Shown: positions 1-64,000 of the stretch, piece by piece
Layout: each line of letters opens with the position of its first letter
Numbering within the stretch: position 1 is the stretch's first letter
From: Pontederia crassipes
Lineage: Eukaryota; Streptophyta; Magnoliopsida; Commelinales; Pontederiaceae
Length of the DNA: 64,000 nucleotides
Assembly: GCA_030549335.1 (NCBI GenBank)
Contig: CM060187.1
Location: forward strand, 6,386,001 to 6,450,000
Direction: 5' to 3'
Program-made: the position numbers and the translations under genes
Notes under the pieces: model-generated
Told to the model about the DNA's origin: nothing
The model's database searches: none
The model's input: the letters and a program-made list of their open reading frames with translations, nothing else

Positions 1-3000
1 ATTTAATAAATTTAAAACGTATAACATCATTTAATGCTAACAATTTTTTTGTTAAAGTTAACACATCTATAATTCATTTATATCCATATTTATATATCTA
101 TATAAAAAAAATGTAGAATATGTGAGTATCACTCTTTCATTAAGTTATGTGTCACTAAAATTAGTTTTTAAAGGAAAAAATGGTAAAGTATGCTACCTAT
201 GATAGATAATAATAAATAAACTAATTTATAATAATTATTTATATATATATGTATATATATCATAATAATAATATCTTAAGTGTAATTAACAAGATTACAT
301 ATATATTTATAAAAGCAAAGTTAACATTTGTCAAATGACAACTTTCACAAATTCACATATTATTATATTTTAAAATGATAAAAGGTTAAATTATATTTGT
401 TATAATGAGTAACAATAATGTATATAAGCATAAGTAGAAAGTGGCACATGTAGAGCTCTCATGAATTCAAGTATAAAATAATAATATTTTAAATATATAA
501 ATACTCTAAAGTTAGTTATTAAAAATACATATTTTTATTTATCTAATTTTTTAAAATAATATATTTATAGTTATAAATAGAAGGGCTTTCGGTTACCATT
601 AACATACTCGACGCTTTCTTTTAAGAAAAATAGTACGCGTAAACTTACAAATATAAATTTGTACATGATAAAATAACATACACACATATATGCATATATA
701 TATAATTTCTCTCTATCTAATAAAAATATTAAATAATAATATTATTATTATATATACAATGATATATTTAAAAAATTAGGTTCTAATATATATCTCGAGT
801 TAAAAACTTGCATCTCCCCATCCTAATGATGCTATTTTTTTTTCGGTGATATAATAATGATGATGATATTTACTGGTGATTAATATAAATATGATTAATT
901 TTTAAATTATATTATTATTATAATTTATATCTACATCTTATATATAAACAAATGTTAAGATATGATATGAATAAAATTTTATACATATTTTTTGTTAGAA
1001 TTGTTAAAATAGAATCATGATATTAAAAATTTAGTTATGAAAAAAATATAATGATGTTTATCTATATTTTAAGTTATAAATTTATAAATATTCTATATTT
1101 GAATAATATAGATTCTAATTTAATTTCACATTTTATATTAATTTCATGAAAATTTTTAAATAGATTTATAAAAGAACCCATATGCAATTGATTAGGTTGA
1201 TTCATGATAAAAATATTTCATTGATGATTAATAATATTTTAGTTATAGTTAATAATATTATATGTATATTACTAAAAGAAAGGATAGATGATGATACATG
1301 TCACTCGCTCATGATCTTTCCTTTTGGAATTAGTTTTGATATGATGAATAATGAAAAATATTATTAAATTAAACAATGAAACATAATTTGTTCAAAATTA
1401 ATTATAAGTTGAATAAGGGTAATTAGAGTTGTTTAATTTAGTCCCACATTTAAAGCTTATAATATGAAAAGAGACGGAACAGATTATAAAAAAGTATAGA
1501 TTTACAAAAATGGTAGTTATCTATTTGTATTAAGTCAATCAATGTCAATAATTAGAACTTAAGTCAGAGACACGTGATTGATAATAAAATAAAAAATAAA
1601 TAAGTTTTACTACTCAGGTATATATAAGCTAAATATAATGTTTATATTTCATATCTATATTGTATTATAAGGAACAAAAAACATTCACATATTATAATAT
1701 ATATTTCATATCATTTTTTAAGGATGCATAAAAAAATTACATATTATAATATGAGTTAAATTAGAATGCAATCACAATATGAGATTGCACGTTTTAGGCC
1801 ATCAAATTGACATTATTTTGATCTGACAACACAACTAATATGAATCATTGGATCAAAATTTTTAATCCCACATTCAGAACTTGCTAAATATTAAAAAATG
1901 TTTTTAAAGGAGAACACATATCTAATGTAAGAATTTTATTAAGAATGATTTATGACTAATTTAATGACAATATTAAAACAAGTTTTAAACAATTATTTGT
2001 TTTAACTATTAAAATGAATGTTATCAATATTAAATATATAATTTTAATCATATTAAGATAATGAAGTAACATATTATATTCAAATTTAACATTTTTAATA
2101 TATTCTTAAATAGAACATTATATATATCTATGTCATTATATATATAATATTAAGGAGATATATTACTTAATTATTTTCACATTTAAATTTATTAAATGAA
2201 AGAGTAGGAATGTTTATTTCAATGAAATGAATTTGATCCACACATGAGTATGTTTTAAATAAAAATGTTAAAATAAATCATAATATTGATTAGATTAATT
2301 AGGAAAAAAATGAAAGTGTCCCCTATTTAAAAAATGGACATTGTGTCTCACTGTCTCCTATGTTTTTATTCATTGGATTAGAAATATGTGAATCTTATTT
2401 TGTTCATTTTCATTTAAATAATTTAAATATGATTCATAAATTCTTGATTTGATGAATGGGAGACACCGTGTCTCTCCTTTAAAGGAGGGACACACCCAAT
2501 AAGTCCGAGATTACTATCCAAAAAGTTTAGACACTATTTGATGTATATTTTTATTAAATTACAATAATAAATTATAATGGACTAATATCACATTCATTTT
2601 TCATATCTATTTTGTATTATAAAGAGTAAAATATATTCAGAGCAATCCAAATAACGAATGAAAAAAATAAATTTATGTATTAATAATAATCCACATTATA
2701 TTTGAGAGGGGAAAGGGATAAATGCTACTGGCATACACAAAATAATATTTTTAAAATTACTTTTAAATACTATATTATGTACATCTATATATAATGACAA
2801 CATGAATAAACTAAATATTAATTTATGTAAATATATCATATATTCTTTTAGTTCCTCATGTAAATATTATCAAACACTAAAAAGTAAAATATTATAAAAA
2901 AAGTATAACCAAGGTGAGGATTTGTATGGAATTAACTTATGATCAATTTAAAACTTTTCCATTCATACTCAAATAATAATATTAAATATATTATTTATAT

Positions 3001-4299
3001 TTCTTTTTAAAATAAATGCTATCAACACCAAATATACACTTTTAGTTATATTAGATAAAATATTTAACTTCAATCATTATATCTAATACATACATAACAT
3101 GCATATATACACACATCTTAAATAGAGTTTAAAGTTGGATGTAACCCTATCATGAATCCATGTAATATGATCTAGATAATTGAATTTTTAAAGTTAGATC
3201 ATGTATGATAAAAAATAATATTAATTTTTAAGAATGAAAAAATATAATTGTTTATATAAATTATTGGAGTTAGATCATGTATGATAAAATATAAATTATT
3301 AAAGTTATAACTATTAAGTATATATTTTAAAATAAATCATTATAAAATATACTTAATTAAGAAGTGAATGCATTGTGGTGGACATTTTCTAAAAAAATAA
3401 TCAACTAAAATAATTAAGTACAATTTATAAAAAGATATAAGTAATAAAAGAATTTAAATATCATTATCGTTTTTGTCATTTCATCATTAAATGGAAAGAT
3501 AGAAGTTGACCTATGGCACTATGTCATTAAGTCATATATAAGGCTTAAAATATTTAAATAATTTTAACAGTCTATATAATAGTTTTAATTTATTTATGTT
3601 ATATATTTTTAAATGCATATAGTATGTCAAATATGACATTTTTACATTGTCACATAGAAAATGAAAAAGATAAAATAAAAAAGAAAAATAATAAACATTT
3701 TTTAAAAATATTAAAATAAATATTATTTACTTAATTCTAAGGTATGATGTTGTTAAAAAAAATATAGATATCAATATCTATTTATATCTATATTATATCA
3801 AAATTAGAAAGGTATATAGTTTGAAAGGAGAAGTAATGGTGTTTCTATGTTGACATATGTAAATTAACAAAAATAAAATAAAAATTTTAAGTAATAGATG
3901 TTAGGAAAGTAATGAAGTTAAATGGGGCAAGATATAGTAAAAAATAATTAAAAATTAAATAGAATGTATTAGATTTTAAAACAAATTCAAATAAATTTAA
4001 TTTATTATAACCTATTTACATATATAAGTTTCTAAGGCATGAAAATGATTAGATAAATTATAAAATTTATATCAAAATAAAATTTCTTATTTTATAATCA
4101 AAATTTTTACATATATAAAATTTTGTGTCCTCCGCGCATCGCTCGGGATATCATACTAGTATGACATAATAGCTAAAGTGAAATGAGGATAATATTCTAA
4201 GATCACTCCATGTGCACTTCACCATCGCAAACATTATTAGTCGCTTGAGCTCATCCTTTATTACTCTAATTATCTGTAGGGAAACAATAACCCATGAGT
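1..4299. other. AT-rich intergenic DNA, no gene
   Basis: No reading frame here resembles a protein; the only ATG-started frame over 60 codons (1,182-1,367) is low-complexity AT sequence. Scattered short blocks recur, for example around gtgtctc at 2,340-2,480. Most of the stretch may be one decayed Helitron ending at 4,159, described separately. The last 140 bases up to the LTR fossil at 4,300 show nothing recognisable. Confidence 0.6.
97..4159 (+). mobile_element. Possible non-autonomous Helitron
   Basis: The right end has the layout of a plant Helitron 3' terminus. An imperfect GC hairpin (CCGCGCATCGCTCGGG, 4,132-4,147) is followed eight bases later by CTAG (4,156-4,159) and then a host T at 4,160. 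Plant Helitrons typically end in a short GC hairpin plus CTRR and insert between A and T. The left end is a guess: an A followed by TCTATATAAA at 97 matches the TC start of the family. No Rep/helicase coding is visible, so the element would be non-autonomous. The 3' end is moderately supported, the 5' end weakly. Confidence 0.4.
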
Positions 4300-7200
4300 T
4301 GTAGGATCTCAAAGGGTACCAAGAGGGGGGATTGAATTAGTGTTTAATAAAAAAATGTCAATTTCACAAAAACCATCGCGAAAGCTTAAAATCGATTCTT
4401 AAAACCTTTTTAAATTAATGCAATTCAGATTATAAACATAATATGAGAGGGAGAGAGAGAAAATTCAAATATAATGAACACTGTTGGTTGTTGACGAGGT
4501 TCGGCCACACCTTGGCCTACGTCCTGCTCCAACTTTTCGACATCGAGATTGCCGAAGATTCCAATAAGTACTTCCTTTATTCCAAATGGGACAAGGAAGA
4601 AAGCACTTTACACAATCACATTTTCTCCGCTTCGAGAGGCAAGGCAAACCTCTGCTCCTAGGAAGTTAATCTTTTCTCTCGCTCAAAATGTAAGATTTGG
4701 AACATCTTTCACATAGGAGCTCTCACAATCTTTCAGAAAAATGGTTTCTCTCTTTTACAATAGAACATTCAAAAGAATAGAAGAGAGAAAGAAAGGAAGC
4801 TCTAAATGATAACTTCAAGGGAAAAAATCTTCTTTTGATTTCTTGAAGTTTTGCTTGCTTGGATAGGTGCATTTACTTCTGGCTTTGCCACTCCTTTTAT
4901 AATCTTCAACATGTGGAAAATAAAGTTTAGCATGCTCCCCCTATCAATATTACCAATTTTCATTTATAGGTTTTCTCTTTTCAAATAAATAGTAATTTTG
5001 AATTTTATTTGAGTGAAATAAAAAAATAGATGATACTTTTATCATAACATTTGTGCATTCACATTTCTAATTCCATATGTCCTTTGCTTTGCGTGTGAAG
5101 CACACCTGAAAAATAAATCATTTAAATTTTGGTACCCAAATTTTTTTAGGTCTAATTTTTTAGTCAAAGTTCCTTTTGAAACTAATATCATCCCATGTTG
5201 TGAAGGTTTTCTTACTTTGCATTGATAAGCATAAATACCATAAAATTCGCATGCAAAACATGTAATATGTGATTTTCTATTAATATATTTTATTTCCAAA
5301 ATGGTCTCTAATATTATTTTTTATTTCATGAGAAATAGTCTTATTTTTTGAATTTTTCAAAAGATTGTTTTCTTTCTTTACTTTTTTAAAGAGCGTGCTA
5401 GTTTTACAATTTCACATGCATGTGTAATTTTCAAATTTTCAATTTCATTTTTAAAATTTTCATTTTCCATAAAACATGTATCATTTTCTTCTTTTAAATT
5501 TTCAATCTCATATTGTAATTTATCATGTTCCTCTTTAAATGAGTAATATCTTTTTATAAGGGAGGAAAGTTCTTTATTTCAATCTAAAGAAATATTTTTT
5601 CGAAAGAGTTCGACGAATTATAATTTAAATTTGAAGAGGTAGAAATTACATTATCGTTGTGAGTCATTAAGCATAAGTATGCTTCATCATTAGAGAACTT
5701 AATAAGTCACTTATTTCACTTGAATCTTCATTTTTTTTTCTTTTTACCTTTTTGAGATATCTTTTCTTTATGATTTTTGTATGATTTCCAGGTAGGGTTC
5801 TCATTCTTCTCTTTTTTTTTACCAACTTGAGATACTTATCTAGTTTTCTTGTGTAACGAGCAAATTTCTTGTCATCTACTTCTTCTTTCCTTGAGTCTTC
5901 TTCCATGTTGTTTGCTTTCAACGCTAATTTTTCTTCTTGGGACCTTTTCTTTTTCTTCTTCATGGATTCCGATCATCGAAATTCAAACTATTCAAGTTTT
6001 TTTCTTCAATCACGGTCCTCTTTGTATGTCATTTGGAGGAAAGAGACCTGAGAACCTTTTCCACTTTTTGGAGGTTAGTTCTTGGCTCGTCCAAGGAGAC
6101 TAAGCTATTCATAATATCGTTAAAATGAACAACCATATCATTAATGAATTTATTTTCTAACATTTTGAAAGAATCATATTGGTGATTTTAAATGTTTAAT
6201 ATAGATTCTTTAACTTTATTTGTTTCTTCATAAGTAATAATAAGTTTCTTCCAAAGCTTAGTTACTCTTTCACAACTAGAAAACCGATTGAATTCCGTTG
6301 ATTTCAAAGTACAATAAAAAATATTTTTAGCTTTCCAATCAAATTTTGAAAAATCTTTTGTCGTTCGTCATAATCCGAAGGTAATTTTTCATGTAAATAG
6401 TAGCTTTTTTCAATCCTACATGCCAATGTCAATGGAACATATGTATGTTTGAATTATAATTTTCCAATAAGCAAAATTTGATGCATTAAAAAATAGATAA
6501 CGAATAATAAATTGACCTTCGAAAAAATTGAATCCATGTGATACCATAACTCTTAAAGATTGTTAAATCCTAAAACAAGATAATCAAATCTTAAAACGAT
6601 TAGATTTAAAAATGATTAGATCTTAAGATAAGAACAATCCTCTCTGATACCAATTGTAAGATCTCAAAGGGCACCAAGAGGGGGTGAATTGGTGTTTAAT
6701 AAAAAATGTTAATTTCACAAAAACCGTCGTGGAAGCTTAAAATCTATTCTTAAAATCTTTTTAAATTAATACAATTCAGATCATAAACATAATATGAGAA
6801 GGATAGAGGATTCAAACACAATGAACACATGTGATTGTTGACGAGGTTCGACCACACCTTGGGCTACGCCCCCGCTCCAACTTCTCGACCTCGAGATCGT
6901 CGGATATTCCATTAAGCACTTCTTTTATTCTAAATGGGGCAAGAAAGAAAGTCCTTTACACAACCACCTTTTCTCTGATTCGAGAGGCAAAACAAATCTC
7001 TTCTCCTAAGAAGCTAATCTTTTCTCTCGCTCAAGAGGTAAGATTTGGAACCTCTTTCACACAGGAGCTTCCACAATCTTTCTAAAAAATGATTTCTCTC
7101 TTTTATAATAGAACACTCAAGAGAAGAGAAAAAGAAAGAAAGATCTAAATGATAACTTAAAAAAAGGTCTTCTTTTGATTTCTTGAAATTTTGCTTCAAT

Positions 7201-7640
7201 GCTTAGATAGATGCCTTTGCTTCTGACTTTGGCACTCTTTTTATAGGCTTGAGCATGTGAAAAATTCGTTCAGAATTTATTTCACATTTTTCTCCCTGAA
7301 ATATAGTTGTTACTGTTCATTCGAGCAGTGGACCGCTCTATATGATCGTTGACTTATTTTCTTCATTAACCGCAGCTAATCGGTCGACCGCATTAATGGA
7401 TCGATCAATCGGTCTATATGACAATTGGCTTATTTTCTTCAGTGACCGTAGTTGGTCGGTCTACTAGTATATCGACCGATATCATCTCAGTGTCTATCGG
7501 TATAGTCTCTTCACGGAACCTGGGCAGTACATGCATTGATCGGTCGACTAGTTTCTCTGATTGGTCGATCGGAGTTGTCTCGATTAGCTTTCATTTTGTA
7601 GACCGACAGGTTGACTGACCTACACAATTTTGAGTATAAC
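4300..7640 (-). mobile_element. Ty1/copia-type LTR retrotransposon fossil (minus strand)
   Basis: Two related repeats begin TGTAGGATCTC at 4,300 and TGTAAGATCTC at 6,655 and run in parallel for about 600 bases. Just left of the second lies ctctgatacca (6,642-6,652), the reverse complement of the tRNA-Met primer-binding site TGGTATCAGAG used by Ty1/copia elements. The element therefore reads right to left, with its 5' LTR at about 6,655-7,640 and its 3' LTR at 4,300 to about 4,940. Lysine-rich gag-like frames lie between 5,040 and 6,640. No pol domain is recognisable. LTR blocks (aagcttccgc-type, and the tract near 4,490-4,560) recur in the large fossil at 51,605-60,960, so both belong to one family. 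The copy is old and broken, with several breaks; its right boundary is approximate. Confidence 0.7.
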
Positions 7641-8330
7641 TTTTTTACAGTTATTCAAATTATGAAATCGGCAGCGGCGGGACGGGTGAGCTTGGCGGCG
7701 AGGTGTGCGAGACTAGTGGCGACGGAGCTCGACGTTCACGAAGAGATTGTGCCGGGACGAGATCCGGCATGGACATGGGGGAGGCGGGCTTGCGAGATCG
7801 GGCGGAGCTTGGCGTGTGCGAAGGTCACGAGATGACAAGGGGGTGATGGGCTTTACAAGATCAGTGGCGGAGCTCAACAGGATCGCACAGGTCGTAGCGG
7901 AGTTCGGCGGGAGTCACGGTGGAGATCGTCGCGGAGGTTGGAGGGTGTCACGATGGATATCATCGCATAGGTCGGCGAGGGTCGCGGAGGTTAGCGGAGC
8001 TCGCGAAGGAGGAAGTGAAAGTGGTGGAGGTAGAAGCGCGATGACGTGCGGGAGGCAGCGTTGACTCGCGAAGGCAGATTCGGCGGCAACCCGCGAAGGT
8101 GGAGGTGGCGTCGACCTACGAAGATGGAGGCAACGACGACTTGGGAAGGCGATCGGCGAAGTAATCTCATGGGAAGACGATCTGAGACGGGCAATTTAAG
8201 GCAGGAGGCGGTAACAAGGAGAAAGAGGAGATTTAGGGAGAGGAGAGAAAAAAAAGTTCAGCGCATGTCAGCCGTTGCACACATATCGAACAATTGTAAA
8301 ATCGCGTGCGATTTCAGCCCTCGATGATAG
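7641..8330. other. GC-rich patch, no recognisable gene
   Basis: Base composition switches abruptly to GC-rich, with many gcggcgg, ggcggag and cgcgaag words. Several overlapping open frames exist on both strands (for example 7,747-8,064 plus and 7,991-8,194 minus). They are compositional: Arg/Gly/Glu-rich and unlike any family I know. The stretch abuts the U3 side of the copia fossil and may be transposon-carried or a decayed gene fragment. Confidence 0.4.
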
Positions 8331-8732
8331 ATCTAATGGATGAAAAATTGGGAGCAGTGTGCCCCACTACTCCCTATTTGGATTACAAAAATATTTATAA
8401 AATTAAGTTTCAAAGGAATCAAAATATGATTTTTTGTCTGAAGAACAAAATCGATCATTTTTCTGATTTTCAAATTTTACACTATCATTTAACCTAACCA
8501 AGACTTTACCTAAAAAATATAAAAAAATCATATTTAACATATATTCATGTATAGGAACAATTACTGGAACTTTAATTTTCTAAATTGTAATATTTTGAAA
8601 AAATCATTTTTTATTGTCCTTAGTCATTTGTCATCAATTTTAGGTGTTAGAATTTATGGAGTTGATGAACATATGCTAACACACTTATCATAATTCATAA
8701 CAATCATATAATATATAATTAAATTATATAAT
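8331..8732. other. Intergenic, nothing recognised
   Basis: AT-rich sequence without repeats, gene-like frames or element ends that I can identify. Confidence 0.5.
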
Positions 8733-9310
8733 CTTACATGGATCAAGTCGTGGATATTACACGAGTCACGGGAGAAATGTTGAGTATATATAGTAGTAAA
8801 ACCTTGATTTGGTAAGATGCGTTTTGGTAAAACCACGAGGGCCGAGGTCCAAATCGAATAATATTCTATGCAAGTACAAGGTGTTATATGTGATATCAAA
8901 GAACTCTATGTGAGCCTATGTGCATGGTAGAATGCGATCACTCAACGAGGACGTTGAGTCCTTAAAAGAGAAAGGATGCGAGGCATGACTTAAATTAGTC
9001 GTACGTACACAAGTAACAATAGAAATGTTGGATATATATGATAGCAAGATCTTAACTCAATCAAAATTTTATCCATTAGTTAAAATTTACCTTTATATGC
9101 TGCTTAAAATTCACCCTTTTGAACATGTCAAACTGTGTCCATTTATTTAATATAAATAAATATTTTTTTCTTTAGCATAGTATATATGGTAATATTTTAA
9201 AATTTTTTCTTTAGCATAATGATAATTAAATATATTTATTTATTTACCATTTTAACTCGGTAGGATGGGCGGAGGCCCAAAGCGGATGCAAGTGCAATGT
9301 GTTACATATA
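8733..9310 (+). mobile_element. TRIM-like LTR unit (plus), interrupted by a small insertion
   Basis: A short LTR-like block (about 8,733-8,888) ends in aaggtgttatatg and is followed by tgatatcaaaga (8,890-8,901), a degenerate form of the tRNA-Met primer-binding motif TGGTATCAGAG. A spacer with the ctcaacgaggacgttgagtc hairpin (8,941-8,960) and a second LTR-like block (about 9,000-9,310) follow. The same arrangement occurs at 35,185-35,676 and 36,370-36,785. Terminal-repeat retrotransposons in miniature have this layout and no coding capacity. The second LTR is split by a 193-bp element at 9,059-9,251. The unit is a decayed fossil and its outer boundaries are approximate. Confidence 0.5.
9059..9251. 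mobile_element. 193-bp inserted element with 7-bp TSD (copy 1)
   Basis: The block interrupts the TRIM-like LTR and is flanked by a perfect duplication TTAACTC (9,052-9,058 and 9,252-9,258). Removing it restores the LTR text seen in sister copies (...taactc ggtagg...). A near-identical copy lies at 9,598-9,793. No terminal inverted repeat, poly-A tail or coding is obvious. A 7-bp duplication would suit several transposon or short retroelement classes, so the family is unknown. Confidence 0.6.
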
Positions 9311-9362
9311 AACTTCTATACTCATTTGATTTATTTTCTATATAAGCTAATGAAGTAAATAA

Positions 9363-9590
9363 AATGTTCCTACCTATTATATGTAAAATATAAATAATAA
9401 AGGATTAATATAATATTATTTATTATTTAATTATAAATTTTTAATATTACATTACATATAAATTATTTAAAAATGATTTTTTATATTTAAATAATATATA
9501 TTTTAACAAAATGTTTTATATTTCTAATATATATTATGTATTTTATAAATGATATTTAAAAAATATTTACCAAAAATATTAATTAGAATT
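9363..9590 (+). mobile_element. Core fragment of the recurrent MITE family
   Basis: The text from ctattatatgtaaaatat onward (aataataaaggattaatat and following) matches the AT-rich core of the MITE copies at 10,181 and 49,926. The GC-containing termini are missing on both sides, so this is only an internal fragment. It sits directly left of the second copy of the 193-bp element. Confidence 0.5.
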
Positions 9591-9597
9591 TTAATTC

Positions 9598-9793
9598 AAT
9601 CAAAATTTTATCCTTAGTTAAAATTTACCTTTATATGCTGCTTAAAATTCACCCTTTTGAACATGTCAAACTGTGTCCATTTATTTAATATAAATAAATA
9701 AATTTTTTCTTTAGCATATATATAATATATGGTAATATTTTAATTTTTTTCTTTAGCATAATGATAATTAAATATATTTATTTATTTACCATT
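9598..9793. mobile_element. Second copy of the ~195-bp element
   Basis: The block runs in parallel with 9,059-9,251 over its whole length (AATCAAAATTTTATCC at the start, TTTACCATT at the end) with only a few differences and small indels. Its flanks (ttaattc, ttaaaat) resemble each other only partly, so a target-site duplication is not clear here. The two copies together define the element's ends. Confidence 0.55.
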
Positions 9794-10180
9794 TTAAAAT
9801 ATAAATGAAGGGAGAAGATGTTGATGTGAATTTTTTTTGTTACAAAAATTAACAGTTGAATGTTCCTTATAATACACTTTTTTAAATTATACTTCATTTT
9901 GAATTATTTTAGTTTTTTAACGATAGTGATTAGAACTTTTAGAAAGTTCAATGACCATATGAATATAAAATTAAGTTTTAATGAAGAAGATAAAAAATAT
10001 TGATGTGATATTTTTTATTTTATTTAAAATTCAACATAGAGGAGAAAAAAAAATTGACTTATTGTCATATCAACGTTTTTATAAACTAAAATTAGAATAA
10101 TATAGGAGGATGATGGATGTGGGTAAAATTTATAAAAGAATTGGAATTATAAATTGATACGATTCATAAATAAACGTTTT
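9794..10180. other. AT-rich intergenic, nothing recognised
   Basis: No repeats or gene-like frames that I can support. Confidence 0.5.
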
Positions 10181-10735
10181 GGGTCATTTGGTTATTGGAA
10201 CTAGGTGGAACTTCCACCTGGTTTTGTTAAACACCTTCTGCGATTTTGGAACCAGTGTTACGTGACTCTAGTTCTAGCATGTTTGTTTCATAATTTTTTT
10301 ATGCTTTTTCACTTTTTTGGGGGATTTGACATTTTACCTTTTCTTCAATCTTTTTTCTTTTATCATTTTCTTTTTTAACCTTTCTTATATAACTTAATTT
10401 ATTTATTATATGTAAACTATAAATAATAAAGGATTAATATAATATTATTTATTATTTCATTATAAAATTTTAATATTTCATTACAATAAATTATTTAAAA
10501 ATAATTTTTTATATTTAAATAATATATCTTTTAACAAAATGTTTAATATTTCTAATATATATTATGTATTTTAATTTTTTAATATATATTTATAATGCAT
10601 ATTTTTAATTCAATTACTTATTAAAATTAATTAGTTTCATCTACTTTTTTATGACATTAACTATTTTATTTTTTATTATTAAATTTCATTCGATCGAAAT
10701 ATAATCCGAATTAATATATCAATTCAATCGTTCTG
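10181..10735 (+). mobile_element. MITE-like element, family copy (plus orientation)
   Basis: It starts GGGTCATTTGGTTATTGG, then ggaactagg and a CACGTGAC-like word, followed by an AT-rich core shared with 39,775-40,423 and 49,926-50,694. The right terminus of this copy is not recognisable. The family is non-coding, roughly 650-770 bp long, with ends of the type GG(C/T)C-TGTTTGG... and ...CCAAACGGCC. That suits a MITE of the PIF/Harbinger or hAT class. This copy sits head-to-head with the reverse copy that begins at 10,752. Confidence 0.5.
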
Positions 10736-11257
10736 TGTTCTGATAAACTTAGGGGTCGTTTGGAATTAGAATCGCGGTTCCTCTTAAGTTCTCCGTGCAT
10801 AGTTGAATTGACAGATTAGTTCGGGGTATGTTTGGTTGGAGTGGAATTTGATGATGAGGAATAAAACGGTTGATGTGATGGAAAAAAGTAGATGTGATGA
10901 AAGAATTTTAGGTGGATTTTAAGTTAAAAATGATTATTATAATTATGAAGTATAATTTTATTATTAATTAAAATAAAATTGTAAAATAAAAATTTGTTAA
11001 AAATTATATTATTAAATATAATAAAATCATTTTTTAAATTAATTATATTTAATGAAATATTAAAATTTTTAATGAAAAAATAGGTAATAAATAATATCAT
11101 ATTAAATACTTATTAAGATTATTTTATATCTATTAAATAATTTATTATAGTGAAGATAGTGTGTGAAGAGAAAAGAAAAAAAAACAAACATCACGTCAAT
11201 GTTTAAACCAAAGAAAAAAGGGGGGCAACCTTCGGTTCCGAAGTGGTGGAATCGGAG

Positions 11258-13313
11258 TGTAACGTCCCCAAATCGACCACCGTCACATGGCGAAGACCAA
11301 TTTGGAGATGTTACGGCATGCTATGACCTTGACCATAGTATTGACCATATCTCAGTCAAGAATCGAGACACGTCAGCGAAAGAATAATAAAATAAAAGAG
11401 ATAAAAAAAGTATAACTCTAATTAGCGGAAGTCTAAAAATGGTTATATCATTCCTAAGAAATAAAATAAAGTTTTACATCATAAAACTATAATGCGGAAG
11501 GGAAAAGAAAAATCTCTATAAAAACTAATAAATCCTATGGTTCGTGTGCTTTCTTGTCGCCCAGCTTCGTCACCACACACCTACTCCGCCTCGTCACTGA
11601 TATGGTCCTGTGAAAATCAGATACAAGGGAGAAAGTCCTCCCGTAAGCTTTACAGCCTAGTGGGAAACCACATAATATACAATGCATGACATGAATATAA
11701 TAATCAGAAATAGATAGTTAAACTTGAAAGGATAACATGTATAGATCATAATAAGAATGAGTGTGAAAATCAGCATATAACATGAATCATGAGAATCAAA
11801 TGATACTTAGTAACTTAGAATCATGACATACTTGACTTGACTTAAATATACTTCTTGATCTTGGATTATTATTAGAAATCAGGGTGATTTTAGGTGCCTT
11901 TAGTTCTTGGGGTATGCCGAGCAAACGATACGGTCTTGTACGGGTCAATGGGTGATCAAACCATGACCAAGGGAGCTACCCTTATCTTGCTGCACTTGGC
12001 TTGGACTGACAACCCATTGTTAATCTTCCATCTGAACTTATTAATCACTTTTAATAACTTGTGGTTCTTTATTCTTTGTTCGATGCATACAATAAGATCA
12101 GTCAAAGATAAATCAATAAAATGATAGATTTTGATAATCAGTGAGGGTCTCTGTAGGGTTAGAAAAATAGAATCAACTATATATAGTTCATATTCAGATT
12201 AAAAAGGAAATAATTAATAAATATAATAAAAAAGTTTTCTAGGAATCGATCGACCGGTTCAGGGAAACGGTCGATCGATTCAGGAGAACGATCGACCGAT
12301 TCAGGGGAACGATCGACCGGGAGTCTGTTAATCGATCGACCAGTCTATTCAGATCGATCGACCAGTTGACTGAATAAGGCTAATTGGGTCGGTCGATCCG
12401 TTCAGTTGAACGGTCGGCCGGTGGGTAAGGATCGGTCGACCGGTGACAAAGATCGATCGATCGGTTGACTGGTCGACATATGCAGAAAATCGACAGCAGT
12501 CAGGTTATCGGTCGACCGGTTGTTGGCAATGCCTGCGGACCGGTCGACGTCCAAAAAGCTGTAGAACTTTCGGATTTCATCAATTATCCAATGCAATTTC
12601 CACCTAAACTATTTTCTATCTCATAACAGATCAATCACACAACAATAGCACAACAGAAAATGAATTATGCATGCAAATAATCAATCAATCAATAAATTAA
12701 AGAAAATCAAACAAGGCAAAATAATAACTTGAACCCTATTCTTATTCTTTTCTTTTCATAATGATTAGGGCATGAATTTGGGGCAATTCAGAGGGCATGA
12801 ATTTGGGGCAATTTCGATTCACCCACCCTCGGTTCACGATCAATCCGTTATTCGATTCGTTGAAAAACAATCAATCAACGCCCCCTTGTTTCCTACGCTT
12901 CCTGCCCCCTATTATTCCTCTCTTTCTCTGCCTGCAAACGGTGCAGAGACGACGTGAGGGGAATCCAATAGATTTTTAATTAGGAGAAGAGAGAGAGAGT
13001 ATGCCAACCCTAATACCAAGAACAACGAGCGGGTGTTCCTGCTTTTGCTCACGCACGAGAGGGCACGAAGAAAAATAAAACAGGGAGAAATTCGTAAGGG
13101 TGATCCGAATAAGGATTTATGGCCAATCGTTTTTATCTATTCAAATCCTCTCGTGATCAAATCCATATGAAATAAATCTGATATGATTTCACCCTCTCTT
13201 TGGATTGGTCTTTGTCTCACATTAGAAATAAATATGAAGTTATATGCTGGTCGTTTATTTGTTTGAGTCTAACTCAAATTATAATTTTTTTATTTGTTGG
13301 TTGTCGGTTATTA
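11258..13313 (-). mobile_element. Solo-LTR-like insertion, possibly Ty3/gypsy
   Basis: The block begins TGTAACGTCCCC (11,258) and ends GGTTATTACA (13,313), giving short inverted ends TGTAA...TTACA as LTRs have. Read on the minus strand it starts TGTAATAACC and ends GGGGACGTTACA, a style common in plant Ty3/gypsy LTRs. It carries no coding. It interrupts the MITE at 10,752-13,430. A 5-bp target duplication is not clear at the edges. It contains the GATCGACC array at 12,245-12,550. It is a fossil with no internal region. Confidence 0.4.
12245..12550. repeat. Degenerate GATCGACCGG motif array
   Basis: About a dozen copies of a (G/A)(A/G)TCGA(C/T)CG(G/A) word occur within 305 bases. The first few are spaced roughly 22 bases apart and separated by ttcaggg(g/a)aac. 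Many are palindromic or near-palindromic (GGTCGACC). Similar GGTCGACCG words occur in the copia LTRs at 7,330-7,620, 52,530-52,985 and 59,995-60,460. The variable spacing and lack of a conserved long unit argue against a simple satellite. Confidence 0.65.
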
Positions 13314-13430
13314 CATGGGTTCACGTGACCTCGATTTCACCAGCTCTGTTTCCGCCCCGAAATCGAATTCCGGGACGATGTTTGGCGAAACCGGACGGAA
13401 CAAAGTTGTGGTTCCCGCCTGGTTCCCCAA

Positions 13431-14055
13431 TCGTTTGGAAACAGAATTACGGTTTATCGTAAGTTCTCTGTGCATAGTTGAATTGACAGATTAATTCATG
13501 ATGTGTTTGGTTGGAGTTGAATTTGACGATGAGGAATAAGGTGATTGATGTGATGGGAAAAAGTAGATGTGATGGATGAATTTTGGGTGGATTTTGAATT
13601 AAAAATAATTATTATAATTATGAAGTATAATTTTATTATTAATTAAAATGAATTTGTAAAATAAAAAATTTTTATGGGAAAAAGTTTTTAAATTAATTAT
13701 ATGTAATGAAATATTAAAATTTTTTAATGAAAAAATAGGTAATAAATAATATTATATTAAACACTTATTAAAATTATTTTATATCTATTAAATAATTTAT
13801 TTTAGTGAAGATAGTGCGTGAAGAGAAAAGAAAAAAAAAGAAAAAAATTTTGAAAAAAAAATAAAAGTCACATCAATGTCAAAACTAAAAAAAAAGGCAA
13901 CCTCCGATTCCACACGGAGTGGTGGAATCGATGTCAGATGACCTCGATTCCACCAATATTGTTCCCGTCCCGAAATCGAATTTCGGGACGGTGTTTAACG
14001 GAATCGAGCGGAATAAAACCGCGGTTCCCGTCCGATTCCGCAACCAAATCGGCCT
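13431..14055 (-). mobile_element. MITE-like element, full reverse copy
   Basis: It runs from cgtttggaaacagaatta through the AT core in reverse orientation to a GC-richer terminus that ends accaaatcggcc (about 14,044-14,055). It aligns block by block with 10,752-11,257 plus 13,315-13,430. Near the right end ggtggaatcgatgtcagatg (13,920-13,939) forms the left half of a near-palindrome ending gattccacc. Non-coding. Confidence 0.55.
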
Positions 14056-16050
14056 TAGTGAACTATTGTGGTCCGAGCACGTGCACGATCACTCGTGGGC
14101 TTGCCATACAACGGAGGAGCCAGCTGTCAGCACAGCCACGGGCCATTTGGGCTAACATGGCAGCAGGATAAACTGCCACGTGCTCATGGTGGTCCCCGCT
14201 TGCTACTCGCCAGTTGAAACTCATCTTGCGGCCCAAACACTGACACGTCAGATCTCGCATTGATTGCAAAGTTGTCCGCCGTACGCTCTTTTCCTGATAA
14301 GCCCCCTCCCTCTACGGTGATTACAGTGTTGCCCTCCCTGCTAGTTCCCAATCTCTCTTTCCGGAGGGTAATTTGGTCATTCGATTATTTTTCTTTTTCT
14401 TAAAAAATTCTTATTATTTTTTTTATATCCATGTCGACGCATGCAAAGGATATCCGAGTCATTTCACCATCATGCCAGCTACCAGGTCTTTCCGTGAATC
14501 CTCATTAGTGGCTAATCAACATTCTTAATCTTAAGCGCATTAAGACGTAAAAATGTCCTAATTACTGGAACAGTTGAAAAGGCTGGAAGACTTTATTACT
14601 TAATTAAGGAGCTTAATGAGCATGTAGACGCGTTCTATTCTCTAACATAAAATATTGATTATTATTTTTAATTCGTTTGATAGTTATAAATTACGTCTAA
14701 ATTAATTATATAATTCATAGATAAAATAATATTACTTAATAGATTAATTTAATAACATTTCACTCTTAACTAAATCTTAATCCGATGATGCAAAGTATCA
14801 GCTTTGTTATATTTGTAACTGAGTTAGTTTTATCTTAACAAAAAAAGATGATACGTTTCGAACTTGGCTATATTCTAATAATCTCGAATAATTTTTTATT
14901 TCTACTTTTAAAACATATAATCATTTGACTTGAGGGTCAAATATTTTAAATCAAAACGGTGTGCGTCAGAAACAAAATTCTATATACGTGTAAAAGTAAT
15001 GCGAGTAAAATACATTTAATCCTTCAGTGAGAATTATAGGAGTGTTTGCTTGCGGTATAAGTCAAAGAATAGATGCGAATATTGTCAAACATGACAGAAG
15101 AATAAGATTATACCAATAAAAATATGTTTTTGATAAAACTACATTAAAAATCACGATACCATTATATTCCTTCAAATAGTAAATGATAGAATACATATAT
15201 TCTCACCTTTTCAATATTTACCATTTCTTTTTGTTTTTTTTATAATTTAATCACATATTATTATACTATTATTTTTAATAATAATAATAATAATTAGATG
15301 TCAATAATTTATAATAAAATATTTTAATTATAAAATATATTATATTTAAAATTTATTCTGATTGAATCAAACAAAAAGGAGAATAAGAATATTGGAAGAA
15401 TATTATATTCTTTTGAGTAAATTTTCTTATTCTCTATAACCTATTCTATAATCAAACGGCTTCATAGTATAAGCAAAATTTCATAGACATCATAAAATAA
15501 AAAATTTTGACATCCTTTCAGTAAGAATTATTTCCAAAATGCAAAAAATATTGAGAGGAAAATTAATCTCACGTTGAAGAAATTAAATTTAATTATCAAG
15601 AAAATTTTGTATCATGCAGCGCACGTGCCAACGCCGTTAAGTGGTCATTTATAAATACAACAAGGCATCTCTCGTGCTTATCTGAAACTTTTCAATTTAT
15701 TAATCTCAAATATAATAAATGTGGTCAAACGCGGTGCTGTAAAAAGAGAAAGGGAAAAAAAGGAAACAAAAACAAAACGCCCCGAAACTATGCATGAAAT
15801 AACAATTATGCCACTGAACAACGACAAATCCGAGAAACCCAAAGCGGGCCATCCGTTCGCTCTACCTCCGGATCAAATCGTCTTAACGAGGACCACGAGA
15901 GGGCTGCCTGGGGGCCACCTTCGTCGTTGTTCCTCAGGTGCACGGTAACAGGGGAGGTAAGGGCATTGTCATCAATTCGGGTACTTTCGGGGCATAATTT
16001 GCCAAAAAGCCCCGTCGTTTGAGGGTTTTAGTTTTTGGACGGGACACGCC
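14056..16050. other. Intergenic, upstream of the Pumilio gene
   Basis: Positions 14,056-14,340 are GC-richer and hold three ACGT-core elements: CACGTG at 14,078 and 14,177, and TGACACGTCA at 14,241-14,250. Positions 14,341-15,700 are AT-rich with nothing recognised. From about 15,720 the sequence becomes less AT-rich toward the transcription unit. The 75-codon frame at 15,721-15,948 looks like promoter DNA, not a gene. No TATA box stands out. Confidence 0.5.
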
Positions 16051-16059
16051 AAAGAGAGG

Positions 16060-17365
16060 GCAAGAAGAAGACCTGCGTTGCGTTTGTTTGTTCTTCCTCT
16101 GTTTCTCATCTCCTCTGAACCCCCTTTCATTTTTTTATTCTGATCGATCCTTCTCTTGGATTCGAGGAAAGTTAGAGAAAGCCTGTTTTCTCTGATTCCT
16201 CCGCTGTTTCGGCGCCGTGGGGTCTTCGTCCGGCTGAAGCAGAGGTCAGAAAATCGCCTTTCTTGGTTCGAAATTTGGTGCGTTCTTGTGTCGAATGTCT
16301 GGAGGCATTAGGGTTTTGGCGTACGGAGGCCTTCCATTGTTTCGCCCTTTGTTTCTTTCTGAAAGGTTGGATTTTGTTGGAGTTGTCGAGATTTATGATG
16401 GGGTTAGTTGATGTTTCTGCGCGGTGGACTTGAGGCGTCGGTTGTTCTTCCAGGACTCTGACTGGGCAAGCCTTGTTGTCCTAATTTTTAGGTTTTCGTG
16501 CATTTCTAAACAAAAAAAATTTTGGTCGAGAAGGCTTTGTTTTTTAGTTTCTCAATGTTTTTTGTTATATCTGGTTGTGGTGTTAAATTTGATGTAATTA
16601 TGTTACGGACCTGATTGATGGAAAAATAGCCTTTTGATTTTGCTTCGTGGTGCATTTGGTGAACGTTTTCTTTTGTCTGATATTGCATTTGCTACGTGTT
16701 GGTGCTTCTCGATTTATTAATCTGCCACTGCCAAGAAAAGTCTCATTGCCGGTCCACGTGCAAATGGAATCCATTATGTTTCTGATTATGCTGATATTGT
16801 CATGGTTTTCCTCAATCTTTAGTCATCGCTGGCTAATCTGTCTGCAAGTTGGAGCATTTTTTTTTTCTGCCGAAAGTTTTCTTGCTGACAATTTAAATGG
16901 TCTGAAAATGTAGGGAACTAATTCCATAAGATTGTTTTCTGTACTCTGAGATCTTTTGTTGGCTATATTCTGCAGCAGCATTGTGTGATTGCCAAAAGCA
17001 CATGCTTTTGATAGTTAGGCATAATTATTTCCTCGGCTCCCCTTCCTCTTTATGTTTTGAACGCCCCTTTTGTGTTTTTGGTATTACATGTATCCTTAAT
17101 GTGAATCTGAGTTAATTTTGAGGTTTTGCTAGACTATCCGAGGTTGTTTGGACAATAATTAGGGATTAGAGGATGCTATCTCTTGGTCTTCTCAAATCTC
17201 TCTGTTTAGACTGAAACATTCTTTTCTAAACTGTGTCACATTTCTGTAGCAAGTTTCAACATCAGATGCCAGGGTGCACTAAGAGTTGACCGATCAGAAG
17301 TCTGTAAAGTTACTGATTGTCGCTGCATGTAGATGTGGTTTACACATTTTTGTCTTCAATATTAA
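16060..17365 (+). promoter_or_regulatory. 5' UTR region of the Pumilio gene with a leader intron and uORFs
   Basis: Pyrimidine-rich leader sequence at about 16,060-16,244 ends at a good donor (AGAG|GTCAGA, 16,244/16,245). The next plausible acceptor before the start codon is TTTCTGTAG (ends 17,249), giving a leader intron of about 1 kb. The second leader exon (17,250-17,365) would hold three uORFs: a 7-codon one (17,266-17,289), a start-stop ATGTAG (17,327-17,332) and a 10-codon one (17,333-17,365). The stop of the last abuts the main ATG. Exact transcript ends are not visible. Confidence 0.5.
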
Positions 17366-20300
17366 ATGGCGACTGAGAGTCCACTAAGGTTGATAAGCGG
17401 TGGTGGAGCTGGGAACTGGCATGTGAGTAAGGACTCTGCAGTATTTTCGGCATCCTCAAGTAAATTAGCTGCAGAAGACTTGGGATTGCTTCTAGAAGGG
17501 CAAAAATACCATGGAAACAGGAATCCCACTGGCCCTAATCGCAGTGGTAGTGCACCACCTAGTATGGAGGGATCTCGTGCAGCATTTGATCTTCTCAGAA
17601 GTCAGCAGTCCTCTAAGGTAGATGGTAGCTGGGAGACTCTAGCCTTTGCAGTTAAAAGTTGCACAAATGAAGAGCAACTTCGTGGCCATCCAGCTTACTT
17701 AACATATTACTGTGCTAATGTGAACTTAAACCCAAGGCTTCCTCCACCTCTTATCTCCCGGGAGAATCGGGATTTGGTAAATCATATTAGTGGACATGGT
17801 GACCATTGGGAGATGTCTTCATTTGATGACAGCAACAAAGGGCCTTTGTTTATCTCCCGACCTCCTTTGTCAACTCATAAAGAGGAGCCGGAAGATGATA
17901 AGTCACCTAGAGTCCAGTCTATTGAAGGTGATAAGAATGCCAATTCCCAACCGATGCACAAGAGCCTTGTGGATTCAATCCAGGTATTATTTTACTTGTC
18001 TAATTAGTTTGATGCATGCCATTTTGTCCTTACTAAATGCTGCATTCTAAGGAAAATGAATACCAGGTGCTCTTGACATCAAGCCTTATGAATACCACCT
18101 TTTTTTTGCATTCAATCTTATTTGATTCTGTACACCTTGTCCATGGTTAAGAGGAGCTGCTGTAAGAAGGCATATTCTTAGTTTTCATTCCTGCTCTAAT
18201 TAAATTGATGGTGGTCAAAATGATCATAATACTATTTCTGAAAATCATCACGTTCATGTCAGCTAACATCCACTTGCTTACTGGATGGAAACACTGCTCA
18301 TTATGATTGCAACATGTGCATACTGGTGATAAGCACAAAAGTTGTAGTGTGATAATGTGTGAACTCTTTTGCTTCTCTACAACCTGCATCACGTTAATGG
18401 CGGTGCTCTTAGTTTATGATTTTTCATGGAACTTTCTTTTTTTTTGTTTCAGGAAGATTATTCTAGTTCTTCATTTCCTGTCTATGATGATTACTCTCCT
18501 CCCATTGGTCACATTGCAGCAAAAGGTGTGTCTAATCTGGATGCCTTATGTAACCCTAAACATTGTTCTTCAGTTGATGTTAAATAAAAAATGGCAAAAC
18601 ACTCACATTGGTTTCATCCTTGTAACTCTAAAGCAGATGCACAGACAATTGGGACAAAGTCAGGCATGGATGGTACCGCCGCATCTGCTCCATTATCGAC
18701 ATACTCTGATAAAATAGCAGGCTTACATTCTGGCCTAAATGTAGAGCCATGTAGTAGGAATTTACATACTAACAATATTCAACTAAGTGCAAGAACTGTT
18801 TCAGATCTTAATTTGGAAACTGAAATGAAGAACTTAAGACTATCGAATGATGGTTACAGAAATCAGCATGGAAGACAACTTCCTCAACAGGTTGTTATGA
18901 ATCCACGGAGCTCCTTATCTCAAGCTCAAATGGGTCAATCTCAATTGGTTCCCCAGGGACTGCACAATCCTCAGAACTCCATTGAACTTTTTTCTCATGT
19001 TCAGCCGAAGTTGTCATCTGCGGATGTTCCTGTATTGCAAACTTCTACCATTTCTCCAACCTTTTATACAGCAGCAAACACTTTCGGAACCCCATATTAC
19101 TCTAGCTTGCAACCTGCCAATTTATTTCCTCCGCAGTTTGGCATAAGTGGATATGCTCTAAATACATCAGTTGTGCCACCAGTTTTAACTGGGTATCCTC
19201 CTCTTCCTGTGCCTATTGAGAATCCTGTAAATCCAAGTTTTGCTGCTAGGGCTTCAGGAAATTCCCCTGCTGGAAATTTCATGCCTGGGATTGATTTGCA
19301 GCAGTTTTGCAAGATTTATGGGCAGCTTGGGATGCCAGTTCAGCCTTCTTTCTCTGATCAATTATATATGCCTTACTTTCAGCATCCTTCTGTTGATATT
19401 TATTCTCCTGGAGCACAATTTGATTCCATGACTACCAGAGGAAATGTTATCGGAAATCCATCACTTAACTATGATCTGCAGAAAGGCTCAATGCCTTCTG
19501 CATGCTTACCTGATCAAAGACCCCTGGTTCCCAGTATAGGTGCTGGTAGTTCTCTTAGTTCTAGAAAGTCAAACCCAGTTAGTGCAAATTACCATGGGAA
19601 TGCACCGAATGTTCTTATGCAATATCCTAACTTCCCTATTACAAGTCCAGTTTTCCAAGAATCTGCAGCACCTAGCACAAGCTTTTCTGGAAGGAGGAAT
19701 GACAACTTGAGATGTTCTCCTGTCGCTGGAAGAAGTTTAGGACCGGGATGGCATGGTCCAAGAGGCCGTGAGCGGGTGGAGGATCCAAAATCAACTTCAT
19801 TCCTGGAAGAGCTGAAATCAAACAAAGCTCGAAGATATGAGCTCTGTGATATCACTGGTCGTATTGTTGAATTTAGGTAAGTTCTTTTGGTCCTAAACTT
19901 TTGATTCACATATTTACTCATTTGGCATCAATTCATATTTTGCTTATCTTCAGCTCTGACCAGCATGGGAGTCGATTTATTCAGCAAAAATTGGAAAATT
20001 GTAGCGTTGAAGAGAAGGCATCGGTGTTTAATGAGGTTCTACCGCACGCTCCAGCATTAATGACTGATGTGTTTGGAAATTATGTTATCCAAAAGGTATA
20101 CTGCTTGCTGATTTACTGATGATCCTTTATTTAACCACTTTAACATTGTACAGTTTTACTATCACTTTTTCATTTAGGAAACATTTAAAAGTTATCATTT
20201 GTACGGTGACATGATTGATGACTTTTGCTCTGTCAGTTCTTTGAGCATGGAAGTCCAGAGCAGCGGAAAGAATTTGCTAATAAACTTGTTGGCAACATGT

Positions 20301-23300
20301 TGGCGTTGAGCCTTCAGATGTATGGCTGCCGAGTTATCCAAAAGGTTGCTTTGTTACTTAATTCAATCGTCTGAGTCATTTTACTAAGTTACGTTGAATT
20401 TAAGTACTACGAACAGGAACTAGTTATGTTGTTTAACTTATGACTTCACTCTGTTTTTTAGTTCAAAAGGAAGGGATATCGGTAAGTACGCATCTTCGAT
20501 TGTGAATGTTTAAACTCATATGGGAAGTTTTGTACTTCGTGTAGTATTTAAATCTAATTGCCTCCTGAATCTGATATCTAAAGCTCTTATATTTCAGAAA
20601 GTAGAAACATTTGTTCTATCAAGGACAAGTTTTTGATGTGGTTGTCGCAACGAATTATCTTGATTTGTTTTCTTTTTTGAAAGGAATCTTGATTTGGTTT
20701 CTTGTTATGATCATTAATCCTCTTCCCTTGTGGTTTGTCTTATGCCATGAGCTATGGTTTGCTTTTTCTTTCCCCGTTTGACTGATGCTAAAGCTGGTTG
20801 CTAAGGTTTTTCACAAAGAAAATTGTTGTTTAGAAACTGAAGCGGGATATCGAGGTTTATACTGGTTGTTATATTAACGTCGATTCCTATGATTCAGATC
20901 AAATCTACCACTTCTCAGGGCATATTGGTTATGTTGAGTGTTAACTGAATTTGTATAACATGAGACAATTCCAAAGCCAAATAAGAGATGAGTGACCGGG
21001 TAGAAACAAATTGTGTAAGCAAAAGATGAATTGAGGATGGATAATCAAACTTACTAATTACTGTCTTTTTATAATGGAACATAGAGGCATGCATGCCTTA
21101 CCTTTATTCATCTCTTTTTTACTTGAGTGATTTTCAGTATAACTTTTATTCAGGGGAGGGGAACACCTTTGATTAAGGCTGTCTTTTTCCTCGTTCATGG
21201 TATTTCTTTCTTACCTTTGTCCTTCTGCGGGTGAAATGCTCAAGAATATATCAGAAGATATACTTTAGATAGCTCTGTTTTCTATTTTCAAAGGAATTCT
21301 AAACAACATCTGTTCAAGTGGTCAGTGTTGGCTTTAAATATCTTGCTACTGGGGCTTTGTTAGAAATCTTCATCAAGTGATTTATTCTACAAAATGAAGC
21401 CGAGCATTCTACATCATGAGATGTTACAAAATTCTCCTAGAACAAAAGATGTTACAAATTGCACTTGTAACATTTAGCCTATGCCAAGATAATCTGACAT
21501 TCATGCTGGAAAAGCAGTGGAACACGTGGTTTATAAGTTATCACACGTGGTTTATAAGTATAGTTTTTAGACATCAAGTATTAGATTATCGTAGTTTTTA
21601 GACATCAAGCACAGGGGAGGCCCTTTTCCTACACCAGAGGCATTTTGGCTGTCCCTCGGAGACCTTGGTGGACAGAGACAGCATTGGAGAGTCTTCTTGG
21701 CGACTTTCCTAGCCGGTCCCTGGGCTATTTGGCTCTAGCGCAACCGGGTGATTTTTTGTAGGAAGAGATGTCGGGTTGAGAGTATTGTACACCATAGTTC
21801 TTTCCTTCTTCAGGAGTGGGGATTTGGTTAGTGCTTGTACTCTTCCTTTTTGTAGCTCTCTTTGTGAGAGCTTACACTTGTACATTTACCCCATCATAGT
21901 GATAGATATCCTTGGATGACACCCTAGTTTGGTGCTCATCCTTTACTCCTAAAAAAAGTATTGGATAATCCTACTTGAAGCCGCTATGTATATTTTACGT
22001 ATTACTCGTACTTGTGTACTTTCGTACTTTAGTTTTTCTTTTTGCAAATGAACTTTCTAAGGAAATAATTATATTTTCCAGTACACAATACTAGTCATTG
22101 CTTAACTTGTGGCCCTGGCATACACCTGAGCTTCATTCATTAAACTTAACATCTGTTGAAGTTTTAGGCTTCTTGTTCAATAGGTGTTGTTTGATTTGTG
22201 TCTTCCAGGCTCTTGAAGTTATTGAACTTGACCAGAAAACAAAGCTGGTGCAAGAACTTGATGGACATGTTTTACGATGCGTCCGCGATCAAAATGGAAA
22301 CCATGTAATTCAGAAGTGCATTGAGTGTGTACCAGCAGATAAAATTGGTTTCATCATATCTTCATTTCGGGGTCAGGTTGCAACACTTTCAATGCATCCT
22401 TATGGTTGCCGGGTGATTCAGGTGCAAAAGGAAATCTCATTTAGAACTTAAAACATTTTAGAGCCTTTTGATTATAGATATCAATGCAATATTAGATCCT
22501 TGTTTTTCTTAAGGATTTCTTGGTTTTGTACAGAGAGTTCTGGAGCATTGCACAGATGAGTCTCAAAGTCAATGCATTGTGGATGAGATTTTGCAGTCAG
22601 CCTGCATTCTTGCCCAAGACCAGTATGGGAACTATGTTACACAGGTAGTTACCACACATGCCTTATTATGTTTGCTTTTCATTTGTGCTCTGGATTTTAT
22701 AGCCTATATTTTATAGCCGGTCCCAAGCCCGGATAAAGGAGGAGGGTTGTGTTAGGCCCCGACAGTCAGCATAAAATCATGTCGAATCTTATGAACATGG
22801 ATCAACGAAAGTATGATCCATGTAGCCGACCCCACCTAGTGGGATAAGGCTTTGTTGTTGTTGTTGTTGTTGTTGTGCTCTGGATTACACAGTGAAATTA
22901 GTTTTGCATGGTTAGTCAGTTTTTAGGGATTTAGTCAGCTGGTTAACAATCTAATGCGTGCTAATTTGTTCTGTACAAGCATGGTGGTTGACTGCTGGTG
23001 TACCCGTCTAATTTGTATTGTAGTTTACATTAGTGCCTTGTATGTTTCAAATTCTTGCCAAGTTTGTCTTCTTGTTTTTTTTCCCATTTTTTTTCCATTG
23101 AATATTATCTTCTGAAAGTCATGTACTCCTTGTAGCATGTTCTGGAGAGAGGAAGGCCACATGAAAGAAGTCAAATTATCAACAAACTGGCTGGACGGAT
23201 TGTGCAGATGAGCCAACACAAGTTTGCTTCAAATGTTATTGAGAAATGTTTGGTTTATGGTGATGCTTCAGAAAAGGAGCACTTGATTGAGGAAATAGTG

Positions 23301-26300
23301 GGCCAGACTGAAGGGAATGATAGTTTACTGGTATGCTTGAAGACTTGCAATATCAATTAATTGGGTTTCCTGAGCAAAGTGGCCTGGTGTTCTTTTCCTG
23401 CTTGTAAATTTATAAATAAATGTTATTTTTCTTAAAAGGCAAATTCGTAGGAAGGCCATTTTTTAGTTTTCTTAGTGGCATCCTTTGGCTTAGCCCATCA
23501 AAATATTATGTCATTTGTCCTCATGTACATTAACATAGTCAATAATGGGACGTTGAACTATGCTAGGTTCCTCTACCTTCTATAGTTTGCATGAACTGTA
23601 GGTTCCTTGACCTGCCATAGAAGATGACCAAATAATTAATGTTTGCTTGGTGTCTTGAAGGCCTTGCAATGATCCTTTTGAAACCTGTGATTGACTTGCA
23701 TTCTGAATCTTAAGAATTTTGTTGTGATCAGGCTTCTGTCTTGTGTTGAACATCTAATTTTTGCCATTGAAGGATGACATGCAAGGCGGTGGTCATCCAG
23801 CATTTTTATTAAGAAAGGAAGTATGCAAATAGGTTGTGGCAGTCAATAAATAAAGCCATGCTGATATACTCTGGATCTATATTTTTCTTCTAATTTTCTT
23901 TGGAGATATATTTCTTCTAATTGGAGTGGGATGATTACGACCTCGCTAGTAGTCCTGTTTATCTCTAAAAAAACAAATCCCCACTCATATAACAATCCAT
24001 AACATCAACATTTATCTTTTTATGAGGAAGCATTGTAATGTTCTTTGGCCGATGCAAAATGAGGTGTAACTATGTAGTTGTTTTACGAGCTACTGCAATA
24101 TGCAATTTGCTTTTGTGAACCAATTACTTATTCTGTATACTCTCCCAGAAATGAAATATTTGAGCTATTATTAGAGAGTTCCATCAACTGGTTCATTCTC
24201 TCCTGAGTAGCAAAATATTACCTTCATTGTGGAATGTAAAACATTTGCTAGATTTGATGCATTTGTTCTCTTTACTGGGTCATGGATTTTTTTGAAGAAA
24301 TTCATGAATTTCATCACGATATTTATTTTATATGAGCAATACTATTGTTGCATAATTATGTACATCTAGTTCTTCACGGAGAAATAATCATGTATAGCCT
24401 CCTGGCATTTTGCCCCAAAAGTTTTTTCCGGTTACGATTTTGCTGCATAATTAGGATGTAGAAACATCTCAATTTATTCTTTCAGGATTTATTTTGTGTA
24501 TTACAATGTCAGAATTCTAGTACTCTAATAGTGAACTTTCATTGTGGAAGCTGAACCCAATGTTTTTTAATATCTCTTCGAGTTATAACTTGTGTAGTTG
24601 TGTTAGTTGTATGATATGGATCCATATCCTTTTGTGATACCATTGCCATATGCTCATAATGCTTTTTATCCTTTGAACTGCTATAACCACATCTTCCATA
24701 AGCATGCCCTTGATGTTCTGATGACTACTTGTACAATTGTAGAAGCATCATCAGCTTTTAACATAAGATAGAGTTTTTTTTGGGATGCTATCACTTTTTC
24801 ATTCATTATTCTGCTTCTTGCTGCTCCTTTTATCGTTGTACTATTTGAAATGCCTTTAAGTTCTGCATTCTTCTGTGTCTTGCTGCTTTTTTTTTGTGTT
24901 GGCAATTGGTTATTCTTTATATGGATACTTGCATCATGAGAATGTTGTCGTTGACTTGTGTTTCTTGGTACATATGGTGTGAGCTTTGAGGTACGCTTTT
25001 CTGTCTTTTGATAGATGATGATGAAAGATCAGTTCGCTAACTATGTGGTTCAGAAGATTCTTGAGACCTGCACTGACAAGCAACGTGAAATCCTACTTGG
25101 CCGCATAAAAGTTCATCTGCATGCTTTAAAGAAATACACTTATGGAAAGCATATTGTTGCTCGAGTGGAACAGCTATGTGGTGAAGGTGTGCATTCTTGC
25201 TATAGTTACTTGGAAGCAAAATTCTTAGAGGTCTTCATTTGCATTTAAAAGATAGGGCAGCTTTTTTATGTTCCTTTCCGTTTCGGTATAATTCTTAAAA
25301 ATATTAAATACTACAACAACAATAACAACAAAGCCTTATCCCACTAAGTGGGGTCGGCTACATGGATCATACGACGCCATTCCGTTTTATTAGTAACCAA
25401 ACCTTTCGGTATATTATTCACCAATGGATCTTGTTCTATTAGTTCGTCAAGTGTTCGCCTTGGCCTCCCTCTTCCTCTTTTAATCGGACTCCAGATTATT
25501 TGATCTACTCTTCTTACTGGCACATCTAATGGTCTTTTCTGAACATGACCAAATCATATCAAATGATTTTCTACCATTTTCTCACTAATAGGAGTCACTC
25601 CGACTCGTTCACGTATATGGTCATTCCTAATCTTATCTAATCTTGTATGACCACACATCCATCTCAACACCCTCATTTCGGCTACCTCCACTTTGCGTTC
25701 ATGTTGTCCCTTCATAGCCCAACATTTACTACCATATAACACTATCGGTCTTATAGCAGTACGATAGAATTTTTTTTTAACTTTATTGGGTACTTTTCTA
25801 TCACAAGCTTTCCTCCACTTACACCAACCAGTTTGAATTCTATGATTAATATCGTCATCAATCTCACCATCTTGTCTTATAATTGATCTTAAATATTTAA
25901 ATTGTCACTTGAGGAATTATATCCTCCCCTAGCCTAACTTCCAAATCGTCTTTAAGTTGTTTATTTGTGAAATTGCTATGCATATATTCTGTTTTATTTC
26001 TACTTAAACGAAAACCCTTTGACTCCAACGTATTTCTCCATATTTCCAATTTTGTATTAATCTCTTCTCTTGAATCCGCTAAAAGTACTATATAATCCGC
26101 AAATAGCATGCACTTAGGTACCTCCTCTGTGATACTCTCGATTATAGGATCGATAACTAAGTTAAATAGATACGGGCTTAAAGTTGATCCTTGATGTAGG
26201 CCAATTCCTATAGGAAATTCATTTGTCTCACCTCCGGATGTCCTAACCCTAGTCAATGCCCCATCGTACATATCTTGTATTACCTTAATGTAGGCAACAC

Positions 26301-28248
26301 TCACCTTCTTCTTTTGCAAGGCTTTTCAAAGTACATCCCTTTGTATCCGATCATACGCTTTCTTTAAGTCAATGAAAGCCATACGTAAGTCTCTTCTCCT
26401 ACTTCGATACTTCTCCATCATCCCCCTTAGTAAATAAATCGCCTCTGTAGTGGATCTTCCTGGCATGAACCCAAATTGTCTCTCAAAAATACTAGTCTCC
26501 ATTCTCAATCTATGCTCAATCACTTTTTCCCATAATTTCATTGTGACTCATAAGTTTAATCCCTCTATAATTTGCACAATTATGAATATCCCCTTTATTT
26601 TTGTAAATAGGAACTAATGTACTTAATCTCCAATCATCAGACATCTTTTTCAATCGTAAAATCTCATTAAATAGTTTTCATAACCACAACACCTTTTTCT
26701 CCTAAACATTTTCAAATTTCAATCGGTATACCATTCGGTCCAATGGCTTTACCATTTTCCATTTTCTTAAGAGCTTCGTTAACCTCCGAGACTCTAATTC
26801 TACGATAAAATAACCTATTAAGCTCACATTCGCTAACTGTCAAGTTCTCCAAATCACAACAGGAACCTTCACATCCATCATTAAATAGCTTATAGAAATA
26901 CTCTTCCCATTTGTTCTTAATATCTCCTTCAGTAATTAAAACCTTGCCAACTTCATTTTTTATGCATCTTACTTAATCCAAATCTCTCGACTCCTCTTTA
27001 TTCCTTGCAATTTTGTAAATTCTTTGTTCACCAGTCTTTGTCCCTGACTCCTTATAAAATCCCTCATATGTTTTAGCACTAGCATCACTAACTACCTTTT
27101 TAGCCTCCCTTTTCGCCAAACGATACTTTTCCCAATTGTCAGAACTATTGTCCAAGTGTATCGCCTTGAAACAATTCTTCTTATTATGCACATTTTCTTG
27201 GACCTCCTCATTCCACCACCAAGTCTCCTTATCTCGTGGTCCAAAACCTTTTGATTCTCCTAAAATGGCTTTAGCAACCATTTCAACCTTTTTTGCCACA
27301 TTCTCCCACATGATACTAGCATCTCCTTCTAACTCCCACACACTTTCCTCTAATAACTTACTTCTAAAAGTCTCTCGCTTCTCCCCCTTTAACTGCCACC
27401 ATTTGATCTTTCGATAAAAAACTGTTCGAGATTTTGGTTTTATACATTTCATTTGCATATCAAGAACTAACAATCTATGTTGTGTAGTCATCCCATGCTC
27501 AGGAATTACTTTGCAATTAGTACAACGATTATTTAAATAGCATATTAAAGAAATTACTTTGCAATTACTTAAATAATTGGCATATTAAAGAAATGGAGGT
27601 GATGCACCATTTGATCTTTCGATAAAAAACTGTTCGAGATTTTGGTTTTATACATTTCATTTGCATATCAAGAACTAACAATCTATGTTGTGTAGTCATC
27701 CCATGCTCAGGAATTACTTTGCAATTAGTACAACGATTATTTAAATAGCATATTAAAGAAATTACTTTGCAATTACTTAAATAATTGGCATATTAAAGAA
27801 ATGGAGGTGATGCACCTAATAGCATTTAAGTCATCACATTAAGCTCACCTTGATGATGACACAGAAGGTAGTGCTATGAATTCCTGATATGCATGATTTT
27901 CGTGGATTTGAGAGCACCAGTCAGAAATTGAACTTTGGCTGTAAGGACAGGATATGAAAACCAAAGTAGATACTTGGCATGATCTGCTTCAAAAAGAAAG
28001 GATAGTTGGCATGATGCCACAAGTTTTATTTTTTCATCGTATTTGGTGTGTTGTATTTGGTTTGCTACTGGAGCCCTAAGAAGTGCTGTGATACAACAAA
28101 TTTACAATTGGCTAAATAGCCTTTCTATTGGAAAGAAAAAAAAAAGTGTAGAGTGCTCCAATAACTATCGTGATTTCTGACTTGTCTGTTCGCTAATTTG
28201 TTTTTATTTTGATGCTTTAAAACAGATGGCCACTCTTCTGAATCATGA
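17366..28248 (+). CDS. PUM: Pumilio/PUF RNA-binding protein (APUM5/6-like), ten coding exons
   Basis: A cytoplasmic PUF protein that binds mRNA 3' UTRs and represses or destabilises them. Exons: 17366-17983, 18453-18525, 18637-19876, 19954-20095, 20237-20344, 22209-22421, 22534-22644, 23136-23330, 25015-25186, 28226-28248. All introns are GT-AG and the phases fit, giving 2,895 nt and 964 residues, the usual size for this plant subgroup. The start [10 protein letters not shown] resembles my memory of APUM5. The N-terminal ~620 residues are Ser/Pro/Asn-rich. Eight Puf repeats span ~625-955 with base-contact sets SRxxQ (650-654), NYxxQ (686-690), CRxxQ (722-726), NHxxQ (758-762), CRxxQ (794-798), NYxxQ (831-835), SNxxE (867-871) and NYxxQ (909-913). 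This is the set of human PUM1, predicting UGUANAUA targets. The protein ends GEDGHSSES. Intron 9 (3.0 kb) holds an antisense LINE. Confidence 0.93.
21591..21955 (+). mobile_element. Short non-LTR retroelement insertion in Pumilio intron 5
   Basis: A GC-richer 365-bp block ends in CCTAAAAAA and is flanked by a 15-bp duplication: AAGTATTAGATTATC (21,576-21,590) and AAGTATTGGATAATC (21,956-21,970), with two mismatches. This is the hallmark of target-primed insertion, as for an L1 3' end or a SINE. The interior (for example tttgtgagagcttacacttg, 21,861-21,880) has no coding. The first 18 bases repeat host text at 21,561-21,578, so the true left end may lie nearer 21,610. Confidence 0.6.
22697..22872 (+). 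mobile_element. SINE-like element with (TTG)n tail
   Basis: A 176-bp insertion in Pumilio intron 7 is flanked by a perfect 14-bp duplication TTGTGCTCTGGATT (22,683-22,696 and 22,873-22,886). It starts with the head ccggtcccaagcccggataa (22,718-22,737), ends with the block gtagccgaccccacctagtg (22,822-22,841) and has a (TTG)n tail. The 3' block is shared with the RTE-type LINE copies at 25,309-27,541 and 43,406-44,044, suggesting use of their machinery. I see no clear tRNA-type A and B boxes. Confidence 0.75.
25309..27541 (-). mobile_element. RTE-type LINE, 5'-truncated and inactive
   Basis: It reads on the minus strand inside the last Pumilio intron. The 3' end lies at 25,311 with (GTT)n-type tail text. 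In sense order there is the end of an endonuclease domain ([15 protein letters not shown], about 27,500-27,450), a linker frame (27,491-26,973), and RT motifs [13 protein letters not shown] and [12 protein letters not shown] (26,541-26,326), [18 protein letters not shown] and then [10 protein letters not shown] (26,319-25,897). A C-terminal region with [19 protein letters not shown] and RWMCGHT follows (25,742-25,554). The catalytic motif reads FADY where active RTs have FADD, and the frame is broken several times, so it is dead. A short repeat ATATTAAA at 25,301 and 27,542 may be the target-site duplication. The upstream endonuclease half is absent. Confidence 0.88.
27397..27812. repeat. 208-bp tandem duplication at the LINE 5' edge
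   Basis: Positions 27,397-27,604 and 27,605-27,812 appear identical on reading, with period 208. Each unit covers the last part of the LINE plus host flank, and each itself contains two copies of gcatattaaagaaat. Identity of the copies suggests a very recent duplication or an assembly artefact. It lies in the last Pumilio intron and does not affect coding. Confidence 0.85.
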
Positions 28249-29162
28249 ATAAGGATATTGCGATGCCAGCCGACCCATGAGGAGGTTTTCCTGATGAACT
28301 TCCCTGGGACTTGCTACGAATTGGTCTCCAGAATGTACAGGTCTGGGCTCTTCTGTAGTTAGGATGATACTGTAGAGTTAGTGGGTATATCTTACATGTG
28401 CTTATACAACATAAGATGCTGTAGTATGTATTTATAGGTTCGGTTCCTTGATTCAAATGGTATATATGCTCATTGTTGGTGCTGCATGGAATTGTAATCT
28501 TTCGGATCGAAAGCAGTATTTCTGTGAACTGATGTTTGGTACGACAATGCTGAAGTTTAGGTATATGCAACTATGCAAGGATAACATGTAGCCATGATTT
28601 TTGAGTTCACTGCAAAGCATCTTATCAGCACTGTGTTGTGGTTACATGATTTAACATTCAGAAATCAAGTTCAGCTATAGGCTGAAATCGTTAGGGCCCC
28701 ATATGAAATCTGGGACTGACATGTATGATACATGCAAGCTACCATTTACTGCGATTGCGAGGCATTGCTCGAAGTTACTTGCACAGAATTCTTGAAGCAA
28801 ACAATGTTGATCCATGGGGTTTCTAATCATTCCAAAGGTTTGAATGTCGTGTGGGTTAATATGAGTAAAGTTTTGCAATTATCGTATGTTATTTTTTTGA
28901 GCTAACATTAGCCCACAAGCTAAGGGATGGATTAGGTTGATAGAGTAAGGGTTGATGAGGTCAATATGAGTAAATATTTTAATGAAAGGTTAGGGAGGCT
29001 TAAGTAAATATTTTTTCGTTAAATTTAAATGAGAATAATTATTTTTAATTTTTCAAAAAAAATGTGACGGATTTAATTTTATGTTTTACAATGAATTTAT
29101 AATTGTGAAACTAATTTTAATTATATTTTAAAAATAGTATTAAAATAAGAATTTAATGGTTA
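28249..29162. other. Pumilio 3' UTR and flanking DNA
   Basis: Sequence after the stop at 28,246-28,248 keeps genic base composition to about 28,890, so the 3' UTR probably lies within it; the polyadenylation site is not evident. Positions 28,890-29,162 are AT-rich with nothing recognised. Minus-strand frames at 28,217-28,570 and 28,675-28,878 overlap the 3' end and look like chance frames. Confidence 0.45.
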
Positions 29163-29831
29163 TCCTACCAATTTAAGTTGGTAGGAATGTTCTTCGGTGA
29201 GTGCGCAGTTTAATGGGCGTTTGCAGCACTCTCATTCTCATTGCACATATGGGGGGAGGGAGAACCATCGGTGCGGCGCCCTCCCTCGTGCTAGATCGGA
29301 TGAAATCTTACTTGCTTTTGCCATTGCCCACGGACAAGGAGAGAGCAGGAGCCTCGGGAGGCAAAAGGCAGCGAAACACTGACACGTTGCTGGTGGGGGT
29401 TGCGGCGGCGACGACGTCGAGCGTGGCAACACCAGGCTGAGTGGTGGAGGATCGGAGGACGATGTGGGGTTTTTGTTCTCGTTCGACATGAGTGGCATGT
29501 CCCGATTGAGATGACCCTCAAATTCGGGTCCTTCCACTTGTTGGTGATGCAGGAGATGACGATGGAGGCAGAGGCGGCCTTGGCTCGGCGGATCCGGGGC
29601 TCAAGGCGACGTCGGGGGTGTCGATGGAAGGGAATGGGGGAGAGAGAGAGGAGGAAGGGCGCGAGACGTGTTCACTAAGGTAGCAGACGAAGAAGAAAAC
29701 ACTTTTGATGGGCCGACGGAAACCACACACATCTCCCTGAATCGACGCCCATTGAACCATACATCTTGCCCATTGTAGATCTTCCATCCAAGGCCTAATT
29801 CGTTTGGGAGGACATTCCTAAGTTGGTAGGA
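29163..29831. mobile_element. GC-rich TIR element, MULE-like
   Basis: A 669-bp block is bounded by perfect inverted ends TCCTACCAA (29,163-29,171) and TTGGTAGGA (29,823-29,831). A second inverted block lies inside these (ggaatgttc against gacattcc). Flanks TAATGGTTA (29,154-29,162) and CAATCGTTA (29,832-29,840) agree at 7 of 9 bases, as for the 9-bp duplications of Mutator-like elements. The interior is much more GC-rich than its surroundings and carries overlapping frames on both strands, none recognised. A captured gene fragment (Pack-MULE) is possible but unproven. Confidence 0.5.
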
Positions 29832-29840
29832 CAATCGTTA

Positions 29841-31339
29841 CATCCTTAAACCAATATAATTTTTTTAAATAAACTCATTCCAATTTAATTCTTCTAAACT
29901 TTCCATCTTAACAAAGTTTAGGGTGTGTTTGGATACTGCATGAAAGAAACTGACCTACCCACCCCAAAAATTTAATCAAATTGAAGATCGATTTGAAAAA
30001 AAATTGCAAATTCGGATTTCGATTAAAAACTAGGTTGATTTTTTAGAATAATTAAAATAATCTCCCCTAATCATAAAAATAAGAGGTGGCTCGATCCGAA
30101 CCAAATATATTTTTAAAATATTATAATTAAGATATTACCTCAACTTTCAAATAAATCGTAGTTTTGCATTTTTTACCCATATTTATTACATTAGGCATAT
30201 TGTTGACTTATTATGACGTAGTTAGATATCATCGAGTTATTAATCTATTTTAATAAAGTTAGCATAAAATTGATTATAATATTTTTAAATTATAACGTAA
30301 TAATATGATAGTTTAGTTTATTTACATAAAGAAGTTGAACTTAGAGTTAAATATTAATTTTTAAAACATTATTGCGATGTATTTAATGTCTATTATTTTT
30401 TTAAAAAAATAATATTTTAAATAGGTCCCAACCTGAAAAAAATCGAGATAGGAAAGATCAATTTTTTCTTTGAAAATAATTTTAGGGCGATCTTTTATAC
30501 TTTAAAAAATCACCGACCCGAAATCTAAGTGCCGATAATTTTTCGACGAAAAATTCATCCGACCCGAACCACCTTCACCCCTATTGGATATGGTGTTTAG
30601 TGGGGATAGCTTATGTTTAATTAGATTATAGGTGGGCTTAAAAGTTCTACCAATTGTTTGAATGCAGTTTTTAAAAATTTAATTAAGATTTGATGTTCTT
30701 GCTTGATTTAAAATTAAATTCATCTCATTGGTGGTGTTGAAAGGATTAGAAATAATTATTATGATCTTGTCCTTATTTCTTTTCAATCAAATAAAAACAT
30801 AACTTTTTCTTAAGGATTATCAAACTTAATTTTTCCTAACTCATATTATATTTCATAGTCAAATAAAGAATGGATTAAACTAATCCATCCATCTCTTTAA
30901 TTTATATTCATATATAATTTTATAAAATCACATGGCCAGTGATCTGGATCTTTCCAAATAACTTCGATTCATATTACAAATATTTTAATAAAAAAATATC
31001 TGCGGTAAAACTTTATTCTACAAAGTATAACTAAATCAGCTTTACTTGTTCTTGAAGACAACTTTTTCCAAATTGTATAAATTATCATTAGATCAAAATT
31101 TAATGGCACATGTCATTACATCAAAATTATCATTAAACCATGCGGCAGCTTTAATGTTTTATCGGTGACAATATAAACATTTTATTATTTGTTAAATATA
31201 ATATAAATTATTGACTTAGTGGTTAGCTTTTTTTTTTTTCAACGGCATGTCAATTTAAAAAAAAATGTACTAACTTGCACGTTTTTTCAGAACCACTATT
31301 AAATCCATGACATGATTGCTAAAAGAAGTGATTTGTATT
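29841..31339. other. AT-rich intergenic, nothing recognised
   Basis: I see no gene, element end or repeat array in this stretch. Confidence 0.5.
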
Positions 31340-32480
31340 AGTTTTAAAAATAGGGAAATGTTTAAAAAATTGACATGTGGCACTAACAATCTCTTTAAAA
31401 AAATTAAAATATACTTTTACTTTACTTCCAAATATACCCTTACACGTCAAATCTACTCATCTTTCTTTAATTTATCTTTTCACGCACACACCTTTCTTCT
31501 TTATCTTTCTCTCTCTTCTTTAATCTCACGTTCCTCTTTTTTTTTTTCCATCTGATGTCCACACCTTTTGCCATTAGAATAAGTTATAGAAATATAAATC
31601 CATTTATTTAAGATTATTTACTGTAAAATTTTGTAATTCATATTTTTATTTGCATAAGCACCACTACGTTGTTATTTGAATACTTTACTTACAGTGAAAT
31701 GTTACTACTATTTTTATGTCATGGGCATTTTTTTCCTGAATAATTGGTTTTATTATTAATGAATTTGGTCTTAATAAAATACCCTAGCTAGGTGAGTTTT
31801 CTTATTCATTATGGATATAAATAATTAGATATATTCCTTGTATAATGTTTTATCCACAATAATGTCATTTTAATTTTTTTTGCGATGCTTTTCTATACAA
31901 GTCAATGAAGTAAGATCTAATGGACCATTGAGTTAGGAAATATATCTACCAATTTATATTTGAATTAAAAATTGTTAGTTTTATGATACTCTTTTAACTT
32001 TTGATGAAAGAATAATTAATTTTTTGAAAAATGTATAGAATTTGTTTTCAACAATATATATACCGATTTAGCTAATTATTATTTTATAACTTCATTATTT
32101 TTTTTGGTATTTAGTAATTTTCCATTGGTATAATAACATGAAAAAAATCGCAATAAATAAAGGCAAGTATGAAAAAAAAAGAAGGCTACATATCGATACA
32201 TGGTACAAAAGAAAACCACAATAGATTAAAGCTTCGTTAAAAATATTTAAAAATAATATAATGGACAAAACAAAGCATGGTAAATGAAGAGAAAAAAATA
32301 TTTAAAGTGATATATTAAATGAGGCAGCATAAAAATTAATATTTAAGATGAAAGATAAGTTGGATGGAATTCACCTGGGGGAGAGAGATAAGGGCATATT
32401 AGGAAGTAAAACTGAAGTATATTTCAATCTTTTAAAAAGACAACATGCTTGCCACTTGTCAGTTGTAAAATTTTAGGACG
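31340..32480. mobile_element. Long inverted-repeat element
   Basis: The arms at about 31,363-31,445 and 32,388-32,470 are inverted relatives. The left arm has gacatgtggcactaac, tactttacttccaaatatac and ccctta. The right arm has taagggcatattaggaagta, tatatttcaatc and tgccacttgtcag. The interior is AT-rich and non-coding. Long inverted arms suit a decayed MULE-like or foldback transposon. The exact ends and target-site duplication are not resolved. Confidence 0.45.
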
Positions 32481-33294
32481 ATTATTAAGCACATAAGTTT
32501 AGGGGCTATAACATTCCTTTTAAAAATAATGCAATATATATACCTTTATGTGGTGTTTTAAAGTTCTAATTCCTTCAAATTTTGCGTTAGGTGGTGTTTT
32601 AAAGTTCTACTTCTTTCAAGATTTACGTATTAGTTCGGAATGTGTTTAACATAATTGTGAAAAAGTAAAAAGTTGATTTGATATGAAAAATTAATGTGAT
32701 AAATTAATTTTAGTAAATATTTGAATTAATATAAGAATTATAAATATAAAATATATTCTTATTAAGTAATCAACATAGAGTATATTTATGTTAATATTTA
32801 AAAATAATATATTATTTTAATATAATAAATAATATTTATAAAACTAGATTTAATAAAATATTTTCTCGAATGATAAATCATAAATAATATTAAAGTAATT
32901 ATTTTATGATAATTATGTTGCATTTAATAAATAAATTATTTTATTAAATCTAATGAAGAGAGAGAAAATAGATTTGAAAAAAGTCACAAAAAAGAGCTCC
33001 TACAATGCTCTCGGTTAGTAAAAATGATGAATTAGCGATAAAATTTAAAGATGCCCTCCCTCTTTTCGAAGTCAAAGACAGACCGTCCTCCCCCTCTCAC
33101 ACTGGGAGGGGACAACATATAATAATAAAAGAATATAAAAGATAAAGTTCCAGTCAAATTTTTATAACAATACGAAAAAAGATAGAACAATATATAACAC
33201 GTCACAATATTTATGTCCTATCACAAATTAAAATATTTATGTCCTATCACAAATTAAAATATAACACGTCACTCCTTTAAATCAGAAAAATAAT
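32481..33294. other. Intergenic with a degenerate MITE copy
   Basis: Positions about 32,620-32,995 follow, with many differences, the reverse-orientation MITE text seen at 10,810-11,200 (tattagttcggaatgtgttt, then gtgaaaaagt and an AT core, then gaagagagag). The rest, including the small repeat tttatgtcctatcacaaatt (33,211-33,230, repeated from 33,237), shows no gene. Confidence 0.4.
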
Positions 33295-34646
33295 CTATAA
33301 GCGAGTCCATAGTAAATTTCTCAACAATTTTTTTTCAATATAAACTAGTGAACAATCTGACAAAAAATCATCTTCTATCTTGTTTTGAAGCTTGTTTTTA
33401 ATTATCTTCATCGTTGAAAAAGATCGATCGGTAGTTGCTGTGAAAATTGGAAGGATAAGAATAAGTGTTATCACTATGTATATAAGAGGATAAATATAAC
33501 ACTTTCTTATTTTCACTAACCATAAATATAATTATGAGATACTCATCAATTTCTCAAAGTCTGTATGAAATCTAATATGATTAAAATGTTCAAGTTGCAT
33601 TCTCAAATGTATCATGTATCTCATGCTCAACAAAATCCAGAGGGTAGAACTTTTGTACCAATTGATAATGTCATCGATTTTGAATGATGAATGCATATTT
33701 TTTGGATCCAATGCTGAACTAAGAACAAGTAGCTCCACAATGTGATCATTAAACTTATTGTTCAATTCCTGCAACTTAGAGTCAATTATTGTATTGAAAA
33801 TGTCAATTTTGTAATGATGCTCTAATGTAATATTGTTTTGTTGATGGCGAGCCCTTCCTTTTCTTGAAACATAAGGTGTGTCCTTATCCGGAATAAGAAT
33901 ATTAATTGATCTGCAATGCTTCTTCACCGCATTTAGTAATTTATTCCACCCGTCATATCTTAATTCTTGAATGAGTGCTTTCGTAGATGAAACAAGATCC
34001 ATCGCATTCAAAATATCTTGAGATTGACTTTGTAAACTTTGACATAATGAATTCGAAATCTCCAAAACATTTTTCATGAGATGCAAATTAAAGACAAACT
34101 CAAAGGATGTTATTGCCTCATAAACTGCATCTGCTTCTGCGCGTTGAGATGAAGTAGTTCCATCTTCAATAATGTTTATCAAAATTTCACATGTTGTACT
34201 AAACATTTTAATCAAGTTAGACATTGATCCAAGTGTGAACTCCAACGAGTGTCTCCAGGTCTTTGTAAAGTACATGTATGATTTAGTCCTTTTCCACTTT
34301 CAAGCTCATCTATAAAAAGTAAATAAACAATATTTGCAGTATGGGCAATTTTGAATTGATCATTACGCTTGCATGAAGTAGTGACTATATTGCTAATAGA
34401 ACTTAACTTAGCAAAGAAATTATGAATGATGATTACATTTTTTGAAGCTAGCTAATGCTAATGGTAAGCGATGTGCCATACAATGAACATAATAAGCATA
34501 ATGACAAATGCTTAAAATTAAAGTTTGCAATCCATTCCACTCACCTCTCATATTGCTTGCACTATCATAGCCTTGTCCTTTGATATTTTGAACATCAAGC
34601 TTATATTGTCAAAGCACAAAAAATAGTTCTTCCTTTAATGTTGATG
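33295..34646 (-). pseudogene. hAT transposase remnant, C-terminal half (TTF/ZMYM1-like)
   Basis: Minus-strand frames match the zinc-finger MYM-type/TTF hAT transposase family of plants. In sense order there is TSTLKEEL at the break, then QNIKGQGYDSASNMRGEWNG and YYVHCMAHRLPLALA (about 34,645-34,440). The 247-codon frame 34,275-33,532 contains LGSMSNLIKMFSTTCEIL and LSSALDPKN, and the C-terminal dimerisation stretch TATTDRSFSTMKIIKNKL lies in 33,516-33,295. Internal stops and frame changes show it is dead. The N-terminal half (zinc finger and first part of the catalytic domain) is absent here but present at 48,452-49,001 on the other strand. Confidence 0.85.
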
Positions 34647-34876
34647 TATATGGTATTGCTCATCACTCGACACACTTCGAGACCCACTTGCGACATGTGT
34701 CATGGGGTGGATTTTAGGAGCGTTACCGTGTAATATCAGTCCTCCATACCTTCAGGAACTTAAATATAGTGAAAGCCCACCTACCATTAATTTTATGTAA
34801 GTGTCAAGTTCATAAAAATAGCCTACAAGTGTATCATAAAGCATAACATATCAATAATACATTATAATATGAATGG

Positions 34877-34929
<53 letters not shown>

Positions 34930-35184
34930 TAGGAAATTTTCATTTTTATTGCATTATTTTATCATAATGTACACTATCTAAAATTAGTGACTTTGAACTC
35001 AAATGTAAGAACGTTCACGGGTCATTTTTATATAAATTTGCATTTATATTTTAATAAAATATATTTACTTAAATAATGAAAATACTTTTTTATTATTTAA
35101 TCATTTTATGTATTTTAAGAAATTTATTTTTATATATTTGAATTTTTAATTTACCTTATAGAAAATTAATTGTACACCTTTGCA
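34647..35184. repeat. Intergenic with an (AT)n microsatellite
   Basis: A pure AT dinucleotide run of about 48 bases lies at 34,879-34,926. Position 34,647 is the edge of the broken hAT element. The rest of the stretch is unclassified. Confidence 0.7.
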
Positions 35185-35816
35185 ATTGTGTAGGATATTA
35201 TCCGCTTTAAGCTTCGACCTGCACGGTTTTGCTAAAACGCGTCCCACTAAACCAAGATCATGTTCTCATATGTACCCAGCATCTCTTCTGTGACTTATGC
35301 ATGTGGGACTAATCCAAGGCATGCTTATGCACCCTTTCCCCCTTAGGGGACTCAACGTCTTCGTTGGGTGATCGCATCTCACCATGCACAGAGGCTCACA
35401 CGGAATGGCTCTGATACCATATGTAAAATCCTTTCACTTGCATAAGATATTGCTCGTTTTGGACCTCGACCTGTGCGGTTTTATCAAACCACGTCCTACC
35501 AAGCCAAGTCCTTATTCCCCTATATACCCAACATCTCTTCCATGACTTATGCATGTGGGACTAATTCAATGCATGTCTTATGCACTCTTCCCTCCTTAGG
35601 GGACTCAATGTCCTCATTGAGTGATTGCACCTCACCATGCACACAAGTCCACGCGGAGTGGCTTTGATACCATATGTATATAAGTCACGAGAGAGAAGCT
35701 GGGTATATATGAAAATAATGCCTTAGCTTGGCAGGACGTATTTTGATAAAAGCGTGCAGGCCGGAGGCCCAAAGCGGATAATATCCTATGCTAGTGCAAG
35801 AGTGTTACATTCATAA
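35185..35816 (-). mobile_element. Tandem TRIM-like LTR fossil with an inverted third LTR
   Basis: On the minus strand there are two LTR-like blocks and two spacers, each spacer headed by the primer-binding motif (reverse complements ggctctgataccatatg at 35,407-35,423 and ggctttgataccatatg at 35,660-35,676). A third LTR-like block (about 35,677-35,816) lies in the opposite orientation and ends gtgcaagagtgttaca. The spacers share a ggggactcaa(c/t)gtc word. The LTR-spacer-LTR-spacer order suggests recombination between units. Non-coding and old. Confidence 0.5.
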
Positions 35817-36369
35817 CTAATTTTAAGTAAAAAATATTAGGTCATGAAGTCGGGTTGACTTATGTTGGGATTAATTTCAAATTGACCTTGACCTGGTCAC
35901 CAACTCATCCTAAGATGAGTTGGGTGGGGTCGGATTTTTCAATCCCCAATTGTATTAATATTTAATGCAATTAATAATAACAACAATAATTTTCATATAT
36001 TCATGCTATATATTTAGTATTTTAAAAAAAAATCAATTAATCTTTGGTGAGTGTATTCCATCCATTGATTACTTAGCTTGCCCTTGATACCATATGGTCG
36101 GCCAAAGTTGGCCGCACTTGAACCATTTAGATTCTCAAAGACATCAAAATTATTACACATCTATGGTTCATAACAATAAATTCATTTATTAAGGAACTAA
36201 GCTTAAATTTAATGTGTCATTTCAATACAATCTTATATTTTACCGTACAAGTCAATATGCGATTTGACATGTAAACATGGCAATCATTCATATCACCACC
36301 ATATCATAGCAACATCACTATAACAAATACTTACCATGACGCATATAGTTAGAACATATAAGAAAGGTT
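35817..36369. other. Intergenic, nothing recognised
   Basis: AT-rich sequence with one GC-richer patch (35,850-35,950, containing gacttatgttggg and gggtggggtcgg). No gene or element is identified. Confidence 0.45.
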
Positions 36370-36785
36370 GCATTAGGCATGTATTGGATTAGTCTCACAT
36401 GCACAAGTTACGAGAAAGATGTTGAATATATATGTAAACATAGTTTTGACTTGTTAGGATGCATTTTAATAAAATCGTGCGGGCCAAAGCCCAAAGCAGA
36501 TAATATCCTACGCAGGTGTAAGGATGTTACATATGATATCAGAGTCACTCCGTGTGAGCCTCTGTGCATGATGGGTGTGATCACTTGACAAGAACACATT
36601 GAGTCCCCTTGGGGCGGAAGGGTACATGAGGCATGCCTTGGATTAGTCCCACATGCACGTCATATTAGAGATGTTGGATCTATATGTGAGCATAATCTTA
36701 ATTTGATAAGATGCGTTCTAGTAAAATCGTGGGCCGAGGTTCAAAACGGATAATATCCTTCACAAGTGCAAAGATATTACATATA
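36370..36785 (+). mobile_element. TRIM-like LTR unit (plus)
   Basis: This is the clearest unit of the family. A first LTR (about 36,376-36,530) ends aaggatgttaca. The motif tgatatcagagtc (36,534-36,546) then matches the tRNA-Met primer-binding site with small changes. A ~90-base spacer follows, then a second LTR to about 36,778. The two LTRs share cacatgcac, gatgttg, gataagatgcgtt-type and cggataatatcct-type words. The unit is ~415 bp with no coding. Visible differences between the LTRs indicate age. Confidence 0.55.
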
Positions 36786-37489
36786 ATATAACATTTCTTG
36801 AAGTTGCACATTAATTTATAAGTAGAAAAATTACAAACAATATATGAGCATGTGCCCACAAGTCATGACTTGGGATTTTCACGGCCCCTGATACACAGTG
36901 GTGAAATTTAGTTCTCACATAGTGTAAGAGTTGGTCGTAGTACCATTCACAAAACTAATGTTGATTTTCCATTCTGAGGTTATGGCTCATGATGTGGTTG
37001 TCATGACACATGAATTCATAATTTCATGCTATATTGGTTATGACATGAGCAATGACTTTATATTTTTCATTTGTTTGTTCATAACTCATGACCCTGTAAA
37101 CATGACATTAGCAGTGACTTCATAGTTTGCTATTAGGGCATAGTTATGATCATGATAGAATGGCTTCATTTGGACAATTAAATTTCATGTTCTATGATAT
37201 GTTGTTACGATTTGTAAAATTTTGAGTATACTTTCAAAGTGGTTGATTTTTTTTCTTCTTCTTCTATCAATTTAGAGTTCATATGCCACAATTTTTTATC
37301 ATTGTAAATATTTTTTGGAAACATAAATCACTAATTGACATTCATAATAACACAAGATAAGGTAATCAATACTAATTCCATATAAATCTTAAATCTTATA
37401 AGAGCATTAATATTTTATCATGTCAGTAGAATACACCATTAAAAGTTGGAACCATTCCAATCCTGCTGCCAGAAGGCCAGATTGGGAAA
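36786..37489. other. Intergenic, nothing recognised
   Basis: AT-rich sequence without supported features; catgac/catgat words are frequent at 36,980-37,160. Confidence 0.45.
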
Positions 37490-37660
37490 AAATACGACAG
37501 TTGAGAGAGAGGGAGAGGGAGGTCGGAGTCGGGATTGAGGTCACCGAAGCCGAAAGAGAGAGGGAGAGGGAGAGGAGGAGAGAGAATATGACAGAGGGAG
37601 GGATATGAGGAGAGAGAGGGGAGAGAGTTATAGGGAGAGAGAGGGAAACTTGGGTAGGAA
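37490..37660. repeat. Purine-rich GA tract
   Basis: About 160 bases are almost all purine on the plus strand (gagagagggagaggg type), interrupted near 37,530-37,550. The overlapping open frames on both strands are compositional. Such tracts can form triplex DNA or bind GAGA-type factors in plants; neither is shown here. Confidence 0.7.
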
Positions 37661-37679
37661 AAAATATGAGTTTCTGATA

Positions 37680-39600
37680 GGTCGATCCGTCGATAATATC
37701 GAAACCCTGAACCATCAATAATAGTAGTATTAAATTATTAATCATTTGTTTTATGTTCTATTATATGTATAATATTATAATAATAATTTTGATGGGTCTA
37801 CTCTTCGGTAGTACAGATGGATTACACCAAAGGTCTAACCCGTCTGTAATAATGATAGTGTGTTTTATGTTATATTATATATATAATATTATAATAATAG
37901 TTCTGACGAGTCTACTCTTTAGTAGTACCAACTGAATTTCAATTCATTGGTACTACCGAAGGCCTAACCCGTCGGTAATATTAATATTAAACTATTAATA
38001 ATGTTTTTATGTTATATTATATATAATATTAGAATAATAATTCATAATAATTAAAAATAATAAGAATAAATAACACTATAAATCGATATTTTTATTAATT
38101 ATTGGTTAAAAAATTATATGTATAAATGATGTGACATATATCTTTGACATTTAAAAAGAAAAATAAAAATTTATCTTAATTGGGCTCAAGGTGAATTCGT
38201 TGTTTAAAATTATTTTATAATTCTGAAAATAATACAGTTTTCTTAAAATTATTAATTTTATTATACATGTACTTTGTTTTTTTATAAACAATTTTATCCA
38301 TATTTGTTTTTTATTTTTAATAAATATTTCTTGTAATAAGATAGTAGAGATTAAATCGACATTTCACAATTAATAAAAAGTAACTTGATAGAATTTTGAA
38401 TAAAATTGATTGAAAGAAAATTAGATTTATAAATTTATAATTAGTAGAGAAATTTATAGCTAATTATATAATGTTAATGTATATGTAATACTAATCTTAA
38501 TCAATATGTGTATATGCTAACAATATTATATATCTTAATATTATCCTAAGACACATATCTTAATCTTAATCTTGATTAAGTCTTATCCTAATCTTTTTTT
38601 CTTTAAGATGTTTAAATTGTGTTGAAGACTCATCATAATCTTATGTCATTAATTGATATAGAATTTGAAGGGTCGTTGTAACTTTATGTTCTTACTTTTC
38701 ATAATGAATTATAGTTAAATTATTGTTACGGTGTACACATACTCTTTTGATATAGATATAGATATAGATAATATATATTATATTATGAATTATAGTTAAA
38801 TAATGATTAACTTTTTATAATTCGCAAATGACCCTATAAAAGTATACAAGAGTACATATTATAAAAGACACATATATCTTAATATTATATATCTTTATTT
38901 CATAATGTTAATGTATATATAGTACTAATATTAATCAATATGTGTATATACTAATAATATTATATATCTTAATATTATGATTAGATATAATTAGATAAAG
39001 AATAAGTGAATTATTAGAACTTAGAATACTTATAATTCACCATTTTAAAACATTTTTTTTTAAAAAATATTTTTTATGAATAAGATTATAATGATAAAAG
39101 ATATATATTTTGTGAATCCAAGATGTAATCCAAAATTTATACTTATGATTAAAATTAGTTATATTACGATTAAAATTAGTTATATCTTCAATAGGAAGTT
39201 AACATATTTTAATTTTATTAAAATTTATCTATTTTATATTGTAAATTTATTTATAATCTATATTCTATATCTATAAATATATTAAAAGAAAAATGAGTAG
39301 AAAGATAAATTATTAAAGACAATTATGAGAAAATAAAAAATAATGATAATTTATTTAATATATTATTTTATTAATGCATCAAGAAAAGAATAAAAGTAAA
39401 TGTAGGAAGGGAAATGTGTATTATATTATATTATAAATATTAATAATAATATATTATTTTAATTATCGACGGGCCTAGTCTTTAAAATTATCGACGAAAT
39501 TAAATCCGTCGATAATTTCGAATGCTAGACTCGTCGTAATTTTAATAATAAAATATTAGACATATATTTATATTATATTACATATATAATATTGTTAGGA
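37680..39600. mobile_element. CACTA-like subterminal repeat field
   Basis: At 37,745-38,040 a ~115-bp unit (tttatgttatattatatat..., then tctactcttnagtagtac and taacccgtc(g/t)gtaat) repeats two and a half times. At 39,466-39,540 related words occur inverted (attatcgacgggcctag, tccgtcgataat). Repeats of the cgtcggtaa type near both ends are typical of CACTA elements, but I found no CACTACAAGAAA terminus and no transposase. The centre (38,050-39,460) is AT-rich with nothing recognised. A non-autonomous or decayed CACTA is the best guess. Confidence 0.3.
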
Positions 39601-39774
39601 TTATAGAGCCTTTTTTGCAATCTATTTCCTCTACTTATTTTTCATAAGTGCTCCTTCAAACTTTCTCTTTAAGAGCTTTCATCCCTTAGAAATAACACGT
39701 TTCAAATCCTAACACCTTTGTGAAGAAGAAACTGAAATGAGTCTTATGGTCTAAGGAGAACAAATAAAGATGAA

Positions 39775-40423
39775 GGGCCTGTTTGTCAATTGGAACTAGG
39801 TTCCGCCTAGTTCCAGTTAGTTCCGTCAAACGTCTTATCGTTTGTTTAACTGGAACTCGAAATGGAACGGCGTTCCAAAAAAAAGTCACGTGACCTTTTT
39901 TGCTTAACTTGGTTCCGCCAAAAGCACTAAAGCGCCGCAATTTTTTTTTGCTTGAGTTGACGTGTTGCTTTTTTTATAACTTTATTTATTCTTTTTTTTC
40001 TTTCTTTATTTTCTCTCTCATACATATTATGTTATAAAATAATTTATTTATTAAATATAAATTATTTATTATAATATTTTAATAAAATATTATTTTTTAC
40101 TTGTTATTTCATTAAATTTTTGAATATTTTACTATATATATTTTATTAAAAAATTGTTTTTTGATACTTAAATAATATTTTTTGACGAAATGTTTTTAAA
40201 AAAATTTTAATTTTTAATTTCGTTTTTATTTATTAACAATATTTTATTTTATATTTATAATATCAATTATTATTTCAAAACCCAACAAAAAATTAACCTA
40301 TCACATCAACTTTTTCCTATCACATCAACTACCTTATTTCTCATCATCAAATTCTACTTCATCCAAACAGAACTAGAACTACGAAAATTTGATGGAACGT
40401 CTCATTCATGTTGCCAAACGGCC
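39775..40423 (+). mobile_element. MITE-like element (plus), near-complete copy
   Basis: It starts GGGCCTGTTTGTCAATTGG and ends TTGCCAAACGGCC, giving imperfect inverted termini. Inside it carries the family signature: ggaactaggttccgcctag, gtcacgtgacc, the AT core, then cctatcacatcaact and gaactagaac. It lies about 600 bp upstream of the bZIP start codon. No clear target duplication beyond three bases. Confidence 0.6.
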
Positions 40424-40509
40424 TGAAAGATTTTTTGTTTTATAATTTTTTTGAACTTTTATATATTACACGGACGCAATTATTCTAATATTGGAATTAC
40501 TTATGTTAC

Positions 40510-41032
40510 ATATTTTGCTCTCCTGTAGTCGCCCTCGCTAAGCAACCAGCAAAAAGTCTCGGGGCTCTCGGCTGCACACCTCCGAGCACCACACACGAAC
40601 GTGGTCCTCCCGGCGCCGCCCGCCGAACGCCTTCGACGCGGACTGGACGCGCGTCCCCTAATGCGCGCAACGCTGCGCAGAGGATCACAGCTCGATCCCG
40701 GGAGGAAGGCGTACGTGGAAGCAGATAGCCGACGTCCCCCTTTTTGCCTCCTCGGCTTTTCCCGGCGGCAGCTTTAAAAGTCCTCCAAAGCAAACACTGA
40801 ACCGAAAAGGAGGGCGGACGGTGCGGATCCAAATCGACCTTCCATTATCTCACCACCTTTTGCTTTTCGTCTTTTTTAGCTTTCCGGACGTCGTGTTCCG
40901 GACAGAGAAAGCGGTGGTCATGGCGAAAGGAGACGAACAAATAAAGACGAGCGGTCGTGGGAACACCACTCGGAGGCAGGAAACCGCGAGGTGGTAGCGG
41001 TACGCTGAGGAGGAAGAGACGGAGGAGGAGAG
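40510..41032 (+). promoter_or_regulatory. GC-rich promoter and 5' UTR of the bZIP gene
   Basis: Base composition jumps to GC-rich at about 40,510. A TATA-like tttaaaag lies at 40,773-40,780, so transcription could start near 40,805-40,815, giving a leader of about 220 bases. A leader ATG at 40,920 opens an overlapping reading frame whose role is unknown. The 108-codon minus-strand frame at 40,506-40,832 is Arg/Ala/Gly-rich and is judged a shadow of GC composition. Confidence 0.4.
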
Positions 41033-44000
41033 ATGAAGAAGAGCCCGTCGGACTTGGTTCTGGAGGAGTTCCTGCGGTCGGACGACGACGACGTCAGCGG
41101 AGGCTACGGCAGTCCGGCGACGCTGGATGAGTTTCTCAACCCGGGAGCTTTGGGTTTTGGGTTCGGCGATCGGGTAATCAAGTCGTCTGCTTCTACTTCT
41201 TCTTCTCCTCCTCCTCCAGTTTTCTCTGATGATGGGTCATCTGGAATGTAATGGTATACGTCAGGAGGGTATTTTGGGCGGAAGCCAGACGTGGTCGCAG
41301 ACCGTGCAGATGACGACCATGCAGTCCAGCGTTTCTGCAACAGTGGAGTACGCCCAGTCCTCTGCGTGTGGTACGTAAATTGTTTATATACAGCTATGAT
41401 TCTTGGCAAATCTCAACATTGCAATCTTGTTTTCTCTCTTGCAATATGAATTGATGATCCATGTGGCCGCATGTACCAAGTTTTACTATATGCTTTTTTT
41501 CTTGGGTTTGGATTTGGAACGACCAGTTGGGACTCCAACTTCGGCTCATAAGCCGAAAACCAGAGACGGTGGACTGGCACTTGGAGGAACAAGCGGCTCC
41601 GAGCAGTCGGACGATGATGAGTCCATGGAAACAGAGGGAGGTCCCTGCGAGCAGAGCAAAAATGTCAACGACCTCAAGCGCATGCGAAGGTACATAAAAA
41701 ATGTGCAGTCATTTGCATCTCTCTTGTTAGCTTTCATTTGAAGGGGGATCGGACGTTGCTATCAATACTCCATTCTCTTAGCTTCGGCGGTACTGTGGAT
41801 CCAGTCACAACTTTTCTAGATTTGTTTTCTAAGACACAAAAACAGCAAACATATCAAAAAAGGTCACTGAAATCCCAGAGGATTTTTGTGGCTTCGGTCA
41901 TGTGCTCATGATAATCAGTTTTGAGGACAACTATGGTAAGAACTTAAACATCTTTCAATAATTGTGGTTGGTGTGATTTAAGACCTTGTTCCAAAATTTC
42001 GAATGCAATGTTGAAACAAAATGTTCTTCTTCTATCAATAGTTTTATCAGAAAAAGGGTATATAATGTATCACAAGAGTAAACAAATAATAGTTTCACAA
42101 AAATAGACCAAAGTAATATGATCAGTATAAAGAATGACAAAAAAGAATACGGATGACTATTGAATGACAATAAGATGGACAATATTGCAAAAACCTCATT
42201 TGATGTGAATAGCTCTCATGAGCACATTCACACTCATTAGTGGTCTACCTACTTATCTATGTGTGCGACTTCTAAAGCCTATATGGATGAAAGAAGAACT
42301 CCAAAGTTCCACCTTCCACATAGTTCACTCCATTAGTAACCATCTTATTTAGGCACTCTAATGTTGGTGACGACGCTATGAGTTTTGAACCTTCAGTATA
42401 ATCACTTTTATGTGTCTAGCTTAAAACTGTTTCCACATCTGGTCATTTCAGTGACTTTTATCCTTCTTAGTAGTACATTTCTCTCTACAGACACTCCTCA
42501 GAGTCAAGCCTACCTCCTAATCTACTACCAACTTAAGAAAGCTTAGTCTCTAAACTTGTTCATAGGTGACCCTACGAACACTCCCGTAGAGTCTCATATG
42601 TTTCATGGTCTTTCTACATTCATTCGCTAATCTCCTGACCTTAGGTGACCCTACGAGCACTCCAATGACTAATTTGTAAGAGAGTTCAAAAAAAAAAAAA
42701 AAAAAACGAGCAAGAAGAGATCAAGAAGTTGAAAAGTAAACTATTGCAGACCCAGTGCTTACATACACACCTGCTTTGATATAGTCATTGACATTGTTAA
42801 GTCTCATCAGTAGGGACAAGACTGACATGTACAGGATGCAACCTCATTACGTCGATCTTGACCTTTATAAAAGTCTAATGTCACTTTGGATCCTTATGCA
42901 AACATTAAGTAATCAGATGGAAAAAGTAATCTCAATCATAATGCAAATTTAGGCAATTGTCTGCTTTGCTTTAACTTTGTAAAAATCTACACGCACAAAC
43001 TAAGAAATCTTGCTACAGAAGAAAATATTAGTACCATAAAAAGGTTAGCCAAGTAATGAGAAGTTTCTAGTGTAACTTTTCTTCCAACATGCAAAATGTT
43101 TATATCCTTTTGCTGTTGCTCCTAAAGAAAAGAATCCAATCGGGAGTCTGCTAGGCGATCAAGAAAGAGGAAACAAGCTCATTTAGCTGATCTTGAGCTG
43201 CAGGTACGTCATGTACACTGTCTCCAAGTTTGTAGAACCCTGATATATGTTTCATTGTTTCATATATCATAAGAAGCATGCATCGATCAAGAAGTTTCCT
43301 TTCTCCATGATAAGAAGAGCAAAATGGGGGAAACTTTTAACTAAAAAACTGGAAGGAGATGAAAAGAGAGAAAACTATTTTTATTTCTGTATTCATTTCC
43401 CATTGGAACTCCGTCTATGTTTTATAGTCGGTCCCAAGTTCGGATAAAGGAGGAGGGTTGTGTTAGGCCCCGACAGCCAGCGTAAAATCTTGTCGAATCT
43501 TATAAACATGAATTATCATAGAATTCAAGCTGGTTGGTGTAAGTGGAGGAAAGCCACTGTAGTTCTTTGTGATAGAAAAATACCCAATAAAGTTAAAGGA
43601 AAATTCTATCGTATTGCTATAAGACCGGCAGTGTTATATGGTAGTGAATGTTGGGCTATGAAGGGACAACATGAACGTAAAGTGGAGGTAGCCGAAATGA
43701 GGATGTTGAGATGAATGTGTGATCATATAAGATTAGGAATGAACATATACGTGAACGAGTCGGAGTGGCTCCTCTTAGTGAGAAAATGGTAGAGAATCGT
43801 TTGAGATGGTTTGGTCATGTTCAGAGAAGACCATTAGATGCGCCAGTAAGAAGAGTAGATCAAATAATCTGGAGTCCGATTAAAGAGGGAGAGGGAGGCC
43901 AAGGCGGACACTTGACGAACTAATAGAGCAAGATATATTGGTGAATAATATACTGAAAGATTTGGTTACTAATAGAACGGAATGACGTCGTATGATACAT

Positions 44001-44854
44001 GTAGCCGACCCCACCTAGTGGGATAAGGCTTTGTTGTTGTTGTTGTATTCATTCCCCATTGACATCCATTTAATACTGAAGTGCCTGAAAAACAACAGGA
44101 GAACAAATTAATTCTGAAAAGCCAACATCATAAATTTGAAGTAACAGTATGACCAAAAACAAGCACAAGTTATTCAGTAAACATTTCATGGTCTTCAGCT
44201 GTGACAATTTTGGTCAGGTTGATCAACTTCGAGGAGAAAATTCATCTTTGTTTAAGCAATTAAGAGATGCCAATCAGGAATTCACTGACGCGTTCACAAA
44301 TAATCGAATTCTCAAATCTGATGTGGGGGCACTTAGAGCTAAGGTACACTGCATTGTTTCTTTTATCATCTTCCAATAAACCCTTTATAGAGAAGCCAGT
44401 ATACCTTTGAGGAACATAACATGCTTAAGAGAGAAATTTATATCATTCCTGATATGTTACTTTCCAGGTAAAATTGGCAGAAGAGATGGTCACAAGAGGG
44501 ACTGCAGCATATAGCATAGATCATCTGTTGCAAAGCCGCTTGGGTTCCCCACAATTTCCAACTAGTAGGCAGCAATGTCGGCCGTCCTCAGAAGTCCTCC
44601 CAGCCCTGGAATTTCAAAGTGACGACACATGCTATGCAGGATCGTCAGCTGCCGAACAGATGCAGCACACAGGGATGCAGAACAATGGCACAAAAAGTGG
44701 GAACATGAGGTCTAGTTTGAACCAACGACTGCCGTTGGGAGGAAGCATTGAGATCCCGCAGGACATGCACAACAGAATGACGAGCGAAATGGCAAACTGC
44801 GGACTGTCTGACACTTGGGCATGGGACTCTGATGCAAGTGCAATCACCAAGTAA
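41033..44854 (+). CDS. bZIP9: Group C bZIP transcription factor, bZIP9-like
   Basis: A nuclear DNA-binding factor of plant bZIP group C, which dimerises with S1 bZIPs on ACGT elements. Modelled exons: 41033-41173, 41220-41370, 41527-41689, 43128-43203, 44218-44343, 44468-44854, totalling 347 residues in frame. The start [14 protein letters not shown] resembles the bZIP9 N-terminus, and the [16 protein letters not shown] junction matches the family. An acidic stretch [15 protein letters not shown] precedes the basic region, residues 156-164 ([10 protein letters not shown]-x7-R). Zipper heptads fall at L174, L181, L188, A195, A202, L209 and L216. The C-terminus runs [13 protein letters not shown] to [14 protein letters not shown]. 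Exon 1 changes frame near 41,174-41,262. A 46-nt GT-AG segment (41,174-41,219) would repair it but is short for a plant intron; a frameshift is the alternative. The intron after exon 4 carries an RTE fragment. Exons 3-6 are certain; exon 1 structure is less so. Confidence 0.88.
41690..43127 (+). other. Large bZIP intron
   Basis: A 1.44-kb intron bounded by AG|GTACAT and CTAAAG|AAAAG; it interrupts the basic-region coding just before residue 152, as in other group C genes. It includes an 18-20 base A run near 42,690 and a short repeated word gtgaccctacga(a/g)cactcc (42,567 and 42,648 regions). No mobile element is clearly identified. Confidence 0.7.
43406..44044 (+). mobile_element. RTE-LINE 3' fragment with SINE-like head, in a bZIP intron
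   Basis: A 639-bp insertion between bZIP exons 4 and 5 is flanked by GTATTCATTTCCCATTG (43,389-43,405) and GTATTCATTCCCCATTG (44,045-44,061), with 16 of 17 bases matching. Its head (ggtcccaagttcggataaag, 43,430-43,449) is the same as that of the SINE at 22,697. From about 43,508 it encodes the RTE C-terminal region: [26 protein letters not shown] and [19 protein letters not shown], then loses frame. It ends gtagccgaccccacctagtg plus a (TTG)n tail. It is inactive. Confidence 0.85.
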
Positions 44855-45475
44855 TTATACCAAGTTCGCTGTTATCCTATAGAACTTTTATATGGTACCA
44901 AACTCATGTAAGGGATTGCGGCTGTTGTCTCTTTTCTTTTATATTTGTATGTTGACCACCCTTACTTTAGTTGTGTCGTAATAATAAATAGACCAGAAAC
45001 GGCCACGTCTGGCAGCTTGTTGTGCTTAGACATTCTAAGCGTATGATGAATACAGAGGGAAATGATAAGTGTATTTTCAATTTCAATGATTATTCGTTTT
45101 GACAGATGAGACTAGACTTAACAATTTCGATGACTAGGATGAATCAAGATGTCTTCTAGAGATATCTTGTCGTTCTCAGCAAAGTGACAGGATAGATCCA
45201 TTTGTACTGAAATATATTGCAGCCAGAAAAACTGAATGTCATTTGTTCTGTGTTTCTAGTGTAGCATTGTGTAGTTAGAAAAGAAAAAACAGAAAAGGAT
45301 CAGTGTTTTCTAATAAACCATGTTAGTTTTATTTTGCCCTTATGGCAAATTCGTTCTAGACAATCATAAGGACGCCTTGTGAAAACAGGAGCAAGGAAGA
45401 TATCATGACACGTTACACTGGAAAATGTCATAACTTTCATCCTCAGGGATGAAGATCAAAAAATGTTTGTACACG
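44855..45475. other. Convergent 3' flanks of the bZIP and reticulon genes
   Basis: The 621-base gap between two convergent stop codons must hold both 3' UTRs. ataataaata-type sequence at 44,981-44,990 could serve polyadenylation of the bZIP transcript. Overlap of the two transcripts is possible. No other feature is seen. Confidence 0.5.
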
Positions 45476-47130
45476 TTACATAGAATCCTGGATGCCCGCT
45501 GAAGAGTCTCTTCTTTTTGGAAACTGCGAACTACACCGAGTTACAACCTCTGAACTTTGAACAAGAATATAGAGACACAACAAACACAGACCTGCAAGAA
45601 AGGATCAAACAATTGACGATTCCTAAATGAGTATTTTTAAAGTACTAGAGCTAAAAAGATAATGGAGAACAAGTTTTCATCATATTGTTTTAACAAACCA
45701 TGAGTAAGATTTCTAATTATGATTCAAAGGCGGACAAGAAGAAACATGAATCTTGAGAACATTTACCAGCATATGCAATTGTAGCGCCTGAAGCCACTCG
45801 GCCCAAAGCTGCCAACAAGTAGAGAGTTATAATGACCTGGGAATTTTAGAACGGTTTAGAACAGTAATCAGTGTAACCATATTCAAAGAGATGCAATGAC
45901 TATTACACATTCTTAGACAGTGGATGTTATGTTGTTCCACCTCAAGTTCTTCGCTGTAAGAATTCCGAGTAATCTCAAATGTTTGCACATTGGTTTGAAT
46001 TGACAATAAAACAATAAAAAGATAGAAGAAACCCTGTTAGATCCACTATTATATATGATTATACCAACGGTACCTTAATAAACAGCCGCTTATCATGCCC
46101 TGATGCAGCAACTCTTAGAACAGATTCGGCTGCCCCTACCGTATTCGCCAGGCAAGCAACTACAGCATTAGCCGTGTCCTGAGATATTTGCCACTCAAGA
46201 GGATCCACAGGTACCCTACATAAAAATTAAATGAGAAACATGTAAATTCAGAATGAAGACTGCGTTTTATCAAGAAATTGCAGACAGTGAAATATCATTC
46301 AGCATGAAAGGCATAAATTGTGAAAACAAAAATCGTCAGCAATGACTCATGTACGTGGGAATGTGATCATAGTTCATAAGGGATAGCTTAAACTTTCATC
46401 TTTACTCTTGGAAGAAAGATAGATCTAGATACCAGATGCTACCAGACGATCAGTAAATTTTGAGAAATCCATATCCAGTCTTCTAGAGCTTATTCCATCA
46501 TGATAAACGATCATTTGCAAAGGACAAGCATCACAGAACGACTCTATTTGTCGAATTTTATCTTCATTAGGCACCAATCAATCAGCCATCACATCCTCGT
46601 TCGATTTACTCAGCAAATATCATGCTCAAGATCGATTGCTTGACCTTACAAATCAACAAGGCCTGATGATCTCAAGATTGATACTTTCAACACTGACCGA
46701 GATTTCCATGGATGCCAACCAAAATACTTCAATTTGGCTGATCCAACAGATAAACATAGCAACGATAAAAGAAAGAATCCGAACATTTCCAAGAAATTTT
46801 ATTCACCGGAAGTACCAAAGTTCGGACACCCAGAAACATAAAACCCCAAGAAATTCAAAACAGAGGGAGGAGCGAGGAGGGTTACGAGATGTTCATCTGG
46901 CGGAAGAGTATGCCGAGGATGGCGAGGGAGCAGAGGAGGACGATGAGGACGTCCGCGACGAGGGAGAGGAGGCTCGACTCCCGACAGGCGCAGTGGTAAT
47001 AGACCAGCGTGCCGCACACCAGCAGCACGGCCGGCCGCCCCACCTCCAAGCGCCCCTCCTCCGCTACGTTCGTCGTCGCCGCCGCCGGCTCCTCCATGAG
47101 CGTCTGGCCTCTCGATCTCCGGTTCGCCAA
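45476..47130 (-). CDS. RTNLB22: Reticulon-like protein B22-type, four exons
   Basis: A small endoplasmic-reticulum membrane-shaping protein. Minus-strand exons: 47130-46886, 46215-46074, 45836-45767, 45591-45476, with GT-AG junctions and matching phases, giving 573 nt and 190 residues. The N-terminus MANRRSRGQTLMEE is followed by hydrophobic segments at about 32-50 (VGRPAVLLVCGTLVYYHCA) and 54-76. The family loop follows (FRQMNIS, VPVDPLEWQISQDTANAVVA, ANTVGAAESVLRVAASGHDK), then a second hydrophobic pair (VIITLYLLAALGRVASGATI and LCLLCLYILV). It ends QDSM. The second in-frame ATG (MEEPAA) could be the start instead. Plant reticulons insert hairpins that curve ER tubules. The exon 1 region is GC-rich. 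The B22 assignment comes from memory of family text and B23 is possible. Confidence 0.88.
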
Positions 47131-47854
47131 GAAGACCTCGGACGGTGGTCAGCTTTTACTTCCGTTATGACGGCGGCAGTCGTCCGTTCCGGACTCATCG
47201 GCGTCATCTTTTTCCTTCTCTTTTATTACATTTCTTTCGATGAAGAATGAAAAAGAGAAAGCAAAAAAAGGGAAAATACGAGTCCCTCTCCTCTCCAACT
47301 TTGCTCACGAAAATTAGGATTATTTTTTAAAAACTATTTCCTGAATTATTTATTTTATATTTAATTTTGAATTATTAACATTTCTGTCATTTTCATTTTT
47401 TTCTATTTATGGAAAAATTAAAACATCTTTCCACAAATTGTTCTCTCTTTTGATGTTTAAAATAAAATAAAATATTTTGACAAGTCAACAAAATATCCTT
47501 TTCTAAATATTTTTTATCTTTAATATTTATTATACTATTCTTTCAAAACATTAAAAGAGAGGATAGTTCAAAGAGTATTAATTTTCTTCATAAATAGAAA
47601 AATTATGGAAGGACGAAAATACAATAAAGTTTAGTAACGTCATATAATAAGTTAATAGTTAAAGATTAAATCTGAAAAATTGTTGTGTTCATAAAAGTTT
47701 AAAGAAATAACTTGAAAATTAATATTGCAATTGAAAAAAATTATAAATTGCCGGCATGTAGTCCCGACAAGTTCCACCAAACGATATTATAACATGCCAA
47801 AAACCTATCGTAAAATCTAGTGGCAATTAGGGGGACTTCCGACTATATTGACTT

Positions 47855-47894
<40 letters not shown>

Positions 47895-48451
47895 CTATTT
47901 ATATTAATATGTAATATTATGTTCGTCCACCGCCATCACTCCACAAAGTTGAGCCCATTTTTATCTTACATGGATCATGGTATTTATTTTAATCATAAAT
48001 ATAACAAAAATAGGTTAGAGGTGTCCTTAAAAATCTCATCAGACCTCTCCGTCGTGCAAGAGAAAAAGGTCGTACATGCTATAGTCAACAATCAACACAT
48101 GTGACCTTTTCATTTATGCATTATCTCTCATTATAGTTTAATTGTCTTTACTAATTGACTTGTAAAAAATCTTTTCCTTTTTTGTGAAAATTTCTGCAGC
48201 AAAAGAGAAACTAAATTTTGCATTGATTTTGAAAATTTTCCCAAGAAAAGATCCATCCAACATTACGGTATTAATCATATTTTATTATACTTTTTATTTT
48301 AATGTTTAATGTTAAATTACTAAATTTTATTCTTCTGATTTATTTTTGTTATAATAATCTAAATTAGTAAATTTTTGTATAAATATGAATGTAAAAAATC
48401 ATTAGTCTTTTTTATAATATTATTCTTATTGTATATTCTGTCTTCTTACAG
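47131..48451. other. Upstream DNA of the reticulon gene, with an (AC)(AT)n tract
   Basis: The first ~100 bases should hold the minus-strand promoter and leader; no TATA box is clear. Positions 47,300-47,750 are AT-rich. A short CA run followed by AT dinucleotides lies at 47,856-47,890. The frame at 47,919-48,104 is not recognised. Nothing else is supported. Confidence 0.45.
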
Positions 48452-49001
48452 ATGAAAAAGATCACAATTGATGCTTTTTTTTCAAAAAAAGAAATATCAA
48501 GATATCAAATTTAGAAGAGTAGTCAAATAGGTTGGCGGATCCTCATCATGTGACACATGAAAATAAGTCTACCAAGTATAGAATGGTTGAAATAAATGAA
48601 AATTTTGACATCAACTTATTAGGACGTGATCCAGGTTTATGAAAATAAATATGAGAACATCCCATTGATATGATGAAAGTAAAACATCACAAAGAAAAGA
48701 AAATTTTCGTGAATTGCTTACTTTGATAACATCTTATAATGTTGAAGTAGAGAAAGCTTTAGACAAGGCTCCACAAAATACCTCGTACACTTCACCAAAA
48801 ATTCAAAAAGAAATTATGCAAGTTCTCTCAGTGAAAGTGAAAATACCATTCGAGAAGAAATTGATGATGCAAAATTTTGTATTATAGTTGATGAAGCTCG
48901 AGATGAATCTAAAAAAGAACAAATGTCTATTGTACTAATGTTTGTTGATAAAAATGGATAAGTGAAAGAACGATTTTTCAGACTTGTCCATGTAAAAGAT
49001 A
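48452..49001 (+). pseudogene. hAT transposase remnant, N-terminal half (TTF/ZMYM1-like)
   Basis: It starts MKKITIDAFFSKKE (48,452) as in TTF-type hAT proteins. After decay it shows EVEKALDKAPQNTSYTSPKI (48,743-48,802), then, after a frame change, IREEIDDAKFCIIVDEARDE (48,850-48,909) and KERFFRLVHVKD (48,964-48,999). IVDEARDE carries the first catalytic Asp region of the family. Several stops and at least one frame change show it is dead. It ends at the exact codon where the remnant at 34,646 (minus) begins. Confidence 0.85.
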
Positions 49002-49828
49002 TGTAATAACAACAAGACACAATTATTCATGAGTAGGAAAAACATAATTATACTAGGACATCATCTATGAAAAACACAATGGAAGCATGCTATAATAATG
49101 ATAACATCATAAAATAATAATGGCAGAGGCCCAACATGACACATAATGACTCGTAGTCTATAAGCACAACATAATATCATAAATGTTCGTCATCCAAGAG
49201 GACATGGAGTACATAACAACATAAGTTCATAATATGAGCCCATGGGCTAGTACATAACCACAGTAGATGAAAATATGAAGGACGCGATACTAAGACCATC
49301 GCCATGTTTAATAAGTTGTCACAAGCCCACAACCGGCCCATATAATTCATTCATATTTGCATGAACCCGAATGTAGGAGATGCCAACATCCCATTAGTTG
49401 TATGTAAGGGCCATTAAAAACAATAAAGTTCAGTAAGGCGTAAAACAGTTAATGTCATAAAACCAATTCGCATATCACTAAAGATCATTTGAACAATTTC
49501 AATTCCATTCAATAATCATAATACAATTGTATTAACTTTGGCAGTGTCCAATGCGATATCAATCAATGGTTAGACGATAAATAATTGCATTAACATTTTA
49601 ATGCCCCATAAATAATAATATACCCAATGCTAGCCATATCATGATTTTATAGATTTTTTTTACAAATTTTAGGGTTATCAAGCATTAGACAATGGATTTA
49701 GTGAGGATTCCATATGATTTTGGTACTAGGTGATCCCCGAAGCCATAATGGCTAGCCAAGTCCAGCCACTGTTTGGACCAAAATAAATAATTACCTACGT
49801 CTAGGTCCCATAATTAATCCATTCAAGA

Positions 49829-49869
49829 AGGGGGTTGGGGGTGGGGGGTGGGGGGGGGGGGGGGAGGGG
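49829..49869 (+). repeat. Poly-G tract, G-quadruplex candidate
   Basis: Forty-one bases consist of G runs broken only by TT, T, T and A, including one uninterrupted run of about 15 G. Four or more G-runs satisfy the G-quadruplex pattern on the plus strand. Homopolymer length here may be unreliable in the assembly. Confidence 0.85.
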
Positions 49870-49925
49870 TTGACTAACAATATTGCACATTCAATCAATA
49901 GTTGATTTTAGTCCTATGACTTAAC

Positions 49926-50694
49926 GACTGCATTTGGCAACCGGAATCAGGTGGAACCAGCCCCTTTGGTTCCCCAAACAATATGACACGGCTTGGTTCC
50001 CGAGGCGGAACCAGGGTCACGTGATGCAGGTTCCGCCCAGTTGGATCTCTTTTTTTTTGGCAAACGACGTGACCTTTTTTTCATTTTGCAAACTCTTTTT
50101 TTTCTTTTTAGCTATCTTAGAACTAGGCCGCAATAAATGCGGCGGAACCAAGGGCACGTGACCCAGGTCTAGTTTCTACCCAACTAGTTCTCTTTTTTTT
50201 TGGCAAACGACACGACCTTTTTTTTTGGTTTTGCAAACTCTTTGTTTTCTTTTAGTTTTTTCTTCTTTTTAGCTATCTTATATATGATAATTTATTTATT
50301 ATGTGTAAAATATGAATAATAAAGAATTAATATAATAATATTTATTACTTATTATTTCATTAAAAATTTCAATATTTCATTTTAAATATAAATTATTAAA
50401 AAATGTTTTTTTATATTTAAATATTATATTTTAAACAATTTTTAGTATAAAAATTATAAATTATAAATTTATTTTTATTTATTAACAATATTATATTTTG
50501 TATTTACCATATCAATTTTTAATTCAAAATTCACGAAAAATTAGTCCATCACATCTAATTTTTCCTATCATATCACCTCCCTGATTCCTTATCATTAAGT
50601 TCCAATCTATCCAAACACATCTCAAACTAATCTATCAAATCGAACTATTCATTAGAACTCGGAGGAACTTTAGTTCCATTTGCCAAACACAGCC
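49926..50694 (+). mobile_element. MITE-like element (plus), long copy
   Basis: Ends GACTGCATTTGGCAA and TTGCCAAACACAGCC are imperfect inverted repeats, flanked by AAC on both sides (49,923-49,925 and 50,695-50,697), compatible with a 3-bp duplication. A short internal duplication repeats the tctttttttttggcaaacga segment (50,046 and 50,190 regions). The AT core and cctatcatatcac words match the other family copies. Confidence 0.6.
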
Positions 50695-51604
50695 AACATG
50701 TATTCCCGAAGTCTAAGTGCATCAATCAATAACATGTGCAACCAAAACATGACAATCATTCAATAATAGCATGATAAGGACTAACTTAATTAACATGGAT
50801 GGAAATATAGCATAACATAGTCTAAACATAATAACAATAACACTAAGAGATCACATAATAATTCTTGTAATGAAATCCGAACATAGCAGAATAGCTTCAA
50901 TTTAACCATAATTATATCTTTATAAAATGAATGTAATAAAAAACCTAGATGTCCAGGCCACTACAATTTATGGGGGACACGAAAATGGTTTAAATAGCTA
51001 GAAAATGAGTTAATTAGTAAGAATACGAGTTGCTGGTATTTTCGTAGTGCTGCGCTACGATTTAGATTGATGCGCTACGAGTTGAATGATAAAAATATGA
51101 TAGGCCAGTAGGGAACAGTCATAACACCTCATTCTAAACCTTAAGCACTATATGGTTTACACCGTCGTGCTATGATTTAGTTGCCCATCTATGACCTGCC
51201 CGTAGCGAGGTGACAGAACATGTGAAAAATGGTTTCTTTCTAAGTTTTCTCTTTCCATTCATAATATAATCCATTTCTTCCTCAAGCTTGAGTTCACTAG
51301 TCTAGTTGTCCACAACAAGGATTCCTAGTTAATTTGCCAACATTCACATCATTAAGATTACCAATATGAAATGAGAAGCTAAATGGCAAGATCTCATCCA
51401 AGTATAAGAACCCTAAGCATTCCATAAAAATATCAAAAACATCATCTGTATGAATCAATCATCAGCAAAAGGATTCATTCATGTGATAATAATCCAAGGA
51501 TCAAGATAAAACTCCTAATCCAAGTGTTAGTTGGATTCAAGAGAGGGTTCATCCAATTACATAACTTAAGCCCTAAAAACGTTGTGGTTTCTTCTCCTTC
51601 TAGC

Positions 51605-53574
51605 TATTGGAGCAAAGTTTTTGTACCTTATATAATTATATTTTAATGATACAAACATCGAAAGTAATGAAATTATATTTAAAATGTAAAAAAAGTTTAA
51701 ATATAAATGAGTTACTTCGTGCACTAAACCTTCAATTAATATTTGTATATGTTCCTATGAGAGGTGAATATAAAAGTTATAGATAACTTTCTTATCTCTG
51801 TAGAACATTAAGAATCACCTCGGGACAACCACATAAAACGTTATGTTTAAACAAGTGAAGCTTGAAAAGTTCAAATTGAAGTTGATAGTTTTGTGTACTA
51901 AATTTGCACTTAATATTTGAGTATTCCATCAGGATAAAGAGATTAATACAAAAGTTATATATAATCTTCTTGTCTTTTCATAGAATTAAGAATCACCTCA
52001 TTTGGACAACTGTATAAAATGTTATGCAAAAAATAGTGAAGATCGACAAGTTCTATTTGAAGTTGATATTTTTATGTGCTGAACTTGCATTTAATATTTG
52101 ATTACTTTATCAACAGATTTGGGATAAAAGGTGAGTATGAAAGTTGTAAATAAAGTTGTTAGTTTTTTCATAGAATCAAATATCATCTCATTTGGATACT
52201 GGTATTAAAAGTTATATATAAAATAGTGAATGTCTAAAATGTTTCATTTGAAATAGACAACTTTGTCGTATGAAATATACAAAATCATCTCATTTGGATG
52301 CTCGTATGAAAAGTTGTGCATAAACAAGTAAAGTTATTTAAATTGACAACTTTATGCATTGAACTTTGATTGAATATTTGACTATGATATCATTGGATTT
52401 TCAATGAATGATTAATATCAAATTTGTAGATAATTTTGTTATCTTTCCATAGAATAAAAAATTAACGCATTTCGATAATGGTGTAAAACGTTATGTATAA
52501 AAGAGTGTAGATCTATCAGGCTGTCAATGACAAATGGACGATCGAAATTATATCGGTCGGCTGTGGTGAAAAAGGATGAACGCCTTAAAATGGACGACAA
52601 AAGCTGCTGTCAAAACAACCGCTAATTATAGAGAACAAAGACATTTGTAAATCAAACGATCGAAACTATAACATTTGATCGTTCTGGGCAACAAAAACAA
52701 AAATGTGGAAATCGAACGACCAAAGTCACTGCATGAACGACCGCAGATTACAGAGAGCACGGATATTTCTAAAATGGACAATCGAATCATTTTTGGTCGA
52801 CCGTTATGAGAGCAAAGGCAACGACAATAGTTAAATCCTTTTACGGACTACCATCAACGGATAACTGCGCATAAAAGACAAATCAACAGCTAGTTTGGTT
52901 AATAAAATGGATGACCTAAACAGTAACGGTCGACCATTACTATTCAAAACGGATGACCGAAACTAAAACGGTCGACCGTTTTAGAGGTGACATCACACTT
53001 TTCAAATTGATTTACAACGGCTATATTTTCAAGAGAAGCCTATAAAAGGGATTCAAAAGGCTGAAGGAAGATGATCCAAGCAAGGCAAATCAAGCTTCCT
53101 TTAAGTCCAAAATATTTTTCTTGAGCTTAATCTTGCAATTCATCCCTTCCCTCTTCTAATTGAGAATTAGAGGGAATTATTGTGTTCTTATTTAGAGAGT
53201 TTTGAGAGCTCATTGTAAGAAGAGGTTTGCCTTACCTTTTGAACAAAGAAGAAGACATTGTGATGTAGAAAGGGTTATTCTCTATCTAAAAAAAAAGAGA
53301 AAGCTAGTGAATCTCCGACGGTCTCGAGATCGGGAAGTCGGAGCGGGGACGTAGGCCAAGGTGTGGCCGAATCTCGTCAACAAATTATCGTGCATCTTGT
53401 GCTTATCTTTCTCTCTCCCTCTCCTTCCTACTCTATTATGCATGTGATTTAATTGCTATTGTATTTGTTTAAATATTAACGAATCGATTTTAAGCTTCCG
53501 CAACGATTTGCAAAAAATTGATATTTTCGATTTAAACACCAATTCACCCTCCTCTTGGTGCATTGTGATCCTAC
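51605..53574 (+). repeat. 5' LTR of the copia fossil
   Basis: The repeat of about 1.97 kb starts ATTGGAGCAAAG-like and ends GTGATCCTACA. From about 51,700 it holds five or so diverged units of ~150 bases, each with a gtgtactga(a)ctt-, aatatttga- and catctcatttgga-type core. The next 450 bases carry gaccg/cggtcgaccg words. A tract near 53,310-53,390 (ctcgagatcgggaagtcgga) recurs in the fossil at 4,300-7,640. Confidence 0.8.
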
Positions 53575-56500
53575 AATTGGTATCAGAGCAAGGTTGCTCT
53601 TATTTTAAAGATTTAACCATCTTTTAGAGCATGCCACTATATTTGGAAGAAGGTTATTTCATGTTCGACCCACCAAGTTTTAAAGACCATTCTTTTTTTT
53701 CTTGAAAAATTAGAATGAAAGCTTATATTTGTTCTATTGATTTTGATATATGGGAAGTTTTAGAAAATGATTTTGAAAAGTCAAAGAAAATTATAAATGA
53801 TGTTTCTATTTATCTTCCATTTTTTGAATATGACGATTTTCAAATGCCGATTGAAAAACTTGACTATAATGCCAAAAGTGTCTTTTATTGCTCTTTAAAT
53901 TCTTATGGTATGAATTTTATTTCTAGATGCTCCACTTCTCATGAGATTTGACAAGTTTTATTAAATAGTTATGAAGGAAGCGACTTTGACAAAAAGGACA
54001 TATTGTATGTGGACAATGAAGAAAATGATAGTTTTACATCCATGACATTCAAAGATGAAGTGTTATGCTTAATGGAAAAAACTGAGGATAATGAGGTAAC
54101 GCCAACTTCATCTTCTTCCTCTATTGATAGTGATGATGATGTTGATATTGCTCTTGATGTTCATAAAGAATTTTCATCTCTTATTCAATAGCATCTTTCA
54201 CTTAGAAAGAAAAATGAAACATTAATGAATGAGTATATTGCTTTGAAAATGAGTTTGAAATTTTAAAAGAAGAAAGAAATTCTTGTCTAATTCAAAATGA
54301 AACTTTCATGAATGGTTTTCATATTATGAAATAATTTTGACAATTTAAAAAATGAAAAGAATTCATGCTTAATTGAAAACGAAACTTTGATAAAGGAAAT
54401 TAATTCACTCTCATTGAAAATTAAAAATTATGAAATTTTCAAGGCAGAAAACTCAAAGTGGATTATATTACAAAATGAATCACAAAAGAAAATATCTTCT
54501 TTACAAAATGCTTTACATAATAAAAGTGCTATGCCTTTGAAACATTCTAGGAATGTTCAAAAGCCTATTAAAATGTCTAGAAATTCTAATGATTATAGAA
54601 AGGAAATGAACTTGAAGAAAAATGTCAAAAATACAAAAGTATATTATTTGAAATATTCTTATTATTCAAATCAAAGCATGCTAATGATTATTATTTGAAG
54701 AATAAACATTATTATGATTGCTCTTTTAATGTTAAATATTCTCATGCTTCTCATTATGATTATTCAAAGTTGAAATATGATCATAATCATTTTGTTATAC
54801 AACATATTATTTGTCATTATTGTAATGCTCATGATCATTATTCATTTAAATGTCAAATTAAAAAAAATCTATTAATATGGGCATGAAATTGATGTGGATT
54901 CCTAAAGGAACCAAAATTAATCATGTTGGACCCAAACATGTTTGGGTACCAAAATGTAAATAATCTTTATTTGTAGGTGTGCTTCACAAGAAATGAGAAG
55001 AATGATTCAAGTAAATGAAGGCACACAATTTTTGGTAAAAGTAAGCAATATTTTTGTGCACATATTATGACATATCATATTTAAAATGAGCATTTAATGT
55101 GTCCATTCATAATCATGATTATACACAAGCTCAAATGCATAAAAGCCTTAAAATCTTCATATTGACAAAAATGATGATATTTTATGCATGTGCATGTTTG
55201 ATTTAATATACTAAACTCTTGATGATTTTGTGACTTAAAGTAAGTTTTAATATATTAAATATCTTTCTCATACAAGTTACATTTTAATATGTATGATAAG
55301 ACTTGCATATGAAATTGAGATATTACAATGATTCTACTTTGACTCATAAAAACATTTGAGTTTATTTTGACATTTTCAAACTTTTGTGAGGAATACATAA
55401 TGATGATATTTTATCCCAATTTTTTGAACTTTAAATGTTTTCACTAGTTATCATAATTTCTACACAAAAATCATGATTTTTGGAATTTTTGTGCATAATA
55501 GGATCATTTTACTTTGAAAATAATTATGCATGCATATGTTTAACTATTGAAAATGAGAGTATGTATATGCGATTATGCTCTTACTAGTTCTTATTTAAAC
55601 ATTCATAGTTTTGAAATTGAAAGAACTTATAATTTTGGAATATAGATATAAGAATTGACAATTTCTTTTAAAAACAAAGTTGATAAAAGTTTTAAATTTT
55701 GATATGATAACTTTTTTTAATTGTGATAATGTATTTGTAAAATATCTTTTCTCATATGTTAAATGAAGTAAACTACATGCATATCTTAATTCCTTATCAT
55801 ATCTATTATAGTTGTCATATTGATTTAGCAAAAGAAAATGATATATGTGATAATCTTTGATGAATATTTTATCTATTGATATTTGACAATCATTTATGTC
55901 AAGTTAAGTTGAATATAAGGAATATTTTGAACTTCATTATGCTTACTTTTATAAATTTAGACATGTCTATGATAACGCTTGAAATATCATTCTATTTGTT
56001 ATGCATATAAATTTCGTGATCACTATTTTCTTTTATGTAAAGTTGAGGAAACTAATCATGGTGAAATGAAATGAGTTCCAAAAAGAAATGTGACTACCAA
56101 CTTTGGACCCAAGCTAATTTGGGTACCAAAATTCAAATGGACATTTACTTGTTGGTTTGTGTCATATGAAAAGAAAAAGAAAAATGAAGTTGAAATAAGG
56201 TGGAGACATAAAGTTTGCGACAAAAGTATTTGGTATATAAAAATAAAAATTTGAACTTATTTTGATATGATGCGTACTTATGTCTTGACTTTGTCAATTT
56301 ATTATCATAATATATGCATAGAGAATATTTGATAAAAGATTATGATTCTTGTGTATATTTGAATTATGTTTCTCCTTTAATTTTGAATGTGTCTATATTA
56401 CTCATTTTTCTTAAATATGTTTGATGAGAATATGCCACATGCATAATGGTTGCTAAATTGACATTTTTGAACTATCTTACTAACTCAATATAAAAATCAT

Positions 56501-58980
56501 ATTTACAAAAAATAAGGGCACTCGTATCAATACTAAAGTTTGCATACATAATTCTTCACACTCAAAATATGTTAATTTATATGGACCTTGTGTACTATTT
56601 TACATCATGATATTTTTTATTCAATATAATTATATATTGCCTATGATTTTGAAGTATAAAAAAATTATATTTTTATGACTTAAAAATAATAAATATTTTG
56701 TTTGATCAAAATTTGATTATAAAATACTTTTTATTGATAACACTTGATGTTTTAATATTTCAAAATTAAAAAAAAGCCATAAGAATTGAAAATCTTTTGA
56801 ATATTTAGAAATGCAAACTTTTGAAGAATTTTGAAATTAATGCATAAAATCTTCCTTTGATTTGTAATATTATACTTGTAAAATCTATGTTGTTCACATG
56901 TCAAAAGAAAGAGAATTATATGTCTAATTTTACCATTGCTATGTTTATTATCTTGATTGTTTTTTAAGTTTGGCAAAAGAAAAATACACATAAAATTATG
57001 AATTCTAAGTCTTCTAAACTTAAATATTTTTGTATATCTATAAAGGAGACTTTATATTTATAATAAATATGTTTGACATAATTTTTTATATGACTTTCGT
57101 GTTATGAGCCTTATGTGCATGAACTTATTATGAATTTTTATTTGTTACACTATATCATTTATACATGCACATTATGATTTGGATTAAAATGATTGATCAT
57201 ATTGGTGTGCTACTTGAAAATTATTGCATAAGATATCTAATTGCTAAACTCTATACTTATGCACATGTTTGAAATAAAGCATATTACCAAGGAGATGATT
57301 TTCAATTTGCTATATACATCTCATATCAAAATTTATATGTCTATCTTTGTGAAATATTTTGACATGAATCTTATTCTCTCATATTTTAAATTATCATGTC
57401 ATGAAAGTTATTTCTCTTATTCATAATTTGAAATAGCTACTATTATTTTAAAAAAGAAGGAGGACGTAAAAGACTACACTTTAAATATTTTTTTTGACTA
57501 ATTTGTTGTCACTAATCTTGATTATTATTTTGTGACAAAGAAAGAAAAGGGAAAATTGATTTGAAGGAGTGAAGGCACAAATTTTATGGTAAAAGTATTG
57601 TTTTAAACTTGGATATACTTTTGTGTTACAATTATTTGTGCTTTGGATTTGTCCACTAGTTATCATAATTTGTGTACAAACCTATGCTTATTGGAAAATC
57701 AACTTTTGGGTGGATGTTTGATTTTGAAAATGATTATGCTATTTATCATGTTTATTCCTTAAAATTTGTGAGTATATATATTTATTTAGTCATCTATTAA
57801 TTGATGCTTTGTAAATTTGAAATTGAAAGAATTTTTAGTTAAAATTTGAAAACTTTTAAAATATCATATACCTCACTTGTATTTGTCTTGGTAAATGAAC
57901 TCTTGTTCTATAAGATTAATGTGCATTAATTTATATGATGATGTTTTGTTATCATTTGAGTATCCATATATCATATGACACATGACTATCAAATTTGAAA
58001 TGATATTTAAATGATATGGTATCAAATTATAATGCCTTTTGACTTGTGTAATAATGTATTTACATTTGAGATATTTATGTTATACCATGAAAAATATCAA
58101 TTATATGACTTATATGAACATGGATTTATATTTTCATGATTTGCAAAATCATTTTTTATCATATCTTAGTACGAATCCATTAAACTTCAAATCTTCATAT
58201 TATGAAAATTAAGTTTTGACCCCTTATTCATAATGTTGTTATTGGTTCAAAGAAAATATAAACATATAAAAGATCAAAGGAATATAAAAAGAGAGAGAAA
58301 TTTGATCATAATGATAGGGGGAGAGCTTGTTCAAAAGTTTGAAAGATTATTGTCTCCCTTCACTTTGAATATGATTTTGTTACCACATATCTTTATTGTC
58401 AAATTCTTAGTTATTTGATATAATTCAATTTAGATTTGATATATCATTGTTGTCTCAAAATTTTATGAAATATTTTAATTCCTTATATGATATTTGAGTC
58501 ATGTTATTCATAACTTCCAAATAAATTTGATTTCATTTTTACCTCTATGAACCGGTCATAAACTTAAGGGGAGCTATTTTTGCCTATCGCATTATTGTTA
58601 CTTATATGACAAAAGGGGGAGAATGAAAAATTTAGGAGATGACATGATTAAGGGGGAGTTATATATTATTTCTTATATACTTCATGTGCAAATAAATTTT
58701 TAATGAAACAAAAGGGGAAGAAATATAGGAGAAATATGATAAGAACATAAAAAAGTTAGTTTATATAGAAAAAATATATATTAACCCTGATTTATTATGT
58801 GGACCACTTGAATATAACTCTATATGAAAAGTACCTTATAGTTAAGACTTATGTACATATCTACTATTGTAAGGAAAGCTTAGTTTTAGGGGAAGTGAAA
58901 TTTCGATTTTAATATATTTTCCTTCCCAATTTATATACTTTTCATATTTCTCGATTTGTCTTCATAAAAAATGGGAAGAT

Positions 58981-60960
58981 TGTTGGAGCAAAGTTTTTAT
59001 TCCCTATATAATTATATTTTGATGATACAAACCTCAAAAGTATTGGAGTTATATTTAAAATGTCAAAAAAATTTAAATAGAAATGAGTTACTTCATACAC
59101 TAAACCTTCAATTAATATTTGTCTATGTTCTCATGAGATTTACATTAAGAAGTGAATATAAAAGTTATAGATAACTTTCTTATATTTGTAGAAAATTAAA
59201 AATCACCTCATTGGGACAATCACATAAAATGTTATGTTTAAACAAGTGAAGCTTGAAAAGTTCAAATTGAAGTTAATAGTTTTATGTACTAAACTTGCAC
59301 TTAATATTTGAGTATTCCATCAGGATAAAGAGATTAATATAAAAGTTATATATAATCTTCTTATCATAAAATTAAGAATCACCTCATTTGGGCAACTGTA
59401 TAAAATGTTATGCAAAAAATAGCGAAGGTCGACAAGTTCTATCTGAAGTTGATATTTTATGTGCTGAACTTGCATTTAATATTTGATTACTTTATCAACG
59501 GATTTGGGATAAGAGGTGAGCATGAAAGTTGTAAATAAAATTGTTAGATTTTTCATAGTATCAAATATCATCTCATTTGAATATTGTTATGAAAAGTTAT
59601 GTATAAAAGAGTGAATGTCTAAAATTTTCATTTGAAATAGACAACTTTGTGTACTGAACTTTGAATTAATATTGGACTATGATCTCATTAGATTTTGGAT
59701 GAATGATGAACATAAAAGTTGTAGATAATTCTGTTATATTTCCATATAATATAAAATCATCTCATTTGGATACTCGTATGAAAAGTTATGCATAAACAAG
59801 TAAGATTATTTAAATTGACAACTTTATGCACTGAACTTTGATTGAATATTTGACTATGATATCATTGGATTTTCAAAAAATGATTAATATCAAAGTTGTA
59901 GATAATTTTGTTATCTTTACATAGACTAAAAAATTATCTCATTTTGATAACAGTATAAAAAGTTATGTATAAAAGAGTGTAGGTCTATCAGGCTGTCAAT
60001 GACAAACGGACGACTAAAACTATATCTGTCGACCGTTATGGGTGAAAAAGGATGAACACATTAAAACGGATGACCAAACCTGCTGTCGGAACAACTACTA
60101 ATTATAGAGAACAAAGACATTTGTAAATCGGACGATCGAAATTATAACGGTCGACCGTTCTGGGCAACAAGGAACAAAAATGTGAAAATCGGACGACCGA
60201 AATCACAACATGAACGATCGCAGATTACAGAGAGCGCGAACATTTTTAAAATGAACGACTGAATCACTTTTGGTCGACTGTTATGGGAGCAAAGGCAACG
60301 GCAACGGCTAAATCCTTCTACGGACTACCATTAACGGATAACTGCGCATAAAAGTCAAATCAACGGCTAATTTCGTTCATAAAATGGATGACCTAAATAG
60401 TAATGATCGACGTTACTATTCATAACGGATGACCGAAACTAAAACGATCGACCGTTTTAAAGGTGACAACACAACACTTTTCAAATTGATTTACAACAAA
60501 GGATTCAAAAGGCTGAAGGAAGATAATCCAAGCAAGGATAATCACTCTAGAGCTTCCTTTAAGTCCAAAGCATTTTTGTTGATCTTAATATTGCAAATTA
60601 TCCCTTTCCTCTTCTAGTTTCTTAGTGTGAATATTCTTTGTAAGAAGAGAGAATTAGAGGGAATTATTATGTTCTTATTTAGGGAGTTTCGAGAGCTTCT
60701 TGTAAGAAGAGGTGTGCCTTATCTCTTGAGCAAAGAAAATGCATTGTGGTGTAGAAAGGATTATTCTCTTCCTAAAAGAAAAGAAAAAGCTAGTGAATCT
60801 TCGACAGTCACGAGGTTGGAAAGTTGGAGCGGGGACGTAGGTCAAGGTGTGGCCTAATCTCATCAACAAATCACCATGTATCTTGTGTTTATTTTTCTCT
60901 CTCCTCTCCTTCTTATTCTAGTATGCATGTGATTTTGATTGCTATTGCTATTGCTATTGT
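58981..60960 (+). repeat. 3' LTR of the copia fossil
   Basis: It runs in parallel with 51,605-53,574 from TGTTGGAGCAAAG, through the ~150-bp tandem units and the cggtcgaccg region (59,995-60,460), to the leader-like tctctctcctctccttctta stretch, where similarity stops at about 60,960. Confidence 0.78.
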
Positions 60961-61280
60961 GTGGACGGCACCAGCAGTGCTCCTACCTTCTCGCTTACGA
61001 CGACGCTCCTACCTCCTCACATCAAAACAACAATCTCGTTGGTTCTCCTCGCTTACCACCACAGAGCTCACTTGCCGACAGCTACGTCACTCACCATTGC
61101 ACTCTTTGCACATCTCATTGGTTCGCTCAACGTTCAAGAGCTTGCTCACCGATGATTTCCTCACTCACCTGCTGCACTCTTTCCGCACCCCGCTTGTAGA
61201 TCTCGCCAGTCCACCTCCGCCGCAACTATCTCTTTGCACATCTATGCTCGTCACCACACGGAGTCCACCTCAATGTGGTT
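60961..61280. other. GC-richer patch with overlapping frames, not recognised
   Basis: Sequence abutting the copia fossil is rich in ctc/cac words and open in several plus frames (for example 60,824-61,282, which starts inside the LTR). The translations are Ser/Leu/Thr-rich and match nothing I know. Probably repeat-derived. Confidence 0.35.
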
Positions 61281-62240
61281 AGGACCGGACCGGATAACGA
61301 TTCAGATAGGTGTCCGTTACGGATCGAACCGGTCGGTTGGACCGAATAGTAATAGAATATTATATTTAATATGATAAATTAAATTAAGCTATTATATTTT
61401 GAATATATATCTATAACAAAATGATTATACAAAATAACAATCATAAATCATAAATTTAAAATTTAAAATTTGATGTTAAAATTATTACACACTTAATAAA
61501 TAAAAATCTTATTGAATCTCATTATTATATATAAATTTTCTATTTTTTAAAATTTATATATATATTTTTTCCAATATATTATGAAAAGATTATGTTTTCT
61601 ACAGATAAATATATAGTATAATTAGTGATTTATTAAATTTGAACTTATTAAATATAAAATTAATGACATTTTAAATTCGTGTATATATAGTTTTATATAT
61701 ATACTATACTATATTAAGTATGTTATAGTTTTATTGTATATTATACATATATTATGTTATAGTTTGCACCATTCATTTCTAGCTAATTTATCTAATATAA
61801 CAAATATTATAATAATATAATAAATATATAATTAACTTATATTATAATATACATTTATGATATTAAAATTTTGAATAAAATAATAATCCATAAGTTAAAG
61901 TTCAAAGCTTATTAAATTCTAAACTAAATGAAGAAAAAAAGAGCAAGGTGTACAAACATAGTCCCATATTCATAATACTAGCAATATATGAGGAAGGGGA
62001 CAACTATAAATAAATGACACTAGTGGCAAATGTGATGCTTTATGGAGAAAGTCCATTTTTGAATATTTTCCATATTTATTATAATAAACTTTATAAAATT
62101 ATTTCTTAACAAAAGAAATAATAAAAAAATTTAGTTGGCCCAAGAACCGTGATTCAATTTGTTTTTTTTATTATAGCCGATTTTGACCGGTTCTTGATCG
62201 GTCTTGACCGATTCAATTATGGGTCCGGTTTTAGGACTCA
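61281..62240. mobile_element. Possible TIR element with ACCGG-rich ends
   Basis: Left text ggaccggaccggataacg (about 61,283-61,300) and right text gggtccggttttaggact (62,221-62,238) are loosely inverted. Both are followed inward by accggtcgg/ggtcttgaccg words. The centre is AT-rich and non-coding. No clear target duplication. Weak. Confidence 0.25.
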
Positions 62241-62688
62241 TACCGGACAGTGTTAGTGGTCGGTCGGGTCCACCTCCACCTTTGTAGTGCTTCCCCTGCC
62301 GCCGCAAGGGAGTCCACATACACTTCAAGTGCTTCCCCACCGACAGGGAGGATCTCAACGACGTAAAGGGAGGTTGAGGCAGGCATGGGGGCAGGCATGC
62401 ATCAATGTTTTTAGACACATTTTTTTATTAAAAGGTAAATCGGCCTGATTAAAAGGTAAATCGACTTTCTTAAAATGTGAATTGACATCATTTTTTCTAA
62501 ACCAATAATTGAATCGTGCGCTCGCCATCATATATATGATGACCCAAGCAATAGGAAGGAGTGTCCACCCCATTTTAAAGGGTGGACACCATTTATATCC
62601 GTCTTATATTAACCATGTAGTAACATAGTTCAATTCAATTGCCCAATTTAAATTATTTTTTATACTAAAATATCTTAAATAAATTACT
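62241..62688. other. Intergenic, nothing recognised
   Basis: Mixed composition with a short repeated word ttaaaaggtaaatcg(g/a)c (62,428 and 62,449). No gene is supported; the minus-strand frames at 62,131-62,573 look accidental. Confidence 0.45.
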
Positions 62689-62737
62689 CCATGTAGCTGA
62701 CCCCACCTAGTAGGATAATGCTTTGTTGTTGTTGTTG
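62689..62737 (+). mobile_element. 49-bp RTE/SINE tail insertion with perfect TSD
   Basis: The insert consists only of the conserved RTE 3' block (ccatgtagctgaccccacct, 62,689-62,708, then aggataatgctt) and a (TTG)n tail. It is flanked by a perfect 18-bp duplication TATCTTAAATAAATTACT (62,671-62,688 and 62,738-62,755). It shows directly where the family's reverse transcription starts and that extreme 5' truncation occurs. Confidence 0.85.
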
Positions 62738-62755
62738 TATCTTAAATAAATTACT

Positions 62756-63280
62756 AAATTACATAGGGATTAATGTTTGTACTACTCTTTTTAAGAGGTA
62801 ACACCATCATATGTCTATTAATCACCATCTGATTCATGATGATTGATTAATTGAACACTTTTTTTATCCACCGTCAATCATAAATCACACGGTGATTAAT
62901 AACCATCAATCGTAAAGAGATAGAACAATATATTTTTCTAATTATATAGATATTAATTCTAATTAATTTTAAATACTCAGTTTATTAGTTATTACCAATA
63001 AGATTATTTTATACCTCTTACATAAAAAACTTATAATATAACATATAAATAATACACATTTAATTTATTATTATATACTATAATATTAAATAATGATCGA
63101 AAATGAATTTAGAAAACAAACACAATCCCAACTCATATATATTTCAATTCATAAATGTTTTGAAAAAATTGGATCAAACCAATATGGTCATCACAACCCA
63201 TACTTAATCTTTAACAATGCGAACAAAAGTTCTAGCATCTCCTAAGATGGTGACATCTAAAAAAAATAATTTATTTTAAT
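62756..63280. other. AT-rich intergenic, nothing recognised
   Basis: Words of the atcaccatctgattcatgat type recur around 62,800-62,920, with partial inversions (tgattgattaa, tcaatcataaatc). No gene. Confidence 0.4.
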
Positions 63281-64000
63281 GGGTGTGTGACTCGCATAAA
63301 AAGTGTATAGAGAATATTGCACGAAAGGGGAGGCAGAGACCTCTATGACACAGGTCTACCCAATACTCAAGCGTATTACCCTTGGATATGGAAGTATACG
63401 ACAAATGAAGTTATAAAATTTATAATATGTCTACACTATCGAAATACGATCCACAAGCGTACAGTGCATCATTGTAGTGCTTGAGGTTCGATCCACAGGG
63501 AAGCGGTGTCTATGAAATCTTTGAAAAATCCTTCGGAAAGAAGTCGGTGAGAAAAGTGAGCGCTAAAAACAAGAGAAGAAAAAGGGCGACAATGTAATGT
63601 AAAAAGGGAACTAAATGTTTTCATATTTCATTTTTCTTTTCGAAATGTAAAAGAGTGAATGTTATAAAGATGATGATTAATGTTAAAGAAGACTGCGAGA
63701 CAATAAATCAAAGACATGTGATGAAGACTTATGAGAGGTGCTTCTGCTGTAGGATTTAAGGTTCTTTAGTTTGACATGATAAGAGTAACGTAACCGAGTT
63801 TTCTTTCCATGCATGCATTTGGTTAATCTTGACGGTGAAAGCACCCGACTTTGCACCTACACATTCGTGTTGGTGATAAGCCTATGCCTGCATACGTGGA
63901 GAAGGTTCGTAAACAAAATATTTGTAAACGTCAAAGTACAGATTGAGCCTCTCTTAGGATTTGAGTGAAATATCGTGTCCACTGAATATCGAGCATTCAA
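63281..64000. mobile_element. Possible LTR fragment running off the right edge
   Basis: Composition becomes more balanced, and text such as gtgcttgaggttcgatccac (63,477-63,496) followed by aggga resembles a motif common in plant Ty3/gypsy LTRs. No open frame, primer-binding site or partner LTR lies within the window, so this is a weak call. Confidence 0.3.

Follow-up and report, generated by a model that had tools for sequence, protein, structure and literature searches.

A 14.35-kb inversion in Pontederia crassipes with one breakpoint in a hAT element and the other in a dispersed repeat

Two breaks, one within a hAT element and one within a dispersed repeat (R), probably followed by end joining, almost certainly inverted a 14.35-kb block of contig C5 of Pontederia crassipes. 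The sequence studied, here called the window, is the 64,000-nucleotide stretch at bases 6,386,001–6,450,000 of that contig, in an assembly of 1.13 Gb and 43 contigs; the features discussed are collected in Table 1. Flipping the block restores both ancestral junctions, that is, two unrelated repeats (hAT and R) are restored reciprocally, its collinearity with the homeologous region on contig C6 is reversed, and three homeologous regions have the old gene order. A sequence-only reading had proposed an inversion of about 14.35 kb with breakpoints inside a hAT, from oppositely oriented hAT pieces ending at 34,646 and 49,001; the proposal holds, and is better supported than that reading stated.

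Table 1. Features of the C5 locus, in window coordinates
Feature	Position	Strand	Basis
Pumilio-type (NABP/PUF) gene, fixed reference	17366–22451	+	Pfam NABP 1.4e–12, PUF 1.1e–13; homeologs
Left flank, collinear with C6	29465–33101	+	4 same-direction pieces
hAT (DUF4371-type) C-terminal part, without 3' terminus; outside inversion	33105–34646	-	BLAST to 12 genomic copies; 3' end against other copies
Junction 1, 2-bp microhomology CA/TG common to hAT and R	34645–34646		Comparison of hAT and R copies
Inverted block, with bZIP and reticulon genes inside	34647–49001		Flip restores hAT and repeat-R junctions and collinearity with C6
Repeat R, one end, ~80 bp, dispersed, LTR-like by eye; inside inversion	34647–34726	-	Comparison with genomic R copies
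Stretch reversed relative to C6	35919–47681	-	13 opposite-direction pieces, reversed order, small overlaps
bZIP gene, moved by inversion	41009–44854	+	Pfam bZIP_1 1.4e–7 (43126–43269); homeologs (43126–44851)
Reticulon-like gene, moved by inversion	45753–47148	-	Homeologs
hAT N-terminal part, without 5' terminus; inside inversion	47867–49001 (start approximate)	+	Matches to hAT copies; DUF4371 match 48746–48958
Junction 2, 1-bp microhomology, A at 49,001	49001–49002		Comparison of hAT and R copies
Repeat R, remainder; outside inversion	49002–49935	+	9 genomic copies, 72–80% identity over main stretch
Right flank, collinear again with C6	62602–64000	+	One 86-bp piece in window

The homeologous regions compared lie on contigs C6, C9 and C10 of the same genome rather than in other species. 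Read with the Pumilio-type gene pointing right, all three have the order Pumilio> reticulon> <bZIP, and C5 alone among the four regions has Pumilio> bZIP> <reticulon; since the three agree on the other order, we judge from these sequences that the inverted state is the derived one, on C5. The earlier suggestion that the bZIP and reticulon genes had changed orientation relative to Pumilio is thus borne out, both by 3 of 3 homeologs and by the block alignment with C6. C5 has its close partner in C6, synonymous divergence being about 0.062 across a Pumilio exon of 429 codons and about 0.06 across a bZIP exon of 130 codons. The other two, C9 and C10, stand further off, at 65–78% protein identity in the long exons.

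When the window plus 8 kb of C5 was aligned with 30.9 kb of C6 (E ≤ 1e–10), pieces in the same direction on the left were followed by opposite-direction pieces across the block and then by a return to collinearity on the right, where a further 3.67 kb beyond the window (66,270–69,831) is collinear at 90.7% identity. The remaining four alignment rows (window 4,333–7,662 and 59,817–59,981) all fall on one C6 stretch and are repeat-like. At the same threshold no aligned C5–C6 sequence in collinear order was found at 33,102–35,918 or 47,682–62,601, so the breakpoints are placed by the repeats and not, to the base, by C6. The ~12.7 kb adjoining the right breakpoint (49,936–62,601) has no collinear match within the 30.9 kb of C6, and a single repeat-like one, at 59,817–59,981.

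The two parts of the split hAT match the same genomic hAT copies. Aligned to 12 genomic regions with such copies, a check that the sequence-only reading had suggested, they prove to be joined with a constant interval, the bases matching 49,001 and 34,646 lying exactly 6 bp apart in 11 of the 12; in the twelfth (L029) the C-part match begins 93 bases in, which makes the junction unreadable. The halves had been said to meet with neither gap nor overlap: they do belong to the same element and are contiguous in other copies, but 6 bp (two codons) of the family sequence is missing between them. Identity to the 12 copies is 88.0–95.2% over 48,667–49,001 and 87.5–94.5% over 34,000–34,646. Differing divergence of the two halves had been named as a point to check; instead it runs in parallel across the 12 copies (Spearman 0.73, P = 0.007). 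The flip was also expected to restore one continuous coding stretch, and it does so for alignment but not as an open frame, owing to in-frame stops in the N part, the window copy having decayed.

In Pfam searches the N part gave the DUF4371 match of Table 1 at 1.1e–7 and the C frame of the window (247 aa) matched no family; a related copy, L026, matched DUF4371 at 4.2e–56 and Dimer_Tnp_hAT at 1.5e–8, and the dimerisation domain was seen in this relative only. By eye, the related copies L026 and L027 may show terminal inverted repeats and an 8-bp target duplication. The window copy has lost both termini, and target-site duplication is therefore unusable as a test. Its N part runs out 5' in an AT microsatellite, and its 3' end halts within a few bases of where C6 homology halts (33,101–33,105), which means that the terminus of the hAT itself is gone while hardly any flank is. 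The window copy is also without ~480 bp carried by other copies, at 48,667–48,673, with a 7-bp overlap at the joint; either the window copy has a deletion, or the others carry an insert or an intron. Searching the window with seven hAT copies returned only the known pieces, matches to an apparent nested insert of L028 and one 38-bp match at 37,730. We rejected an intact hAT at the same place on C6: the same seven copies gave, between the C6 flanks, one 42-bp match and two matches to an unshared stretch of L028.

A flip of the block 34,647–49,001 requires that the sequences lying past the hAT at the two junctions once adjoined each other, and these sequences are the two parts of R. The repeat is dispersed, with at least 45 matches to the sequence from 49,002 (best 40 of 385 candidates scored), and the bases that directly precede the R match in genomic copies are those from 34,647 on, reversed. 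Among nine copies chosen by the long part of R (L034–L042), the two parts abut with 0 bp between them in four (L034, L035, L037 and L039) and are at most 8 bp apart in two more (L036 and L040); the short part is weak but correctly placed in L038 (E = 4e–6) and L042 (E = 0.025), and had no match at E ≤ 10 in L041. As a reverse check, nine loci (L044–L052) were selected with the short side of R alone. Five of them match only sequence further in than R; the other four match the short part, and of these L046 has the long part exactly abutting, L047 and L052 have a later part of R roughly as far away as expected, and L050 does not. When the short side was searched against the whole genome (20 of 20 candidates scored), the junctions of the nine long-part copies did not come up from that search alone. 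At the corresponding C6 site, the nine R loci gave only 36- and 50-bp matches, both to sequence upstream of R.

Three of the nine R copies start, by eye, with TGTAAC, a start common in plant LTRs, and on that feature we regard R as putatively LTR-like. Adjacent to its short part, window 34,733–34,857 resembles an inner part of R, reversed relative to the flipped repeat, in 4 of the 9 copies; two or more pieces of R may thus have stood at the old site. We considered this stretch as a substrate for the inversion and rejected it, because in the uninverted arrangement it and R were on one side. In two loci read in the turned direction (L037 and L039, ~853–1371), a tandem pair of ~235 bp lies upstream, and part of it matches R reversed, giving a fold-back shape.

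At the junctions themselves, the microhomology of about three bases (ata) originally read is replaced by 2 bp at one and 1 bp at the other (Table 1), each longer by 1 bp (up to 3 and 2) if the broken copy had the variants of some relatives. With R restored without loss, the hAT is short of 9 bp; with the shared bases assigned to the hAT, the hAT is short of 6 bp and R of 3 bp. No inverted duplication of flanks was found at the junctions when 10-kb stretches were compared, bases there being missing, not doubled. Nor was there any similarity at E ≤ 0.01, in either direction, between 29,647–39,646 and 44,002–54,001, a comparison made with the low-complexity filter on, which very short repeats would escape. 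In view of this lack of similarity, inverted-repeat recombination does not fit, and neither do staggered breaks that would duplicate much of the flanks. End joining typically leaves short microhomology and loses few bases, and the junctions here fit two breaks repaired in that way.

We propose the following order of events. The hAT element and the LTR-like repeat would have inserted on either side of the reticulon–bZIP pair, most simply after the separation of C5 and C6, the alternative being that both were lost from C6. A double-strand break in each of the two elements would later have freed the segment, and end joining with 1–3 bp of microhomology would have put it back reversed, with ~9 bp lost in all; we infer the nature of the breaks and the pathway of repair. 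Because the inversion splits both elements it is later than their insertion, and the original claim that the change followed the hAT insertion stands on the splitting of the hAT itself. That both breaks lie in mobile elements may only reflect the share of such elements in intergenic DNA.

The presence of mobile elements at both breakpoints could instead point to recombination between inverted repeats or to aberrant transposition of the hAT, and hAT-derived elements have been proposed as drivers of inversions in cod (PMC12368964). We consider this highly unlikely: the absence of similar sequence in the two breakpoint regions, within the filter setting given above, speaks against it, as does the hAT breakpoint, which lies ~1.9 kb into a copy 3.45 kb long and is internal, not terminal. 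Published cases allow a comparison. Inversions by ectopic recombination between mobile elements are described for Galileo (PMC2775673) and for hAT-derived MITEs in cod (PMC12368964); the C5 inversion resembles these in having mobile elements at both breakpoints, but they rest on related breakpoint elements, whereas the C5 pair is unrelated. The O4 and O8 inversions of Drosophila subobscura came about by staggered breaks, with inverted duplications at the junctions (PMC5080602). Like them, the C5 breaks were repaired without recombination between repeats; unlike them, the C5 junctions had no inverted duplications that we found. Simple inversions by two breaks and rejoining are termed 'cut-and-paste' in the same paper (PMC5080602), and C5 shares their reciprocal junctions and flanks that are not duplicated, differing from the cases described there in being a 14-kb plant inversion with both breaks within mobile elements. 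In Brassica napus, inversion breakpoints frequently carry mobile elements, most of all of LTR types (PMC12599057); that work is a population survey, whereas C5 offers a single locus with breakpoints placed to a few bases. The literature found on inversions consisted of general papers, and no title among them named this locus.

An assembler or scaffolder might also have placed the segment backwards, an error to which we allow only a very slender chance. Matches to the long bZIP exon came from C5, C6, C9 and C10 only, giving no sign of a second haplotype of the region, and this leaves some room for such an error. Against it, the window has no N runs, the breakpoint regions lack similarity to each other at the threshold given above, and the junctions lie in continuous sequence, where the missing bases and microhomology would suggest repair more than a flipped scaffold. 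Finally, that two unrelated hAT fragments end at the same codon by chance, as might be imagined in so abundant a family (at least 40 matches with part of the C half, for the best 40 of 158 candidates scored), has a negligible probability; the reciprocal junction and the homeologs refute it, given that the same flip also restores R, both parts track the same copies in divergence, and the intervening block is reversed relative to three homeologs.

Both breakpoints of the inversion are inside the hAT and R, and no cut was seen in either the bZIP or the reticulon-like gene. Between the start of the latter and one junction there are ~1.9 kb, and between the first bZIP frame, assigned by eye, and the other junction ~6.4 kb. 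What it swaps is which of the two genes adjoins the Pumilio side. It is conceivable, though we think it decidedly unlikely, that the swapped neighbours or element pieces altered expression of bZIP or reticulon on C5 relative to C6 and that the inversion was retained for that reason. In our judgement it is ordinary in kind, a small inversion bounded by decayed mobile elements, and well resolved. A single genome here yields the old gene order by way of three homeologs, the order of events, and breakpoints narrowed to a few bases by the two split repeats; as a small inversion in a plant consistent with end joining, the locus is a clean example.

The gene assignments differ in strength. One exon of the reticulon-like gene matched Pfam Reticulon at 0.015, under the family cut-off, so the name 'reticulon' is weakly supported. 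The first bZIP exon (from 41,009) was assigned by eye, as was the first Pumilio frame (17,366–18,007), and the limits given for the Pumilio gene are partial. Two open frames in the window look by eye like reverse transcriptase, at 25,897–27,491 (minus strand) and 43,448–43,923 (plus strand), the second of which sits between bZIP exons.
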